Positions 1 to 64,000 of a stretch of 64,000 nt of DNA are shown one piece after another. Location: positions 1 through 64,000 of the forward strand of contig NZ_CANLZW010000006.1 in NCBI RefSeq assembly GCF_947495625.1, in the 5' to 3' direction. The translations under genes and the position numbers were made by a program. Below the pieces are notes generated by a model. That model was not told the origin of the DNA. It worked only from the letters and a program-made list of their open reading frames with translations, and made no database searches. Every line of letters starts with the position of its first letter. Positions within the stretch are counted from its first letter, which is position 1. The DNA is from an uncultured Cocleimonas sp. Lineage in GTDB: Bacteria > Pseudomonadota > Gammaproteobacteria > Thiotrichales > Thiotrichaceae.

Positions 1-219
1 CGTTACATCCGTGAAGCACTTTATATGGCAGCATTAAGCGCCTCAAGTCATGACCCTCATGTTCGCGGGTTTTATTTGCATATGGTTGAAGATAACGGGT
101 TAACTAAATTACAAGCCATCTGTGCTGTTATGCGTAAAATGCTGCTTGCTATGCATGGCATGTTGAAAGAGAACAAGCCTTTTGATGGTACACGGTTTTA
201 TGATTTAGTAGCATCGTGA
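1..219 (+). CDS. IS110-family transposase, C-terminal part (cut by window edge)
   Basis: The frame is open from base 1 and ends at TGA 217-219, giving the last 72 residues of a protein. The stretch 'REALYMAALSAS', a following 'AVMRKMLLAMHGML' helix and a terminal 'PFD' are typical of the C-terminal Transposase_20 domain of IS110/IS116/IS902 elements, which recombine DNA with a DEDD plus serine chemistry. The catalytic parts lie outside the window, so activity cannot be judged. No terminal inverted repeat is evident downstream, as is usual for many IS110 members. The element appears to end in the AT-rich gap before dbpA. Confidence 0.8.
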   Translation, partial: RYIREALYMAALSASSHDPHVRGFYLHMVEDNGLTKLQAICAVMRKMLLAMHGMLKENKPFDGTRFYDLVAS

Positions 220-275
220 TTCATTAGTTTTTTCTATTCGTAATGGGATTATTCACTTGACGGCGAACAGAGTAT

Positions 276-309
276 CTTTTAGGCATTTTTTTGAAAAAAT
301 GCCTAAAAG
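276..309. terminator. Perfect 16-bp hairpin between IS110 remnant and dbpA
   Basis: Bases 276-291 and 294-309 (AAAAAATGCCTAAAAG) are exact reverse complements separated by two bases. The arms end in A/T runs, so the structure could stop transcription from either side, but there is no separate T-tract beyond the right arm. The right arm runs directly into the CACCCCCC-type repeat, so the palindrome appears to be that repeat's AT-rich flank duplicated in inverted form. Confidence 0.5.
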
Positions 310-320
310 GTGGGGGGTGT
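294..320 (-). repeat. CACCCCCCTACTT-family repeat, copy 1
   Basis: Read on the minus strand it is ACACCCCCC, ACC in place of TAC, then TTTTAGGCATTTTTT. The core differs at two bases from the common form. It lies upstream of dbpA, with its T-tract pointing away from that gene, and is fused to the 16-bp palindrome. Confidence 0.75.
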
Positions 321-359
321 GTTTTAATACCCTTTTTTTAGACCAAATTGATTATTACC

Positions 360-1769
360 ATGTCTAGCAACACATCTGAGCAACAATCCGCAACACAGAG
401 TTTCTCTGTTCTCAAACTTCCTCAAGCACAACTCGAGAACCTGGATTCTTTAGGGTACGTGAACATGACCCCAGTGCAGGCAGCGAGCTTGCCACAGATC
501 CTTGATGAGAAAGATTTAATCGTTCAGGCGAAAACGGGTAGTGGTAAAACCGCTGCGTTTGGTCTGGGTTTGCTGGATAAAATCAATCCGCGCTTTTTCG
601 GTGTTCAATCTATGGTGCTTTGCCCAACGCGAGAGCTCGCAGATCAAGTGGCCAATGAATTGCGTTCGCTAGCGCGTTGTATTCCCAATATTAAAATTGT
701 CACCCTGTGTGGTGGCACCAAGCTAAGACCTCAGGCTGATTCCTTAGAACATGGCGCACATATTGTGGTCGGTACACCAGGGCGAATTCAAGATCACTTG
801 AGCCGTCAAACGCTGGATATTTCCCAACTCGAAACTCTGGTTCTGGATGAAGCTGACCGAATGCTAGATATGGGTTTCCAGGATGAGATCAATCACATCG
901 TTAGAGAAACGCCAGAGAGTCGACAAACCCTGTTGTTCTCAGCAACATTCCCCGATTCAATTAAAAAGATGTGCCGCTCGATCCAAAAGGATTCAATTAC
1001 GGTAAAAGTAGACTCTGAACATCAGGCAGATGTTATCCAACAGGTGTTTTATAAAACGAATCCTTATCAGCGCAAAGATACGTTATTGGGAATATTGGAG
1101 CATTACGCTCCCCAAAACACAGTGGTTTTTTGCCATACCAAAATTCAATGTGCAGAAATCGAATTATTCCTGCAAGAACATGATATTGATGCGTTAGCGT
1201 TACATGGTGATTTAGAGCAACGCGAACGTGATCAAGTCTTGGTGCGTTTTTCGAATAATAGTTGTTCGGTGTTAGTCGCGACGGATGTTGCTGCTCGTGG
1301 TCTGGATATTAAATCACTAGGGGCGGTCATTAATTATGAATTACCGCATGATCCTGAAATTTACGTGCACCGTATCGGGCGAACAGGCCGCGCTGGCGAG
1401 AATGGTTTGGCGCTAAGTATTTATCTTGAAGATGAAGTGTCGCGCATTATCGCGATTGAAGATTTTCTGGAAACAGAATGTATCAACGAAGAGGTTGAAT
1501 CGCTCAATCGTAATATCAGTTTTAGTCTGGTAGCACCCATGACTACCTTGCAATTAGACTCAGGTAAAAAGAACAAGCTCAGACCTGGTGATCTACTGGG
1601 TGCATTGACCAAAGATGCAGGCTTAGACGGCTCTCAGATCGGTAAGATCAATATCTTTGATACGATGAGCTATGTCGCCATTGATAAAAGTGTGGCGGCA
1701 AAAGCATTGCAACACTTTAGGAATGGCAAAGTGAAAGGCCGCAATATTAGAGCCCGCGAAATCCGATAG
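360..1769 (+). CDS. dbpA: ATP-dependent RNA helicase DbpA
   Basis: A DEAD-box RNA helicase that in E. coli is targeted to hairpin 92 of 23S rRNA during 50S assembly. All motifs are intact: AKTGSGKT (Walker A), PTRELADQ, GTPGRI, DEAD, SAT, VATDVAARGLDI and HRIGRTGR. The last ~75 residues, with 'KLRPGDLLGALTKDAGLDG' and an 'IGKINIF' strand, match the DbpA RNA-binding domain rather than the tails of RhlB, RhlE or SrmB. I chose ATG 360 (469 aa, close to the usual ~457) over an in-frame TTG at 348; neither has a clear Shine-Dalgarno. The gene is monocistronic, bounded by repeat copies 1 and 2. Confidence 0.93.
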   Translation: MSSNTSEQQSATQSFSVLKLPQAQLENLDSLGYVNMTPVQAASLPQILDEKDLIVQAKTGSGKTAAFGLGLLDKINPRFFGVQSMVLCPTRELADQVANELRSLARCIPNIKIVTLCGGTKLRPQADSLEHGAHIVVGTPGRIQDHLSRQTLDISQLETLVLDEADRMLDMGFQDEINHIVRETPESRQTLLFSATFPDSIKKMCRSIQKDSITVKVDSEHQADVIQQVFYKTNPYQRKDTLLGILEHYAPQNTVVFCHTKIQCAEIELFLQEHDIDALALHGDLEQRERDQVLVRFSNNSCSVLVATDVAARGLDIKSLGAVINYELPHDPEIYVHRIGRTGRAGENGLALSIYLEDEVSRIIAIEDFLETECINEEVESLNRNISFSLVAPMTTLQLDSGKKNKLRPGDLLGALTKDAGLDGSQIGKINIFDTMSYVAIDKSVAAKALQHFRNGKVKGRNIRAREIR

Positions 1770-1794
1770 GCATTAATGCGTTAAACGCAAAATA

Positions 1795-1821
1795 CACCCC
1801 CACACTTTTAGGCGGTTTTTT
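1795..1821 (+). repeat. CACCCCCCTACTT-family repeat, copy 2
   Basis: CACCCCCACACTTTTAGGCGG followed by six T, 25 bases after the dbpA stop. The core is slightly diverged. In this position and orientation it could act as the dbpA terminator, though the stem is weak. Confidence 0.75.
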
Positions 1822-1882
1822 CTCAAGAACTCTGTATAGACAGTTAGAGCAAAGTAATTAAATACTAGCCCTTTTAAACGGC

Positions 1883-2134
1883 TTACTTAGTACTTGATAA
1901 GAAGTGTTTAGCTCTATGCAAATGACTTTGTACGGCATAATCACGACGCTCACGATTTAACGCATGTGCTTCACGTTCGGTGCGTGCGGTGTTTGCCTGT
2001 CGACCATGATTTGAGACATATTGAGACGTTGATGATAGATATGCTCTTTCACAAGCCTTGTCATCGCAGGCTAATGCGCCTTGTGATGCGATCATGAAAG
2101 GAATGGATAATAATGCTGCTGCAAGTTTCTTCAT
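1883..2134 (-). CDS. Small secreted protein of unknown function
   Basis: An 83-residue protein with a clear Sec signal peptide (MKKLAAALLSIPFMIASQGALA, cleavage expected after A-L-A). The mature part is hydrophilic and rich in Arg, His and Ala, with two cysteines just after the cleavage site (C-D-D-K-A-C) that could form a disulfide or bind metal. ATG 2134 is chosen because AGGTGAG lies about seven bases upstream; a GTG three codons earlier would overlap that site. I do not recognise a family. It stands alone between dbpA and the DUF3108 gene. Confidence 0.6.
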   Translation of the reverse strand: MKKLAAALLSIPFMIASQGALACDDKACERAYLSSTSQYVSNHGRQANTARTEREAHALNRERRDYAVQSHLHRAKHFLSSTK

Positions 2135-2362
2135 TTTACTCACCTAGTTAATGGGATCTGTAATTCCCTAAATATTAACCCCGTGCTTTTTTGTTCTTTA
2201 AATGCGAAAGCTTAAAGACAGTTTGTCATATGAAAATGAAGCATTCTGTGTCTAATGTCACAGAATTGTTAGGACTTTGTATAAAAAGTAGGCAAATATA
2301 GTAGAAAATAAGCGCTCAAAGAGAAATAACTAGAATCTAAAGATTCTCATTTTTAAAGAGTA

Positions 2363-2407
2363 TTCGATCGACCAGGAGTTAAAAAAATTAAGTGCCTAGT
2401 CGTTCGA
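2363..2407. terminator. Possible imperfect stem near the end of the DUF3108 gene
   Basis: Left arm TCGATCGACCAGG (2364-2376) and right arm CCTAGTCGTTCGA (2395-2407) pair with two mismatches, and a run of seven T follows on the plus strand (2413-2419). The right arm and the T-run lie at or inside the minus-strand gene's end. It may stop plus-strand transcription that would read into this region. Confidence 0.3.
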
Positions 2408-3133
2408 TCAGATTTTTTTGTAGCTTCTGATAACAGTAGTGATGACATCATCCTTCTCACGATGGCGTATTTTAACCGGTATGAAATCTATTTCTTTTGC
2501 CAGCCAAAAAACGGTTTCTCGTTTATTGCCGGTTCTAACTACTTTTACCTTAACCGTGTTAAAGGTACCAGCTGGTGTTTTAATCTGTTCATTACCTAAT
2601 TTCTGGAAGTTGTATTGCTTTACTTTGCCTCGTTCGACAACGGTATAGTTTAGCTGCTGTTTATTGCTGCCAATATCATTCGCTAATACTAGTTCTAGCG
2701 ATGCTCTATCTTGAATGCCAGATTGTACTGCCAGATTGAATTTATTATCTTTGTAACTACCAACGGCACTTTTGCCATTGAAGTGTACTTTGTCGATACG
2801 TGACTTACTGCGACGAGATTGATTGTATAGGTAATTTTGAGGCACAATATTTTGTCCAGAAAATAGACCATCTGTTTTTTCGGTGATCGTAATTCCTGTT
2901 AGCATCGCGGCAATGCCAGTGGCTTTTGTTGATTTTGAATAGATATAGCGATTGCCAGAATACTGGAGTGAAGCATTCAGGTTTCCAAGGCTCATGCTGC
3001 CTTTGGCAACTGAATAGTCAGCTTCAAATGCTTTGGGCAAAGCCTGAACAGCCTGAGTGGAAAGCAAGATCAAACTTAGTAGAAATGTATAGAGAGCATT
3101 CTTTTTGGTATTAAAAACTGTAGCTAGTCTCAT
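2408..3133 (-). CDS. DUF3108 domain secreted protein
   Basis: A 241-residue protein with an N-terminal signal sequence (hydrophobic stretch at residues 13-31, cleavage near Q-A-L). The rest is beta-rich with the pattern 'FEADYSVAKGSMSLG ... Y.Y..S.. G' at the start and 'TPAGTFNTVKVKV' near the C-terminus, which is typical of DUF3108 periplasmic or outer-membrane-associated proteins. The function of this family is unknown to me. It sits downstream of soxB on the same strand with 93 bases between them, so co-transcription is possible but not shown. Confidence 0.75.
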   Translation of the reverse strand: MRLATVFNTKKNALYTFLLSLILLSTQAVQALPKAFEADYSVAKGSMSLGNLNASLQYSGNRYIYSKSTKATGIAAMLTGITITEKTDGLFSGQNIVPQNYLYNQSRRSKSRIDKVHFNGKSAVGSYKDNKFNLAVQSGIQDRASLELVLANDIGSNKQQLNYTVVERGKVKQYNFQKLGNEQIKTPAGTFNTVKVKVVRTGNKRETVFWLAKEIDFIPVKIRHREKDDVITTVIRSYKKI

Positions 3134-3226
3134 TATGTAAACTCAAAAGGGATTACTATAAAGACTAGCACAGAATTTAAAAGTTCAGATTGTTTCAATC
3201 AGCAATGCTGTGTTGCTTGTTTTGAA

Positions 3227-5146
3227 TTAACCCGTTTCACCTGCATAGTCAGCTAAGCCAGGGTTATCATTGATACCAACCAGTTTAGGACGATTCATTT
3301 TAGGTAGTTTAAGCACGTCGTCCTTGTCTTTATTTGCCAAGATATAGTCACGTACTACATCCCACATTAAACGACCATCAGGGGTGCGATTAACAGTGGC
3401 CCAACCTGCAAGCTTATAGGTTTTGTCTGGCTCAATTTTTTCACCATTGTCTAGGCGTGCGTCTGTAATACGTTCATAAAGCTTCTTGCTTGGGTCTATG
3501 GTGTAATCCAAACCACCCACTCGCACCATATCGCCGCCAGATTGTAAGTAAGGGTCTGGGTCAAATAGGTTATCAGCGATTTGCTCAAGGGTTTCTAAAA
3601 GCGCTTTACCTGTTATCTCACTGCCATAGGTTTCTGCGTAAGTCATGGAACATTGAGTCATTACATCTTCCATGGTGATCCAGTCACCTTTAAGGGTTGA
3701 TGTACCCCAGCGAACGCCAGCAGAGAATGAAATATCTGCTTTATATTCGTGACGCAGTGCATTACACAACACCTGATCCCAGGTACCCATGAAATTTCCA
3801 CGGCGGTATAAAGTGCGATCAGCTATAGCCAGTTTTTCAGTGAGGATTTCATCGTAGGTTTTACCTAATCGATCTTTATTTACTTTAAATTTTTCATTGC
3901 GCGCTTCGACAATTTTGTCATCATATTTAGTGCTACGCATTTGAGAAAGATATGCTTCCATTTCTTTATCTGCTGGCAACCAGTTCGTGATCACAGGCTT
4001 CATGTGGTAATGCATATTGGTTTTGCCATCAGAAATGTCAAAGTCCATCACGCCAACAAATTTACCGTTAGAACCAGCGTTCGTAACTAGCGTTTTATTA
4101 CCGCCTTTGCTCGTAACTTCAATGGGTTTTGGCATTCCGTCGTGTGTATGGCCACCGAAGATTGCATCAATGCCACCCACGTTTTCTGCCATTTTGATAT
4201 CAACATCCATACCATTATGAGAGAGCATGACGACTGCATCTGGTTTTTCTTCTGAACGGATTTTCTTAACAAGGTTTGCCATGTCTTCTTCGCGTAAGCC
4301 GAATGACCAGTCAGGGAAGAATTCAGGTGGATTTGCATTAGCCGTTCTTGGGAAAGCCTGACCAACTACCGCGATACGCTTGCCGCCCACTTCTTTCATT
4401 ACATAAGGTTGGAAGGCATAGCCATTATCTTCATCAAATAAGCCTAATCCATCGTTTTCTTCAACCAGTTCGGCATAAGCGTCATCCATCAAAGAATCTT
4501 CTTTAACGCGAACATTCTGGCCGATGAAATCGCCTTTGAATAAAGCCACGTTACTCAGAACTTCTGCTTCGTTATAAGTGAATTCCCAGTGACCAATCAT
4601 GACATCTACACCAAGAATGTTAGAAGCTTCAACCATGTCGACACCACGTGTCCAGAGCGAAGTACCGGAACCTTGCCATAAATCGCCACCATCCAGGGTA
4701 ATGGTATTATCAACGCCACCCGCATCTTTTCGTAACGAATCTAGCAATGTTTTAAGGTGGGAATAACCCCCCATTTTTCCGTATTTTTTTGCAGCATTAT
4801 AAAAATCAAGATAGGTATAAGCGTAAGCTTCAGGGCCATCTAATGGTAATTCCATTTTTTCTAAGAGTTTTTTACCAACGATATGTGGTGGTCTACCTAA
4901 AGCAGGTCCAACACCGAGGTTTACATTTGGCTCACGAAAATAAACCGGAAGTAACTGACCATGCACATCAGTCGTATGAAGAATACGTGCCTGACCTTTT
5001 TTGGGTATGGAATAATAACCTTCTGGCATCGGCGCTTGTTTGCCGCTAGCGGCTTGTGCCTGCTGCATTAGCCACGGCAATGATCCAGCACTAGCGGTGC
5101 TCACGGCAAGTATTTTTAGAAAGGTTCTTTTATCCATTATTGGCAT
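3227..5146 (-). CDS. soxB: SoxB thiosulfohydrolase (S-sulfosulfanyl-L-cysteine sulfohydrolase)
   Basis: SoxB is the dimanganese periplasmic enzyme that hydrolyses the terminal sulfonate from the SoxY-bound cysteine sulfur chain, releasing sulfate during thiosulfate oxidation. It belongs to the 5'-nucleotidase metallophosphatase family. Visible motifs are DVHG (residues 60-63), GGDLWQGSG (~153-161), GHWEF (185-189) and GGHTHDGM, followed by the C-terminal nucleotidase domain from about residue 430. The start ATG 5146 has AGGAG six bases upstream. The export signal reads D-K-R-T-F-L-K, a K-R pair where SoxB normally carries twin arginines. At 639 aa it is longer than typical (~570-600). No soxXYZA genes are nearby; the divergent neighbour is a TtrS-type sensor kinase. 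Confidence 0.9.
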   Translation of the reverse strand: MPIMDKRTFLKILAVSTASAGSLPWLMQQAQAASGKQAPMPEGYYSIPKKGQARILHTTDVHGQLLPVYFREPNVNLGVGPALGRPPHIVGKKLLEKMELPLDGPEAYAYTYLDFYNAAKKYGKMGGYSHLKTLLDSLRKDAGGVDNTITLDGGDLWQGSGTSLWTRGVDMVEASNILGVDVMIGHWEFTYNEAEVLSNVALFKGDFIGQNVRVKEDSLMDDAYAELVEENDGLGLFDEDNGYAFQPYVMKEVGGKRIAVVGQAFPRTANANPPEFFPDWSFGLREEDMANLVKKIRSEEKPDAVVMLSHNGMDVDIKMAENVGGIDAIFGGHTHDGMPKPIEVTSKGGNKTLVTNAGSNGKFVGVMDFDISDGKTNMHYHMKPVITNWLPADKEMEAYLSQMRSTKYDDKIVEARNEKFKVNKDRLGKTYDEILTEKLAIADRTLYRRGNFMGTWDQVLCNALRHEYKADISFSAGVRWGTSTLKGDWITMEDVMTQCSMTYAETYGSEITGKALLETLEQIADNLFDPDPYLQSGGDMVRVGGLDYTIDPSKKLYERITDARLDNGEKIEPDKTYKLAGWATVNRTPDGRLMWDVVRDYILANKDKDDVLKLPKMNRPKLVGINDNPGLADYAGETG

Positions 5147-5419
5147 GGAGGACTCCTGATTTGTAAGGGGATACGTAAAGAAGTCTGCTCAAGTTCTATA
5201 ATTTCAAGTTCTGTAAAAACTAGGAAATCTCCCTGAAGCACCGATATATCAAGCGTCTCAAAGGCTCTCCTCTTGAACTTTACAGGCATTTTTGCATGCC
5301 TTTCATTATTATTAACTCGAATAGTCTTCCTTGGAATTTACTGAAATGAGTAACGAAAGTCTAGCTCATTATTAGAACTAATAAACAGTATTTCGGGCAA
5401 TTCTGAGCTTCCATAATAA

Positions 5420-5448
5420 TTGAGCGAGTTTGTAAGGGGCTATATAGT
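5420..5448 (+). promoter_or_regulatory. Sigma-70-like promoter for the TtrS-type kinase operon
   Basis: TTGAGC (5420-5425), a 17-base spacer and TATAGT (5443-5448). Both hexamers match consensus at four or five positions. It would give a 5' untranslated region of about 155 bases before ATG 5610. Confidence 0.5.
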
Positions 5449-5461
5449 GATTATCATTACC
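5443..5461 (+). promoter_or_regulatory. Possible Fur box overlapping the kinase -10
   Basis: TATAGTGATTATCATTACC matches 15 of 19 positions of the classical Fur consensus, with the TGATTATCATTA core almost intact. It covers the -10 hexamer, a normal place for a repressor. It scores the same as the box at 58197 but lacks an obvious iron gene next to it. Confidence 0.4.
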
Positions 5462-5609
5462 GCTATGGTGGTATACCAGAATTATTCTTTTTCACAGATA
5501 ATAAGCCATAGTTTTAGGCAGGTTACAAAGACCGCTTGGGTTATTGTTAAGCCCATCTTGCAACATAAATAGGCTAGACTGTGTTTACTTACCCCGTTAC
5601 TTTTTATCT

Positions 5610-7841
5610 ATGATACGAATTGTTTCTTTACTGTGGTTAATGCTTTTATTGACAATAAATGGTTTAGCCTATGCTGAAGAACCATTTATAAAAATTGGCG
5701 TGCTCAGTCATCGTGGCGATGCTTTTACGGTAAACGCATGGAGCCCAACAGCGCGTTATCTTACCAATCAACTACCCGATTACGATTTTGAAATCATCCC
5801 TTTGGATTTTGATAAGGTTGATAATGCTGTTAAGCAGGATGAAGTTGATTTCATTCTTGTTAATCCCGGTATCTATGTGAATCTGGAATATAAATACCGG
5901 GTTTCTCGTTTGGCGACAATGCATAACTTGCGTGGAGAAGAAGCTTATAAGGTATTTGGTGGGGTGATTTTTACCCGTAAAGACCGAAAAGATATCCAGA
6001 CACTTGAAGACCTCAACGGTAAATCGTTTATGGCGGTCGACTCCACATCTTTGGGTGGTTTCCAAATGGCCTGGAGAGAATTGCAAGCCAAAGGCATTGA
6101 TCCCTATAAAGACTTCACTAAATTAGAGTTTGGCGGTATTCATGACCGAGTCGTTCGTTCTGTAATAAACGGAGAAGTAGATGCCGGCACTGTACGAACC
6201 GATATTTTAGAACGTATGTCGAATAATGCTGGTCTGGATTTAGATCAGGTACGAATCATTAATCCGCAAACGGATATTAATTTTCCATTTAGATTGAGCA
6301 CACGTTTATATCCTGAATGGCCTTTTAGTAAGCTGCAAAAAACTTCCGATGAGTTAGCAAAAAAAGTCGCGTTAGCGTTATTTGCCATGCCTAAAGATCA
6401 CCCCGCTGCTTTGGCTGGTAGTTATGCGGTATGGGACTTGCCTCTGGATTACCAGCAAGTGCATGAGTTATTTCAGGAATTGAGGTTGCCCCCATACGAT
6501 GTGATTGGAAAATTTACAGTCAGGGATGTTGTGCAAAAATATTGGTACTGGGGTTTGGCCGCTTTACTGATTTTATTGGGAATGGGCGTGTTGACTTCTG
6601 CCGTGGTTCGCCGAAATAAACGCTTGAAACGAATTCAACTTCGTATGGAAAGACATTATGAAAGGTTACTGGATTCTGTCGGTGATGGCATATATGGTGT
6701 TGATTTAAATGGTGATTGCACTTTTGTGAATAGAGGGATGGAGAAAATTACTGGATGGAAAGCTGATGAATTGATTGGTAAAAACCAGCATGAAATTCTC
6801 CACCATACGCATGCTGATGGTTCTAACTTTCCAGCAAATGATTGCCCTGTTTATCGAACGTCAAATGATAGTAAACCACGATTTATTAATGATGATGTAT
6901 TTTGGAAGTCAGATGGCACATCTATGTCAGTCGAATACAGCTGTACCCCAATCAAAGGACCAAGAAATACAACGATAGGAAGTGTGGTGGTTTTTCGTGA
7001 TATCACGGAACGTGAGCTTGTTAAGAAGAAAACCACAGAGCATCAGCTGCAGCTTTTTCATGTTGCTCGATTAAGTACATTGGGAGAAATGGCATCGGGT
7101 ATTGCGCACGAGTTAAACCAGCCATTGACCGTGATAAATAACTATTCTCGAGCCTGTATCCGCATGCTGGGGTCTAAAGACAAATCAGCGGAAGGAAAAT
7201 TAAAAGAAGGCCAATCAACGGAAGATCAATGTGCCGAAGTGATGGAGAAAATTTCAAAGCAGGCTGAGCGCGCCGGTGCAGTGATTAAACAAATCAGGCA
7301 TTTTGTGAATAAGGATTTGCCTGATAAAAAACCTGTCAAAGTGTCACAAATGCTCAATGTGGTGCTAGAACTAACGCATATGGAAATTGAACGAAGGCAG
7401 GTCGATCTTCATTTAGATATCGACGAATCTGTAAACTGGGTGTTGGCGCAAGACACACAAATTGAGCAGGTTATGATTAATCTGGTTAGAAACGCAGTTG
7501 AGGCGATGGAAGACATTCCAGAAGAGCAGAGAAATCTGATCATCAAGACTGAAAATCAACATGATGGTAAGTTAAAGTTTAGTATTTCGGATTCTGGTAC
7601 AGGTATTGATAAAGAGGTATTGGAGCAGCTTTTTGACCCATTTGTTACCACCAAAGAACAAGGAATGGGTTTAGGCTTATCAATCAGTCAGGGTATTATC
7701 GAAACACACGATGATAAGATAATCATCGAAGATAATGTCGACGGTGGTGTTAGCTTTAGTTTCAAGTTACCCATTATTAAAGCTTCAAAATTGGAAATGG
7801 AAAATAACAAAAGAAACGCCAACAACAAGGAAGTTACATGA
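5610..7841 (+). CDS. TtrS-family sensor histidine kinase with PhnD-like periplasmic domain
   Basis: A membrane sensor that probably detects an oxidised or reduced sulfur compound; TtrS senses tetrathionate and the homologous ThsS senses thiosulfate. Layout: signal peptide (MIRIVSLLWLMLLLT...), PhnD/TtrS-type substrate-binding domain (~25-275), one transmembrane helix (~308-330), a PAS domain (~345-465) and a HisKA/HATPase core with H-box 'GIAHELNQPL', N-box 'NLVRNAVEAM', 'DSGTGID' and 'GLGLSIS'. Residue numbers count from ATG 5610 (743 aa), preferred over a TTG 22 codons earlier because it begins a proper signal peptide. It overlaps the response regulator by ATGA and faces soxB, suggesting control of thiosulfate oxidation; the ligand is inference. 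Confidence 0.85.
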   Translation: MIRIVSLLWLMLLLTINGLAYAEEPFIKIGVLSHRGDAFTVNAWSPTARYLTNQLPDYDFEIIPLDFDKVDNAVKQDEVDFILVNPGIYVNLEYKYRVSRLATMHNLRGEEAYKVFGGVIFTRKDRKDIQTLEDLNGKSFMAVDSTSLGGFQMAWRELQAKGIDPYKDFTKLEFGGIHDRVVRSVINGEVDAGTVRTDILERMSNNAGLDLDQVRIINPQTDINFPFRLSTRLYPEWPFSKLQKTSDELAKKVALALFAMPKDHPAALAGSYAVWDLPLDYQQVHELFQELRLPPYDVIGKFTVRDVVQKYWYWGLAALLILLGMGVLTSAVVRRNKRLKRIQLRMERHYERLLDSVGDGIYGVDLNGDCTFVNRGMEKITGWKADELIGKNQHEILHHTHADGSNFPANDCPVYRTSNDSKPRFINDDVFWKSDGTSMSVEYSCTPIKGPRNTTIGSVVVFRDITERELVKKKTTEHQLQLFHVARLSTLGEMASGIAHELNQPLTVINNYSRACIRMLGSKDKSAEGKLKEGQSTEDQCAEVMEKISKQAERAGAVIKQIRHFVNKDLPDKKPVKVSQMLNVVLELTHMEIERRQVDLHLDIDESVNWVLAQDTQIEQVMINLVRNAVEAMEDIPEEQRNLIIKTENQHDGKLKFSISDSGTGIDKEVLEQLFDPFVTTKEQGMGLGLSISQGIIETHDDKIIIEDNVDGGVSFSFKLPIIKASKLEMENNKRNANNKEVT

Positions 7842-8449
7842 GCGAGCAAATCACAGTTTTTATCGTAGATGATGATGAAGAAGTCAGAAGCTCTTTAAAG
7901 CTATTGATAGAATCGGTCGGACTCGAGACAGAAACCTACGACTCTGCGCAAAGTTATTTAGATAGTTTTGATGGTTCCAGAGCAGGTTGTTTGATTCTTG
8001 ATGTGCGCATGAAAGGTATGAGCGGACTCACATTACAGGAACAACTGAGTAAAGAACCTATCTGCCCTCCCATTATTATCATTACTGGTCATGGCGATGT
8101 GCAAATGGCGGTTAGAGCCGTTAAAGCAGGTGCTTCTGAGTTTTTAGAAAAGCCATTTAATGAACAGGAATTATTAGACAGTATCCACGTTGCCATCGAA
8201 AGAGATGCAGAGCAACGCGGAAGAGCATCGCGCCTTGCTGAGATACAATCTAAAGTGGATAACCTCACAGATCGCGAAAAAGAAGTGATGGAATTGATTG
8301 TAACCGGCATGCAAAATAAGAATATCGCCAGCGAACTTCACATTAGCCAATCGACGGTAGAAGCACACCGTTCCAAAGTCATGGATAAAATGGAAGCTCG
8401 AACACTTTCTGACTTGATGCGCATGATTATTTCTTTAAAGCCCATGTGA
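7838..8449 (+). CDS. FixJ/TtrR-family response regulator
   Basis: A 203-residue regulator with an N-terminal receiver domain (acidic D11-D13, phosphoacceptor D55 in 'LDVRMKGMSG', T in 'IITGHGD', K in 'LEKPF') and a C-terminal LuxR-type helix-turn-helix ('LTDREKEVMELI' ... 'SQSTVEAHRSKVMDKM'). This architecture is that of TtrR and FixJ. Its ATG overlaps the kinase stop by four bases (ATGA), so the two are translationally coupled and form a cognate pair. Likely targets are its own operon, the diheme cytochrome downstream or the divergent soxB. Confidence 0.9.
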   Translation: MSEQITVFIVDDDEEVRSSLKLLIESVGLETETYDSAQSYLDSFDGSRAGCLILDVRMKGMSGLTLQEQLSKEPICPPIIIITGHGDVQMAVRAVKAGASEFLEKPFNEQELLDSIHVAIERDAEQRGRASRLAEIQSKVDNLTDREKEVMELIVTGMQNKNIASELHISQSTVEAHRSKVMDKMEARTLSDLMRMIISLKPM

Positions 8450-8455
8450 GCAAAT

Positions 8456-8484
8456 AAAAAAGTGCCTATAAGTACGGGGGTGTC
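8456..8484 (-). repeat. CACCCCCCTACTT-family repeat, copy 3
   Basis: Minus-strand reading: GACACCCCCGTACTTATAG, then GCACTTTTTT. One base of the core differs. It lies between the response regulator and the cytochrome gene, both on the plus strand, so its T-tract is on the wrong strand to terminate either. Confidence 0.8.
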
Positions 8485-8524
8485 AATTCAAAAATAACGA
8501 AATCAGATTTAAACAGGGAGCAAT

Positions 8525-9091
8525 ATGAAAAACACAATTAATCAAAATTTAAGTCACTTTTCCGGACTGCTTATGAATTTTAGTCTTTCCCGTTTACTGC
8601 TTGCCCTAATACTAATATCGTTTATTTATCCTCAGATAACTTCGGCTTCAGAGAAAAAACCATTTAGACCAGATCTGCATAAGTTCTGGGATAAAAATTG
8701 TTCTGAATGCCATGGTCATTCGGCTGATTTCGCACGGAAATTTCTAAAGGTTGTCGATGGCAAGCTACAAGGCCCCTTACATAAAGATAGCTTTCATTTG
8801 TTTCTACATAACCATTATTTGGTAAAGAATCAGCAAGATGCCATTTATGACATGCTACTTGCAGAAACAGAAACCCTGCCTCGTTTTAGAGATGAATGCA
8901 GTTCCTGCCACAAAAGAGCGGCGGAATTTGTGCGAGAGTCTTTGGTGTTGAAAGATGGTGAGCTTTATAACAGAGAAGATGATTCGGAAACTGGAGATTT
9001 TCTCCAATCCCATCAAGACTTGAAGGCAGAGGATATTGAGTTCTATATGACTTTATTAACACGGGTAGCAAACGAAGTTTATCGGCCATAA
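8525..9091 (+). CDS. Secreted diheme cytochrome c
   Basis: A 188-residue exported protein with two haem c attachment motifs, C-S-E-C-H (residues 59-63) and C-S-S-C-H (125-129), each followed by a similar segment ('AxFxRxxLxxxxGxL'), so it appears to be an internal duplication of one haem module. The signal anchor spans residues ~20-42; an internal Met at 17 would also give a signal peptide, but AGGGAG before ATG 8525 favours the longer form. Its place after a TtrS/TtrR-type pair suggests an electron carrier for sulfur-compound metabolism. I cannot assign it to a named Sox or Tsd cytochrome. Confidence 0.8.
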   Translation: MKNTINQNLSHFSGLLMNFSLSRLLLALILISFIYPQITSASEKKPFRPDLHKFWDKNCSECHGHSADFARKFLKVVDGKLQGPLHKDSFHLFLHNHYLVKNQQDAIYDMLLAETETLPRFRDECSSCHKRAAEFVRESLVLKDGELYNREDDSETGDFLQSHQDLKAEDIEFYMTLLTRVANEVYRP

Positions 9092-9160
9092 ATCTCCGAT
9101 ATAGAATTTTTTATTCAACCTTCGAGATTTACAACTAGAGCAGTTTTTAGTAATTATTTA

Positions 9161-9193
9161 AAAAAAGCGCCGGAAGGATGGGGGGGGGGTGTT
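9161..9193 (-). repeat. CACCCCCCTACTT-family repeat, copy 4 (degenerate)
   Basis: On the minus strand: AACA, a run of ten C, ATCCTTCC, then GGCGCTTTTTT. The C-run is expanded and the TACTT core is lost. It follows the VIT1 gene in terminator orientation. Confidence 0.5.
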
Positions 9194-9211
9194 AAGAAAT
9201 GCTAAGCAACG

Positions 9212-9967
9212 TTAAGCAATGTTAAATACTGTTCTTAATATATAACCAGTAAGGTAGGCAAGACCAGCTGCCGCACTTCCGGTCAGAAGCGTACGTAAGC
9301 CAGATACGAACACTGGCATGGCGAATAAAAAGCTTTTCAGCATGCCGATCGAAAAGAACATAACCCCAGCAATTCCACTGCTGATTAAAAACTGTTGCTG
9401 CATGCTTAGTGAATTAATAAGAAAAGGTAACAGCGGCATTGCACCCACTATCAAAAATGCCGCAAACGTAGTGAATCCGGATCTCCAAGGAGATGCGGTT
9501 GCTTTTGGTATTCCATACTCTTCAGTAAGCATGGTTTCTACCCATAAACGCCTATCCTGGCTGATAGTTTTTACAATTTCTTCTAAGATTTCCCCAGAAA
9601 ACCCTTTTTGCTGAAAAATTTGTCTTATCTCTTCTCGTTCACCTTCAGGGATGTTATCTATGTGTTCTTCTTCGGTGCGTTTAATCGCTGCAGTAAATTC
9701 TTTTTGAGCAATAATAGACTCATAATTACTCACACCCATGCTAAAACCATCTGCGAATAAATTCGCAAAGCCTAAGACCAAAGCAACACTGGAGGGGAAG
9801 CCTGCACCCACTGCTCCAGAAACTATAGCAAAGGTGGTAACACATCCATCTATTCCACCCAAAACGGCATCGGATACATTTTGTGGCTTTGAAGCATTTT
9901 TCAGACGTAGTTTGATTGCCTCGGGACTGTGCTCATGACTAAGTTTTTTATTTACTTTTTTTTTCAT
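9212..9967 (-). CDS. VIT1/CCC1-family membrane transporter
   Basis: A 251-residue protein of the VIT1/CCC1 family, which moves Fe2+ or Mn2+ out of the cytoplasm. The hallmark first helix '[24 protein letters not shown]' region and second helix '[21 protein letters not shown]' are present, then a charged cytoplasmic helical region ([16 protein letters not shown]) that binds metal in plant VIT1, and three more hydrophobic helices. The gene lies downstream of cbpM on the same strand (36 bases), so it may be the last gene of the cbpA-cbpM unit. Substrate is inferred from family only. Confidence 0.85.
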
Positions 9968-10003
9968 TTAAAGAAAGAGTTGATTACTGAAGTAATAGAC
10001 CAA

Positions 10004-10345
10004 TCAATCAAATAGCTGATTTTGAGCGATATGTTTAAGCTGGTTTAGCTCTTTCTTCAAATTATCTATTTCATCCAGTAACTCCAGAGATAGTGCCACT
10101 CCGGACAAGTTAATGCCCAAATCTTGTCTTAAGCGCAGTGCTTTGTGCGTGCGTATTTGTGCGCTTTGATGGAACCGCCATTGACGGGTGGATTCGCCTT
10201 CGAGGGGTGCAATAACGCCTTGATCAACCAGCCGGATGATAAACTCGGCAGGGGTTTGACAGCACTGGCATAGCTCGGCAAGATTTAGGGTTGGTTCTTC
10301 TTCGAGTATGCTTCCAGATATAATATTTATCACATTTGTACTCAT
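10004..10345 (-). CDS. cbpM: Chaperone modulator CbpM
   Basis: A 113-residue MerR-like helix-turn-helix protein of the CbpM family. In E. coli CbpM binds the J-domain of CbpA and blocks both its co-chaperone and DNA-binding activities. The N-terminal winged-helix part ('LAELCQCCQTPAEFIIRLVDQGVI') and the C-terminal leucine-rich helix ('LSLELLDEIDNLKKEL') fit the family. It lies 88 bases downstream of cbpA on the same strand, the standard cbpA-cbpM order. Confidence 0.85.
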   Translation of the reverse strand: MSTNVINIISGSILEEEPTLNLAELCQCCQTPAEFIIRLVDQGVIAPLEGESTRQWRFHQSAQIRTHKALRLRQDLGINLSGVALSLELLDEIDNLKKELNQLKHIAQNQLFD

Positions 10346-10433
10346 CGTATTTTCTCTATGTTCTTGTTTGTCGCCTTATTATTACGTTTTTAAGTAATTA
10401 AAGAAGGCTTTCAATAATTGGCTTTAGCCGATT

Positions 10434-11399
10434 TTAGAATAAATAACTGCGCGGATTAAAGTCGATCTCGTCGCGCATTTTTTCATTGTATTCCTTCACT
10501 TTAGGGTTTGAAGATGGTGGCAGTGTAATTTGTAACACTACATAAAAATCCCCTGCATTTTTACCCGGCAGACCTTTTCCTTTCAATCTAAGCTTACGCC
10601 CCTGTTGAGAATCTGGTGGAATTTTCATATCCATTTTTTTGCCATCTGGCGTGGGTACTTTTATCTTTGCGCCTAAGGTGGCTTCCCAAGGAGCAACAGG
10701 GACATTCAAGGAAATATCTTTTTCGTTGATGTTATATAGTTTATGCGGGTTGAAGGCGACTTCAATCAGCAAATCACCTGGCTCGCCGCCGCCATGTCCG
10801 GGATTACCTTGTTTGCTGAGGCGAATAGTTTGGCCTTCTTTGATTCCCTTGGGGATTTTTATGCTTAAGGTTCTATGTTTGCTGACGATTTGCCCTTGTT
10901 CGTTGATTTCGGGAATCGCCATTTTTACGGATTGCTTGGTGCCGTTTAGTGAGTCTTCTAAGTCAATCATGATCTTGGCGCGAACATTCTCACCCTTGGC
11001 CTGAAAGCCACCACTTGGACCGCCAGAGCGATGGTAACGACCACTGCTAGCACGATCGCCACCAAACAAGTCTTCAAAAAAACTACTGTAATCTTCAGCA
11101 TTGCCTTGTGTATAGCCACCGCCACCAAAGTCAAAATTCTGTTCCCAATCGGGTGGCGGTTGAAAGCCATCCTGACCAGCTTTCCAGTTCTCGCCTAATT
11201 GGTCATAAGCTTCGCGCTTTTCCGGGTCTTTAAGGACTTCATAGGCTTCGCCGACTTCTTTGAATTTCACTTCGGCATCTGCTTCTTTGCTAACGTCAGG
11301 ATGATATTTACGTGCAAGTTTTCGGTAAGCACGTTTAACTCCATCTTGAGGGGCATTTTTTTTCAGCCCGAGAATTTCGTAATAGTCTTTATATTCCAT
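10434..11399 (-). CDS. cbpA: Curved-DNA-binding protein / DnaJ-type co-chaperone CbpA
   Basis: A 321-residue J-domain protein that stimulates DnaK and binds DNA. The J-domain is at residues 1-70 with the essential H-P-D ('YHPDVSKEA'), followed by a Gly/Phe-rich linker (~80-135, 'GGGGYTQG', 'GGPSGGF') and the two beta-barrel substrate-binding domains of the DnaJ C-terminal region. There is no zinc-finger domain, which separates it from DnaJ proper. It begins a unit with cbpM and the VIT1 gene. Confidence 0.9.
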   Translation of the reverse strand: MEYKDYYEILGLKKNAPQDGVKRAYRKLARKYHPDVSKEADAEVKFKEVGEAYEVLKDPEKREAYDQLGENWKAGQDGFQPPPDWEQNFDFGGGGYTQGNAEDYSSFFEDLFGGDRASSGRYHRSGGPSGGFQAKGENVRAKIMIDLEDSLNGTKQSVKMAIPEINEQGQIVSKHRTLSIKIPKGIKEGQTIRLSKQGNPGHGGGEPGDLLIEVAFNPHKLYNINEKDISLNVPVAPWEATLGAKIKVPTPDGKKMDMKIPPDSQQGRKLRLKGKGLPGKNAGDFYVVLQITLPPSSNPKVKEYNEKMRDEIDFNPRSYLF

Positions 11400-11495
11400 A
11401 GTTTTCTACTTTAAAGCTGTAACAACAGTGAAGCATTATCGGCGTAGTAAATGAGCAATGCGCTGTTGAAAATGGTTAATAAATATCGGTAACAA

Positions 11496-12251
11496 TTAAT
11501 CAAATAATTCAAATTCAGTAATTATCGGCAAATGGTCGCTGGCTATTTTAGATAACTTGTAACGACAGCGTTTCGCTGAAAGTAACCGTAAACCACCGCG
11601 ATAATAGATACGATCTAAGCCACCTCTGGGTGAGAACGAAGGGTAGGTTTTAATCGCCTTGGGTGAACCCGTTTTACTCTCTTTATCGGTGGCACACTGG
11701 AATTCTAAACCTTCAATAAATAATGAGCGTAATAGAGAGCGCCAGTCGTTAAAGTCACCGCCGATAAGACAGGCAGCATCCTTATCTAAATCTTCATATT
11801 CTTTCGATCGGCATAACACGCCTGCTTGCTTTTGGCGTTCTTTCGCAGACAACCCTAAATGTAAATTGAAGACTTCCAAAGGATAGGTTTTACCGCTACT
11901 GCTTTTAACTTCTATGGTTGAATGCTGGCAACCTCTGCGCTTGCGCTGACCAATGGTCAGGTCGATATTACGCTCGCGTAAAATAGGGAAACGGCTGAGT
12001 GTGGCATTACCATACCAGCCTTTTTTTACACTGACGTTGTGCCCCATAACGTAATGAGGATAGCCCAGCGCTTCGGATAATTCCTTGGCTAGCTCTAATT
12101 CACGAGAGCGAGGTACGCCTTCATCAACCTCTTGGAGTAGTACGATATCGGCATCGTGTTCGCTTAAAATTTCAACAATTCGCTCAGGAGCGAAGCGCCT
12201 ATCAAACCCTATGGCACGGTGAATATTGTAACTGAGAACACGAATTTTCAA
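11496..12251 (-). CDS. Endonuclease/exonuclease/phosphatase (EEP) family protein, YbhP-like
   Basis: A 251-residue EEP-superfamily hydrolase. Catalytic signatures are 'LSYNIHRAIG' (Asn), 'VLLQEVDEG' (Mg-binding Glu), 'NLHLGL', 'GGDFNDW' (Asp/Asn) and 'ASDHLPI' (terminal Asp-His). The closest familiar protein is E. coli YbhP, encoded next to cardiolipin synthase clsB; here clsB lies about 12 kb away in the same stress region. There is no signal peptide. The substrate could be a phospholipid head group or a nucleic acid and is not decidable from sequence. Confidence 0.8.
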   Translation of the reverse strand: MKIRVLSYNIHRAIGFDRRFAPERIVEILSEHDADIVLLQEVDEGVPRSRELELAKELSEALGYPHYVMGHNVSVKKGWYGNATLSRFPILRERNIDLTIGQRKRRGCQHSTIEVKSSSGKTYPLEVFNLHLGLSAKERQKQAGVLCRSKEYEDLDKDAACLIGGDFNDWRSLLRSLFIEGLEFQCATDKESKTGSPKAIKTYPSFSPRGGLDRIYYRGGLRLLSAKRCRYKLSKIASDHLPIITEFELFD

Positions 12252-12381
12252 TTATCGATCCTTTTTCATTCTTGTTTATCATTAATCATACTCAGTTTCT
12301 ATTATTTAGCATAAGTTCTGAGAATAATATGACACTCATCAAGTCTTTGGTGCTTAAGGCGGTCTATTCTAAATAGAAAAG

Positions 12382-12408
12382 CCACCCCCCTACTTTAGGG
12401 CGTTTTTT
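12382..12408 (+). repeat. CACCCCCCTACTT-family repeat, copy 5
   Basis: CACCCCCCTACTT exact core followed by TAGGGCG and seven T. CCCTA-CTT-TAGGG makes a five-base-pair hairpin, so it looks like a short intrinsic terminator. However it sits between the divergent EEP and DksA-like genes, upstream of the plus-strand gene, so it has no obvious transcript to stop. Confidence 0.85.
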
Positions 12409-12460
12409 TCGGGTGAGCATCCTGTTTATTGAGCATAGCGTTAATTTTGGAGATAGGAAC

Positions 12461-12808
12461 ATGAATAATCAAATAAATAAAAATAGTAACAAAGAAAACG
12501 AGGTAGCCCTGCAACAATTGACTGAGTTGCAAGATGAGTTAGCGCAGCGTTTAAAAAATTTATCAGCAGACAGATCAAGCAGCCACAGTATTGACTCATC
12601 CGAACAAGCAGTAGAGCGAGAAAATGATGAAGTTGTCGATCAGTTAGAAAACGATACCAGAGAAGAATTAGAGCAAGTGCAACATGCAATAAAGCGCATC
12701 GAGAATGGCACTTATGGAATTTGTGCTAAATGCGAAGAAGAGATTTCACCGCAACGTTTAAAAGCAATACCGTATGCAACCCTTTGTATTAATTGTGCGG
12801 ACACCTAG
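12461..12808 (+). CDS. DksA/TraR-family zinc-finger protein
   Basis: A 115-residue protein with a long N-terminal coiled-coil and a C-terminal C4 zinc finger (C-A-K-C ... C-I-N-C) of the DksA/TraR family, whose members bind the RNA polymerase secondary channel. ATG 12461 is preferred, with GGAG about eight bases upstream, over a possible start 16 codons earlier. The acidic coiled-coil tip of true DksA (D-x-x-D-x-A) is not clearly conserved, so I call it DksA-like rather than DksA. It is followed after 57 bases by the Lon-like protease and probably heads that transcript. Confidence 0.85.
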   Translation: MNNQINKNSNKENEVALQQLTELQDELAQRLKNLSADRSSSHSIDSSEQAVERENDEVVDQLENDTREELEQVQHAIKRIENGTYGICAKCEEEISPQRLKAIPYATLCINCADT

Positions 12809-12865
12809 GATTTGATCAGCTAATATAAATACTATAAAAATTAAATAGAATGAGACAAGGGTAAG

Positions 12866-15265
12866 ATGAGTAGTATCAAATTAAAGCCCGAGGAACTTTA
12901 TAGGGTAACGAATCCGGCAGACATTAAATATGACACGACTGCTGAAATCGATAACTCGAAATACGGTGCTATAGGTCAATCACGCGCTTTAGAGGCGATT
13001 GAATTTGGCGTTGGCATGCGCCGTGAAAACTACAATATTTATCTGGCTGGTTCCAAGGGGCTGGGCAAACATGCGGTTATGCAAAAAATATTGGAACAGC
13101 ACGCCAAAGATGAGAGCCCTCCATCAGATTGGTGCTATGTCGATAATTATGAGGAATTCTATAAACCAATTGCGCTTGAGTTACCAGCGGGAGTAGGCTT
13201 CAAATTGCGCACAGACATGGCGCAGTTAGTGAGTGATTTATTACTGGCAGTGCCCGCCGCTTATGAGAATGACGAATACCGCACTCGCATTCAAGAAATA
13301 GAAGGTGCCTTTGAAGAGCGCAGAGAAAAGGCGTTTGCAGAACTTGCCGAAGAGGCTGATGCAGAAGGCATCACCATGATCAATACGCCGACAGGCTATA
13401 CCATCGTCCCTATTAGTGACGGCAAGCCGATGTCGCAGGAAGATTTCAAAAAGCTGGATGAGATTGAGCAAAACACAAAACAGGAAAAAATAGACGAGAT
13501 AAAGGAAAAACTAAAAGATCTGGTGATGGAAGTACCTGTTTGGGAAAAAGAAACCAGAGAGCAATTCAAAGAGCTAAATACCAGCTTTGCTAAATCATCC
13601 GTTAAACCCTTTCTGAAAGCGTTAATGGACAAGTATTCGAAAACACCAGAAGTAAAGAAGTATCTTGATATCGTCAGTAAAGATATCGTTGAGAATATGC
13701 AGTTTTTCCTACCGGTAAATACGAACCCTGGCTTACTTGAAGGGCAGGGAGCACCACCATCGGCAGAACTTAGGCGCTATGAAATCAATGTGCTGGTTAA
13801 TAATGCCGAGCTCCAAGGTACGCCCATCGTATATGAGAATAACCCTACCTATAATAACCTTATCGGCAGGATAGAACACATCGCACAAGATGGCGCTTTG
13901 ATTACCGATTTCACGTTGATCAAACCCGGGGCATTACACAAAGCCAACGGTGGTTATTTGATTCTTGATATGCAGAATCTTTTAATGAATCCATTTGCAT
14001 GGGACGGTTTAAAACGGACCTTATACGCCAAAGAAATTCGCATGCAATCGCTAGAAAGAATGCTCAGTATCGTGAGCACGGTGACTCTAGAGCCAGAAGC
14101 GATTCCTTTAAACATCAAGGTTGTATTGGTTGGGGATCGATATCTTTATTATCTGTTAAAAACCTATGATCCCGAATTCAATGAATTATTCAAAGCGACC
14201 GCTGATTTTTCAGAATCGTTTGATCGAGATGCGGATTCCGTCAATCAACTGGCGCAGATTATCTCTATCGTTACAAACATAGAAAAAACACGCCCAATAA
14301 AACGCGAAGGTGTTGCCCGAATCATTGAGCATTGCTCCAGGGAAACGGGCGATGCTGAAAAGCTCTCTTTGCATCGGGGAAAGCTCAAAGATTTGATTGT
14401 CGAATCAGATTACTGGGCAGGCAAAAATGGTAAAGATGAAGTTGAAGTAGCGCATGTACAAAGCGCTATTGATTCACGTATTCGTCGAGCCGATCAAATA
14501 CAGGAACAAGTTCGGGAACAAATTTTACGTGACATCATTCTCATTGATACGGAAGGCGAATGTGTCGGTCAAATCAATGGCTTATCCGTTTATCAGCTTG
14601 GCGAAGACAGTTTTGGTCAGCCATCGCGGATAACGGCAACGGCGCGTTTGGGTCATGGCAATGTATTGGATATTGAGCGTGAAATTAAACTTGGCGGACC
14701 GATTCATTCCAAAGGTGTGATGATTTTATCGTCGTGTCTGGCGAATCGTTATGCCAAAGATCGACCCCTTTCACTCTCTGCCACACTGGTGTTTGAACAA
14801 AACTATGGTGGTGTTGATGGCGATAGCGCATCCATTGCTGAGTTTTGCGCGCTGATTTCAGCCCTCTCTGGGCTACCCATCAATCAAAGCTTTGCGGTGA
14901 CAGGCTCCATTAATCAGCATGGTGCAGCGCAGGCAATTGGTGGTGTTAACCATAAAATCGAAGGCTTTTTCGATATATGTAATGCCAGAGGTCTCAGCGG
15001 AAATCAGGGGGTGATTATTCCTCGCGCTAATCTAAAACATTTGATGTTAAAGCATGATGTTGTTGCAGCCGTAAAGAAAAAACAGTTTCACGTACACACA
15101 ATTGATGACGTTAATGATGCACTTGAATTGCTCATGGGAAAGAAAGTGGGCGTTGCCAATCGCAAAGGCAATTACCGCAGGGGCACGATAAATCATCTGG
15201 TAATGAAGCGTCTGGAAGAGCTGCATCAACTGCACGGTAAATACGCCATGACAGATAAAAGCTAG
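12866..15265 (+). CDS. ATP-dependent Lon-like protease (LonB/YcbZ type)
   Basis: A 799-residue protein of the Lon-related AAA family (AAA_32 plus Lon_C). The N-terminal part has a P-loop 'AGSKGLGKHAVM' near residue 62 and a long charged helical insertion (~130-260). The C-terminal protease domain contains the catalytic serine in 'GVDGDSASIAEF' (about residue 654) and lysine in 'GVNHKIEGF' (about 696), the Ser-Lys dyad of Lon proteases. It lacks the N-terminal LAN domain of classical Lon. AAGGG precedes the ATG. It is followed by the Usp gene after nine bases. Confidence 0.9.
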   Translation: MSSIKLKPEELYRVTNPADIKYDTTAEIDNSKYGAIGQSRALEAIEFGVGMRRENYNIYLAGSKGLGKHAVMQKILEQHAKDESPPSDWCYVDNYEEFYKPIALELPAGVGFKLRTDMAQLVSDLLLAVPAAYENDEYRTRIQEIEGAFEERREKAFAELAEEADAEGITMINTPTGYTIVPISDGKPMSQEDFKKLDEIEQNTKQEKIDEIKEKLKDLVMEVPVWEKETREQFKELNTSFAKSSVKPFLKALMDKYSKTPEVKKYLDIVSKDIVENMQFFLPVNTNPGLLEGQGAPPSAELRRYEINVLVNNAELQGTPIVYENNPTYNNLIGRIEHIAQDGALITDFTLIKPGALHKANGGYLILDMQNLLMNPFAWDGLKRTLYAKEIRMQSLERMLSIVSTVTLEPEAIPLNIKVVLVGDRYLYYLLKTYDPEFNELFKATADFSESFDRDADSVNQLAQIISIVTNIEKTRPIKREGVARIIEHCSRETGDAEKLSLHRGKLKDLIVESDYWAGKNGKDEVEVAHVQSAIDSRIRRADQIQEQVREQILRDIILIDTEGECVGQINGLSVYQLGEDSFGQPSRITATARLGHGNVLDIEREIKLGGPIHSKGVMILSSCLANRYAKDRPLSLSATLVFEQNYGGVDGDSASIAEFCALISALSGLPINQSFAVTGSINQHGAAQAIGGVNHKIEGFFDICNARGLSGNQGVIIPRANLKHLMLKHDVVAAVKKKQFHVHTIDDVNDALELLMGKKVGVANRKGNYRRGTINHLVMKRLEELHQLHGKYAMTDKS

Positions 15266-15274
15266 ATAACCGTA

Positions 15275-16063
15275 ATGTCGAATGAGCTAAATCAGAGAGG
15301 TAGAGGAGTACAGATTTTACTGGATAATCAGAAGGATCAACATGAATCGCTTTTGACTGCTGCTTTAATAGCCAGAAAACTAAAACTAGTACTGCAAGGT
15401 TTATTTATTGAAGAAGAGAACCAGATACGAGCTGCAGATTTGTCCTTTTCACGTGAAATTTCACTCTGGTCTGCTAAGGAAAGACAGATATCTAGTGAGA
15501 GCGTACATAGGATTTTACGCGCAAATGCGCGCCTTACACAAAAAGAATTAAAGAAGGTCGCGAATAGTGTAAAGGTCGATTGTTCATTTCAAGTTATTCG
15601 TGGTGAAAGAGTTCAGTGGATAAAAGACAATATTGATTCAGCGGAAATACTTTTTTTAGGGGGGAATAAATTAGTAAATAGATCGTTTCAGTCGCTTAAG
15701 TATTGTTGTGAAGTCACCCCCCCACTTTTAGCCGTATTTGATGGTTCAAAGGCATCGGAAAATGCTTTTAAAATAGCGGTGCAGATAGCCGAGAATAATA
15801 AAAAGTCTTTATTAGTACTCTTGCTTGTTAATGATTTGTCAGATGAACAAGCTATAAAAGATCAAATAAATCTGTTGATCCAAGACCATCCAGATATCAC
15901 TTTAGGCATTGAAACAATGACACAAAGCCAGTTTTCTAATAAATCAGGACAGATGCGCGCTCATATGCTGATCATTCCCCGTGATATGCAGTGGCTGCAA
16001 AATAAAGCACATTTTGGTGCATTTATTCAGCAAGCACATTGTCCGGTTGTATTAGTTAGATAG
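15275..16063 (+). CDS. Universal stress protein (tandem UspA-like domains)
   Basis: A 262-residue protein with two Usp-like segments. The second begins at 'PPLLAVFDGSKASENAFKIA', the usual start strand and helix of a Usp domain, and ends 'AHCPVVLVR', the usual final strand. The first domain is diverged. It is closely linked to the Lon-like protease (nine bases). Repeat copy 6 lies exactly across the codons for 'VTPPLLAVF' without disturbing the Usp pattern. Confidence 0.75.
   Translation: MSNELNQRGRGVQILLDNQKDQHESLLTAALIARKLKLVLQGLFIEEENQIRAADLSFSREISLWSAKERQISSESVHRILRANARLTQKELKKVANSVKVDCSFQVIRGERVQWIKDNIDSAEILFLGGNKLVNRSFQSLKYCCEVTPPLLAVFDGSKASENAFKIAVQIAENNKKSLLVLLLVNDLSDEQAIKDQINLLIQDHPDITLGIETMTQSQFSNKSGQMRAHMLIIPRDMQWLQNKAHFGAFIQQAHCPVVLVR
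15713..15740 (+). repeat. CACCCCCCTACTT-family repeat, copy 6 (inside usp gene)
   Basis: GTCACCCCCCCACTTTTAGC then CGTATTTG. One core base differs (C for T). The copy is wholly coding and in frame, encoding V-T-P-P-L-L-A-V-F. Confidence 0.75.
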
Positions 16064-16160
16064 GGGTTAGGTAATAGCTTGGTTTTTGCCTAAAAAAAGC
16101 CCCACATTTGCCTGACTATTTAAATACTGAGCATGTTGGCTGAGTTTAGTGATTCTAAGA

Positions 16161-16391
16161 TTATAACCAGCCTACCAGCTGTGCATGTACTCCACTATCT
16201 TTAACCCCATTAAGTACCTGCAAAGATTTTGTAGTCTCAGAATTAAAACCAACAATCATTAGATGAGGTTGTTTGTCAGGAAGTTCGGCTGAGACCACGC
16301 CTGCAAGTTTACAAACCTTTTGCGATAAATCATCTCGGTGTTGTTTATTTAATTCCTAGTTGATGTGCACGACTACTTCTGTATTTTTCAT
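16161..16391 (-). pseudogene. Small HMA-like gene interrupted by an in-frame amber codon
   Basis: On the minus strand ATG 16391 opens a 77-codon frame ending at TAA 16161-16163, broken only by TAG at codon 12 (16356-16358). Skipping that codon gives M-K-N-T-E-V-V-V-H-I-N, then 64 residues containing 'HLMIVGFNSE' and ending 'SGVHAQLVGWL'. This pattern resembles small ~70-residue ferredoxin-like or heavy-metal-associated-like proteins ('VVVHID ... HLMLVxYDP ... GVHAxLIG'). AGAGGA is correctly spaced before the ATG. A single nonsense mutation in an otherwise intact gene is the simplest reading. It is antisense to its neighbours, between the Usp and Host_attach genes. Confidence 0.65.
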
Positions 16392-16611
16392 GGAATTAAT
16401 CCTCTGATTATTCTTGTTAAATGCGCATAATATTCTCATGAACGAATATAGGCCTTTGGTTTTTTGAGTTCTGTGAAATAAGTCACTTATGAATAAAAAT
16501 TAAGACATATTAATGATAGAGGTCAAGACGTTAAACAGACATTCATGCCAGTATGACGTCGAAGTGGTTTAATAGAAGATTTGTCCTTAACTCAAAAAGA
16601 GGAGAATTAAA

Positions 16612-17049
16612 ATGTCTAAGATATGGATACTAGTAGCAGATGAAGCGAGAGCTAGAACTTTCACTGCCGATAAACCTGTAGATCCAATGGTTGAAATTAA
16701 CTCAATGACCTCACCCGAGGCAAAACTGCGAGATCAGGATTTGGTATCTGATAAACCCGGTAGAGTAATAGGCGGCTCTGATCAGAGCAAGCATGGTGTC
16801 GGAGAAAAATCAGAACATAAAGAGCAATATGCTGTTCGATTTGCAAAAGAAATTGGTGCTTATCTTGATGATAATTTACGTGATAAGTCATTTGGTAAAT
16901 TAATTCTGGTAGCGGCGCCTCATTTTCTGGGTTTGCTCCGCAAAGAATTAAGTAAAGAAGTTGAAGCGGTTATTTCACTTCAGCTTGATAAAGACTTAAG
17001 CAATATGGAAACCGAAGAGATTCGAGAGCATTTACCAAAATATTTATAG
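16612..17049 (+). CDS. Host_attach (PF10116-type) protein
   Basis: A 145-residue cytoplasmic protein of the family annotated as 'required for attachment to host cells', related to bacterial/archaeal eRF1-like (baeRF) folds. Typical features are the start 'IWILVADEARARTF', the middle 'FAKEIGAYL' and 'LILVAAPHFLGLLRKEL', and the end 'LDKDLSNMETEEIREHLPKYL' region. Its ribosome binding site AGAGGAG is strong. Despite the family name a role at the ribosome or in stress is more likely in a free-living bacterium; that is inference. Confidence 0.85.
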   Translation: MSKIWILVADEARARTFTADKPVDPMVEINSMTSPEAKLRDQDLVSDKPGRVIGGSDQSKHGVGEKSEHKEQYAVRFAKEIGAYLDDNLRDKSFGKLILVAAPHFLGLLRKELSKEVEAVISLQLDKDLSNMETEEIREHLPKYL

Positions 17050-17088
17050 TTATTCTTCGTTAGCTAACTTACTACAAGGATTGGATTA

Positions 17089-18480
17089 ATGAAAATTAGT
17101 TTTCATGGTGCGGCAGAAGGAGTGACAGGTTCTTGTCACCTTATTCAAGTAGCGGGTAAGAAGCTATTGATAGACTGTGGTCTGTTTCAGGGTTCAAGAG
17201 AGGTTGAGGAAGACAACGCTAAACCTTTCGGATTTGATCCCGCCGCTATCGACTACCTTTTATTGACTCATGCGCATCTGGATCATTGTGGTCGTATCCC
17301 ATTACTCGCTAAGCAGGGATTTGAAGGGGAAATTATTACGACCATGGCGACTCAGGAATTAGCCCGAGTCGTGATGCTGGATTCTGCTCATCTAAATGAA
17401 GAAGACGTGCGCCGAAAAAATCGTAAGCTGAAGCGTAAAAGACATGTTAAAGCACTGATTGAGCCTTTGTACACAACAGAAGATGCACTTTATGCGCTAA
17501 ATTACTTCGGTCGTAGAGCAAGCTATAACAAGCCCATTCAAGTAGCAAAAGGCATCAAAGCAACCTTTATAGATGCCGGGCATATTCTCGGTTCGGCATG
17601 TATTTTTCTTGAACTGGAAGAGGAAGGTCGTAAACGCACCGTATTGTTTTCTGGAGATTTGGGTACTAACGGTAGAGCTATCCTTCGAGACCCTGACACC
17701 CCTCCGCATGCTGATGTTGTGGTTATGGAAACGACTTATGGTGATAGAGCACATAAAGAACTTGAGCCGTCTATTGATGAGTTTTTTGAAGCGATTAATC
17801 AAACCGTATCACGTGGTGGAAATATCATTGTTCCAACATTTGCGCTAGAAAGAGCGCAAGAGCTTTTATATTACTTGCACGAGGGCTGGAAAGAAAAGCA
17901 GCTACCAAGAGGTTTGCAAGTGTTTCTTGATTCTCCTATGGCGATCTCAGCAACCAATATTTTTGCGCGCCATCCTGAATGCTATGACAGCGAAACCAAA
18001 AAGTTATTTGCCAGTGGTCATGATCCGTTTGATTTTCCATCCCTACATTTTTCTCATGAGGCATCAGATTCAATGGCGTTGAATAATATTCATAGCGGCG
18101 CGTTGATTCTTGCAGGTTCTGGCATGTGTACGGGTGGGCGAGTTCGTCATCACCTGAAAAAAAATATATGGCGAAAAGAATGTAGCGTTATCTTTGTTGG
18201 CTTTGCTGCCAGAGGAACACTCGCGCGTCGAATTGTTGATGGTGCTAAAACCGTTTCAATTTTTGGTGAAGAAATCGCAGTCAATGCTCAAATTTATACT
18301 ATCGGTGGTTTCTCTGCGCATGCCGGACAAGGTGAGTTACTCGCATGGCACAAAGCGATCAATAAACCTCAAATCACCTATCTCGTGCATGGTGAAGTGG
18401 ATGCGATGGAAACATTTGCAGGACTTTTAGAAGATACAGAAGTACGTATAGGTAAGCGCGGTCAGGAGTATGACCTTTAG
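17089..18480 (+). CDS. Beta-CASP metallo-beta-lactamase RNA hydrolase
   Basis: A 463-residue member of the metallo-beta-lactamase beta-CASP family (RNA processing / CPSF-like). Motifs are 'GVTGSCHL' at the start, 'THAHLDHCGRIP' (zinc-binding HxHxDH), 'DAGHILGSA', 'FSGDLG', the beta-CASP Asp/Glu region 'PTFALERAQEL', 'GSGMCTGGRVRHHL' and 'FSAHAGQGEL'. Members cleave RNA endo- or exonucleolytically. It follows the Host_attach gene by 39 bases and precedes the flavin reductase by 52, consistent with one transcript. Confidence 0.9.
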   Translation: MKISFHGAAEGVTGSCHLIQVAGKKLLIDCGLFQGSREVEEDNAKPFGFDPAAIDYLLLTHAHLDHCGRIPLLAKQGFEGEIITTMATQELARVVMLDSAHLNEEDVRRKNRKLKRKRHVKALIEPLYTTEDALYALNYFGRRASYNKPIQVAKGIKATFIDAGHILGSACIFLELEEEGRKRTVLFSGDLGTNGRAILRDPDTPPHADVVVMETTYGDRAHKELEPSIDEFFEAINQTVSRGGNIIVPTFALERAQELLYYLHEGWKEKQLPRGLQVFLDSPMAISATNIFARHPECYDSETKKLFASGHDPFDFPSLHFSHEASDSMALNNIHSGALILAGSGMCTGGRVRHHLKKNIWRKECSVIFVGFAARGTLARRIVDGAKTVSIFGEEIAVNAQIYTIGGFSAHAGQGELLAWHKAINKPQITYLVHGEVDAMETFAGLLEDTEVRIGKRGQEYDL

Positions 18481-18532
18481 TTCTCATTAGACAGTTTTAC
18501 CTTCAACTATTGTCGAAAATAGGAATAACATC

Positions 18533-19132
18533 ATGACTAAAGTATTAGCAGTGAATGGTTCTTATCGGGATGATGGTGTAACTGATAAAGCGGTAGATAT
18601 ACTCATTCAAACACTCTTGATTCAGGGGGTTGAAGTCGAGTATATCCATCTGCGTGATCATCCCATTGAATTCTGCCTAAATTGCCGAGAATGCACACAA
18701 CAAGCCGGAGAGAAGCCTGGCAAATGTGTCATCGATGATGGCTTAAATGAGTTGGTAGAAAAAATAGAAAACGCAGATGCTTACATCTTCGCTTCCCCAA
18801 CGAATTTTGGCTCTGTTACCGCCTTATACAAACGCTTCATGGAAAGATTAGTCGTTTATGGTTATTGGCCGTGGGGTGCGAAGTTTCCCCTGTTTCGAAA
18901 AGCTAAGATAAACCCGAAAAAGAAAGCTATTTTAGTGTCTTCGAGTGCGGCTCCCGGCTTTATGGGGCGGTGGTTGTTCGGAACGATTGGGCAACTAAAA
19001 AAATCAGCAGAAACGGTGGGCGCTAAACCTGTAGCGGTTTTATTTACGGGTATGGTAGCAAGTAAACCAGATCAGGAATTAACCGAAACAAAAATAATGG
19101 AAATACAACAGATGGCTGAAAAACTAATTTAA
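18533..19132 (+). CDS. NADPH-dependent FMN reductase / flavodoxin-family protein
   Basis: A 199-residue flavodoxin-fold protein. The FMN-phosphate loop 'AVNGSYRDDGVTDKAV' is at residues 5-20 and 'YIFASPTNFGSVTALYKRFMERL' is the second flavin-contact region. The pair 'FCLNCRECTQ' carries two cysteines (C-x2-C) often seen in iron-sulfur or redox variants of this family. It probably reduces quinones or flavins with NAD(P)H. It closes the Host_attach / beta-CASP / reductase gene run. Confidence 0.8.
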   Translation: MTKVLAVNGSYRDDGVTDKAVDILIQTLLIQGVEVEYIHLRDHPIEFCLNCRECTQQAGEKPGKCVIDDGLNELVEKIENADAYIFASPTNFGSVTALYKRFMERLVVYGYWPWGAKFPLFRKAKINPKKKAILVSSSAAPGFMGRWLFGTIGQLKKSAETVGAKPVAVLFTGMVASKPDQELTETKIMEIQQMAEKLI

Positions 19133-19162
19133 AAAAAACGCGTCAAAGTTGGCGGGTGGGTT
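19131..19162 (-). repeat. CACCCCCCTACTT-family repeat, copy 7 (degenerate)
   Basis: Minus-strand reading AACCCACCCGCCAACTTTG, then ACGCGTTTTTTTT. The poly-C is interrupted, but the AACTTTG and T-tract match the layout of the family. It lies in the 103-base gap between the flavin reductase and the phosphorylase. Confidence 0.4.
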
Positions 19163-19235
19163 AAAAATGAATTGTAAGATTTATCCTCTATTATTTATGC
19201 AATAAACTGGTTTTTCAGCTGCTTATGGACTCAAT

Positions 19236-20762
19236 ATGACCACTTTAAAATTACGTAAAATTGCCATCGATACCTACAAGGAAAATGTCGCATATCTGCA
19301 TCGCGATTGTCCCCTTTATCACACGGAAGGTTTTCAGGCGCTGAATAAAATCGAGATTTGGGATGGCGATGGAAGAGCGCCAGTCATTGCGGTACTAAAT
19401 ATCGTTGATGATGAAAATATCGTTGCGCCTGACGAGTTAGGATTGTGCGAACGAACGTTTCGCCAGTTTGGCGTAACCGAAGGTGAGTCTGTCAGCATCA
19501 ATCACGCGACACCTCCTGCTTCTATTCTTGCGGTACACAGTAAAATCGCGGGTAATAGTTTAAGCGCCGATGAGTATTTGAATATTTGTAAAGACATCGT
19601 AGCGAATCGTTATTCTAAAATTGAGATTGCCGCATTTTTAGTGGGAACGGCAGAATCAGGTTTGGAGCGCGAAGAAATTCTCTATTTAACGCAGGCTATG
19701 GTTGCCACAGGTGAAACGCTCGATTGGGAAGAATCTCTGGTTGTTGATAAGCATTGTATTGGCGGCATTCCCGGAAATCGTACCACCATGATTGTTACCC
19801 CTATTATTGCTGCGCATGGAATGCTGATGCCAAAGACATCAAGCCGTGCAATTACATCACCTGCAGGAACAGCCGATACGATGGAGGTGTTGGCTAATGT
19901 CGATTTGCCGCTAGATAAACTGCATTCGATTTTACGCCACCAGCGCGCATTTATAGCATGGGGCGGCACCGCTAAACTCGCACCAGCTGATGACTTTTTT
20001 ATCTCCGTGTCGCGTCCGCTTTCACTGGATTCATCCAGTCAAATGATCGCGTCCATTTTGTCGAAAAAAGTTGCTGCTGGCTCAACGCATTTACTCATCG
20101 ATATTCCTATCGGCCCCAGTGCAAAAGTGAAATCACAATCTCATGCCTTAAAACTCCGTAAAATGTTTGAATATGTCGGTGACCGAATGGGGCTTGAAAT
20201 TGATGTGGTGATCACTGATGGTAAACAGCCCGTAGGCAAAGGAATTGGGCCGGTGCTCGAGGTTCGCGATGTGATGCAAATACTGCAGAATGATCCTGAA
20301 GCGCCTCGTGATTTACGCGAAAAGTCATTGCAATTAGCGGGTCGTATACTCGAGTTTGATCCTGATGTTAGAGGCGGTGAAGGTTATAAATTAGCCTGCA
20401 ATATACTCGAATCAGGGCGTGCGCTGGATAAAATGCAATCGATTATCAAAGCACAGGGTGAAAATACTGAGCCGGCTTTGCTGGGAAAATTAAAACATAC
20501 TGTTACTGCGCTGGAGAGTGGAACTGTAGAGGCGATAGATAATTTACAAATGGCGAAGATAGCAAGATTGGCAGGCTCGCCAATGGATAAAGGAGCGGGG
20601 GTTGATTTGCATAAAAAAATAGGCGATCAAGTTAGCCAGGGCGATCCTTTATATACTATTTACGCTGAAATTAATGCTGACTTTAATTTTGCCAAAGACT
20701 CTAGTGATAAGAATAATGGTTATCGAATCGAGTCTTCTAATCAGACATCGAGCCAGACATGA
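19236..20762 (+). CDS. AMP phosphorylase / thymidine phosphorylase family protein
   Basis: A 508-residue protein of the archaeal-type nucleoside-monophosphate phosphorylase family (TIGR02645-like), longer than classical DeoA (~440). It has the N-terminal extension of that group (residues 1-90) and the family core '[24 protein letters not shown]', where DeoA has a KHSTGG motif, then '[17 protein letters not shown]', '[12 protein letters not shown]' and '[13 protein letters not shown]'. Archaeal AMP phosphorylase splits AMP and phosphate into adenine and ribose-1,5-bisphosphate. Here it is translationally coupled (ATGA) to a PRPP-synthetase homologue, which supports a ribose-phosphate role. Exact substrate is inferred. 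Confidence 0.85.
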
Positions 20763-21682
20763 CATCGTCTTCAACGTATTTATTGCTAGGTTTTCCTGAG
20801 TCAAAACGACAAGCCCAAGAGTTGGCGAAACTCACAGGAATTTCGTATGCAGATATTGATATCCACGTCTTTCCTGATGGTGAAAGCAAAATCACTTTGC
20901 CAGCAGATGCATTGAAATCTACAACTCAGATAGTCATTTATCGTAGTCTCGATCATCCCAATAATAAACTCTTAGAGCTAATTATGGCCGCACGAGGCGC
21001 AAGGCAACTCGGGATTAAGAAGATTATACTGGTAGCCCCTTATCTGGCTTATATGCGCCAGGACATAGCGTTTAACCCCGGTGAAGTCGTCAGTCAGAAA
21101 GTGATTGGTAAACTATTGTCAGAAAGCTTTGAGGGCGTGATTACCGTAGATTCACATCTGCATCGCATCAGTAAACTGTCTGAAGCCATCCCGGTTGAAT
21201 ATGCGATTAATTTAACCGCGACTGAGCCCATGGGAGAATTTCTAAAACAACATGTTGATAGTCCTTTTTTGCTTGGCCCTGATGGAGAATCACGGCAATG
21301 GGTCGAGGCTATTGCCTTACCGAATAAAATGGACAGCAGTGTCGCTACTAAAGTACGTCGTGGTGACAAAAACGTAGAGATCAATTTGCCCGCTGGTGAT
21401 TATCAAGGGCGGAATATGGTACTGGTTGATGATGTGGCAAGTTCCGGTCAAACACTGATTCAGGCGGCAAAACAACTTCAGCAATATCAACCTGCTTCTA
21501 TATCGGTATTGGTGACGCATGCTTTATTTATGGAAGGTTCTATCGAAGCGTTGAAAGAGCAAGGTGTAATCAATATCTGGAGTTGTAACAGCATTAAGCA
21601 TCCAACGAATCAGGTTTCTTTGACGGGTTTATTAGCAAGAGAATTAAAGGAAATTCTGCAATTAACTGGTGAAAATACTTAA
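20759..21682 (+). CDS. Ribose-phosphate pyrophosphokinase homologue
   Basis: A 307-residue phosphoribosyltransferase-fold protein of the PRPP synthetase family, which makes PRPP from ribose-5-phosphate and ATP. Recognisable features are 'FPDGES', '[13 protein letters not shown]', 'YLAYMRQD', 'DSHLHR', the loop 'KVRRGDK' and the PRPP-binding loop '[10 protein letters not shown]'. The last differs from the usual VDDxxDTGGT, and the sequence is clearly apart from housekeeping Prs. It overlaps the AMP phosphorylase gene by four bases and precedes the two-domain kinase by 11, so the three are probably one functional unit. Confidence 0.85.
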
Positions 21683-21693
21683 AGGTCCTGAAA

Positions 21694-23256
21694 ATGAGTT
21701 TTAACATTAAGAAGCTGTTAAATCCCGATGTTTATGATCATCCTGTTAAAAACATTGAGTTAATTGAAACCCATATCTCCTGGGTTGTGTTAACCGGTGA
21801 CTATGCCTATAAAATTAAGAAACCGGTGAATTTTGGCTTTCTGGATTTTTCCACCTTGGAAAAAAGAAAGAAATACTGTGAGCAGGAATTAAGCCTCAAT
21901 CGCAGATTAGCCCCTGATATCTACTTGGATGTTGTTACTATTTCAGGCACTCCTGAATCTCCTTTGATTTCAAATGGCAGTAATTCAATAGAATATACAG
22001 TTGAATACGCGGTGAAAATGCGCCAATTTCCACAATCGGTACAACTCGATAATATGCTTCACGCAGGTAAACTCGGGAATAAGCATATCGATAGCATTGC
22101 GCAGATGGTTGCAGCGTTTCATGAAAATACAGCGGCAGCAGGCGCTGACACGAATTACGGTAAGCCTGAAAGAATTTCCCAACCAGTCAAAGAAAACTTT
22201 GAGCACATAAGCGAAGCGTTGAAAGTATCTGCTTATGACGAAAAGTTGAGTGCGTTAAAAAAATGGAGTGAATCTGAATTTGCCCGGTTACAACCGGTTT
22301 TCTCCCAGCGCAAACGCGATGGTTTCATCAAAGAATGTCATGGTGACATGCACTTACGCAATCTCGTGTGGTTGAATGACAAAGCATTGGCTTTCGATTG
22401 TATAGAGTTTAATGATAACTTACGTTGGATTGATGTCATCAGCGAAATAGCTTTTTTGATTATGGATTTACAAGATCGCAAGCAAGATCATCTCGCTTAT
22501 CGTTTTTTAAATGCGTATCTGGAAATTACAGGCGACTACGAAGGGCTTTCAATCCTCCCTTTTTATCTCAGTTATCGTGCGATGGTGCGAGCCAAAGTTG
22601 ATGCCTTGCGTATTCAGCAAATAACAGATGATTCGAAAAACACAGCGCTGGCAGAGTTTGATTCTTACATCGCGTTGGCTTTACGCTATGCCAAAGAACG
22701 ATCTCCTGCATTAATCATTATGCGGGGTTTATCTGCATCGGGTAAAAGTACGGTATCCCAGCAAATTCTGGAGAACACTGGCGCGATAAGAATACGTTCC
22801 GATGTCGAGCGCAAGCGCATGTTTGATGTATCTCTTGATGTTACAGCGAAAACGTCGAATGGTGTTAATGAAGGCATTTACACTTCTGAATCATCTGAAC
22901 AAACTTATGAAAAGCTTCTTGAGCTAGCATCGATAATCATAAATGCTGGCAATACCGTTTTTGTCGATGCTGCATTTTTAAAACAACAACAACGAGAGCC
23001 TTTTAAAAAACTGGCTAAAAGTAGGGGGGTGTCATTTGTTATTGTCGAAGTCACTGCTTCCCATGATGTGTTGCGAGAGCGAATTATTGCGAGAAAAAAT
23101 GACGTGTCGGATGCGGATCTTGCGGTGCTTGAGCATCAAATAGCTCAATGGAAAGCGTTGAATGAAGAGGAGCTTGAGTTTGCTGTTACCGTGAATACTG
23201 AAAAGCCGTTGCAGTTGAAATGCCTGCTTGATGAGATTAAAACGTTGACTGACTAA
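21694..23256 (+). CDS. Two-domain protein: aminoglycoside-phosphotransferase-like domain plus P-loop kinase
   Basis: A 520-residue fusion. Residues ~20-320 resemble an APH/ChoK-type kinase: 'YKIKKPVNF' (ATP lysine region), the catalytic 'CHGDMHLRNLVW' and the metal-binding 'FDCIEFND'. Residues ~335-510 form a small P-loop kinase with Walker A 'GLSASGKST', followed by 'RIRSDVERKR', 'VFVDAAFL' and 'VLRERI', like gluconate/PhnN-type kinases. The family is usually annotated as bifunctional APH/ATP-binding protein of unknown function. Its position after the phosphorylase and PRPP-synthetase genes suggests a sugar-phosphate or nucleotide substrate. Repeat copy 8 lies in the coding sequence. Confidence 0.8.
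   Translation: MSFNIKKLLNPDVYDHPVKNIELIETHISWVVLTGDYAYKIKKPVNFGFLDFSTLEKRKKYCEQELSLNRRLAPDIYLDVVTISGTPESPLISNGSNSIEYTVEYAVKMRQFPQSVQLDNMLHAGKLGNKHIDSIAQMVAAFHENTAAAGADTNYGKPERISQPVKENFEHISEALKVSAYDEKLSALKKWSESEFARLQPVFSQRKRDGFIKECHGDMHLRNLVWLNDKALAFDCIEFNDNLRWIDVISEIAFLIMDLQDRKQDHLAYRFLNAYLEITGDYEGLSILPFYLSYRAMVRAKVDALRIQQITDDSKNTALAEFDSYIALALRYAKERSPALIIMRGLSASGKSTVSQQILENTGAIRIRSDVERKRMFDVSLDVTAKTSNGVNEGIYTSESSEQTYEKLLELASIIINAGNTVFVDAAFLKQQQREPFKKLAKSRGVSFVIVEVTASHDVLRERIIARKNDVSDADLAVLEHQIAQWKALNEEELEFAVTVNTEKPLQLKCLLDEIKTLTD
23005..23033 (-). repeat. CACCCCCCTACTT-family repeat, copy 8 (inside kinase gene)
   Basis: The minus strand reads GACACCCCCCTACTTTTAGC then CAGTTTTTT: exact 13-base core. 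On the coding strand it encodes K-K-L-A-K-S-R-G-V-S, an ordinary helix-turn-strand of the P-loop domain, so no insertion is apparent. Confidence 0.9.
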
Positions 23257-23297
23257 TCCCAATTATTGTTGTGGGGTTAGATATAGTCTCAGTTATA

Positions 23298-23326
23298 GGT
23301 CACCCCGCCACTTATGGGCACTTTTT
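23298..23326 (+). repeat. CACCCCCCTACTT-family repeat, copy 9
   Basis: GGTCACCCCGCCACTTATGG, then GCACTTTTT. Two core bases differ. It lies between the convergent kinase and mtfA genes and could serve as terminator for the kinase operon. Confidence 0.75.
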
Positions 23327-24101
23327 AGTACTTATCTAATTTTAAATAATCCTGCTTATAAAACAGCACCAATTGCTTATAGACCTCTGCACAATATTCA
23401 AAGAGAATTTCAGGCGCAGTAAAAAAGTATTCACTGATCACGGCAAAAAACTCAGCGGGATTGGTCGCAGCGTATTCGTTGATTGTTGTTGGCTCGAAAT
23501 TTTCTATTTGATTCACCAGAATATCGTAAGCGTGGCTGAGTGAATCGGTCCATTGCTTGCGGTGCATTTTCGGATGCAATGGTGGCATACCATTGGCACG
23601 ACCATTGAGCATATCCAGTTTGTGCGTAAATTCATGAATCACAACATTACGCCCGGGGTGATTATGTAAGCTGTCGCGTTCGACGTCAGTCCATGCGAGT
23701 ATTACTGGTCCTCTGGACCAGGCTTCACCACTTAACGCAGAACTGGTTTCGTGAACTAGCCCGAAATTATCGGTGACGTTTCGATATACCACAAAGTTAT
23801 CAGGGTAGACGACGATTTCTATCCAGCCATCGTAATAGCTCATATTGAGGTTTAAAATAGGAAGGCAGGCCTGTGCAGCGATCATCAGCTTTTTTTCATC
23901 ATCGACGACAAACCCACGAATGCCAGTGAAGGTTTTTTCGTAAATAAATAGACTGCTGAGCCTTTTTAATCGCGCTAACTCTCTGGGTTTTAATGATTTT
24001 AAAATTTGAATTTTATTGATTGCCTTAAGCCACAAAGCATCATCAACTAAATGTTTTCGCAGGATAAATTCTTCTTTAAATTTTCTAATCAAATCGAACA
24101 T
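23325..24101 (-). CDS. mtfA: MtfA-type zinc peptidase
   Basis: A 258-residue protein of the MtfA (DUF980, peptidase M90) family. E. coli MtfA binds and inactivates the Mlc repressor and has aminopeptidase activity. The zinc-binding H-E-x-x-H is seen as 'VIHEFTHKLDMLNG', with a downstream 'NPAEFFAVISEYFF' that supplies the third ligand region. Length matches the family (~260). It is convergent with the kinase operon and divergent from clsB. Confidence 0.88.
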   Translation of the reverse strand: MFDLIRKFKEEFILRKHLVDDALWLKAINKIQILKSLKPRELARLKRLSSLFIYEKTFTGIRGFVVDDEKKLMIAAQACLPILNLNMSYYDGWIEIVVYPDNFVVYRNVTDNFGLVHETSSALSGEAWSRGPVILAWTDVERDSLHNHPGRNVVIHEFTHKLDMLNGRANGMPPLHPKMHRKQWTDSLSHAYDILVNQIENFEPTTINEYAATNPAEFFAVISEYFFTAPEILFEYCAEVYKQLVLFYKQDYLKLDKY

Positions 24102-24310
24102 GAAATTGTTACCGTGTAGTGCGTAAACTCTGTTATTGAAAAAGTTGGCCAGTTTGTAAAGGTTATTTTCTAGAATGCGCTTAAATTGTTATTGTGGCTT
24201 TTAAACTATAGTTGGGCTGGACTACAGTTATTCAATAGGTATCTATATGAGCCACAATCAATACAGGTTAAGATCAGAGCATTTATTCATGAATATGACA
24301 GCTTAAGTTA

Positions 24311-25441
24311 ATGAAGCACAAGCACTCACAAGAGACCTTTCCATGGCGTGAAGGACATTCTATTGAATTCCTCATCGATGGTGAGCAGTTTTTTCCTGCT
24401 ATGTTGAAAGCCATAGAAAAGGCAGAAAACTATGTGTTAATGGAGATGTATTTATTTGAATCGGGGGCAGTCGCAAATAAATTCATCAAAGCCTTTTCTA
24501 ACGCGGCATTAAGAGGCGTCTGTGTGCAGTTACTTGTTGATGGTTATGGTGCAAAGGCATTGTCTTCGCAGGATAGAGAACGACTCACATCTTCAGGTGT
24601 GCAGTTGGCTTTTTACAATCCGCTCAGTTTCAAAACGCTCAAAGGACTAAAAAATAATTTAAAACGAACCCATCGAAAGTATCTGATTATCGATGGCGAG
24701 AGTGTGTTTGTCGGTGGCGCAGGTATTACAGATCATTTTTATGGTGATAACGCCTGGCGTGAAACGGTTGTGGATATTAAAGGAGAAGTGATCTCTGATT
24801 GGCATACCTTGTTTCTCGATATGTTTAGTCAATGGTCAGGCCAGCCTGTACCAGCAGCGATACAACCAGCATCGATTGATAATGATATTCTGGGGCGCTT
24901 GTCCTACACCAGCGGTGGTGAAAAATTAGAAATTAAACGTGTTCTACTTAATCGCATGAATAAATGCCAGAGCCGCGTCTGGTTTGCTTCCGCCTATTTT
25001 ATCCCCTCGAGAAAAGTCAGGAAAGCGCTGCGACGTGCTGCATTGCGAGGCAATGATGTGCGTTTATTATTGCCGGGACCTATTACGGACCATCCATCTG
25101 TGCGTTACGCCAGCAGACGATATTATGCGAGATTGCTACGTTTTGGTGTCCGAATTTACGAATACCAGGGGCGTTTTACGCATACTAAAATGGTGTTAAT
25201 CGATGATTGGTATACGATCGGTTCTTCAAATGTGGATCGCTGGAATTTTCGCTGGAATCTGGAAGCTAATCTGGAAGTTCGGAGTAAACAAAGTGCTGAC
25301 ATCGCCCGAAAAGTTTTAGAAGATGACTTCCATAACTGCGAAGAAATTCACTATAAATTATGGGTCAATCGCTCGAAAATACAGCGATTTAAAGAGTGGC
25401 TATGGGGCAAAGTCGATCTGTGGATGACTCGAAACCTTTAA
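24311..25441 (+). CDS. clsB: Cardiolipin synthase B-type phospholipase D family protein
   Basis: A 376-residue phosphatidyltransferase with two HKD motifs, 'HRKYLIIDGESVFVGGAG' (~133-150) and 'HTKMVLIDDWYTIGSSNVD' (~297-315). It has no N-terminal membrane helices, which fits ClsB rather than ClsA. ClsB makes cardiolipin or phosphatidylglycerol. A 19-codon frame (24247-24306, M-S-H-N-Q-Y...) ends four bases before the clsB ATG and might be a leader peptide or chance. The Shine-Dalgarno is weak. An EEP protein of the kind found beside clsB in E. coli lies 12 kb upstream. Confidence 0.88.
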   Translation: MKHKHSQETFPWREGHSIEFLIDGEQFFPAMLKAIEKAENYVLMEMYLFESGAVANKFIKAFSNAALRGVCVQLLVDGYGAKALSSQDRERLTSSGVQLAFYNPLSFKTLKGLKNNLKRTHRKYLIIDGESVFVGGAGITDHFYGDNAWRETVVDIKGEVISDWHTLFLDMFSQWSGQPVPAAIQPASIDNDILGRLSYTSGGEKLEIKRVLLNRMNKCQSRVWFASAYFIPSRKVRKALRRAALRGNDVRLLLPGPITDHPSVRYASRRYYARLLRFGVRIYEYQGRFTHTKMVLIDDWYTIGSSNVDRWNFRWNLEANLEVRSKQSADIARKVLEDDFHNCEEIHYKLWVNRSKIQRFKEWLWGKVDLWMTRNL

Positions 25442-25443
25442 AA

Positions 25444-25472
25444 GTCACCCCCCTACTTTAGGGGGCTTTTTT
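25444..25472 (+). repeat. CACCCCCCTACTT-family repeat, copy 10
   Basis: GTCACCCCCCTACTTTAGGG then GGCTTTTTT: exact core, CCCTA-CTT-TAGGG hairpin and a T-tract, three bases after clsB. A good terminator position between convergent genes. Confidence 0.9.
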
Positions 25473-25520
25473 AATGATGTTTAATAGTTGTCTAGAGCTT
25501 TGTTGTTTAGAGCTTTAAGC

Positions 25521-27260
25521 TTAATCGGGATCAGGTGATTCGATTTCTTTTGGTCTCTTAACGCTCAATGAGCGTTTTTTACTATAGCGAATAGCTACAG
25601 CTGGCTTGTCTTTGTCGGCTGATCTTTCCTTCGGTTCTGCAAAGTCTGATTGCCAACCTCTACCACTATCTTTAGGTGCATCAGTGCCGACTCTGCTAAC
25701 GCCAACCTTTTTGCCATTATTCTTTCTGTGCGTTCCACCATTTAATCTGCCAAATGGACCTTTATGCTGGCGGCGAGAAGTTGCCGTACCGTCAGCCGCT
25801 TTTTGTGTATTGTTATTTGGGTTCGCTCTACCACCTGGTTTTGTTCTTCTTGGGTTTTTGGCGTTCTTGGCATTTTTAGGATTTTTGGGTTTTAGGTTTT
25901 TCTTGCCGTTTTGATTTCTTTTTGGCTGGTTTGATCGATTGTTTGGCTTTGGCTTGCTTAAATTCACAAACGGTTTTAACGGCTCAAGCCCTGGAATCGT
26001 AGCTAATGGAAGCTTTTCTCCAAAGGTTTTTTCAAGATGCTTTAATTCATTAAAATTGTAGCCATCTATGATCAGCAGTGTAGGTTTTTTCCTGTCTTGA
26101 TTGTGATGTTCTAGTCTTTTTAGATAGTTTTCAGTTTTGTGTGGCAGGTCGAAATTGATGATATTAGTGTCTGCAGTTTGAAGTTCTTCATTGCTGAATG
26201 AGTTATTCTCCTGATCGCTATAAATGAGGATATCGCATTCATCGAATTCTTCTGCATTAAGCTCACTGATTAGTTCCGCAGTGTGCCCGTGATTAGCCAG
26301 ATTTTCTTGCAGTGTTTTAGCCGCTTTATTAGTTGCTGTGTATATCAGTGTCGACTCACCAGAAAACTCATCCATGAGATAATCCATCATGGCTATTTTA
26401 TGCGTGTAGTCGTCTGCAATGTGTACTTTTTGTGGCATCAGTGACTTTATGTCGACCTTTTTAATGTTTTCTTCCGCTTTCTTGGTATCGTTATTTGCGT
26501 TTTTATTAGGACTTTGAGCAGTTTTCTTCGCTGAAACTTCTTCTTTTGAATTCTTTTGTACTTTTTGTCGCGGTTGTTGTTTTTCTTGTTGGACCATAAC
26601 TTCGTTTGACTCTTGTTTTTCTTCTTCCTCTTCCTCATCAACAGTGATTTGAACCGCATCAGGAAATAGGCTAGTGGCATAAGGGGTAATTTCTTCATCA
26701 CCTCTTACAAATGTAATCGATGAGCAATCAGGGTCTGCCTGTTGCAAAATATTTTCTACTAAACCTTGTAAATTCTTTTTATAAATACTCGATAGATCAT
26801 CGATGATTAACATTTCCAATTGAGAAAAGTCGGCTTTGCCATTATTCATCAAGTCATTAAGGCGACCTGGTGTTGCAATCATGATGTCTAAAGGGCGTCT
26901 CATTAAGCGCATTTGCGTTTGATAAGGACGACCGCTAACAATAAAACCGAAGCGCATGACTAAATCATTACTCAAACGTTTTATTGTGTAGTTGATTTGG
27001 CTAACCCGATCGCGTCGAGAAGTAAGAATTAAAACGCGTGCACCACGCTTTTCTGGAGCTGGGTTTTCAAGAATATAATTCATTGCAGGAATTAAGAAAG
27101 CGCCGGTTTTGCCCGATGCGGATTGGCTCCAGATGAGCGCACTTTTTCGTTCTGCTACTAAAGGAATCAGTTGTGTTTGAAGCTCTGTCGGTGATTTATA
27201 ACCCGACTCTTCAATCGATTTAATGAAGTCTTTATTTAAATTAAAGTCTGAAAATGACAA
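25521..27260 (-). CDS. Degenerate DEAD-box helicase-like protein with basic tail
   Basis: A 579-residue protein with helicase order but eroded motifs. The Q-motif region ('SGYKSPTELQTQLIP') and Walker A ('SQSASGKT') remain, and 'ATPGRL' is intact. Motif II reads I-I-D-D-L instead of D-E-A-D, SAT is absent ('ITFVRG'), and the H-R-x-G-R-x-x-R arginine-finger motif is replaced by 'YLKRLEHHNQDRKK'. A highly charged insert (runs of Glu, then Lys/Gln, ~210-275) separates the lobes, and the last ~150 residues are Lys/Asn/Arg/Gly-rich. I infer an RNA-binding protein without normal helicase activity. Start is TTG 27260 after a G-rich stretch. Confidence 0.75.
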   Translation of the reverse strand: MSFSDFNLNKDFIKSIEESGYKSPTELQTQLIPLVAERKSALIWSQSASGKTGAFLIPAMNYILENPAPEKRGARVLILTSRRDRVSQINYTIKRLSNDLVMRFGFIVSGRPYQTQMRLMRRPLDIMIATPGRLNDLMNNGKADFSQLEMLIIDDLSSIYKKNLQGLVENILQQADPDCSSITFVRGDEEITPYATSLFPDAVQITVDEEEEEEKQESNEVMVQQEKQQPRQKVQKNSKEEVSAKKTAQSPNKNANNDTKKAEENIKKVDIKSLMPQKVHIADDYTHKIAMMDYLMDEFSGESTLIYTATNKAAKTLQENLANHGHTAELISELNAEEFDECDILIYSDQENNSFSNEELQTADTNIINFDLPHKTENYLKRLEHHNQDRKKPTLLIIDGYNFNELKHLEKTFGEKLPLATIPGLEPLKPFVNLSKPKPNNRSNQPKRNQNGKKNLKPKNPKNAKNAKNPRRTKPGGRANPNNNTQKAADGTATSRRQHKGPFGRLNGGTHRKNNGKKVGVSRVGTDAPKDSGRGWQSDFAEPKERSADKDKPAVAIRYSKKRSLSVKRPKEIESPDPD

Positions 27261-27702
27261 ATTTTGTCCCCCCCGCCTGAATTGCGGGTGTTACTCTATG
27301 GCTGATGTTTTATAATATTATTAATAAAAATAACGGCTTAGTTAGTTTGAATGGTTTATTTCGCTCTGGAAATTTACATTATTAGAAAATATTGGATGCC
27401 AGTCCCCATCGTTCTTTGTATAAATCACCATATTAAATATGATTTAATTGATTGGCATCACGACACCCCTAACGGGTGTAAGCATAAGCAATGTTTCATG
27501 AGGATAACGCGTTATAAAACTTTCGTTACAAAGCAATTACTTGGTAGTTACTTGAAAAATACATTGCACTCAAATATAAACTTATAACAATTGAGGTTTT
27601 TAGTCAAGCATAGCGGCTCTGAGGGCTGTTTTGTCAGCTTCAGCGGTCATTTTTGTGCTTTATGGTGTGTAAATTATAAAGGTGCAAACTATGATCTTTC
27701 AA
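27261..27702. other. Intergenic region between helicase-like gene and map
   Basis: 442 bases with no convincing gene. A small hairpin ACACCC-CTAAC-GGGTGT lies at 27463-27479 without a T-tract. On the minus strand, 17 codons at 27600-27650 (M-T-A-E-A-D-K-T-A-L-R...) read like a coding fragment but are too short to support. A plus-strand open frame at 27351-27587 has atypical composition and no ribosome binding site. Confidence 0.4.
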
Positions 27703-28491
27703 TTAGCTAGGCAAAAGATCGCGCCAGTTTTTCTCTTCATCTCGCAAAGTGAGGATTTCAACACCATCAGATGTCACATTAAGAGTGTGTTCCCACTGTG
27801 CTGAAAGTTTGTGGTCCTTAGTTATTACGGTCCAGTTGTCTGGCAGAGTTTTTATATGACGTTTGCCCTGATTAACCATAGGCTCGATAGTGAATGTCAT
27901 CCCTTCTTCTATAGTAACGCCAGTATCTGGTTTGCCGTAGTGTAGAACTTGAGGTTCTTCATGGAATACTTCTCCAATACCATGCCCGCAATATTCACGA
28001 ACGATAGAGTAGTGCTGTGCTTCTGAATAAGTCTGGATTGCATGTCCGATATCACCCAGTTTAATCCCAGGTTTAACCATGTCGATACCGATATATAATG
28101 CTATTTGAGCAACCTCACAAAGGCGTTCAGTCGCTACATTTGGCTTACCAACATAGAACATTTTACTGGTATCGCCGTGAAAACCATCTTTGATAACCGT
28201 GATGTCGATGTTAATGACATCGCCTTTTTTAAGTTTCTTGTCACTAGGAATGCCATGACAGACTTGATAATTGACTGATGTACAGATTGATTTAGGAAAG
28301 CCGTGGTAATTCAGCGGGGCAGGAATGGCTTCTTGTTCATTGACGATATAGTCATGACAGATTTTATCCAGTTCATTTGTTGTAACTCCCGGAACAACGT
28401 GCGGACCTATCATATCTAAAACATCTGCGGCGAGACGACCGGCAACACGCATTTTTTCTATTTGCTCGGGTGATTTGATCTGAATAGCCAT
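27703..28491 (-). CDS. map: Methionine aminopeptidase, type I
   Basis: A 262-residue type I enzyme that removes the initiator methionine in the cytoplasm. The metal ligands are in 'VINIDITVIKDGFHGDTSKMF' (two Asp), 'GHGIGEVFHEEP' (His) and 'FTIEPM' and 'WEHT' (Glu residues). AAGGAC precedes ATG 28491. As in many gammaproteobacteria it is divergent from rpsB; glnD, often next to map, is not seen here. Confidence 0.95.
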   Translation of the reverse strand: MAIQIKSPEQIEKMRVAGRLAADVLDMIGPHVVPGVTTNELDKICHDYIVNEQEAIPAPLNYHGFPKSICTSVNYQVCHGIPSDKKLKKGDVINIDITVIKDGFHGDTSKMFYVGKPNVATERLCEVAQIALYIGIDMVKPGIKLGDIGHAIQTYSEAQHYSIVREYCGHGIGEVFHEEPQVLHYGKPDTGVTIEEGMTFTIEPMVNQGKRHIKTLPDNWTVITKDHKLSAQWEHTLNVTSDGVEILTLRDEEKNWRDLLPS

Positions 28492-28565
28492 AATGTCCTT
28501 TAGATATTTATGTAATAAGTTAGGTAAACGCGAATTATGCTACTTTTTTAATGATAGTGAAACAG

Positions 28566-28594
28566 TTGTGAGATGTATCTGTTTATGATATAAA
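28566..28594 (+). promoter_or_regulatory. Sigma-70 promoter of rpsB-tsf
   Basis: TTGTGA (28566-28571), exactly 17 bases, then TATAAA (28589-28594). The bases just after the -10 (GTGCGCCGCG) are GC-rich, as in the discriminators of stringently controlled ribosomal promoters. Confidence 0.7.
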
Positions 28595-28601
28595 GTGCGC
28601 C

Positions 28602-28797
28602 GCGTTGAATTTGCTAGATATTTGGTGGTTTTTCGCGAAATTAAATGGAATATCGAGGGTAGTGCCTTTTTATTTCAAATTCACACACATGTCGTCAAGA
28701 TGTAGCAGGGTGCTTGTGGGTCTTTTTCTCAATTATAGAAAAAACTTACAGGTTGTTATGTTGGATATGTGGAGGCCTAACCCAAGAGGATATTATT
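28602..28797 (+). promoter_or_regulatory. Long rpsB leader, candidate S2 autoregulatory RNA
   Basis: From the predicted start site there are about 195 untranslated bases before ATG 28798. The 3' part (28748-28797) has GGTT and AACC segments that can pair around 'GGATATGTGGAGGCC', ending 'AACCCAAGAGGA' just before the start. This resembles the conserved rpsB leader (t44-type RNA) through which S2 represses rpsB-tsf in gammaproteobacteria. I cannot fold or align it here. Confidence 0.45.
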
Positions 28798-29907
28798 ATG
28801 GCTAAAGTTACTATGCGCCAAATGCTGGAAGCTGGTGTTCATTTCGGACATCAAACCCGCTACTGGAACCCTAAGATGGCACCTTATATTTTTGGTGACC
28901 GAAATAAAATTCATATCATTAACCTTGAAAAGACGTTGCCGTTATTTAACGACGCGTTGAACTTTGCTGGAAATATCGCAGCGAAGGGTGGCAAGGTAAT
29001 GTTCGTTGGTACTAAACGTGCTGCACAAATCTCAGTTCGTGATGAAGCAACTCGTTGTAAAATGCCTTTCGTTGACCAACGTTGGTTGGGCGGAATGCTT
29101 ACTAACTACAAGACTGTTAAGCAGTCAGTTCGTCGTATGCAAGAAATCGAAAAGATGGAAGCTGATGGAACAATCAATCGTGGTGGTAAGAAAGAAGCAT
29201 TAATGCTTACTCGTGAATACGAAAAATTGAACAAAGGTCTTGGTGGAATTAAAGACATGCGTTCTCTCCCTGATGCGCTTTTCATTGTCGATGTAGGACA
29301 TGAAAGCATTGCTGTTAAAGAAGCAAAAACGCTAGGCATTCCAGTAATCGGTATTGTTGATACAAATAACTCAGCAGATAACATTGATTATGTAATCCCG
29401 GGAAACGATGACGCGATTCGCGCGATCCAGCTTTACACGTCTGCAATTGCTGATTCAGTAGTTGAAGGTCATTTAGCTGCTGCAACTAATGCTGAAGAAA
29501 TGGCAGCTGCTGCGCCAGCTCCTAAAGCTAAAGCTGCTGAGAAGCCAGCTGCTCCAGCTGCAAAAGTAACAAAGAAAGAAGCTCCTACTGCTGCGAAAGA
29601 AGAAGCGCCAGCTAAAGAAGCGGCTCCGGCTAAAGAAGAAGCACCTAAAGCTGTTGCAGAAGCAGACGACCTAAAGAAAATTGAAGGAATCGGTCCAAAG
29701 ATTGCTGAAGTTCTAGGCGAAGCGGGTGTTACTACTTATGCTCAATTGGCAGGTATGGAACGTGATGCAATTAAGACGATCCTTGATACTGTAGCTACAT
29801 TAAAGTCTAAAGAGCCTAAAACTTGGCCACAGCAAGCACAATTAGCTGCTGATGGTAAGTGGGATGAGCTAAAGACTTTGCAAGATGAGCTTATGGGCGG
29901 CCTTTAA
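28798..29907 (+). CDS. rpsB: 30S ribosomal protein S2 with C-terminal extension
   Basis: S2 of the small subunit; residues 1 to ~230 are a normal S2 ('[20 protein letters not shown]', 'LEKTLPLF', '[14 protein letters not shown]', '[10 protein letters not shown]'). The protein continues for ~130 residues beyond the usual ~240: an Ala/Lys/Glu/Pro linker (~235-290) and a compact C-terminal domain ('[20 protein letters not shown]', ending '[17 protein letters not shown]') with a helix-hairpin-helix signature. ATG 28798 has AGAGGA upstream; the open frame extends further but would place coding sequence in the leader. The reading frame is uninterrupted, so the fusion is real. Confidence 0.95.
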
Positions 29908-30003
29908 GCCCCCATTAAAATTCAATACGTTTAAATTTAGATTTTAGGGGGAATGTTTCAGAGATGAATGCATTTCCCCTATTTAATTTCTGAGGAAATA
30001 GAC

Positions 30004-30885
30004 ATGGCTATTACAGCTACAATGGTTAAAGAACTCCGTGAGCGCACTGGCGCTGGCATGATGGAGTGCAAGAAAATGCTTACCGAAACAGGTGGCGATA
30101 TGGAAGCTGCAATCGACTTGATGCGTAAATCAGGTGCGGCTAAAGCTGACAAAAAAGCAGGTCGCGTTGCTGCTGACGGAACGGTTGTTATAACAGTATC
30201 TGAAGATGGTAAAGAAGGTTCTATCGTCGAAGTTAACTGTGAAACTGATTTTGTTGCTAAGGATGAGAATTTCATTAACTTTTCTAATGCAGTTGGTGCT
30301 CGCGTACTTGCTGATAAGCCAGCTGATGTTGAAGCATTGTCTGCAATGCCATTGGATTCAGGCGAGACTGTTGAAGAAGTGCGTGCAAACCTAGTTGCTA
30401 AAATTGGTGAGAATATGCAAGTTCGTCGTTTTGAAGTGCTTACTTCAGACGCTGGCCAGGTATATGCTTACAGCCACGGTGTTCGTATCGGTGTTGCAGT
30501 GGCAATGACTGGTGGTGACGAAGCGCTTGGTAAAGACGTTGCTATGCATATTGCAGCAAGTCGCCCAGTTTGTATTTCAGAGAATGAAGTTCCTGCTGAA
30601 ACGCTTGAAAAAGAGAAAGAAATTCTTATCGCTCAAGCAGAAGGAAGTGGTAAGCCAATGGAAATCATCGAGAAGATGGTTGAAGGTCGTATGCGTAAGT
30701 ATTTGGCTGAAATCACTTTAGTTGGTCAGCCATTCGTAAAAGACCCAGATCAAACTGTTGGTCAATTATTGAAAGCTGCTGGCGCAGAAGTTACTGCATT
30801 TGTTCGCTACGAAGTGGGTGAAGGCATAGAGAAAAAACAGGAAGATTTTGCGGCAGAAGTTATGGCGCAGGTGAAAGGAAGCTAA
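30004..30885 (+). CDS. tsf: Elongation factor Ts
   Basis: The 293-residue guanine-nucleotide exchange factor for EF-Tu. The N-terminal UBA-like domain ('[20 protein letters not shown]') and the core '[16 protein letters not shown]' are unmistakable. The start ATG 30004 follows GAGG. It is co-transcribed with rpsB (96 bases between) and followed by a strong intrinsic terminator. Confidence 0.97.
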
Positions 30886-30905
30886 ACTAATGTTTCATTA
30901 GTTGG

Positions 30906-30933
30906 AAAAGGAGCGTTTACGCTCCTTTTTTTT
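30906..30933 (+). terminator. Intrinsic terminator of rpsB-tsf
   Basis: GGAGCG (30910-30915), loop TTTA, CGCTCC (30920-30925) and eight T, preceded by four A. A textbook rho-independent terminator. Confidence 0.92.
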
Positions 30934-30973
30934 GTCTGAGATTTTTATATAGTGGTCATGATTTATGCGGATT

Positions 30974-31003
30974 AAAAAAACGGCCTAAAAGTAGGGGGGT
31001 GAC
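30974..31003 (-). repeat. CACCCCCCTACTT-family repeat, copy 11
   Basis: Minus-strand reading GTCACCCCCCTACTTTTAGG then CCGTTTTTTT: exact core. It lies downstream of the real tsf terminator and in the opposite orientation, so it is not a terminator for tsf. Confidence 0.9.
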
Positions 31004-31283
31004 TTAAATTTATTTTATTGAGCGCCAGTAGTTTTGCTTAATATGTTTCAATGCTTTCTCTCTATATTTAAATGCTAATTTATGGGTTGTTGATGCGCTT
31101 ATCGTTTTGTTATTTAAAACATAAAACTAAACAGTTTTAATTATCGTTTAAGGATCAGGCTTTGTCAGGAAGTGATAATCAACTTCGTTAAGTATGTTTT
31201 GCGGGAATTGTGCAAAAATACATTATGGTAAGTAATCATATAATTGTGTAGTCTATGCAAAAATTTAAAGGAGCCGAGCTACT

Positions 31284-32003
31284 ATGAACCAAAACTATAA
31301 AAGAATCTTACTAAAGCTGAGTGGCGAAGCCCTAATGGGTCAATATGAATTCGGAATAGATTCTGATGTGTTGGCACAAACAGCTACAGAAGTCGTTAAA
31401 CAACAACAGTCTGGTACTCAGGTAGCCTTAGTCATCGGTGGTGGCAATATCTTCAGAGGCGCAGGTCTCGCACAAGGTGGAATAGACCGAGTGAGTGCTG
31501 ATCAAATGGGAATGTTAGCTACCGTTATGAATGCACTGGCTATGCAGGATGCGATCAAAAAACAAGGAGTGAATTGCCGTGTAATGTCAGCGTTAAAGAT
31601 TGATCAGCTGGGTGAAGAATATTCTGCTATTAAAGCTCGTGAGTTTTTATCTGAAGGTGAAGTGGTGATCTTTGCGGCAGGAACGGGTAATCCATATTTC
31701 ACTACGGATACTGCTGCGAGTTTGCGTGCGATTGAAATCGAGGCTGATTTGTTGTTAAAAGCAACTAAGGTTGATGGCATATACGATTCTGACCCAATGA
31801 AGAATCCAGATGCGAAACGTTATGATCAACTTGGTTTTGATGAAGCAATCGCTAAAGAGTTAGGTGTAATGGATCTCACTGCGATGGTATTATGCAGAGA
31901 GAATAATATGCCGCTTTGTGTGTTTAATATGTTTGAAGCAGGCGCGCTAGATAAAATTGTTAATGGAGACAAGCTCTCTGGAACACTTGTAATGCCTGTG
32001 TAA
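31284..32003 (+). CDS. pyrH: UMP kinase
   Basis: A 239-residue hexameric UMP kinase that phosphorylates UMP to UDP. It has '[12 protein letters not shown]', '[11 protein letters not shown]', 'NALAMQDAI', '[17 protein letters not shown]' and '[17 protein letters not shown]', all standard for bacterial PyrH. GGAG precedes the ATG. It begins the pyrH-frr-uppS-cdsA-dxr run. Confidence 0.97.
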
Positions 32004-32067
32004 CGGCGTTATAACAAAAAGAATTTGTGAAATTTAAAAAGTTTAAAGATTAAGCAGGGACTGAAAC

Positions 32068-32625
32068 ATGATTAATGACATTATTAAAGATGCTGAAACA
32101 AGAATGAAAAAGAGTATCGATTCTTTAAGAGGTGAGTTGGCAAAAGTTAGAACTGGACGTGCACATCCAAGTCTTCTTGAACATATCATGGTCGATTATT
32201 ATGGAAGTGATACTCCGTTAAGTCAGGTAGCAAGCATCGGTGTTGAAGATGCGCGTACGCTAACAGTAACGCCTTGGGAGCGTCCAATGGTTCAGGCTGT
32301 TGAGAAAGCTATTATGAATTCTGATTTGGGTTTGAATCCTAATTCAGCGGGTACTGTAATACGTATACCCATGCCACAACTTACGGAAGAGCGTCGTCGT
32401 GACCTTGTGAAAGTAGTTAAAGGTGAAGGCGAAAATGGGAAAATTGCAGTACGTAATATTCGTCGAGATGCAAATTCTGATTTTAAGATGTTAGAAAAAG
32501 AAAAAGAAATATCTGAAGACGATGAAAGAAGAGGTCAGGAAGAAATTCAGAAATTAACGGATAAGTATGTCAAAGAGATTGATGATGTGGTTGCCATTAA
32601 AGAAGAAGACTTGATGAAGGTTTAA
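32068..32625 (+). CDS. frr: Ribosome recycling factor
   Basis: A 185-residue RRF, the usual length, which with EF-G splits post-termination ribosomes. '[25 protein letters not shown]' and '[17 protein letters not shown]' mark the two helical-bundle ends and '[21 protein letters not shown]' the hinge region. It lies 64 bases after pyrH and 18 before uppS. Confidence 0.97.
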
Positions 32626-32643
32626 TACCTTCAACTCTCTGAT

Positions 32644-33393
32644 ATGACTGATAAATTAACAATTCCCCGCCACATTGCCATTGTCATGGATGGTAATGGT
32701 CGCTGGGCAAGAGCTAAACACCGCCCTCGTTTGTTAGGGCATAAAAAAGGTGTGGAAGCAGTTCGCGAAATTGTAAAAACCTGTGCTAAGTTAAATGTTG
32801 AGTGCCTGAGTTTATTTGCTTTTAGTAGTGAAAACTGGAAGCGCCCAGAAGAAGAAATATCAAATTTAATGTCTTTGTTTATGTTGGCATTAGAGCGTGA
32901 AGCAAAAGCCTTGGCGAGAAATAACGTTAGACTTCAAATTATCGGCGATCTCAGTCAGTTTTCAGAAAAATTACAACAAAAAATTAAACAAGTGGAAGAT
33001 CTTACTGCTGATAGTGATGGCCTGAAGCTTGTGGTTGCTGCTAATTATGGTGGTCGCTGGGATGTGACTCAGGCAACTAAATCGATTGCCCAGAAAGTTG
33101 TCGATAAAGATTTGAATATTGATGATATCTCTGAAGATGATATCTGTGAGAGCGTTTCGACTTATGGAATTCCAGATCCAGACTTGTTTATCAGGACTGG
33201 TGGTGAAAAACGCATTAGTAATTTTTTAATTTGGCAGATGGCCTATACAGAATTGTATTTTACCGATGTTTTATGGCCCGATTTTGATGCTAATGAACTG
33301 AATTTGGCGATAACAGACTATTCATCTCGCCAGAGACGCTTTGGTAAAACGAGCGAACAGGTTCTTGCAGAAAAAAATGGTGAAGGTGAATAA
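32644..33393 (+). CDS. uppS: Undecaprenyl diphosphate synthase
   Basis: A 249-residue cis-prenyltransferase that makes the C55 lipid carrier for peptidoglycan and O-antigen. The catalytic Asp is in 'IVMDGNGRWA', with 'LFAFSSENWKRP' and 'PDLFIRTGGEKRISNFL' as further signatures. The stop TAA overlaps the cdsA ATG by one base (TAATG), implying coupled translation. Confidence 0.96.
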   Translation: MTDKLTIPRHIAIVMDGNGRWARAKHRPRLLGHKKGVEAVREIVKTCAKLNVECLSLFAFSSENWKRPEEEISNLMSLFMLALEREAKALARNNVRLQIIGDLSQFSEKLQQKIKQVEDLTADSDGLKLVVAANYGGRWDVTQATKSIAQKVVDKDLNIDDISEDDICESVSTYGIPDPDLFIRTGGEKRISNFLIWQMAYTELYFTDVLWPDFDANELNLAITDYSSRQRRFGKTSEQVLAEKNGEGE

Positions 33394-34211
33394 TGGATTC
33401 AGTTCTTAAGCAGCGAATCATTACTGCATTTGTATTAATCGCTGCGGTATTTGCGTCTGTATTGTTGTTACCGAACATTTGGTTTGCCGTAGTCGCACTG
33501 CTGGTTTTTGTCAGTATCAGTGGCTGGGAATGGTCTCGTTTAGTTTCTTTAGAAGGTTTTCACCGTGGCTTGTATGTGGCCTGGTTGTTATTAGTTGCCT
33601 ACTTTGCTTATCGATGGAATGATTTTCGTTTGATAGTCATGGTATTAGGGCTTTTCTGGTGGGCCTTTGTGCTGGTTCTTCTAGCTATATACGAGCAAGG
33701 TACAATGCTTTATAAAGAAAATAAGTGGCTATTAAGGGTATCTGCATTTTTTGTGTTAATCCCGGCTTGGGTAGGATTAATCACTCTGCATCAACTTCAT
33801 CCTTCATTGGTTATATATCTTATTGCTTTGGTTGCAATGGCAGATACAGGTGCTTACTTCACTGGAAAGGCATTTGGCAAAAACAAACTTGCTCCAGAAT
33901 TAAGTCCAGGTAAGACCAGAGAGGGAATGCTTGGTGGTCTTTTAGGGGCAACGACATTATCCATTTTTGGAGCTTGGTATTTTGCTTTGCCTGTTCATGA
34001 CTGGGTTTACTTTATATTTCTTTCAATGGTAGTGGCAATAATGTCAGTCGCTGGTGATTTGTTTGAAAGCTTAATGAAGCGAGAAGTAGGACTAAAAGAC
34101 TCCGGAAATATACTTCCGGGTCATGGTGGTATTTTGGATAGAGTTGACGGGATATTGGCTGCTCTTCCTATATTTACTATGGGTGTTCTTTGGGGCGCAA
34201 TTCAAGTATGA
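33393..34211 (+). CDS. cdsA: Phosphatidate cytidylyltransferase
   Basis: A 272-residue integral membrane enzyme that forms CDP-diacylglycerol from phosphatidate and CTP. It has about eight hydrophobic helices and the family signature near the C-terminus 'LKDSGNILPGHGGILDRVDGI'. 'SPGKTREGMLGG' is also conserved. It overlaps uppS by one base and dxr by four (ATGA). Confidence 0.95.
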   Translation: MDSVLKQRIITAFVLIAAVFASVLLLPNIWFAVVALLVFVSISGWEWSRLVSLEGFHRGLYVAWLLLVAYFAYRWNDFRLIVMVLGLFWWAFVLVLLAIYEQGTMLYKENKWLLRVSAFFVLIPAWVGLITLHQLHPSLVIYLIALVAMADTGAYFTGKAFGKNKLAPELSPGKTREGMLGGLLGATTLSIFGAWYFALPVHDWVYFIFLSMVVAIMSVAGDLFESLMKREVGLKDSGNILPGHGGILDRVDGILAALPIFTMGVLWGAIQV

Positions 34212-35395
34212 ATTCTAAAAAAGGAATTTGTATATTAGGCTCTACTGGAACTATTGGTGTTAATACCTTAGATGTTATCTCAAGACATCCAAATGATTAT
34301 GAAGTCATTGCACTTACTGCTAACGAAAGTACGAACTATCTAGAAAAACAGTGTCTGGAATACCAGCCCCTCTATGCTGTGATGGTCAATGAAGAGAAGG
34401 CTGAAGACTTACATAAACGTCTAGCGGCTGTTGGAAGCAATACTAAAGTTCTGGGGGGTAAAGACGCTTTAGAAGTAGTTTCGGCATTAGATGAAGTCGA
34501 TTATGTCATGGCGGCAATCGTGGGGGCTGCTGGCTTGTTGCCAAATCTGGCTGCTGCAAGAGCGGGTAAGCGCATAATGCTCGCTAATAAGGAATCCCTT
34601 GTTATGTCCGGTTCTCTTTTTATGGATACAGTCCATGAAAATGGTGCTGAGTTATTGCCTATAGATAGTGAGCACAATGCTATCTTTCAATCCATGCCTC
34701 CCTTAGTAAATGGTTTGCACGAAAAATCCGGTGTTACAAAGATATTGTTGACCGGCTCTGGCGGGCCATTTCGTCAGAAATCTTTAGAGTCCTTGATTAA
34801 CGTAACTCCAGAGCAAGCGGTAGCTCATCCTAATTGGGTGATGGGGCGGAAAATATCTGTAGATTCTGCAACAATGATGAATAAAGGACTGGAAGTGATA
34901 GAAACTTGCTGGCTATTCGATGTGAAAGAAGATCAAATTCAAGTGGTTATCCATCCAGAAAGCACGATTCATTCAATGGTTTCTTATAACGATGGATCTG
35001 TGCTCGCCCAGCTTGGAAATCCTGATATGCGTACACCTATCGCCTATGCCTTGGGGTATCCAGAGAGAATTGAATCAGGGGTGGAGCAGCTTGATATTTT
35101 TGATGTTGCCCAGTTAAATTTCGAAAAACCTGATTTTGAACGGTATCGTTGTTTGCAGTTGGCCTATGATGCTCATCATGCGGGTGGTTATGCGACAATT
35201 GCGTTAAATGCAGCGAATGAAATTGCAGTTGAGGCTTTTCTGGATAATAAAATCAGATTTACCGATATACCGCCCATCATAGAAAACGCACTGGCGCAGG
35301 CTTCATCGGGGACACCGTCGAAAATAGATGATATACTTGCTCAAGATTTAGTCAGTCGAAAACACGCAAAGAGCTGTATGAAAGGGTTGCAATAA
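34208..35395 (+). CDS. dxr: 1-deoxy-D-xylulose 5-phosphate reductoisomerase
   Basis: A 395-residue enzyme of the MEP isoprenoid pathway, converting DXP to MEP with NADPH. It has the NADPH loop 'LGSTGTIGVNTLDV', 'ANKESLVMSG', the metal/substrate site 'IDSEHNAIFQ' and 'GSGGPFR'. I use ATG 34208, which overlaps the cdsA stop (ATGA); an alternative start six codons earlier would lie deeper in cdsA. Its product feeds UppS two genes upstream. Confidence 0.96.
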   Translation: MNSKKGICILGSTGTIGVNTLDVISRHPNDYEVIALTANESTNYLEKQCLEYQPLYAVMVNEEKAEDLHKRLAAVGSNTKVLGGKDALEVVSALDEVDYVMAAIVGAAGLLPNLAAARAGKRIMLANKESLVMSGSLFMDTVHENGAELLPIDSEHNAIFQSMPPLVNGLHEKSGVTKILLTGSGGPFRQKSLESLINVTPEQAVAHPNWVMGRKISVDSATMMNKGLEVIETCWLFDVKEDQIQVVIHPESTIHSMVSYNDGSVLAQLGNPDMRTPIAYALGYPERIESGVEQLDIFDVAQLNFEKPDFERYRCLQLAYDAHHAGGYATIALNAANEIAVEAFLDNKIRFTDIPPIIENALAQASSGTPSKIDDILAQDLVSRKHAKSCMKGLQ

Positions 35396-35497
35396 AAAAA
35401 TAATTAAACCTTTTTAGGTATGCTTTTCTTGAAACTTATCTTTAACGTTCGATGACTAACATTACACAATTATTTACAAAAATTAAGTTTAATAACT

Positions 35498-36868
35498 ATG
35501 ACAATATTAATCTCGGCTCTATCTTTCCTTGTTGCCATCGCTATTCTTGTTGGAATTCATGAATTCGGACACTTCTGGGTTGCGCGTAAATTAGGAATTA
35601 AAATCATTCGTTTTGCTATTGGTTTTGGTAAACCAATATGGACGTATAAATCCAAGGATAAAGATGGCACAGAGTATGTATTAGCTGCTATTCCTATGGG
35701 GGGCTATGTAAAGATGCTCGACGAAAGAGAAGGCGATGTAGCTGAAGAAGAAAAGCATCGAGCGTTTAATACTCAACCAGTTTGGAAGCGTTTCCTAGTT
35801 GTTTTAGCCGGTCCTATGTTTAATTTCTTTTTTGCTATTGCTGCGTTTGCGGCAATTCAAATGATGGGTGTGGAGTCGGTTAAGCCTTATGTTGGTGTAA
35901 TTCAAGCGAATACAGCGGCGGCACAATCTGGTTTTGAGACAAAAGATTTAATCACTGCAATAAATGATGTTGAAACTGACTCAATGCGTCAGGTTCGTTT
36001 AACCCTATTGAACGAGTATCTGAAAGATCCTAAGTTAACAGTACATGTTAAGACCGAGTCAGGAAGCACGGCAACAAGAAATCTAGATTTGAGTGACACC
36101 TTGTTATTAGCTGATGAAGGTGATTACTTTGCTAAAACAGGTATGGGGTTCTGGCAACCACCGCATTCAACTATTATTAATACCGTACTTCCGGGCAAGC
36201 CTGCTGAAGAAGCTGGCTTACTGCCAAAAGATAAAGTTCTCCAGGTTGACGGTAATCCTGTTGTATCGACCGAATATTTTTCAAAATATATTAGTAGCCA
36301 CGCAGATAAACCTGTTGAGCTATTAGTAGATAGACAAGGAAATAAAAAGACTTTAGTACTTACTCCTAAGTTAACCGAAATAGAAGGGCAACAGCGTGCT
36401 TTGATTGGTGTTGGACTCGCTAGAGAGTTTGATCAGGAGCAAATAAAAGATTTGTTCTTTATCAGAGAAGCCCCATTTTTCGAGGCTTTGCAGTCAGGGG
36501 TTGTAGAAACCTGGGATATGTCGATAATGACGTTAAAAGTGATGGGGCGCCTGATTACAGGTGAAGCATCACTAAAGAACATCTCTGGTCCGATTACCAT
36601 AGCCAATTATGCGGGAAAAAGCGCGTTAATCGGATTTTCTGCCTTTCTGACCCTATTAGCTATTGTAAGTTTGAGTCTTGGGGTGCTAAATTTATTGCCT
36701 ATACCTATGTTAGATGGTGGTCACTTGCTTTATTACATCATCGAACTGGTCAAGGGAAGTCCAGTTTCAGAACGGGTAGAAGCTATTGGAATGCGCATAG
36801 GGATGAGTGTGGTAGGTGTTCTAATGGTAGTGGCTATATATAATGATATTGGTAGACTTATAAACTAA
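35498..36868 (+). CDS. rseP: RIP metalloprotease RseP
   Basis: A 456-residue inner-membrane site-2 protease that cuts RseA to release sigma-E. The zinc motif H-E-x-x-H is in 'ILVGIHEFGHFWVARKLGI' in the first helix, followed by 'GGYVKMLDEREG', two PDZ domains (~115-200 and ~210-290) and the C-terminal 'LNLLPIPMLDGGHLLYY' with the third metal ligand. It precedes bamA as in most gammaproteobacteria. Confidence 0.96.
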   Translation: MTILISALSFLVAIAILVGIHEFGHFWVARKLGIKIIRFAIGFGKPIWTYKSKDKDGTEYVLAAIPMGGYVKMLDEREGDVAEEEKHRAFNTQPVWKRFLVVLAGPMFNFFFAIAAFAAIQMMGVESVKPYVGVIQANTAAAQSGFETKDLITAINDVETDSMRQVRLTLLNEYLKDPKLTVHVKTESGSTATRNLDLSDTLLLADEGDYFAKTGMGFWQPPHSTIINTVLPGKPAEEAGLLPKDKVLQVDGNPVVSTEYFSKYISSHADKPVELLVDRQGNKKTLVLTPKLTEIEGQQRALIGVGLAREFDQEQIKDLFFIREAPFFEALQSGVVETWDMSIMTLKVMGRLITGEASLKNISGPITIANYAGKSALIGFSAFLTLLAIVSLSLGVLNLLPIPMLDGGHLLYYIIELVKGSPVSERVEAIGMRIGMSVVGVLMVVAIYNDIGRLIN

Positions 36869-36920
36869 TTATAAAATCAATTATAAATAGACCGATTAAA
36901 ATAAGATTAGGGTTAATAAT

Positions 36921-39206
36921 ATGAAAAAACAGGTACTTCAAGCCTCATTGGCGGGCTGTTTATTTGCAATAAGTCATGGTGCATGGGCTGATAGTTTCGT
37001 ACTTAACGATGTTCAAGTAAGTGGCTTAGAAAGAATAGCAGCTGGAACTGTTTTAAGTAATGTTCCTGTCCGGGTTGGTGAAAAATTCGATGATAGGATG
37101 ACTGCTGATCTTGTACGTTCTCTTTATAAAACAGGTTTCTTTGAAGATGTTAAAGTCAGTCGAAGAGGGAATGTTCTTTTAGTAAAAGTTCAAGAGCGTC
37201 CTGCAGTTGGTGATATTACCGTCACCGGTAACAGTGCAATTAAAGATGAAGCTTTACTAGCTGCTTTAAAACAAGCCGGAATTGCCAAAGGAAGACCTTT
37301 AGATAAATCTGCGCTCAATCGAATTCAACACGAAATAAAACAACAATATCTGGCGCGCGGAAATTACGGCGCAGATGTTGCAACAAATATAGAAAAATTA
37401 CCAAGAAACCGAGTCGCTGTAAAAGTAAAAGTCACTGAAGGTGCTGTCGCTAAAATTAAGCGCATTAAAATCAGTGGTAATAAAGCGTATTCAGAGGCTA
37501 CGTTAACTAAGCTTTTAGAATCAGGTCCAAAAAGTAAATTTTCTTTATTTAGCTCTAAAGATAAATATGCAAAAGAGAAGTTAGTCGGTGATATTGATAA
37601 GCTTACTTCTTTCTATCGTGACCGCGGTTATCTGAATTTCGAAATTGTATCTACTCAAGTATCTCTGTCGAAAGATAAAAGTTCTGTATTTGTAAATATT
37701 AATATCAATGAGGGTGATCAATACCGCATTGGTAAAGTTAAAGTAGCTGGTAACTCGGGTATCAGTAGTAAAGAACTCAGCAAAATTTCTTCTTTGAAAG
37801 AAGGTCAGGTATTTTCACAGACTAAATTAGCAGAAACACGTAATAATCTAAAAACGAGAATGGGCAAAGATGGCTTCGCTTTCTCAAGAATAGGTGTTCT
37901 ACCGCAAGTTGATAAAGTTAATAAACGTGTTAATTTAGTTTTTCAGGCTGAGAAGGGTCAACGAACTTACGTAAGAAGAATTAACATTCGTGGTAATTTC
38001 CGTACGAAAGATGAAGTATTCCGTCGTGAGATGCGTCAGCTAGAAAGCTCTTTCTTATCAAAAGAAAAAGTAGATCGTTCAAAAGTTCGAATCCAGCGTT
38101 TACCTTATGTAGAGAGCGTTAAAATTACAACGTCGCCTGTTGCAGGTAGAAGTGATCAGGTAGATTTGGATGTAATCATCAGCGAACAATCTTCAAATCA
38201 GTTTAATGCTGGCTTGGGTTATTCACAAAGTAATGGTTTGCTGTTTAATGTTGGTGTTTCACAAAACAACTTTATGGGTACTGGTAAGAGTCTTTCTGTC
38301 GCCGGTTCTAAAAGTGATTCAACCAAGAATTTCCGTTTAAGCTATAACAATCCTTACCACACGGTAGATGGCGTTGGTCGTGGATTTAATATCTTCCTAG
38401 AAGAAGATGATGCTGACGAAGATGATATTTCAGATTACACCAGTAAAACCTTTGGCGCGGATATTAACTACACCATTCCGCTTACTGAAGATAATTCACT
38501 ACGTTTCAGTATTGGTGGTGAGCATAGAGAGATAGAAACAACTGATTCTTCACCAGATCATGTCAAAGAGTTTATTGCCAAGAATGGTGATAGCTACAAT
38601 AATATTTTAGGTAAGCTAAGTTATATCCACGATACTCGTGATCGTTTCTTGTTCCCTACTACGGGTGTAAGACACAATATTTCACTCGAAGTTGGTTTGC
38701 CAGGAAGTGATCTTGAGTACTATAAATTAAGATACCGTGGATCATCATATTTCCCTGTTAGTGAAAATGTGACTTTTGCCGTTAAAGGTGGAATTCAAAC
38801 AGGTGATGGTTTTGGTGATTCATCGGAGCTTCCTTTCTTTGAAAGATTCTACTCAGGTGGTATTAGTACAGTTCGCGGATTTGAAAACAACAGTTTAGGT
38901 CCTCGTGACTCTAATGATGACCCTATGGGTGGTTCATTTGCTGTAGATGCAAGAGCAGAACTTCAGTTCCCTGTACCGTTTGCCGCAGATGTTAAAGGAT
39001 TACGTATGAGCGCCTTTGTTGATGCAGGTAGTGTTTACAAAGACTTTGACGCATTTGACGCTGATGAAATTCGTTATTCTGCTGGTTTAGCTGCCACTTG
39101 GATGTCACCACTAGGGCCATTCACCTTGAGTTATGCGAAACCACTTAATGCAAAAGATGGAGATGACGAGCAAGAAATCCAGTTCTCAATTGGTGCTAGT
39201 TTCTAA
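36921..39206 (+). CDS. bamA: Outer membrane protein assembly factor BamA
   Basis: The 761-residue core of the Bam complex. Signal peptide at residues 1-23 (cleaved after A-W-A), five POTRA domains (~24-425) and a 16-strand beta-barrel (~430-761). 'GGISTVRGF' is the conserved lid-loop V-R-G-F motif, and the C-terminus ends in 'IQFSIGASF', a typical terminal-strand signal with Phe. It is followed 129 bases later by skp. Confidence 0.97.
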   Translation: MKKQVLQASLAGCLFAISHGAWADSFVLNDVQVSGLERIAAGTVLSNVPVRVGEKFDDRMTADLVRSLYKTGFFEDVKVSRRGNVLLVKVQERPAVGDITVTGNSAIKDEALLAALKQAGIAKGRPLDKSALNRIQHEIKQQYLARGNYGADVATNIEKLPRNRVAVKVKVTEGAVAKIKRIKISGNKAYSEATLTKLLESGPKSKFSLFSSKDKYAKEKLVGDIDKLTSFYRDRGYLNFEIVSTQVSLSKDKSSVFVNININEGDQYRIGKVKVAGNSGISSKELSKISSLKEGQVFSQTKLAETRNNLKTRMGKDGFAFSRIGVLPQVDKVNKRVNLVFQAEKGQRTYVRRINIRGNFRTKDEVFRREMRQLESSFLSKEKVDRSKVRIQRLPYVESVKITTSPVAGRSDQVDLDVIISEQSSNQFNAGLGYSQSNGLLFNVGVSQNNFMGTGKSLSVAGSKSDSTKNFRLSYNNPYHTVDGVGRGFNIFLEEDDADEDDISDYTSKTFGADINYTIPLTEDNSLRFSIGGEHREIETTDSSPDHVKEFIAKNGDSYNNILGKLSYIHDTRDRFLFPTTGVRHNISLEVGLPGSDLEYYKLRYRGSSYFPVSENVTFAVKGGIQTGDGFGDSSELPFFERFYSGGISTVRGFENNSLGPRDSNDDPMGGSFAVDARAELQFPVPFAADVKGLRMSAFVDAGSVYKDFDAFDADEIRYSAGLAATWMSPLGPFTLSYAKPLNAKDGDDEQEIQFSIGASF

Positions 39207-39335
39207 TCATTTTTAAGTGATAAGAGTGCTTGATAAAAGTAATTAGTAATTTATCAGGCTGATATTAGAGTTTATAGGAGTGAATAATTAGAGTTACTCT
39301 GTAAAAACTAATGCACAGCTAGTACAATCTGTCTC

Positions 39336-39929
39336 ATGTTAAGAGACAACCATATATGTAGTGACAACAAAGGCAATAAACGTTATGCGTTTATTGCCTT
39401 TGTTTTTTTAGTACAACTGTTTATCAGTAATAATTTATTCGCCAAAGAGTTTGTATCAGTAGGTGTGGTTAATGTTACTTATTTAATGGAAAAAGCCCCT
39501 CAGTCCGAGGTGGCTAGCGCACAATTAAAAAGTAAATTTTCCCCACAAGAAAAAAAATTAGCGCTTGAATTAGATGAATTGAATAAATTAGAAGTTGAAC
39601 TGGATAATATAAAGAAAACTAAAAAGAATATTAATCTGCAGCGTCAAAAAGAACGTGAGTTAAGATCCAGGAAACGCATTCGCAGTCGAACACTTCAAGA
39701 CTTTAGAGAGGAGCTGCGTTTTGCACGTGATTCAGCTCTCGATGATGTGCAAAAAGAAGTTTTCAGAGCGATAGATGAAGTCAGAATTCAGCAAAATATC
39801 GACATCGTTCTACAAGATTACGTTTCTGCCAGCCAGGCTGTAGACATCACTCCCTTAGTTCTCGAATATCTTAAGAATAAGCTGGATGCTTCTCAATCTG
39901 GGAATACGGCGGATAACAAAACTCAATGA
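39336..39929 (+). CDS. skp: OmpH/Skp-family periplasmic chaperone
   Basis: A 197-residue periplasmic chaperone for unfolded outer membrane proteins. After a signal peptide (hydrophobic residues ~17-35, cleavage after 'LFA') come 'VGVVNVTYLMEKAPQS', a long charged coiled-coil (~60-140) and the C-terminal 'AIDEVRIQQNIDIVLQD' strand, as in Skp. The predicted ATG 39336 has no visible Shine-Dalgarno, and the signal-peptide codons contain a perfect terminator hairpin (39368-39409). The gene overlaps the lpxD start region. Identity is supported by the bamA-skp-lpxD order. Confidence 0.85.
   Translation: MLRDNHICSDNKGNKRYAFIAFVFLVQLFISNNLFAKEFVSVGVVNVTYLMEKAPQSEVASAQLKSKFSPQEKKLALELDELNKLEVELDNIKKTKKNINLQRQKERELRSRKRIRSRTLQDFREELRFARDSALDDVQKEVFRAIDEVRIQQNIDIVLQDYVSASQAVDITPLVLEYLKNKLDASQSGNTADNKTQ
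39368..39409 (+). terminator. Intrinsic-terminator hairpin inside skp signal-peptide codons
   Basis: CAAAGGCAATAAACG (39368-39382) pairs perfectly with CGTTTATTGCCTTTG (39388-39402) across loop TTATG, followed by seven T (39403-39409). It lies 162 bases after the bamA stop and inside the skp reading frame (codons 11-25). It may terminate bamA transcripts, or attenuate skp when the leader is not being translated. Confidence 0.7.
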
Positions 39930-40963
39930 TGTTTTTATTAGAAAACCTAGCCGAGCTAACTGGCTCTGCGCTTAAAGGTGATAAATCTGTAGAAATTAAT
40001 GCCGTTGCTTCTTTGCAGGATGCTAAGCAGGGACAAATTAGTTTTGTTAGTAATCCTAAATACATATCCTCTTTAGAAAGTACTAATGCATCAGCGGTTA
40101 TCTTGTCTCCAGAACTGGCACAAGAGTATTCAGGAAATGCGCTCATCAACAGCGATCCTTATCTTACGTTTGCCAAAGTTTTAAACATAATCTATAAAAA
40201 ACAAAAGCTAAATGGTTTTATTCATCCTAGTGCCAGTGTTGCTGAGGATGTAAATATTGCTGCTGATGTGAATATCGCCGCCAATGTGATCATTGAATCA
40301 GGGGTGACTATAGAAAAAGATACACAGATTGGTGCAGGTAGCTATATAGGTGAAGGCTCGCATATACAGCAAAATGTAATCATTAATCCCAATGTAACCT
40401 TATATTCTGATACTAAAATTGGAAGGGATTGCATTATTCATTCAGGAGTCGTTATAGGTTCTGATGGATTCGGTTTTGCGCCGACTAAAGATAAAAGTTG
40501 GTATAAAATTCCCCAGATAGGAAATGTGATCCTTAAAAAGGATGTTGAAGTTGGTGCGAATTGCACAATCGATCGCGCTGCTTTAGGTTCTACAATAATA
40601 GGTGAAGGCGTAAAGCTTGACTGTCAAATACACATTGGCCATAACGTTACCATTGACGATTTTTCAATTATGGCAGCAGGCTCTGTAGTAGGCGGAAGTA
40701 CTTCCATCGGCAAGCGCTGTCAAATTGGTGGAGCATCAGCTATATCAGGTCATTTAGAAATCGCTGATGATGTCGTTATCACTGGTAAATCAATGGTAAT
40801 AAAATCGATTAAAAGTGGGGGGGTGTATTCTTCAGGTATACCATCTGATGCTAATAACAAATGGCGTCGTAATGCTGCTAGATTTAGACATTTAGATGAG
40901 ATGGCTAAAACAATCAAAGAGCTTGAAAAAAAGCTGAATATAAAAACGACAAAAAGCGAGTAA
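39926..40963 (+). CDS. lpxD: UDP-3-O-(3-hydroxyacyl)glucosamine N-acyltransferase
   Basis: A 345-residue trimeric left-handed beta-helix acyltransferase, third step of lipid A synthesis. The N-terminal uridine-binding domain (~1-100) is followed by hexapeptide repeats ('[19 protein letters not shown]'), the catalytic His in 'IHIGHNVTI' and the conserved 'GVYSSGIP' before the C-terminal helix. Two starts are possible, ATG 39926 or 39929; both overlap the skp TGA. Repeat copy 12 is embedded in the codons just before 'GVYSSG'. Confidence 0.95.
40801..40830 (-). repeat. CACCCCCCTACTT-family repeat, copy 12 (inside lpxD)
   Basis: Minus-strand reading ATACACCCCCCCACTTTTAA then TCGATTTT. One core base differs (C for T). 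On the coding strand it encodes K-S-I-K-S-G-G-V-Y, which lines up with the usual LpxD sequence before G-V-Y-S-S-G-I-P without added length. Confidence 0.75.
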
Positions 40964-40971
40964 AACTAATC

Positions 40972-41448
40972 ATGACTGAAAGTAACAGCAGTGAACAGAA
41001 AACCGTTATGGATGTTAATGAGATTAGAAAATTTCTTGCTCATCGTTATCCGTTTCTTCTGGTTGATCGAGTTGTACAACTCGAGCCCGGAAAATCCATT
41101 ACTGCGATTAAAAATGTAACCATTAACGAACCCTTTTTTAATGGGCATTTTCCAGAAAAACCAATTATGCCCGGTGTACTTATTGTAGAGGCAATGGCAC
41201 AAGCAACGGGTCTGTTGGGTTTTAAAACCATGGACGCTGAGCCACAACCCGACTTATTGTATGTCCTGGCAGGCATTGATAAAGTCAAATTTAAGCATCA
41301 GGTTGTTCCTGGAGATCAATTGGAACTTTATGCAGAGATCATCCGTCATAAAGGACCTATGTGGATCTATAAAACAGAAGCACGTGTGAACGGAGTTGTA
41401 GTGACTTCAGCCGAAATTAAATGTGTAGCAACGAAAACAGAAAAGTAA
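40972..41448 (+). CDS. fabZ: 3-hydroxyacyl-ACP dehydratase FabZ
   Basis: A 158-residue hot-dog-fold dehydratase of fatty acid synthesis. The catalytic His is in '[11 protein letters not shown]' or '[21 protein letters not shown]', where the second helix carries the catalytic Glu. It lies eight bases after lpxD, and its TAA overlaps the lpxA ATG by one base, placing it in the lipid A operon. Confidence 0.97.
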
Positions 41449-42221
41449 TGAGCATTCATCCAACAGCAATAATAGATCCTTCAGCCGAGTTAGCTGATGA
41501 CGTAAAAGTTTCCGCTTACGCCGTCATTGGGGCAGGCGTTACAATAGACAGTGGCACATGGATTGGTCCGCATGCGGTTATCGAAGGGCCTACGACCATT
41601 GGTAAAGAAAATCGAATATTCCAGTTTGCTTCCGTGGGTGCTGAGCCACAAGACAAAAAATACAAAGGCGAAAATACGACACTAATCATAGGTGATCGAA
41701 ATGTGATTCGTGAAAGCTGTACCATCAATCGCGGAACGGCACAGGATATTGGTTATACCGAAATTGGTGATGATAACTGGATCATGGCCTATGTGCACAT
41801 TGCCCATGATTGCGTCGTAGGCAATAGTACTATTTTTGCTAATAACACCACGCTTGCAGGTCATGTCACAATTCATGATTTTGCCATTTTGGGTGGTTTC
41901 ACACTGGTACATCAATTCTGTCATGTGGGTAAGCATTCATTTACTGGAATGGGAACAGCGTTGGGCAAAGATTTACCGCCTTTTGTGATGGCAACAGGTG
42001 CGCCCGGAATACCTCGTGGAATCAATAACGAAGGGCTCAAGCGTCATGGCTATAGCTCTGAAGAACGCGCGAACCTCAAACAAGCGTATAAAAAACTCTA
42101 CCTGAAGAATTTATCATTAACGGATGCTATTGCAGAGTTAGAAAACGAAGGAGATTCTCACACCAAATTGATGGCTGAATTTTGTCAACGCAGCCAAGCC
42201 GGGCGTGGAATTATTCGTTAA
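41448..42221 (+). CDS. lpxA: UDP-N-acetylglucosamine acyltransferase
   Basis: A 257-residue trimeric acyltransferase, the first step of lipid A synthesis. Hexapeptide-repeat beta-helix from residue ~5 ('IHPTAIIDPSAELADDV'), catalytic His in 'MAYVHIAHDCVVG' and the 'GLKRHGYS' segment before the C-terminal helical domain. ATG 41448 (overlapping the fabZ stop by one base) is preferred to an upstream in-frame start inside fabZ because it gives the family's normal N-terminus. Confidence 0.96.
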   Translation: MSIHPTAIIDPSAELADDVKVSAYAVIGAGVTIDSGTWIGPHAVIEGPTTIGKENRIFQFASVGAEPQDKKYKGENTTLIIGDRNVIRESCTINRGTAQDIGYTEIGDDNWIMAYVHIAHDCVVGNSTIFANNTTLAGHVTIHDFAILGGFTLVHQFCHVGKHSFTGMGTALGKDLPPFVMATGAPGIPRGINNEGLKRHGYSSEERANLKQAYKKLYLKNLSLTDAIAELENEGDSHTKLMAEFCQRSQAGRGIIR

Positions 42222-42241
42222 GGACTGAGGGTATTAATTAT

Positions 42242-42385
42242 ATGCAAAACTATAACTTGTCTTTTTGCTCCAGTTCGAATGATCTCAAATCGTTGTATAG
42301 AATAACTATGCGCCTTTTGCGGTTATTCGAGCTGAAACAAAAATTCAGCTTCTACTTTCGCAAATTATTAAATCCTAAGTCCTGA
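42242..42385 (+). CDS. Possible small protein between lpxA and lpxB
   Basis: A 47-codon frame from ATG 42242, ending in TGA at 42383-42385 that shares its last base with the lpxB ATG (TGATG). Composition is rich in Leu, Arg, Phe and Tyr ('MRLLRLFELKQKFSFYFRKL'), like a short amphipathic helix. GAGGG lies upstream at moderate spacing. It fills a 163-base gap in an otherwise overlapping operon. I recognise no family, and it may only be a translation-coupling leader or chance. Confidence 0.3.
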   Translation: MQNYNLSFCSSSNDLKSLYRITMRLLRLFELKQKFSFYFRKLLNPKS

Positions 42386-43551
42386 TGCGGATCGCAATCA
42401 TAGCCGGCGAGGCATCCGGTGATATTCTAGGTGCGCGTTTAATAGAAGCACTCAAAGTCCATTACCCGCAAGCCACATTCGAAGGTATTGCGGGCAAGGA
42501 AATGCAGCAAGCAGGTTGCACAACAATGTACGCGATGGATCGTTTGTCACTGATGGGGTTCAGCGAAGTATTGCCCCGTTATCTCGAATTAACTAAATTA
42601 CGCAATAGATTGATAAAGGACTGGATTGCAAATCCACCCGATTTACTCGTAGGCATCGACGCGCCGGACTTCAATTTAAAAATAGAAAAAAAACTCTACC
42701 AGGCGGGGATTCCAGCGGTTCATTATGTAAGCCCTTCTTTCTGGGCATGGCGTGAAGGTCGTGTAAAGAAAATGGTGAATGCGATGAGTTTAATGCTCAC
42801 CCTTTTTCCTTTCGAAGTCGACTTCTATAAAAAACACGGCATTAAAGCAGAATTTACTGGGCACCCGCTGGCTGATGAAATCCCTGTTGATGCAGACCCG
42901 ATAGTTGCCAGAGAGCAGCTAGGTTTAGCCAATGATGCATTTATTCTGGCGGTGCTCCCTGGCAGTAGAATGGGTGAGATAAAACGAATTGCGCCTGATT
43001 TTTTAAAAGGCTTGAAGTTAATTTATCAGAAGCACCCAGATTGGACATTTGTCTCACCTTTGATCAATGAAAAAGTAAAGCAAGAATTCGATAACTTAAA
43101 GCAAGAAATTGCTCCTGAAGTGCCGATCACTTATATTGACGGACAATCAAGACTTGTGATGCAGGCGGCAGATCAAATCTTAATGGCTTCAGGTACCGCT
43201 GTATTGGAAGGTATGTTAGTTGGCAGGCCAATGGTGGCAGCTTATCGCGTTACGCCTACTACGGCTAAAATAATACGTTTATTCAATATGATTAAGTCGA
43301 AGTACTATACTTTGCCAAATAATCTCGCCAATGAATTTCTGGTGCCAGAACTGATACAGGAAGATATCACTGCGGATAAGGTCTTTCACGAAGTAGAGCA
43401 ACAGTTTTTACAAGATGAAGCACAGAGAAATCACATGCTGAATCGATTCGATGAAATCCATAAGCAACTATCGCAGGATGCCAGCAAAAAAGCAGCGCAA
43501 GCAATATATAACTTGTTGCAAGACACAAAAGCCGAAGGAGCAAACTCTTGA
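42385..43551 (+). CDS. lpxB: Lipid A disaccharide synthase
   Basis: A 388-residue GT-B-fold glycosyltransferase that joins UDP-2,3-diacylglucosamine and lipid X. Recognisable are '[17 protein letters not shown]', 'GIDAPDFNL', '[17 protein letters not shown]', '[11 protein letters not shown]' and '[11 protein letters not shown]'. Length fits the family. Its stop overlaps the rnhB TTG start. Confidence 0.96.
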
Positions 43552-44135
43552 GTATTAGGTTCGTAGCAGGTGTTGATGAAGTAGGGCGCGGCCCTTTAGC
43601 CGGAGCAGTAGTTGCGGCAGCGGTGATTCTTGACCCGAAAAAGCATATAGAAGGCCTCGCCGATTCGAAAAAGCTTAGCGAAAAAAAGCGCAACGAACTG
43701 AATATAGAAATTAGAGAAAAAGCACTTTGCTGGTCTTTAGGTAGGGCAGAAGTCGATGAAATAGATGATATCAATATCCTTCAGGCAAGTTTACTGGCGA
43801 TGAAACGCGCTGTTGAAGGGCTTTCTATTCTTCCTGATCACGTCAAAATCGATGGCAATAAAGGCATTGATATGGATATCTCGATGGAGACCATTATCAA
43901 GGGTGATTCTAAAGTTGCCTCTATCAGTGCGGCATCGATTATTGCGAAAGTTGCCCGTGATAAAGAAATGACAGAGCTTGATCTTCTGCATCCAGAATAT
44001 GGATTTGCTCGTCATAAAGGTTATCCTACAAAGCAGCACCGAGAAGCGTTGATAAAGTTTGGCGCTTTAAGCGAACATCGCAAAAGTTTTAAGCCAGTTA
44101 AAGAGGCTTTGCAATGCAGAGTTCAGCAGAACTAA
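43548..44135 (+). CDS. rnhB: Ribonuclease HII
   Basis: A 195-residue type II RNase H that removes ribonucleotides from DNA. The acidic active site begins in '[21 protein letters not shown]' (Asp-Glu) and includes 'KIDGNKG'. The C-terminus has '[18 protein letters not shown]'. Translation appears to start at TTG 43548, overlapping lpxB by four bases, with GGAG seven bases upstream. In many relatives dnaE would follow directly, but here three genes intervene. Confidence 0.95.
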
Positions 44136-44205
44136 CAATGAAAAATAATCGATAGATTATTACTTAACTTATCAATACTTAACCTAAAAATACAGGTACA
44201 CACTT

Positions 44206-44859
44206 ATGTCAAAGCCACGTCTTATTAGTTTTAATGTATGTCCATTTGTGCAACGCAGTGTCATTTTAATGCAGGAAAAAGGCGTTGAATTCGATATTGA
44301 ATTTATCGATGTTTATAATCCACCAGAGTGGTTTTTAGAAATTTCTCCAACGGGTAAAGTGCCTGTATTACAAGTTGGCGATGAGGTTTTATTTGAATCG
44401 GCAGTCATCAGTGAATACCTTGATGAAGTTTACCCACCATCGCTTCACCCTGCGGACCCATTAATAAAAGCAAAGAACCGTGCCTGGATAGAATACAGCT
44501 CGGGGCTTTACTCTGGCACATTCCAATTATTGATGGCAAAAACCAAAGAAGATGCGGATAAAGTCATTGCAGAAATGACTAAAAATTTAGAAGGGTTTCA
44601 AAAAGCCAAGCAGGCTGAGCCTTGGTTTAACGGTGAAGCGTTTTCATTAGTGGATATTGCTTCTGCTCCTTTCTTCATCCGCGCTGAATTCTTCAAAACG
44701 CATTTTCAAGTCGATGTTCTAAAAGACTTTCCTGTATTGCAACAGTGGTCTGCATTAGTGCGTGAAAGACAAAGTGTTAAGGATTCAATCGTCGATGGTT
44801 TTGAGGATCTATTGAAGAAAAGAATGATTGCTAACGAAAGCTATCTAACAAAATCGTAG
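44206..44859 (+). CDS. Glutathione S-transferase-family protein
   Basis: A 217-residue GST-fold protein: thioredoxin-like N-terminal domain (1-80) with a cysteine in the active-site position ('FNVCPFVQRSVILM'), cis-Pro region 'SPTGKVPVLQVGDEVLFESAVI', and an all-helical C-terminal domain ('FSLVDIASAPFFIRAE'). The C-P-F pattern is like omega/beta-type or SspA-like bacterial GSTs. The substrate is unknown. It is followed by an inverted pair of repeats and lies outside the lipid A operon (70-base gap). Confidence 0.8.
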   Translation: MSKPRLISFNVCPFVQRSVILMQEKGVEFDIEFIDVYNPPEWFLEISPTGKVPVLQVGDEVLFESAVISEYLDEVYPPSLHPADPLIKAKNRAWIEYSSGLYSGTFQLLMAKTKEDADKVIAEMTKNLEGFQKAKQAEPWFNGEAFSLVDIASAPFFIRAEFFKTHFQVDVLKDFPVLQQWSALVRERQSVKDSIVDGFEDLLKKRMIANESYLTKS

Positions 44860-44878
44860 TTCGGTTTATTCGCACAAC

Positions 44879-44907
44879 AAAAAATGGGCTAAAAGTAGGG
44901 GGGTGAC
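44879..44907 (-). repeat. CACCCCCCTACTT-family repeat, copy 13
   Basis: Minus-strand reading GTCACCCCCCTACTTTTAGC then CCATTTTTT: exact core. It forms an inverted pair with copy 14, 47 bases away. Confidence 0.9.
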
Positions 44908-44954
44908 ATTTAAATACTCCAAATCACAGTAAACACTGTTATGGGAAATAAAAA

Positions 44955-44983
44955 TGACACCCCCCTACTTATGAATGATATTT
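44955..44983 (+). repeat. CACCCCCCTACTT-family repeat, copy 14
   Basis: TGACACCCCCCTACTTATGA, then ATGATATTT: exact core but a poor T-tract. With copy 13 it makes a long imperfect inverted repeat in which the two G/C cores can pair. Confidence 0.85.
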
Positions 44984-45084
44984 ATGCGGCAACGCCTTCT
45001 CTTCGGGTCCGCATTAAACAACAATGCTTTTGTCTCGATTAGTCTCGGCTCGTTTTTTTCGTTTAAAAACGCAAATAGAATTTA

Positions 45085-45105
45085 TGCTTTGCGAAGCACT
45101 TTTTT
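45085..45105 (+). terminator. Small intrinsic terminator downstream of the GST-like gene
   Basis: TGCTT-TGCG-AAGCA (45085-45098) followed by C and six T. It lies between the convergent GST-like and SulP genes. The stem is short. Confidence 0.45.
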
Positions 45106-45127
45106 GTTATAGACACTTTTTTGATCG

Positions 45128-46846
45128 TTAGTGAGCTTCACTGCTCTTAAGCATTTCCTTAGCGATTGAAACACCATCTGTCAGTGTCCTCGAAAATTGA
45201 ATTCGTCCTTTTTTATAACGGATGCCAGCACGCCGTAATTTAAGTATCATTCTCGGTTGTAAGTTATTAATAATCAGACCTATTTTCTGCTTCTCAAGGC
45301 TATCCTTAATAGATTCCATGGCAATTATGGCGCTCATATCAAGCAAATTGACTTTTGACATATCGAGAATAATGACGCGTACATCCGGAGTCACCTGTGA
45401 AATAATCTGTAGTGCTTTTTGCGCGGAGCCAAAAAATAATGGGCCATTGATATCATAGGCTGAAATATTATCTGGAAGCTCACCATGTTCTCCAAACGCT
45501 TCATGATTTTTCTCAACCCGGGTTGTATTCGTCAGGCTAATACTTCTGCGAATAAACAACATCGCCGCCAAACCCATGCCGACCGCAACGGCTATGGTCA
45601 TATCAAACAGTACTGTCAGAATAAAGCATAGCAACAGCACGATAACATCATCTTTAGGACCGATTTTTATGGTTCTAATAAAGTGCTTCGCTTCACTCAT
45701 ATTCCACGCAACCACCAATAACAAAGCCGCCATCGAAGCCATTGGTATATAAGCAAGCAAGGGTGTAAGCGCTAATATCGAAGCTAAAATAAACAAGCCG
45801 TGTACAACTGAAGATAAGGGCAAGGTACCACCTGCTTTTATATTTGCGGTGGTGCGTGCAATCGCAGCAGTGGCAGGAATTCCACCAAATAATGGCGCAA
45901 GTAAATTGCCAATGCCCTGACCGATCAATTCATCATTTGGGTTATGTTTTTTACCAGACATACCATCTGCAACGACGGCACACAGCAGTGATTCAAGCGC
46001 TCCTAAAATCGCTATAGTGATCGCCGAAGGAAGAAGAAGCTTAACCAGTTCAAAACTAATGCCAATCGGTTTGCCATCTGCATCGGCTAAATTCCAGGGC
46101 CAGTCAAAGGCAGGTAGAAAAGGAGGAATACCGTTGCCAGTAACGCCATTGGTATCATAATGGAATCGACTGCCGATCGTCGCTACTGAAAAATCCTGAC
46201 TCATTTGACTAAGCAACCACGCAACCACAGAGCCTAAAAGAAGCGCTACCAAATGCCCCGGAATTTTTGAATGCAAACGCGGCCACAGCAATAAAGTGGT
46301 AATAGTGAGCCCGCCAATCAATAGTTCCTGCCAGTCAACACTCGGTAATGCATGTACTATTAAAGACAGCTTTTCCAGATAATCGCCATCCAGCGCTTCT
46401 ATATCGAGCCCTAAGAAATCTTTGATCTGGAAAGTGGCAATAACGACACCAATGCCCGCGGTGAAACCTATGACAACGGGATAAGGGACTATTTCAATGA
46501 GTTTGCCCAACTTGCCGACGCCCATGAGTATCAAGATAATCCCCGCCATAAAGCCACTAACCAGCAATCCGCCAATACCAAATTGGTGAACAATAGGAAG
46601 TAACACAACGACAAATGCCGCAGTAGGACCGGATATATTGACTTTAGAACCGCCGCTGATTGCAATCACTATGCCGGCAACGATCGCCGTATATAAACCA
46701 TGTTGCGGAGGAACACCACTGGCTATAGCAAGTGCCATAGAAAGCGGAAGCGCGATAACACCAACCGTTAGACCGGCAAGAACATTTGATTGAAAATCGG
46801 AATAAGTGGGTTTGCTAGATAAAGACTTTTTTAATGCTGAAAACAA
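45128..46846 (-). CDS. SulP-family anion transporter with STAS domain
   Basis: A 572-residue inner-membrane transporter of the SulP (SLC26) family. The N-terminal signature 'SNVLAGLTVGVIALPLSMALAIASGVPPQHGLYTAI' region, about 12-14 hydrophobic segments to residue ~430, and a C-terminal cytoplasmic STAS domain (~450-560, 'VRVIILDMSKVNLLDMSAI'). Members carry sulfate, bicarbonate or dicarboxylates. The substrate cannot be fixed; sulfate or bicarbonate would both fit an autotrophic sulfur oxidiser. It is monocistronic. Confidence 0.88.
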   Translation of the reverse strand: MFSALKKSLSSKPTYSDFQSNVLAGLTVGVIALPLSMALAIASGVPPQHGLYTAIVAGIVIAISGGSKVNISGPTAAFVVVLLPIVHQFGIGGLLVSGFMAGIILILMGVGKLGKLIEIVPYPVVIGFTAGIGVVIATFQIKDFLGLDIEALDGDYLEKLSLIVHALPSVDWQELLIGGLTITTLLLWPRLHSKIPGHLVALLLGSVVAWLLSQMSQDFSVATIGSRFHYDTNGVTGNGIPPFLPAFDWPWNLADADGKPIGISFELVKLLLPSAITIAILGALESLLCAVVADGMSGKKHNPNDELIGQGIGNLLAPLFGGIPATAAIARTTANIKAGGTLPLSSVVHGLFILASILALTPLLAYIPMASMAALLLVVAWNMSEAKHFIRTIKIGPKDDVIVLLLCFILTVLFDMTIAVAVGMGLAAMLFIRRSISLTNTTRVEKNHEAFGEHGELPDNISAYDINGPLFFGSAQKALQIISQVTPDVRVIILDMSKVNLLDMSAIIAMESIKDSLEKQKIGLIINNLQPRMILKLRRAGIRYKKGRIQFSRTLTDGVSIAKEMLKSSEAH

Positions 46847-47410
46847 TGGGGTTTACCTTCAAAGATTTGATACTCGTTTTTTAAAATGCGAGCAGTCATT
46901 GAATTTCTTCAAAGATGTTAATCGTTTAGGATAGTACTTAAAGCTCGCTGATTCGATTGTGACTCATGAATCTATTTCTAGCCCGAAAGAATGTGGGCGT
47001 TAAAATACGTAACTTTGTCTAAAGAGAGAACAATGTTAAGGGGCTTAAAAATTAATGGCTTTATCGCCATGAAATCCTCAAAAAGTACTTAAAACGTTGT
47101 ATCACCAAGCAAGATAATGCTTGTACAGACTTTGTATTTTATCAGGTCTGAAGTATGTTTTGGTTTATTTTATCTACTGTTTTTGTTTAGTAAAAGTTAA
47201 ATAAAACTATTGATAGGGATATGAAACAGAATCAACCAAGGCAAATCACTTCTATTAAGATGCCAAAAGTTACTCGTTAAAACTGTTTTAATTTAGGATG
47301 CATTAGTGAGACAAAAGTTATTTTTGTATTTCTTGTCCCTTTACACGTTTAATAAAACTAAAAAAGGCGCTTTATAAGCGCCTTTTTTAGTTTTTACGTT
47401 GATTAACTAC
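46847..47410. other. Intergenic region upstream of SulP gene
   Basis: 564 AT-rich bases between the SulP start and the lipoprotein gene's end. Apart from the terminator at 47361-47387 I see no gene, RNA or repeat of the window's family. Confidence 0.5.
47361..47387 (-). terminator. Bidirectional intrinsic terminator after the lipoprotein gene
   Basis: AAAAAGGCGCTT (47361-47372), loop TAT, AAGCGCCTTTTT (47376-47387): a perfect 12-bp stem with A and T runs on both sides, so it works in either direction. It lies 24 bases past the lipoprotein stop codon. Confidence 0.88.
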
Positions 47411-48781
47411 TCATTCATCTTCTAAACCGACATTAATAGTATCGGTTATTATTTTACGAGTGATTGTTGGGCTAGTTAATATATCCACGTGAATTACATT
47501 GTTAGCAATATCCACTGAACTTATAGATAGAGAATTGTTGAAATCAGAGGAGCTATAAGCTCGGTAAGGAGTTTGGCCTACATATATTACGTTTGCGTCA
47601 CTATCGATTTTGTAATACATAATATCGGTAGTTATTGCTTCAGAAAAGTCATAAGGGATAAGATTTTTCGAAACCAATAAGAAGTCCCTCATTGAACCTT
47701 CAACAATCTTTATATTACCGTCAGCAAAAATCATTTCATCTTGCATCGAATCTATGGAGAGAGAATGAAGTTCCTCTACTCTATCTGGGCCGTATACATC
47801 GCCGATTTGAGTTGAAGGATTTTGAATGGTAACAAAATATAACTTTCCTGCTATCGCACTACTCAAAGATGAATCAAACCCATATTGGCTAGTGTAAATA
47901 GTCGTTATGTTATCTGCCCCATCATCTTCTAATATTTCAGTGTCTAAAATTCCGTACCATTTGCCATTTAAATTAACGACACTAGTAATATTTTGGATAT
48001 TTTCAAAAGGCGTGTAAGGAGAATTTTCCTCAATAGAAAAAATAGATCCTTCACTCCAGTTTTGCCAGATACCTGCTACCTTTTCTCTTACCCACCATGT
48101 TTTATTGTCCCCATTACTTAAAGTCGAAGGATTAGGGGTGTAGGTACACTCTGTAGATTGACAATTAGCTTGATCTGTTGAAATCGTGTAGCTTATCCAG
48201 TCAGATTCATCATATTTTTCCATACCAAATTCATAGTGAGTTGCACCATTTCCAGGGGTCCATTTAAAAGTTGGAGAAGTAGTGTTTATAATTCCTTTCG
48301 GACTTACTGGTTGAGAAGAGGGTAGAGTAATTAAACCATCGGTTACTGTGAAAACATAAGCATCAGACCAGGCTTGCCAACCTGCTGATGTCTCTGCTCT
48401 GACCCACCAAACCTTTTCATCACCAATCGCAAACTCAATGTCATTGGGAGTATAGCTACAAATATCAGCTGTTTCGCAATTCGCTTCTTTTGCAGATACT
48501 TTATATTCTTCCCAACGCATTTCGGTATCTGTATCTTCATGACCGAATAGATAATTGATGGCTCCTGTCGTTTTCTTCCACTTGAAAGTTGGTGTGGTGT
48601 CCTGGATTTCGCCAACAGGTTGAAAGAGGCTCGATGTCTTTGCTAAGAGGCGAGAGAATTTCGGGTGTGGGGTATTAGCTGTTGTTGATGTTGATGTGCT
48701 ATCTCCGCCGCCACAAGCAATCAGTAATATGGATGTTGCTGTAAGCAAACTGATTCTAGAAATAAGTAAGTTATAATTCAT
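47411..48781 (-). CDS. Lipoprotein with two tandem extracellular-type repeats
   Basis: A 456-residue predicted lipoprotein. The lipobox is L-I-A-C (Cys ~23), followed by a Gly/Ser/Thr linker. Residues ~57-150 and ~155-250 are two copies of one domain: 'TPTFKW', an aromatic 'Y.FG' strand, 'ANC....C.YTP' with a cysteine pair, 'GD.K.WWVR' and 'G.WQ.WS'. This resembles fibronectin-III or carbohydrate-adhesion-type beta-sandwich repeats. The C-terminal ~200 residues are unrelated and beta-rich with no recognised family. The gene stands alone between SulP and dnaE; its function is unknown. Confidence 0.7.
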   Translation of the reverse strand: MNYNLLISRISLLTATSILLIACGGGDSTSTSTTANTPHPKFSRLLAKTSSLFQPVGEIQDTTPTFKWKKTTGAINYLFGHEDTDTEMRWEEYKVSAKEANCETADICSYTPNDIEFAIGDEKVWWVRAETSAGWQAWSDAYVFTVTDGLITLPSSQPVSPKGIINTTSPTFKWTPGNGATHYEFGMEKYDESDWISYTISTDQANCQSTECTYTPNPSTLSNGDNKTWWVREKVAGIWQNWSEGSIFSIEENSPYTPFENIQNITSVVNLNGKWYGILDTEILEDDGADNITTIYTSQYGFDSSLSSAIAGKLYFVTIQNPSTQIGDVYGPDRVEELHSLSIDSMQDEMIFADGNIKIVEGSMRDFLLVSKNLIPYDFSEAITTDIMYYKIDSDANVIYVGQTPYRAYSSSDFNNSLSISSVDIANNVIHVDILTSPTITRKIITDTINVGLEDE

Positions 48782-49030
48782 TATTTTTCCTGGATCATTA
48801 TCTTTGAGTTAGGACTTCAAACTTTCTTACAAAATTCATTCTCGTAAAAAGGCTACTGTTACATGGGTAATATACAAATATCTTATGCGTAGCATATCTG
48901 CCTATATACAGTGGGTTATTGTGAGCAGATAAAAGGCATCTACAAAGTTAATGGTAGAAATACTAAAAAGTTGTGAAGGGGTATATTTTAATATCCTAAA
49001 ATAACTTCAAATTAGATATACTGTCCTCCT

Positions 49031-49062
49031 AAACACACCCCCCTACTTATAGCCCTTTTTTT
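49031..49062 (+). repeat. CACCCCCCTACTT-family repeat, copy 15
   Basis: ACACACCCCCCTACTTATAG, then CCCTTTTTTT: exact core. It lies 17 bases upstream of the dnaE start in plus orientation, where a working terminator would block dnaE unless the promoter lies within it or beyond. Confidence 0.88.
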
Positions 49063-49079
49063 GCTGGTATAGTTATTTA

Positions 49080-52000
49080 ATGTCCTTTGTCCACCTTCGT
49101 TTACACACCGAATATTCACTAGTCGATAGTACCATTCGCATCAAACAGTTGATGCCCGTCGTGGAAGAGGGCGGTATGCCTGCGGTGGCGATGACGGATC
49201 AGAATAACCTGTTCGGCATGGTTAAGTTTTACCGTGCGGCACGTGGCGCTGGAATTAAGCCAATTTTCGGTGTGGATGTGATGCTTGTCGATGAAGAAGA
49301 CGATAATCTGACTTATCACATGATCTTGCTCTGCCAGAACGACGCGGGTTATAAAAATGTAACGAAGCTGATTTCCCGTGCCTATATGGAAGGCCAGAAA
49401 CTCGGCGTACCAAGGGTGCAACGCGACTGGATTAAAGAAACCAGCGACGGCGTTATTATGCTTTCAGGCGGTCGTCAGGGCGATGTAGGGCATGCACTAT
49501 TAGCGGGTAATAAAGAACTTGCACAGAAGCTTGTAAATGATTGGAAAAGTGTTTTTCCTGATCGCTATTATGTGGAATTACAACGCACGGGCAGGGCAGG
49601 CGAAGATGAATATTTGCACGCTGCTGTAGAGCTTGCTGCTGAAAATGAACTTCCTGTGGTCGCTACTAATGATGCGCGTTTTCTGACTCAGGATGATTTT
49701 GAAGCGCACGAAGCACGTGTGTGTATCAACAGCGGTTATACCTTAGACGATAATACACGCCCGAAACACTATAGCGATCAGCAATACCTTCGAAGTGCGG
49801 CTGAAATGGAAGAGTTGTTTTCTGACATTCCTGAAGCGCTGGAAAACACCATTGAAATCGCCAAGCGCTGTAATGTGGAACTCACTTTAGGTAAAAACTA
49901 TTTACCTGCATTCCCGATTCCTGAGGGAATGACTGAAGGTGAATTTTTCGCCCAAGAATCAGTAAAAGGTTTAGAGGAACGCTGGCCCCATATATTTGAT
50001 GAAAGCGTATTAAATAACGCCGAAGAGTTTGCCGAAAAACGTAAACCTTATGATGAGCGTCTACAAATTGAGCTAGATGTTATCAACGGTATGGGGTTCC
50101 CGGGTTATTTCTTAATCGTTGCGGACTTTATTCAATGGTCTAAAGATAATGATATTCCTGTAGGTCCGGGTCGTGGTTCGGGTGCGGGCTCACTTGTCGC
50201 TTATGCCTTAAAAATTACAGATATTGATCCACTTTTATATGATTTGCTGTTCGAGCGCTTCTTGAACCCTGAACGTGTCTCGATGCCCGATTTTGATATC
50301 GACTTCTGCATGGATAAACGCGAAAAGACGATTGAATATGTGGCCGAAAAATATGGTCGCGATAAAGTATCGCAAATCATTACCTATGGTTCGATGGCGG
50401 CAAAAGCGGTGGTGCGTGATTGTGGTCGAATCCTGAATCATCCTTATGGTTTTGTCGATCGCATCGCCAAATTGATTCCATTCGAAATGAAGATGACGCT
50501 TACCAAAGCGATGGATCAAGAGCCAGACTTAAAAGATCTGTACGAACAGGATGAAGAAGTTAAAGCTCTGATGGATCTGGCTTTAAAACTCGAAGGTTTA
50601 ACCCGAAACGCGGGTAAACATGCGGGTGGTGTTTTAATCTCGCCAAGTAGTCTGGTTGATTTTACCCCGTTGTATTGTGAAGAAGGCGGAAGCATTGTTT
50701 CGCAATTCGATAAAGATGACGTCGAAGCGGTGGGCTTGGTTAAGTTCGACTTCCTGGGTTTAAGAAACCTGACAATCATCGACTGGGCAGTAAAGAGTAT
50801 TAATACTCTTAAAGAGAAGAAAGGCGAAGCACCGATTCGCATAGAAGATATTCCACTGGATGATCAGGCATCATTTGATTTATTGCGTGCGGCAAAAACA
50901 ACTGCGGTATTCCAGCTGGAATCACACGGTATGAAGGAGCTTATAAAGCGACTTCAGCCAGACGTTTTTGAAGATATCATCGCTTTGGTGGCGTTGTATC
51001 GTCCCGGTCCATTGCAGTCGGGCATGGTAGATGACTTCGTCGCGCGTAAAAAAGGTGACCAGAAAGTTACCTATCAACATCCTGATTTAGAGCCGCTTCT
51101 GAACACAACTTACGGCGTAATCGTATACCAGGAACAGGTAATGCAGATCGCGCAGGTGCTAGCGGGCTACTCGCTCGGTGGCGCTGACATGTTACGTCGT
51201 GCGATGGGTAAGAAGAAGCCCGAGGAAATGGCTAAACAGCGTGAAATCTTCATGGAAGGTTCTGCCAAAAATAACGTTGAGCCAGACAACGCGACAGAAA
51301 TATTCGATTTGATGGAGTTATTCGCTGAGTATGGTTTCAACAAATCTCACTCGGCTGCTTATGCATTAGTTTCGTATCAAACTATTTGGTTGAAAGCGCA
51401 TTATCCAGCGGCATTTATGGCGGCGGTATTGTCGGCAGATATGGATAACACCGAGAAGGTTGTGACTTTTGTAGACGATTGTCGCCAACTAGGACTGGAC
51501 GTCGTGCCACCAGATATTAATCGTTCCCATTATCGTTTTATAAGTGAAGACGAAGGCAATGTTATTTTCGGTTTAGGTGCCATTAAAGGTGCAGGTGAAA
51601 GTGCGATTGCCGAGATTATTGAAGAACGAGATAAAAATGGTCCATTTAAATCGATGGCTGAAATGTGTCAGCGAGTTAAATCGAGAAAGATCTCAAAACG
51701 TATTTTAGAAACACTAATTCGCGGTGGAGCATTCGATAAGCTTGGTACAAACCGTAATAGTTTGCTGGAAGGTTTACCTGAAATCGTGCGCATGGCCAAT
51801 CAACAGCATCGTGATGAAGATGTTGGACAAAACGATTTATTCGGCGGTTCAGTTGCCGTTTCACACGATGAAAAAGTTACGCCACATTTAGAAGAATGGG
51901 ATGATAAATACCGTCTAAAACTGGAAAAAGATGCGCTTGGTTTGTATATGTCAGGCCATCCAATCAACGCTTATGAGGAAGAAGTGGAGCAACTTCGTTC

Positions 52001-52601
52001 TAAAACTTTAAAGCAAATGAATGAAGATAATGGCACTGAAAGATATCAGAAAAAGCCGATTACTCTTGTTGGTCTTATTTCAGGTGTGGGGATCAGGACT
52101 ACTGATCGAGGTAAGATGGCGAATATTCTTTTAGAAGATAAAACGGGTTATTATGAATTCCGTCTTTTTGATAAGAATATTGAGAAGTTTGAACATCTTC
52201 TCGTAAAAGATGAGTTGCTTGTTATTGAAGGTACGTTAAATACCATTTATGGAACAAGTGACGTACGCTTTTATGCGAATGAACTGCACGATATCGAAGG
52301 TGCGCGTAATCTATTCCTCAGGCGTTTAAATCTGAATATCGATAAGAGTCAGACAGCGAATGGTTTACTGGATAAGTTGGACGAGCTTTTGCCGAATAAG
52401 TTATCGAATGAAAGTAGTAATAACCCTGACAATAATCCAGATAGCAATGCTGGCTACTGCCCTGTATTTGTTTCATACGAAACTGAGAGTGAGAAGGCAG
52501 AATTGCGCCTTGGTCCTGATGTCAGTGCGCCATTGGCAGACGAAGATATCAAGCTACTGAAAAAAGCCTTGGGTGATGATCGAGTGAATCTGGTCTACTA
52601 A
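49080..52601 (+). CDS. dnaE: DNA polymerase III alpha subunit
   Basis: The 1173-residue replicative polymerase catalytic subunit (E. coli 1160). N-terminal PHP domain ('FVHLRLHTEYSLVDS'), polymerase core with catalytic Asp residues in 'MPDFDIDFCMDKR', 'GPGRGSGAGSLVAYAL', 'NAGKHAGGVLISP', the beta-clamp and OB-fold regions in the last ~200 residues ('ITLVGLISGVGIRTTDRGKMA'). The start follows a repeat at close range with no clear Shine-Dalgarno. The gene is separated from rnhB by three accessory genes. Confidence 0.97.
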   Translation: MSFVHLRLHTEYSLVDSTIRIKQLMPVVEEGGMPAVAMTDQNNLFGMVKFYRAARGAGIKPIFGVDVMLVDEEDDNLTYHMILLCQNDAGYKNVTKLISRAYMEGQKLGVPRVQRDWIKETSDGVIMLSGGRQGDVGHALLAGNKELAQKLVNDWKSVFPDRYYVELQRTGRAGEDEYLHAAVELAAENELPVVATNDARFLTQDDFEAHEARVCINSGYTLDDNTRPKHYSDQQYLRSAAEMEELFSDIPEALENTIEIAKRCNVELTLGKNYLPAFPIPEGMTEGEFFAQESVKGLEERWPHIFDESVLNNAEEFAEKRKPYDERLQIELDVINGMGFPGYFLIVADFIQWSKDNDIPVGPGRGSGAGSLVAYALKITDIDPLLYDLLFERFLNPERVSMPDFDIDFCMDKREKTIEYVAEKYGRDKVSQIITYGSMAAKAVVRDCGRILNHPYGFVDRIAKLIPFEMKMTLTKAMDQEPDLKDLYEQDEEVKALMDLALKLEGLTRNAGKHAGGVLISPSSLVDFTPLYCEEGGSIVSQFDKDDVEAVGLVKFDFLGLRNLTIIDWAVKSINTLKEKKGEAPIRIEDIPLDDQASFDLLRAAKTTAVFQLESHGMKELIKRLQPDVFEDIIALVALYRPGPLQSGMVDDFVARKKGDQKVTYQHPDLEPLLNTTYGVIVYQEQVMQIAQVLAGYSLGGADMLRRAMGKKKPEEMAKQREIFMEGSAKNNVEPDNATEIFDLMELFAEYGFNKSHSAAYALVSYQTIWLKAHYPAAFMAAVLSADMDNTEKVVTFVDDCRQLGLDVVPPDINRSHYRFISEDEGNVIFGLGAIKGAGESAIAEIIEERDKNGPFKSMAEMCQRVKSRKISKRILETLIRGGAFDKLGTNRNSLLEGLPEIVRMANQQHRDEDVGQNDLFGGSVAVSHDEKVTPHLEEWDDKYRLKLEKDALGLYMSGHPINAYEEEVEQLRSKTLKQMNEDNGTERYQKKPITLVGLISGVGIRTTDRGKMANILLEDKTGYYEFRLFDKNIEKFEHLLVKDELLVIEGTLNTIYGTSDVRFYANELHDIEGARNLFLRRLNLNIDKSQTANGLLDKLDELLPNKLSNESSNNPDNNPDSNAGYCPVFVSYETESEKAELRLGPDVSAPLADEDIKLLKKALGDDRVNLVY

Positions 52602-52609
52602 TCAGGTAT

Positions 52610-53140
52610 TCAATCTAGATTAGGCTTCGCGTATTCAAAATATTTTGAATTATCAAACGGCATACTTTCGTTAGACTCAGGATTCCATAGACTCCGAGGT
52701 TGGTTAATCAAATCCCCTAGATAATAGTGAATCGCCCGTGAAGTCGCTTGCCCATAATTGGTAATAGAGTGAATGACGTTTGTATCCAGTTGCCCTACAC
52801 ACGGTGCTTCGAAATCAATGCGCTCAGTTTGAAGCAATTTACCATTTGGCTGTTTCTTATAGATCAGATTCGTTTCACAACCTTGGTAAAAACCAATGAT
52901 TACCGGCATTTCATGAGAGTGGGGAGGAAACTGTAATCCAGGGGTTAGTTTGATGGAATAGATAGTCAGCTCGTTTGACGCGTGTAGCAGTATTTCGTCA
53001 TCATCTGTTACTGGCAGAATGTCGGCGAACCAAGCAGGCTTGCTTACCGTCTTTTCCAGTAATTCTGTCAACGCCTTTATTGGCTTTGAAGAATCTGCAG
53101 CAACTAGGCTTGCGTTGATGAAGTCATCTAAACTCTCCAT
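52610..53140 (-). CDS. Cupin-fold protein, cysteine-dioxygenase-like
   Basis: A 176-residue protein with a cupin core: 'LQFPPHSHEMPVIIGFYQGCETN' carries the His-x-His and Glu/Gln metal-ligand positions, and 'NVIHSITNYG' the third His. This layout resembles the cysteine dioxygenase / 3-mercaptopropionate dioxygenase superfamily, but I cannot assign a substrate. It is in the same direction as the arsR gene, with repeat copy 16 between them. Confidence 0.6.
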   Translation of the reverse strand: MESLDDFINASLVAADSSKPIKALTELLEKTVSKPAWFADILPVTDDDEILLHASNELTIYSIKLTPGLQFPPHSHEMPVIIGFYQGCETNLIYKKQPNGKLLQTERIDFEAPCVGQLDTNVIHSITNYGQATSRAIHYYLGDLINQPRSLWNPESNESMPFDNSKYFEYAKPNLD

Positions 53141-53200
53141 AATATCTCGCTCCTTATATTTCGTGTATTGGGACGTTTTAGCCTGTATTAGCGTGGTTTA

Positions 53201-53230
53201 AGACACCCCCCTACTTTTGGCAATATTTTT
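53201..53230 (+). repeat. CACCCCCCTACTT-family repeat, copy 16
   Basis: AGACACCCCCCTACTTTTGG, then CAATATTTTT: exact core. Flanking genes are both on the minus strand while the T-tract is on the plus strand, so it cannot terminate either. Confidence 0.88.
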
Positions 53231-53605
53231 CTAAATGCAAACACTAGCACCATCGGGTAAAAGCGTCTTTTTGATTTTTGCTAAATCCGCTTTATAGGGT
53301 TCGTTATCAAAACAGCCCGAAGACAAGGCGAGTAATGTCTTATGACACCAAGTCGGCATTTCAGGATGCAGGCGATAAAAAATCCAGAGTCCTTTGCGAT
53401 TATCCAGTAAAATTTTCTTTTCTCGTAACACCGCAAGATGTCGTGAAATCTTCGGTTGCACCATATCCAGTGCCTCTGTTAACTGACAGACACACAACTC
53501 GTCTACTTCAATCAGCAACATTAAAACGCGCAGACGGGTAGGGTCAGAAAGGGCTTTGGTAAATTCTTCCGGAGTTATTTGTGAAGTTATCTGTGAAGTC
53601 ATCAT
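53231..53605 (-). CDS. arsR: ArsR-family transcriptional repressor
   Basis: A 124-residue winged-helix repressor. 'ALSDPTRLRVLMLL' begins the fold and 'ELCVCQLTEALDMVQPKISRHLAVL' contains the E-L-C-V-C metalloid-binding motif in the recognition-helix region, as in ArsR. Further cysteines lie at the C-terminus. It is divergent from the gapdh-arsJ pair and probably represses it until As(III) binds. Confidence 0.88.
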   Translation of the reverse strand: MMTSQITSQITPEEFTKALSDPTRLRVLMLLIEVDELCVCQLTEALDMVQPKISRHLAVLREKKILLDNRKGLWIFYRLHPEMPTWCHKTLLALSSGCFDNEPYKADLAKIKKTLLPDGASVCI

Positions 53606-53715
53606 AGTGCTAAGAGTTTAACATTCCGTTAAATAAAGAGTGAGATAAGAATAGTGTAAAGAGCCACAACTCTTGGCGTAAATAGTCGTAATTATTAAAT
53701 TTTTATGACAATAGT

Positions 53716-53735
53716 ATATATGTTAATGCATATAT
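53716..53735. promoter_or_regulatory. Candidate ArsR operator
   Basis: ATATATG (53716-53722) and CATATAT (53729-53735) form an inverted repeat around a six-base centre, in the 188-base gap between arsR and the gapdh gene. AT-rich palindromes of this kind are typical ArsR-family operators. Confidence 0.4.
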
Positions 53736-53793
53736 CTGTTTTGGCGAATATACTACGTATCACTTTTATATGCATTATTGACGGAGTAATACT

Positions 53794-54795
53794 ATGACAA
53801 CAAGCATCGGAATTAATGGTTTTGGCAGAATGGGGCGTTTAGGTCTTCGTGCTGGCTGGGAAAATCAAAATTTTAACTTTGTTCACATCAACGAAATTAG
53901 TTGTGATGCTGCAACCTCGGCACACTTGCTCAAGTTCGATTCGGTGCATGGAATATGGGGGCCAGAATGCGATAGTAGCGATGCTGGGAGCATCAGTATT
54001 AATGAATCAACCATTGCTTATAGTTCTAATCAGGCGATCGCAGATACCGATTGGTCTGGGTGTGAGATTGTCATTGAAGCGACGGGCAAGTTCAAAACAG
54101 TAGAGCAATTACAAGCGTACTTTGATCAGGGTGTTAAAAAAGTCATTGTTGCTGCTCCCGTTACTGGGGCTTTGAATATTGTTTATGGCGTTAACGATGA
54201 TTTATATGATCCGAATGAACATGACTTAATCACGGCAGCTTCTTGCACCACCAATTGCCTCGCGCCAGTGATTAAAGTCTTGCATGAAAAAGTCGGCATT
54301 GTTCATGGCTCCATGACGACCATTCACGATATAACCAATACGCAGACCATTATCGATAAAGGCCATAAAGACTTGCGTCGTGCGCGTGCCTGCGGTGAGT
54401 CGTTAATCCCTACGACATCAGGTTCTGCAAAAGCCATTATTCAGATTTTCCCCGAACTTGAAGGCAAATTGAACGGAATGGCAGTGCGTGTTCCATTGCT
54501 AAACGCATCATTGACTGATCTTGTCATAGAAGCTTCTCGCGCTGTCACCGCAGAAGAAGTTAATGCCTATTTCAAAGAAGCAGCAGAAGGTGAATTAAAG
54601 GGTATTTTGGGCTACGAAGTACGCCCGCTGGTATCGGTAGATTATAAGAATGACCCGCGCTCTGGCATTGTTGATGCGCCTTCGACAATGGTTATTGATG
54701 GCACACAGCTTAAAGTTTTAATCTGGTACGACAATGAATGGGGCTATGTGAATCGCATGATGGATATAGCGAATAAAGTGGCTAGTCATTTATAA
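53794..54795 (+). CDS. Glyceraldehyde-3-phosphate dehydrogenase (ArsJ-linked)
   Basis: A 333-residue GAPDH with the NAD loop '[15 protein letters not shown]', the catalytic Cys in '[11 protein letters not shown]' (about residue 150) and '[12 protein letters not shown]'. In ars operons a dedicated GAPDH makes 1-arseno-3-phosphoglycerate from arsenate and glyceraldehyde-3-phosphate, which ArsJ exports. Adjacency to arsJ (24 bases) and divergent arsR supports this role over glycolysis. Confidence 0.9.
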
Positions 54796-54819
54796 AAAGC
54801 GCTTTAAAGAACAAATAAA

Positions 54820-56040
54820 ATGAATACTGATCTTAAAAACTATCTGGTTGTTACGGCAGGGTACTGGGCGTTTACGCTAACAGATGGCGCAATCCGCATG
54901 TTGGTAGTGTTGTATTTTCACATGCTCGGTTATTCGCCATTTGAAGTGGCGATGTTATTTTTGTTTTATGAGTTCTTTGGCATTGTCACCAATCTGGTTG
55001 GTGGCTGGATGGCCGCTCGCCTAGGGTTAAATGTCACGATGCATCTTGGTATGGCAATGCAAGTGGTAGCATTGCTGATGCTGACAGTACCCGACGCCTG
55101 GCTATCTGTAGCTTATGTGATGGCAGCGCAGGCGTTATCTGGCATCGCCAAAGATTTGAATAAAATGTCGGCTAAAGCCAGTGTGAAAACACTCGTGTCT
55201 TCGGATGCAGATTCAACGCTGTTTAAATGGGTCGCTATTTTAACGGGCTCTAAAAATGCGCTCAAAGGTGTCGGCTTTTTTCTCGGTGCTTTATTGCTCG
55301 AAATTGCCGGTTTTCGTGTTGCTTTGGCAATACTCGCGGGTGGATTATTTATCATCTTGGTCATCACCTGGATAATGCTACCGAATGAAATAGGTAAAGC
55401 AAAAGCAAAGCCTAAATTTACTCAGGTATTCTCTAATATCGCCGCAATAAACTGGTTGTCTGCGGCACGTTTCTTCCTATTTGGTTCTCGTGATGTTTGG
55501 TTTGTCGTCGCTTTGCCGGTGTTTTTTTATGAAGTGCTGCATTGGGACTTTATGAAAATCGGCGGCTTTATGGCGCTGTGGGTGATTGGTTACGGTATTG
55601 TTCAGGCAAGTGCGCCGATGATATTAAAAGGGCATCACCCAACTGGTCGAACAGCGTTATGGTTAGCGTTAATTTTAGCTTCAATTCCAGCGGCAATAGC
55701 ATTGGCAATGAGCTCATCTTTTTCTCCGTTCAATGCGGATAATCTCGGTAATGTAACGTGGATAGTGGTTATTGGTCTGCTGGTTTTCGGTGTCGCGTTT
55801 GCGATTAATTCTGCCGTGCATTCTTACCTGATTCTTGCTTATTCAGATAACGACAAAGTTTCGATGAATGTAGGTTTTTACTATATGGCCAATGCGGGTG
55901 GTCGTCTTGCAGGGACAGTATTGTCGGGCTTGGTTTATCAAAGCTATGGTCTGGTAGGATGTCTGTGGATTTCCGCTGCTTTTGTTCTAATGGCGGCTAT
56001 TTTATCACTGGGTTTACCTGCGAAAGTTGAATTGGAATAA
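54820..56040 (+). CDS. arsJ: Organoarsenical efflux permease ArsJ
   Basis: A 406-residue major-facilitator protein with about 12 transmembrane helices. The ArsJ start 'YLVVTAGYWAFTLTDGAIRMLVVL' and 'FLFYEFFGIVTNLVGGW' are typical. It exports 1-arseno-3-phosphoglycerate, which then decays to arsenate outside, giving arsenate resistance. It is paired with the ArsJ-linked GAPDH under ArsR control. Confidence 0.92.
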   Translation: MNTDLKNYLVVTAGYWAFTLTDGAIRMLVVLYFHMLGYSPFEVAMLFLFYEFFGIVTNLVGGWMAARLGLNVTMHLGMAMQVVALLMLTVPDAWLSVAYVMAAQALSGIAKDLNKMSAKASVKTLVSSDADSTLFKWVAILTGSKNALKGVGFFLGALLLEIAGFRVALAILAGGLFIILVITWIMLPNEIGKAKAKPKFTQVFSNIAAINWLSAARFFLFGSRDVWFVVALPVFFYEVLHWDFMKIGGFMALWVIGYGIVQASAPMILKGHHPTGRTALWLALILASIPAAIALAMSSSFSPFNADNLGNVTWIVVIGLLVFGVAFAINSAVHSYLILAYSDNDKVSMNVGFYYMANAGGRLAGTVLSGLVYQSYGLVGCLWISAAFVLMAAILSLGLPAKVELE

Positions 56041-56135
56041 GGCTTTATTTGAATTGGCGCATATAGTAGTTTGCTCAATTTTGAATCAATCTATCTACCA
56101 TTTAAGTCTAATTAAGGGGTGCTTCAAACTTCATA

Positions 56136-56165
56136 GGTCACCCCCCTACTTATGGGCACTTTTTT
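56136..56165 (+). repeat. CACCCCCCTACTT-family repeat, copy 17
   Basis: GGTCACCCCCCTACTTATGG, then GCACTTTTTT: exact core and good T-tract, 95 bases past arsJ and before the convergent tonB. Suitable as a terminator. Confidence 0.9.
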
Positions 56166-56274
56166 GTTTAACTATCTTCTGAATATGAATGCTGAAGCTA
56201 TATTCAAACAAATCTTATCTATTCATTTTAGTTAAGCCAATGAGAGCTAAATGTTTGCTTCATGAAATGCTGAT

Positions 56275-57300
56275 TTACCTAAGTCGATAAGCGATAGGGA
56301 TGATATAGCTTAGAGAATTTTTCCTTAAAGCATCCGGAATAGGCGGGAACCGACCTACTTTTTTCACTGCAGACAACGCTGCTTCATCCAGACTTTTCAC
56401 GCCCGAAGATTGATGTATGCGTAAGTTCGAGATACCGCCGTTTTTATTGATCGTAAATGAGACTTTAACCACACCTTCGTCGCGTCTTCTTTTGGCATTT
56501 CTTGGGTAAATTTTCTTTCTTTCAATCTTAAGCCTAATTGTTCTCTGATAGCTTTTCTCGAGGTTAGGGTTCGCTGATGCAGAAGCTTGTGATGGGCGTT
56601 GATTGGTAGCCTGTTTAACTGCTTGTTGTTGTGCCTGACGCGGTGGCGTTGGTTTGCGAACCACTTTTTTAGGTGGCGCTTTTTTCGCTGCCTGACGAAA
56701 CGGTGGTCTCTTTTGGACGACTGGCTTTTTTTGAACAACGACCTTTTTCTTTACCACAGGTTTCTTTTTAACAACGGGCTTCTTTTTTGGTGGCGGTCTT
56801 TTTTTGACGACTTGCTTTTTGATAACCTTCTTTTTCTTGACTACCTTTTTCTTAACTACCTTCTTCTTAACTTCTTTTTTAATGATCTTTTTCTTAATTG
56901 GGGGAGCAGGTGTTGGTTTGACCGTTTCAACAACAGGTTCAACAACAGGTTCAACAACAGGTTCAACAACAGGTTCAACAACAGGTTCAACGACAGGTTC
57001 AACGACAGGTTCAACGACAGGTTCAACGACAGGTTCAACGACAGATTCAACGACAGATTCAACGACAGGTTCAACGACAGGTTCAACGACAGGTTCAACG
57101 ACAGGTTCAACGACAGGTTCAACGACAGGTTCAACGACAGGTGGCGCCGGAGTCTCTGTTTTAAACATGGTCATTTCCATGCTTATGCTTTCAGGCTCCG
57201 TAGGAGGCGGCGGAGTCTTCTGATGCAGGAAATAACTAGCCGCTGCTCCGTGAACGAGAAGCGACAAGGCGAGGCCAATAATAGAGCGGAAAGTAAACAA
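56275..57300 (-). CDS. tonB: TonB energy-transducing protein with VVE(P/S/T) tandem array
   Basis: A 341-residue TonB that transmits the proton-motive force to outer-membrane receptors. N-terminal membrane helix with the conserved Ser/His ('LALSLLVHGAAASYFL'), an acidic linker made of 18 tetrapeptides (VVEP x6, VVES x2, VVEP x9, VVET), a strongly basic Lys/Val/Pro linker (~125-245), and the C-terminal domain ('GVVKVSFTINKNGGISNLRI', 'SLDEAALSAVKKVGRFPPIP'). The linker is divided into one negative and one positive half. Start is TTG 57300, six bases past exbD. It is the last gene of exbB-exbD-tonB. Confidence 0.92.
   Translation of the reverse strand: MFTFRSIIGLALSLLVHGAAASYFLHQKTPPPPTEPESISMEMTMFKTETPAPPVVEPVVEPVVEPVVEPVVEPVVEPVVESVVESVVEPVVEPVVEPVVEPVVEPVVEPVVEPVVEPVVEPVVETVKPTPAPPIKKKIIKKEVKKKVVKKKVVKKKKVIKKQVVKKRPPPKKKPVVKKKPVVKKKVVVQKKPVVQKRPPFRQAAKKAPPKKVVRKPTPPRQAQQQAVKQATNQRPSQASASANPNLEKSYQRTIRLKIERKKIYPRNAKRRRDEGVVKVSFTINKNGGISNLRIHQSSGVKSLDEAALSAVKKVGRFPPIPDALRKNSLSYIIPIAYRLR
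56923..57138 (-). repeat. 12-bp tandem array in tonB (18 units)
   Basis: Eighteen contiguous 12-base units of the form CCTGTTGAACCTGTCG-type phase (coding VVEP), with two consecutive units carrying a Pro-to-Ser change and a block of units differing by one silent base (GTT for GTC). Near-identity between units suggests slippage or unequal exchange, so copy number may vary between strains. Confidence 0.9.
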
Positions 57301-57305
57301 GGGAC

Positions 57306-57680
57306 TTATTTCTGTTTAGTGATGATGGAGAACTTGGCTAACTCAAGTTCTTTGAATGTATCAATAACGGTAACAAACTGGCCAAACTCAACACTGTGAT
57401 CAACACGCAGATTGATCGGTGTCATTTTATCGATGCCAGATAGTTTATCTTCGAGTTGTTCAGACGGTATTTCGACGTCATCAAAATACATAATTGAATC
57501 TTTATCGATGTCAATTTCGATTACTTTATCGTCATTTACGACTTCATTTGTTGAAGACTTTGGAACATCAATATTCAATTTACTAGACACAACAAACGTT
57601 GCGGTGGTTAGGACAATAGCAAGAAGTACCAACATAATATCGATAAATGGAATGACATTAATGGATTCAAACCGACGCAT
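57306..57680 (-). CDS. exbD: Biopolymer transport protein ExbD
   Basis: A 125-residue protein, single N-terminal membrane helix with the essential Asp ('INVIPFIDIMLVLLAIVL') and a periplasmic C-terminal domain. It couples the proton gradient to TonB with ExbB. I place the start at the second Met, with GGAG eight bases upstream; an earlier ATG three codons before lies on top of that site. The gene overlaps the end of exbB by about 14 bases. Confidence 0.9.
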   Translation of the reverse strand: MRRFESINVIPFIDIMLVLLAIVLTTATFVVSSKLNIDVPKSSTNEVVNDDKVIEIDIDKDSIMYFDDVEIPSEQLEDKLSGIDKMTPINLRVDHSVEFGQFVTVIDTFKELELAKFSIITKQK

Positions 57681-58158
57681 TCTTTGCATCTCCAGTTCTA
57701 TTTGCTCTGGTGCTATCCACTAAACAAGACTGTTGGTGGTTTTCTTTTTTCCAGCGTGTCGTAATAATGTCTACTTTTCTTAACAAAGCGTTGTAAATCA
57801 TGATCGCTGGAATGGCCACTAACAAACCGCCAGCAGTCGCTTTTAGCGCGAGTGATAAGCCAAGCATAATTGCGCTGGTATCGATCTCTCCACCTTTCCC
57901 CAAGTCGTTAAATGTGATCAAAATGCCGAGTACTGTTCCTAACAAGCCGATATAAGGAGCATTTACGCCAATAGAGGAGATGGTGGTAAGACCGCGCGTT
58001 AAGGATATCTGTAGATCTTCTTCGATATCGAAGGTATGTGTTTTAACACGGATGTAGTAAATCCAGCGTTCGAGTGCAAACCACACAATGATGACACTCA
58101 TCAGACCTAGTATTCCAAAAATACCATAATCCAGATTAACTTTAAGAAACTCGATCAT
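57667..58158 (-). CDS. exbB: Biopolymer transport protein ExbB
   Basis: A 163-residue MotA/TolQ/ExbB-family channel protein with three membrane helices ('YGIFGILGLMSVIIVWFALE', 'GVNAPYIGLLGTVLGILITF', 'SLALKATAGGLLVAIPAIMIY'). ATG 58158 is preferred to a TTG six codons earlier. It is short compared with E. coli ExbB (244) but normal for the MotA/TolQ-type variant found with this ExbD. The upstream Fur box at 58197 is shared with the divergent iron-binding protein gene. Confidence 0.88.
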   Translation of the reverse strand: MIEFLKVNLDYGIFGILGLMSVIIVWFALERWIYYIRVKTHTFDIEEDLQISLTRGLTTISSIGVNAPYIGLLGTVLGILITFNDLGKGGEIDTSAIMLGLSLALKATAGGLLVAIPAIMIYNALLRKVDIITTRWKKENHQQSCLVDSTRANRTGDAKNASV

Positions 58159-58196
58159 TTTCGTAAACCGTAACAAGAAAAACTTGTATTCTAGAA

Positions 58197-58215
58197 GAGA
58201 ATGATTATCATTTGC
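58197..58215. promoter_or_regulatory. Fur box between exbB and the ferric-binding protein gene
   Basis: GAGAATGATTATCATTTGC matches 15 of 19 positions of the Fur consensus, with an intact ATGAT-ATCAT centre. It lies between two divergent iron genes, so it can control both. Confidence 0.75.
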
Positions 58216-58304
58216 AATACTTTAAAGTAATTTAATTAAATTTTAGCGAAAGTGTGTTGATGAATTCACACGAGTCGATCTGATGAAAAGGTAAGGGGAG
58301 TAGT

Positions 58305-59318
58305 ATGCGCGTTTTGTTGATTTTGTTTTTAGTGTTGGGAGCAGGGCACGTTTCTGCGAATAATGAAAATGTCGTGAATATCTACTCATCTAGACAGTCA
58401 CAACTAATACAACCGGTTTTAAAAGCGTTTACTAAAGATACCGGGATTAAGGTTAATCTGGTTACTGGTAAAGATGATGCTTTGATTGAAAGAATAAGGC
58501 GTGAAGGGCCAAATACGCCGGCAGATGTTTTATTAACGGCAGATGCAGGAAGACTGTCACGAGCTAAACAAGCAAAGATTCTTCAGCCTATTAAGTCTTC
58601 TATTTTATTTCGTAGTATTCCGGCTAATTTACGCGATCCTGAAAATACCTGGTTTGGTTTGACGTATAGATCACGGGTGATTTTTTATAAAAAAAGTACG
58701 ATTAATCCCAATCAATTATCAAGCTATGAAGATTTAGCAGATCCTAAATGGAAAGGGCGTATTTGTGTGCGTTCATCAGACAGTATTTACAATCAATCTT
58801 TAGTGGCTTCAATGATTGCGGCTAAAGGAATGCCTTTTGCAGAAAAATGGGTGAAGGGACTTGTGAGTAACTTCTCTAGAAAACCACAAGGTGGAGATCG
58901 AGATCAGATTAAAGCAGTAGCATCAGGAGTATGTGATATAGCGATTGCGAATACCTATTATTATGCGCAGATGTTATTCGGTGGTGATAAACGTTTAAAA
59001 GGTGCAGCAGAACAAGTTGGTATCTTTTGGCCGAACCAGAAAGATCGAGGAGCGCATATCAATATCAGCGGCGCTGCGGTAACGGCAGCCACTAAACATA
59101 AAGCCAATGCCATTAAGCTTTTAGAATATATGCTTGAAGATGTGGTTCAAGGTTGGTATTCAACGGTTAATGGAGAATATCCTGTAAAACCTGGCGTCCC
59201 GGCAGATTCTCGTTTACAGAAATGGGGAAAATTTAAAACAGACGCTTTGAATTTATCTAGCTTGGGTAGATTTAATGCACAGGCTGTTAAAGCTATGGAT
59301 ATCGGCGGTTGGCGTTGA
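58305..59318 (+). CDS. Fe(3+) ABC transporter periplasmic binding protein (FbpA/AfuA-type)
   Basis: A 337-residue periplasmic ferric-ion binding protein. Signal peptide at residues 1-18 (cleavage after 'VSA'). The start 'VVNIYSSRQSQLIQPVLKAF' is standard for the family, and 'IANTYYYAQMLFGG' carries the tyrosines that bind iron. 'RSSDSIYNQSLVASMI' is a hinge region. No FbpB/FbpC permease or ATPase follows, so partners must be elsewhere. The Fur box upstream fits iron control. Confidence 0.9.
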   Translation: MRVLLILFLVLGAGHVSANNENVVNIYSSRQSQLIQPVLKAFTKDTGIKVNLVTGKDDALIERIRREGPNTPADVLLTADAGRLSRAKQAKILQPIKSSILFRSIPANLRDPENTWFGLTYRSRVIFYKKSTINPNQLSSYEDLADPKWKGRICVRSSDSIYNQSLVASMIAAKGMPFAEKWVKGLVSNFSRKPQGGDRDQIKAVASGVCDIAIANTYYYAQMLFGGDKRLKGAAEQVGIFWPNQKDRGAHINISGAAVTAATKHKANAIKLLEYMLEDVVQGWYSTVNGEYPVKPGVPADSRLQKWGKFKTDALNLSSLGRFNAQAVKAMDIGGWR

Positions 59319-59405
59319 TTCTATATCTGTCACATTTAATTTTTTGAGAATGTTTTTCACTATTTATCATTTTTTTAAAGATCTAAAGTTGACTTGAACC
59401 AGAAG

Positions 59406-59424
59406 TTAAATGATAATCATTATC
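59406..59424 (+). promoter_or_regulatory. Fur box upstream of the TonB-dependent receptor
   Basis: TTAAATGATAATCATTATC matches 16 of 19 Fur consensus positions, including the whole right half. It lies 103 bases upstream of ATG 59527, after a T-rich stretch. Confidence 0.85.
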
Positions 59425-59526
59425 ATTCCCATTCCCATGTACACCCAACGTTTCTAGATATTTTTCATATCAGGCAAGAAATTATTAGGCACACATTTTT
59501 ACTAATATTTTTAGAGCCTAGTACTT

Positions 59527-61866
59527 ATGAAAAAAACTATGAAAAATGATATCAAAAAACAGACTGCTTTAAGTCTGAGAAACCCTATCATTACTCCGTC
59601 AACTAACACCATTATGCTTACTGCAACAGCTGCCGCTGTTTTGATGAGCGCAACTGCGGTAACAGCTGCTGAGAGTATCGACGAATTAGAAGTGATTCAG
59701 GTTGAAGAAAAAGATCAGCGTGAAAATCCTTATGAAGAAGTTGGCGCACCTTATAAAGCAAGAATTTCTGGTGATGACCGTCATGTAAAAGACTTGGCTG
59801 ATACACCACAAAATATTACGGTACTTACGCAAACACAAATCGAAGATTCTGGACTTTCTGACTTAAGAGATATTTTAGAAGCTCAGCCTGGTATCACGCT
59901 AGGTACGGGTGAAAACGGTAATGCATTCGGTGACAGATATATTATTCGTGGTCATGAAGCACGTAGTGATGTGTTTGTTGATGGTGTACGTGATCCTGGC
60001 ATGACAACTCGTGAAAGCTTTGCCACAGAGCAAATTGAAATCACCAAAGGCCCAAGCTCTACGTTTGCGGGTCGTGGTTCAACCGGTGGCGCTATCAACA
60101 GCGTAACCAAGCAGGCAAGCACAGAATATAACTTCAATGAGCTTCAGGTAGGTCTTGGTACAGATGCTTATAAACGTATCACCTTAGACAGTAATAAAAA
60201 GGTGAATGATGATGTTGCCGTTCGCGCTAATTTATTATATTCAGGTAAAGATATCCCAGATCGTTCGCCTGCAGATAAAGAGCGAACAGGTGTTGCTTTA
60301 TCTGGTGCTTTCCGTGCGACTAAAAAGCTTAATTTCACCACAGATTTCTATTACCTCAAGGCAGAAGATACGCCTGATATGGGTAGCTATTTAGATTCTG
60401 TGACTGGCAAGCCTAATGATGATATCCCCGTTTATGTTCAAGACAGTGATTTCTTAAATTCTGAAGTAAAGACACTGACGTTTGGAACAAGCTATGACTT
60501 TAACGCTGATGTACGCCTTAAGAATACCCTGCGTTACGGTGAGACAGACAATGGTTATGTCACAACCAGTGCCCGAGGAACAAGCCGTGCCGATTCTGAT
60601 CCAGCGGCACCTGGCGCAGACACAATTACACTAAGTTCACATCAGGGTTGGCAGGATGTTGACTATTTAGTGAATCAAACCAATTTGTATATTGATAAAG
60701 AGCTAGGCAACACAAAACATCAGTTTGTCGTCGGTTTTGAATATTCAGACATGAATGTAAAAAATGGTACTTATAATCTGACTAACAATGGCGTCAGCAA
60801 TTGTGTAACCAATGGCAGAGGCGGAGCTTCTGACAGTTATTGTTTAACCAACGCAGATGGTAGTGTTGTTGATAATATTGGTGGATTTTTAGATAGAGAC
60901 GTTACAAAAGGCTCATACGACACTGATTATTCGGTAGAAACATTGTCACTGTCATTGATGGACACCATTACCTTTAATGACAAATGGTCAATATTCTTAG
61001 GCGCTCGTGTTGATGACTTTGATTATCGAAATGATTTGCTAGGTCGTGGCGCAACAGATCCAGATCGCTATTCGTATTCAGATACATTATTCAATGGACA
61101 CATTGGTGCGGTCTATAATTTTAACGATAAGGGCAATGCTTACTTAACCTTTAGTACCTCTAGTAACATCAATGGTGGTGAGTCAGATACATCAGGTTGT
61201 GGTTATGGCGGTGTGTGTAGCTCAATCAACTCTATCAAAAACAGTGAGCCAGAAAACACCCGCAACATAGAGCTGGGCACTAAATGGAATGTGATGGATG
61301 ACAAATTGTTACTCACAGCCTCAGCATTTGAAATAGCCAAAACGAATGTTATGGAAAGTGCGAGTGAATCTGACTATGACGCAGGTGAGAGCTTATTCAA
61401 TGATGGTGAAAACCGTGTGACAGGTATTGAGGTATCAGCAGTAGGAAACATCACTGAAAAATTAAGTACGCAATTTGGTGCGGCAGTGATGTATTCAGAA
61501 GTGCTGAAATCTGGCGTTAACCCAGACAGTGAAGGCTTGGCATTAGCTAACTTTGCTGAAAAAAGCTTATTTTTACAAGTGGCGCACAAGACAACACCAA
61601 AGCTAACCTTGGGTGGTGGCGTTAAATACACAGGTAAAATGATAGCTGGTCAGCCGGATACAGGAACTGACTCATCATACGTAATACCTAGTTCAACAGT
61701 TGTTAATGCCTTTGCTCGATACAACATCAACAAGAACATGGGTCTGCGTTTAAATGTGAACAACCTATTTGATGAAGATTACTACACTGCCGGTTACCGT
61801 AGTGGCGCTTTGTTGTATAAAGGCGATGCGCGTAATGCAACACTGACTTTCGATTATGAATTTTAA
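59527..61866 (+). CDS. TonB-dependent siderophore receptor (Fiu-like)
   Basis: A 779-residue outer-membrane receptor. N-terminal region with a signal peptide after an unusually long ~30-residue hydrophilic start, plug domain (~75-200: 'DTPQNITVLTQTQIEDSGL', 'RYIIRGHEARSDVFVDGVRD', 'ITKGPSSTFAGRGSTGGAIN') and a 22-strand barrel ending 'ATLTFDYEF'. The plug pattern is that of Fiu-type catecholate receptors; the natural ligand is inferred. It is Fur-controlled and followed by the oxidase and PiuC genes, the last of which commonly accompanies such receptors. Confidence 0.88.
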   Translation: MKKTMKNDIKKQTALSLRNPIITPSTNTIMLTATAAAVLMSATAVTAAESIDELEVIQVEEKDQRENPYEEVGAPYKARISGDDRHVKDLADTPQNITVLTQTQIEDSGLSDLRDILEAQPGITLGTGENGNAFGDRYIIRGHEARSDVFVDGVRDPGMTTRESFATEQIEITKGPSSTFAGRGSTGGAINSVTKQASTEYNFNELQVGLGTDAYKRITLDSNKKVNDDVAVRANLLYSGKDIPDRSPADKERTGVALSGAFRATKKLNFTTDFYYLKAEDTPDMGSYLDSVTGKPNDDIPVYVQDSDFLNSEVKTLTFGTSYDFNADVRLKNTLRYGETDNGYVTTSARGTSRADSDPAAPGADTITLSSHQGWQDVDYLVNQTNLYIDKELGNTKHQFVVGFEYSDMNVKNGTYNLTNNGVSNCVTNGRGGASDSYCLTNADGSVVDNIGGFLDRDVTKGSYDTDYSVETLSLSLMDTITFNDKWSIFLGARVDDFDYRNDLLGRGATDPDRYSYSDTLFNGHIGAVYNFNDKGNAYLTFSTSSNINGGESDTSGCGYGGVCSSINSIKNSEPENTRNIELGTKWNVMDDKLLLTASAFEIAKTNVMESASESDYDAGESLFNDGENRVTGIEVSAVGNITEKLSTQFGAAVMYSEVLKSGVNPDSEGLALANFAEKSLFLQVAHKTTPKLTLGGGVKYTGKMIAGQPDTGTDSSYVIPSSTVVNAFARYNINKNMGLRLNVNNLFDEDYYTAGYRSGALLYKGDARNATLTFDYEF

Positions 61867-61988
61867 TCGCTAGTTTTATTGTTCAAAAAGAGTTTAACCC
61901 CGAACAGGGGGCTGGTTTATAACTGGTCTTCTGTTTTTTAGTATGAAGAATAATGAGCGCTTAAACTAACTCGTGAAAACTGATTAAA

Positions 61989-63092
61989 GTGAAGAAAAAA
62001 TTAGAATCCATTCCAGCTAATCTAGTAAGCGTTCAAGACTACGAAAGCTTGTTTGCGGACTTTATTCCGCATCCAGTCTATGAATATATTGCAGGTGGCT
62101 CGGCGGATGATATTAGCCTTAAGAACAATCGAAATGCCTTCGATAGCATTTTGTTAAACAGGCGTGTACTTGCTGATTTTTCTGCCGCTTCTACACGCAC
62201 CGAAGTATTGGGCAAAACGGTTAAATACCCTATTATGCTTGCACCGGTAGCGCATCAAAAGTTAGTACATCCTAAAGGCGAAATTGCCACTGCCGAAGCC
62301 GCTAATGTTTTAGACCTTGGCTTTATCGGCAGCACTTTATCGTCGGTTCCAATGGAAGATGTCGCTGATGCTTTGCAAGGCGAAAAGTGGTTTCAACTGT
62401 ACTTTCAGGAGTCCCGAGACGCCACTTTGTCACTAATTCAGCGTGCTGAAAATGCAGGTTATGGTGCCATCGTTGTGACAGTAGATGCCGCAATAAATGG
62501 GCTTAGAAATAGGGTGCAGCGTGCGGGGTTTGCTTTACCCGCTGGCATGGAAGCGAATCTGGTTAATTACCAACGTCCACCGCTTATGAGTATTGAAGCA
62601 GATCAGAGCATAATCTTAAATGGAATAATGCGGGATGCGCCGACCTGGCAAGATATTCAGTGGATACAAACTCAAACAAGTTTGCCTGTTATCTTAAAGG
62701 GCATCACGCATAGTGAAGACGCCAAAATAGCAAAAGAGCTGGGTGTTGCAGGCATTGTGGTTTCTAACCATGGTGGTCGAACGCTTGATAGTGTGCCTGC
62801 AGCAATTGATGTGCTTGCCGATATTCGAGCGACGGTTGGAGATGATTTTACGGTGTTATTTGACAGTGGAATTCGACGTGGTTCAGATATTTTCAAAGCA
62901 TTGGCCTTGGGCGCAGACAGCGTCTTAATTGGTCGACCGCAGTTATATGGCTTATCAATTGCTGGCGCATTGGGTGTGGCACATATTCTTAAGCTGTTAA
63001 TTGAAGAATTTGAAGTTACCATGGCGTTGATGGGCTGTGCGACTATCGATCAGATTACGCAAGATACTCTTTATTCAAAACAATCTATATAA
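61989..63092 (+). CDS. FMN-dependent alpha-hydroxy-acid oxidase/dehydrogenase
   Basis: A 367-residue TIM-barrel flavoenzyme of the LldD / glycolate-oxidase / lactate-oxidase family. 'PIMLAPVAHQKLVHPKGEIATA', 'WFQLYFQ', 'VVTVDA', 'LPVILKGI', the catalytic His in 'VVSNHGGRTLDS' and 'DSGIRRGSDIFKALALGADSVLIGRP' are all present. The start is probably GTG 61989. It lies between a siderophore receptor and a PiuC gene, so its hydroxy-acid substrate may be iron-related; that is inference. Confidence 0.85.
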   Translation: MKKKLESIPANLVSVQDYESLFADFIPHPVYEYIAGGSADDISLKNNRNAFDSILLNRRVLADFSAASTRTEVLGKTVKYPIMLAPVAHQKLVHPKGEIATAEAANVLDLGFIGSTLSSVPMEDVADALQGEKWFQLYFQESRDATLSLIQRAENAGYGAIVVTVDAAINGLRNRVQRAGFALPAGMEANLVNYQRPPLMSIEADQSIILNGIMRDAPTWQDIQWIQTQTSLPVILKGITHSEDAKIAKELGVAGIVVSNHGGRTLDSVPAAIDVLADIRATVGDDFTVLFDSGIRRGSDIFKALALGADSVLIGRPQLYGLSIAGALGVAHILKLLIEEFEVTMALMGCATIDQITQDTLYSKQSI

Positions 63093-63115
63093 ACTAAACT
63101 TAAAAGTCATAAACG

Positions 63116-63796
63116 ATGTTATTACCTATTGCAGAAGTGCTAACTCAGGAAGAAGTGAATCAGTTTCGAGCGCATATCGATAACGCGCCTTGGCAAGATG
63201 GCAAATTAAGCGCTGGCAGTCAGGCGTCTTTTGTAAAGTCTAATCAACAACTGGATGACAGTAACGAGATCACCCAATCGTTAAGCAATACGTTATTACA
63301 TCGTCTGCAAACTCATCCGACCTTTGTTTCTGCAACCCTGCCGTTTAAGTTTTATCCGCCTAAATTTAATCGTTATCAAAACAATGGAAGTTACGGTCTG
63401 CATGTTGATAGCTCGATAATGACAACACCGAATCAGGAAACGATTCGTACTGATATTTCAGCCACGCTTTTTCTGACTGACCCCGATGAATACGAAGGCG
63501 GAGAGTTGATGATAGAAACGCAATATGGTGCTCAGGAAGTCAAACTGAATGCAGGTGATCTAATTGTTTATCCTTCAACCAGTTTGCACGAAGTGAAACC
63601 GGTAACAAAAGGCAGCCGCATAAGCGCTTTTTTATGGGTGCAGAGTTTAGTCAAAAACAGTCAGCAACGTGAGATCTTGTTTGAATTGGATCAGTCTATC
63701 CAGGTATTAACAATGGATAGAGGGGCTGATGACACTGAAGTCCGCAGGCTCAGTGGCGTATATCATAACTCGGTTCGGCAATGGTCTGAGTGCTAG
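63116..63796 (+). CDS. PKHD-type Fe(II)/2-oxoglutarate dioxygenase PiuC/YbiX
   Basis: A 226-residue dioxygenase. Iron ligands are H-x-D in 'YGLHVDSSIM' and the distal His in 'SLHEVKPVTKGSRISAFLWVQS', where the Arg binds 2-oxoglutarate. 'LSATLFLTDPDEYEGGELMIE' resembles the family 'YEGGEL' motif. PiuC/YbiX genes usually accompany Fiu/PiuA receptors under Fur control. It is 23 bases after the oxidase gene and followed by repeat copy 18. Confidence 0.92.
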   Translation: MLLPIAEVLTQEEVNQFRAHIDNAPWQDGKLSAGSQASFVKSNQQLDDSNEITQSLSNTLLHRLQTHPTFVSATLPFKFYPPKFNRYQNNGSYGLHVDSSIMTTPNQETIRTDISATLFLTDPDEYEGGELMIETQYGAQEVKLNAGDLIVYPSTSLHEVKPVTKGSRISAFLWVQSLVKNSQQREILFELDQSIQVLTMDRGADDTEVRRLSGVYHNSVRQWSEC

Positions 63797-63821
63797 CAAA
63801 TAGCAATCAAAATAAAATAAA

Positions 63822-63851
63822 GGTCACCCCCCTACTTTAGGGCACTTTTTT
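63822..63851 (+). repeat. CACCCCCCTACTT-family repeat, copy 18
   Basis: GGTCACCCCCCTACTTTAGG, then GCACTTTTTT: exact core and CCCTA-CTT-TAGGG hairpin with T-tract. It lies between convergent genes and is the best terminator-like copy. Confidence 0.9.
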
Positions 63852-63895
63852 GTCAAATCTGCAATCAAGCGGAAATAAAGCGAAAGCTAACGGAT

Positions 63896-64000
63896 TTAGT
63901 GCTTACACTTCTTATGCTTATTTTTTGCTTTATATTTAGGTTTTGGCGGCATTTGATCCAACCGATCATGAATAGCGTGATGAATGAAGGATAATTTTGT
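63896..64000 (-). CDS. C-terminus of an unidentified minus-strand gene (cut by window edge)
   Basis: The minus strand is open from base 64000 to TAA 63896-63898, giving 34 residues that end in a Lys/His-rich tail ('KPKYKAKNKHKKCKH'). 'HHAIHDRLDQMPPKP' precedes it. Too short to identify. Convergent position with repeat copy 18 supports a real gene end. Confidence 0.4.
   Translation of the reverse strand, partial: TKLSFIHHAIHDRLDQMPPKPKYKAKNKHKKCKH

Follow-up and report, generated by a model that had tools for sequence, protein, structure and literature searches.

The repeat described here, some 30 bases long and scattered through the genome of an uncultured Cocleimonas sp., a marine sulfur bacterium, is most probably a DNA uptake sequence-like tag, a reading to which we assign a probability of about 0.72. 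We met it in a stretch of 64,000 nucleotides (the window) and followed it through the rest of the genome, Cocleimonas flava and other members of the family. In its favour are the excess of copies over a reversed control, the strong consensus, the even spacing, the insertion-free genes that carry it, the existence of dialects and the finding of PilQ and ComEC across the genus; against it are a leading-strand bias and a density about a quarter of the approximately one copy per kb of known uptake sequences. By genomic tests, orientation and the machinery genes apart, the repeat resembles an uptake sequence. We regard it as a candidate rather than a proven member, one descriptive feature being at odds.

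The consensus, A6-NN-SCYTWW-AAGTRGGGGGGTG-WC-TTT, is nearly the same in this genome and in C. flava. Allowing at most one mismatch, 1071 copies were counted in 4.6 Mb (about 1 per 4.3 kb), compared to a single one for the reversed control. Perfect copies are commoner than singly mismatched ones in both species: copies at zero, one and two mismatches number 90, 29 and 17 in 464 kb of this genome and 70, 20 and 22 in 400 kb of C. flava. The intervals between copies vary less than chance would give (CV 0.753 over 126 gaps versus a simulated 0.991 ± 0.088, with 0 of 500 simulations as low), and copy density along the sampled arms is even, at 1.9–2.5 per 10 kb.

Most copies avoid genes. Using longest-ORF calls rather than a trained gene finder, we place 393 of the 448 copies sampled in C. 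flava outside ORFs, though ORFs make up 83% of the sample; the copies within ORFs are 55 of 448 in C. flava and 15 of 119 in the sample of the window's genome. Between C. flava genes the density is 2.83 copies per kb in convergent gaps, 1.42 in tandem gaps and 0.74 in divergent gaps. Close pairs (less than 120 nt apart) number 25 among the 448 copies, 24 of them inverted, and 8 of the 14 pairs in −/+ arrangement are spaced 40–42 nt.

In the window, a scan at up to three mismatches returned 16 matches where 0.31 were expected from shuffled sequence, which excludes chance. Three are in the usp, kinase and lpxD genes and 13 lie outside the listed ORFs (Table 1). The region from 44875 to 44985, with an inverted pair between convergent ORFs, has a folding energy of −35.8 kcal/mol (z −6.1) and is a possible two-way terminator. 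Elsewhere in the window, a 12-base tandem repeat at 56860–57183, present in 19 overlapping registers within a minus-strand TonB-like gene, probably encodes a spacer of the TonB-like protein.

Table 1. Copies of the repeat in the window and the genes carrying the three coding copies
Feature	Position	Strand	Detail	Basis
Motif core outside ORFs	304..319	(+)	2 mismatches	motif scan
Motif core outside ORFs	1795..1810	(-)	2 mismatches	motif scan
Core outside ORFs	8467..8482	(+)	2 mismatches; copy also present in C. flava, with slightly different core	
Core outside ORFs	12383..12398	(-)	identical core in C. flava	
Universal stress protein (Usp) gene with copy	15275..16063	(+)		ORF + Pfam
Motif copy in usp-like gene	15710..15741, core 15715-15730	(-)	gene strand reads E-V-T-P-P-L-L-A-V-F	
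Weak match outside ORFs	19143..19158	(+)	3 mismatches; chance possible	
APH/AAA_33 P-loop kinase gene with copy	21694..23256	(+)		ORF + Pfam
Motif copy in kinase gene	23005..23037, core 23016-23031	(+)	encodes KKLAKSRGVSF	
Core directly past stop codon	25446..25461	(-)	short hairpin, then T run	
Core outside ORFs	30986..31001	(+)	0 mismatches	
lpxD with copy	39926..40963	(+)		ORF + Pfam
Motif copy in lpxD	40799..40831, core 40810-40825	(+)	variant of core	alignment
Inverted pair, copy 1	44890..44905	(+)	between convergent ORFs; C. flava core identical	
Inverted pair, copy 2	44958..44973	(-)	one core base different in C. flava	
Core outside ORFs	49036..49051	(-)	identical core in C. flava	
Core outside ORFs	53204..53219	(-)	identical core in C. 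flava	
Core outside ORFs	56139..56154	(-)	identical core in C. flava	
Core outside ORFs	63825..63840	(-)	core different in C. flava	

Origin of the coding copies

The original prediction held that the copies at 15713, 23005 and 40801 sit in frame within genes, that LpxD has no extra length at its copy, and that this copy most likely arose by base changes or gene conversion, not by insertion of an element. All three do lie in frame within ORFs; the Pfam assignments are clear for LpxD and the AAA_33/APH kinase and marginal for Usp, whose match is barely above threshold (24.9 versus 24 bits). Alignment with homologues revealed no extra length in the window protein at any of the three copies; the outcome that would have spoken against the prediction, an insertion of some 30 bases compared to related genes, was looked for at the three sites and not found. 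For LpxD, 20 relatives taken from 32 other genomes with a match show no insertion in the window protein: 18 are gap-free in the compared stretch, and the distant G020 and G013 are one residue longer. For the kinase, no gap occurs in the compared stretch of 10 aligned relatives (from 11 other genomes with a match, a weak one in G046 being omitted). The Usp test is thin, with no insertion relative to one relative, the sole match in 34 other genomes.

We extended the comparison to the 70 in-ORF copies in sampled DNA of the two species (the window and a further 400 kb of this genome; 2.0 Mb of C. flava minus two mostly masked stretches). A comparable stretch was found in the other species for 14 of them, and in none of these 14 further comparisons does a gap fall within five residues of the copy. 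The motif is shared in 10 of the 14, representing five gene pairs each counted from both sides, and absent from the counterpart in the other four; these are only 24–29% identical and are probably distant paralogues. Where a gene pair is at least 50% identical (lpxD, usp, the kinase and four more), C. flava has kept the motif in 7 of 7 cases. Together the alignments support an origin by substitution rather than insertion at the three coding sites, in line with the prediction. The property is a published one for uptake sequences: by the same insertion test, coding copies of the Haemophilus USS arise without insertion, according to PMC1626085.

We restrict the no-insertion claim to coding copies because about half of the copies aligned more widely contain gaps. 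A spanning C. flava alignment exists for 42 of 119 copies; the core is identical in 30 of these, and mean identity is 0.92 in the core versus 0.86 in the flanks. Of the 42, 21 copies, mostly intergenic, are interrupted by a gap within the 31 bases compared (in the core in 5).

The coding copies are also conserved at the nucleotide level between the two species. The window's LpxD shares 89% identity with the protein of C. flava DSM 24830, and the core recurs unaltered in C. flava at each of the three sites (lpxD, usp and kinase); it is absent at the aligned sites of every other relative. The suggested comparison of synonymous codons, made against C. flava, gave one difference inside the three copies, whereas the remainder of each gene predicts about 8.0 in sum (observed/expected 1/3.6 for lpxD, 0/3.4 for usp and 0/1.1 for the kinase). 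The kinase alone is weakly informative, with no nucleotide difference over 11 codons of the copy and 10% synonymous change in the gene outside it. Usp is to our reading the most telling of the three sites, its 13-base core being identical despite a protein identity of 50%, and the six nucleotide differences in 11 codons of the copy all falling outside that core. Codons that are rare in 17 window genes are used within the copies, namely GGG (8% of Gly), AGG (6% of Arg) and CCC (12% of Pro). Genes for a Lon-like protease, the Usp, a Host_attach/baeRF protein, a phosphoribosyltransferase, the kinase and a phospholipase D-like protein are clustered at 12866–25441 in what looks like a stress island.

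Dialects and uptake genes in the genus

Five other members of the genus carry the same motif (dialect A) in 254–999 copies, compared to 0–8 matches in each of the 24 genomes searched from the family's other genera. The string GGGGGRTG is in large excess over its reversed control in G002 (541/37), G009 (592/30) and G010 (303/24). Among the copies listed, G002 and G009 (dialect B) have AAAAATATRTAAAAAACRGGGGGATGGGTAT and close variants, and G010 (dialect C) has TACAAAWCAKCGAAAAACAGGGGGGGTGG or close variants. Most listed copies of the three dialects retain an A-rich tract upstream and the string AARNAGGGG, then RTG. The genus has at least three dialects, resembling in this the dialects of Neisseriaceae (PMC3630211).

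In an LpxD tree, built from one gene, dialect B forms one clade (92/96), as do four of five tested dialect A genomes (90/93); G007 is unplaced and G008 is not in the tree. G001, 97% complete, has dialect C-like TACAAAWCAKCGAAAAACAGGGGGGGTGG or variants at 9 of the 34 places listed, and its lineage may be in the course of losing the motif. By LpxD it is closest to G005, where the GGGGGRTG excess is small (37 versus 18 in the control), as it is in G006 (16 versus 6), in which the 16 places have no common flank. On contig C31 of G009 there are three dialect C copies, the other listed copies of that genome being mostly dialect B; these three reflect either assembly contamination or DNA recently acquired from a species with dialect C. 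The pattern AANNGGGGGRTG, searched in 60 genomes of the family, captured dialect B (227 and 276 matches) and part of C (55) and did not catch A. In 48 genomes of other genera it gave 0–30 matches, mostly near the reversed controls and about two- to fourfold above them in a few (G030 30/15, G067 24/6).

ComEC and PilQ each exceed their curated cut-offs in 11 of the 12 genomes of the genus. In motif-rich G004 (89% complete) the ComEC match is just 28 bits, and in motif-rich G008 (80% complete) the PilQ secretin match is below cut-off. Both proteins are also present in the motif-less G005 and G006, and ComEC in 12 of 14 control genomes; since they occur without the motif, they do not discriminate. 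The sampled stretches further encode one FimT/GspH-like and one PilE-like prepilin, besides four others that, in our naming, resemble type II secretion pilins.

If the repeat is an uptake tag, a type IV pilus receptor would prefer motif-bearing DNA, and recombination with the DNA taken up would keep rebuilding the motif at every place able to accommodate it, a case of molecular drive. Within genes, the motif would persist only in frames giving acceptable residues.

Orientation of the copies and competing explanations

In C. flava 321 of 441 sampled copies (73%) are on the leading strand, which was assigned from GC skew, with contig order and the C3 arm placed from skew alone. In tandem gaps 149 of 201 copies follow the leading strand and 102 of 201 the gene strand. 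The orientation there ignores gene strand, so that the bias does not stem from transcription, and gene orientation was discarded as an explanation. The majority orientation flips on contig C2 at about 116.9 kb, at what we take to be a dif-like site (25 of 28 bases of the E. coli consensus). Left of this site 14 of 19 copies point right; on its terminus side (C2 116.9–700 kb) 58 of 70 are on the leading strand, pointing left. On the origin side (C1 480–940 kb) only 39 of 70 (56%) are on the leading strand, a difference with Fisher p 0.0009 between groups of our own choosing. In the sample of this genome 82 of 119 copies match the sign of the local 20 kb GC skew, compared to only 5 of 13 in the window, the C. 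flava counterpart of which lies in the weakly oriented origin-side stretch.

One explanation, compatible with an uptake tag, is that the bias is purely an effect of GC skew on a G-rich motif, and we place this somewhat short of even odds. Runs of G5 outside the motif are themselves 64% leading (373 of 580), and the 73% of the motif does not differ significantly from an assumed 69% (p 0.09). However, it does differ from the G5 control (p 0.0002), the bias is higher on the terminus side though intergenic skew is lower there (0.036 versus 0.048), and among octamers with four G and no C the KOPS-like ones are 71% leading, the others 60%. We conclude that GC skew explains the leading-strand bias in part, and that the bias is probably a secondary property of the motif.

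A further contribution may come from chromosome segregation. In the sampled C. flava contigs the KOPS octamers GGGNAGGG are polar, 51 to 5, and so are those of the form GRRNAGGG, 313 to 58, with a polarity that strengthens as the terminus is approached (49 to 25 at first, 54 to 9 further on). GAANAGGG octamers are polar as well (141 to 34 in the sampled contigs of C. flava, G003), suggesting GRRNAGGG as a broadened KOPS form in the genus. The motif core contains the octamer AAGTAGGG, one base from GRRNAGGG; outside the motif AAGTAGGG itself is found 32 to 7. With such a near-KOPS octamer in the core, wrongly pointed copies near dif may misdirect FtsK and be lost. That the repeat belongs to a third, independently evolved uptake lineage with at least three dialects in one genus, that its shared core AARNAGGGG also serves to orient FtsK weakly, and that chromosome segregation thereby polices the direction of this self-DNA tag, above all near dif, is a tentative idea that we think rather unlikely to hold in full. 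It is weakened by AARNAGGG outside the motif, the polarity of which hardly changes along the arm (63 to 37 in the origin region and 54 to 28 in that of the terminus) and at 307 to 140 (69%) is no better than that of CARNAGGG at 183 to 81. The link between motif orientation and KOPS is therefore suggestive only, and the octamers were chosen after inspection.

A stronger form of this idea, in which the motif is mainly a polar segregation sequence of the KOPS/AIMS type, read by FtsK and without any role in uptake, seems to us improbable. The leading-strand preference independent of gene strand, its rise from origin to terminus side, the flip at the dif-like site and the presence of AARNAGGGG in most listed copies of three dialects are all consistent with it, but the genome already has the separate and more polar octamers GGGNAGGG and GRRNAGGG, and the motif is about 30 bp long with an A-tract, not 8 bp. 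Moreover, 27% of the copies are wrongly pointed and in the window only a minority point with the local skew, inverted pairs are present, density is even along the arms, and dialect turnover would be unexpected for KOPS.

A family of transcription terminators is a very doubtful alternative. The density peak between convergent genes is in keeping with terminators, as are the strong fold of the 44890/44958 pair and a hairpin before a T run at 25446 (z −2.65). Against this, close pairs are few among the 448 copies, orientation in tandem gaps ignores the gene strand, copies are found inside genes too, and the folds of those at 23005 and 40799 are no stronger than in shuffled sequence (z 1.42 and −0.76; folding energies were computed for four stretches only). 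A function in termination alone was rejected on the independence from gene strand.

Least probable of all is a mobile repeat of the REP/MITE type, dispersed by RAYT or another transposase, for which the restriction to one genus, the position mostly outside ORFs, some hairpin-forming inverted pairs, the GTAG/GTGG in the core (a feature of REPs) and Y1_Tnp in 7 of 12 genus genomes, with four matches in the window's genome, would speak, but which is at odds with the lack of insertions at the coding copies tested, the even spacing, the core conserved in most alignable C. flava copies and the failure to find Y1_Tnp (profile PF01797, no match) in five of the six dialect A-rich genomes (G003, G004, G007, G008 and G011). 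For the coding copies, a transposon or MITE origin was set aside, there being no insertions at the sites and no shared transposase; it is largely refuted, and the predicted unlikeness to a transposon-derived repeat is borne out. Phage origin was also dropped, as viral contigs lack a family of copies; two exact 14-base scans of such contigs gave 17 and 62 stretches, of which L247 alone holds two matches and each of the others one.

Comparison with known uptake and segregation sequences

Our best reading is of a third lineage of uptake-sequence-like system, with an orientation perhaps constrained by chromosome segregation. In 2013 the requirement for a short uptake sequence was called unique to Neisseria species and Pasteurellaceae (PMC3630211). 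Among the papers listed for Cocleimonas, Thiotrichales, Leucothrix and Thiothrix we found no report of such a motif, most subscription papers being outside the scope of the search; nor, in the literature searched and a statistics paper apart, did we find one linking an uptake sequence with KOPS. As far as these searches show, a replication-oriented uptake tag would be new. If the reading is right, a further lineage with its own dialects provides an independent test of receptor-motif co-evolution and of whether molecular drive alone builds uptake tags. The replication-oriented version, if true, connects natural transformation with chromosome segregation.

PMC1626085 gives as features of USS and DUS a predominance of perfect copies, regular spacing, inverted pairs and a non-coding preference. 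That paper and PMC2346458 describe no significant genome-wide orientation bias for known uptake sequences.

The USS of Pasteurellaceae, with the core AAGTGCGGT and AT-rich motifs, is similar to the Cocleimonas motif in joining a short core to A/T tracts, in its strong consensus, even spacing, inverted pairs and insertion-free origin, and in having two versions in different subclades, as Cocleimonas likewise has versions. The core is different, however, and the A-tract of Cocleimonas lies 5' of it, unlike in USS. The motif is also about four times sparser than USS or DUS, is biased with replication, and has only 12% of its copies in ORFs in C. flava compared to 65% for the H. influenzae USS.

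With the DUS of Neisseriaceae the motif shares copy numbers of hundreds to thousands, the preference for non-coding DNA, inverted pairs, and dialects around a common invariant core. In contrast, DUS are 10–12 bp without flanking motifs, have no reported orientation bias, and have a receptor, ComP, where none can be named for the Cocleimonas motif.

REP/RAYT elements are similarly short, interspersed, genus-specific repeats with some hairpin pairs; they are set apart by the missing insertion signature in Cocleimonas genes and by the Y1 transposase not found in most motif-rich genomes. Like the KOPS of E. coli and Vibrio, finally, the motif is G-rich, mostly on the leading strand and in its majority directed towards dif. 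It does not contain the KOPS octamer itself, its core octamer differing by one base from the KOPS-like form in this genome, and it is much longer, has dialects and is less polar (73% versus 84–91%).
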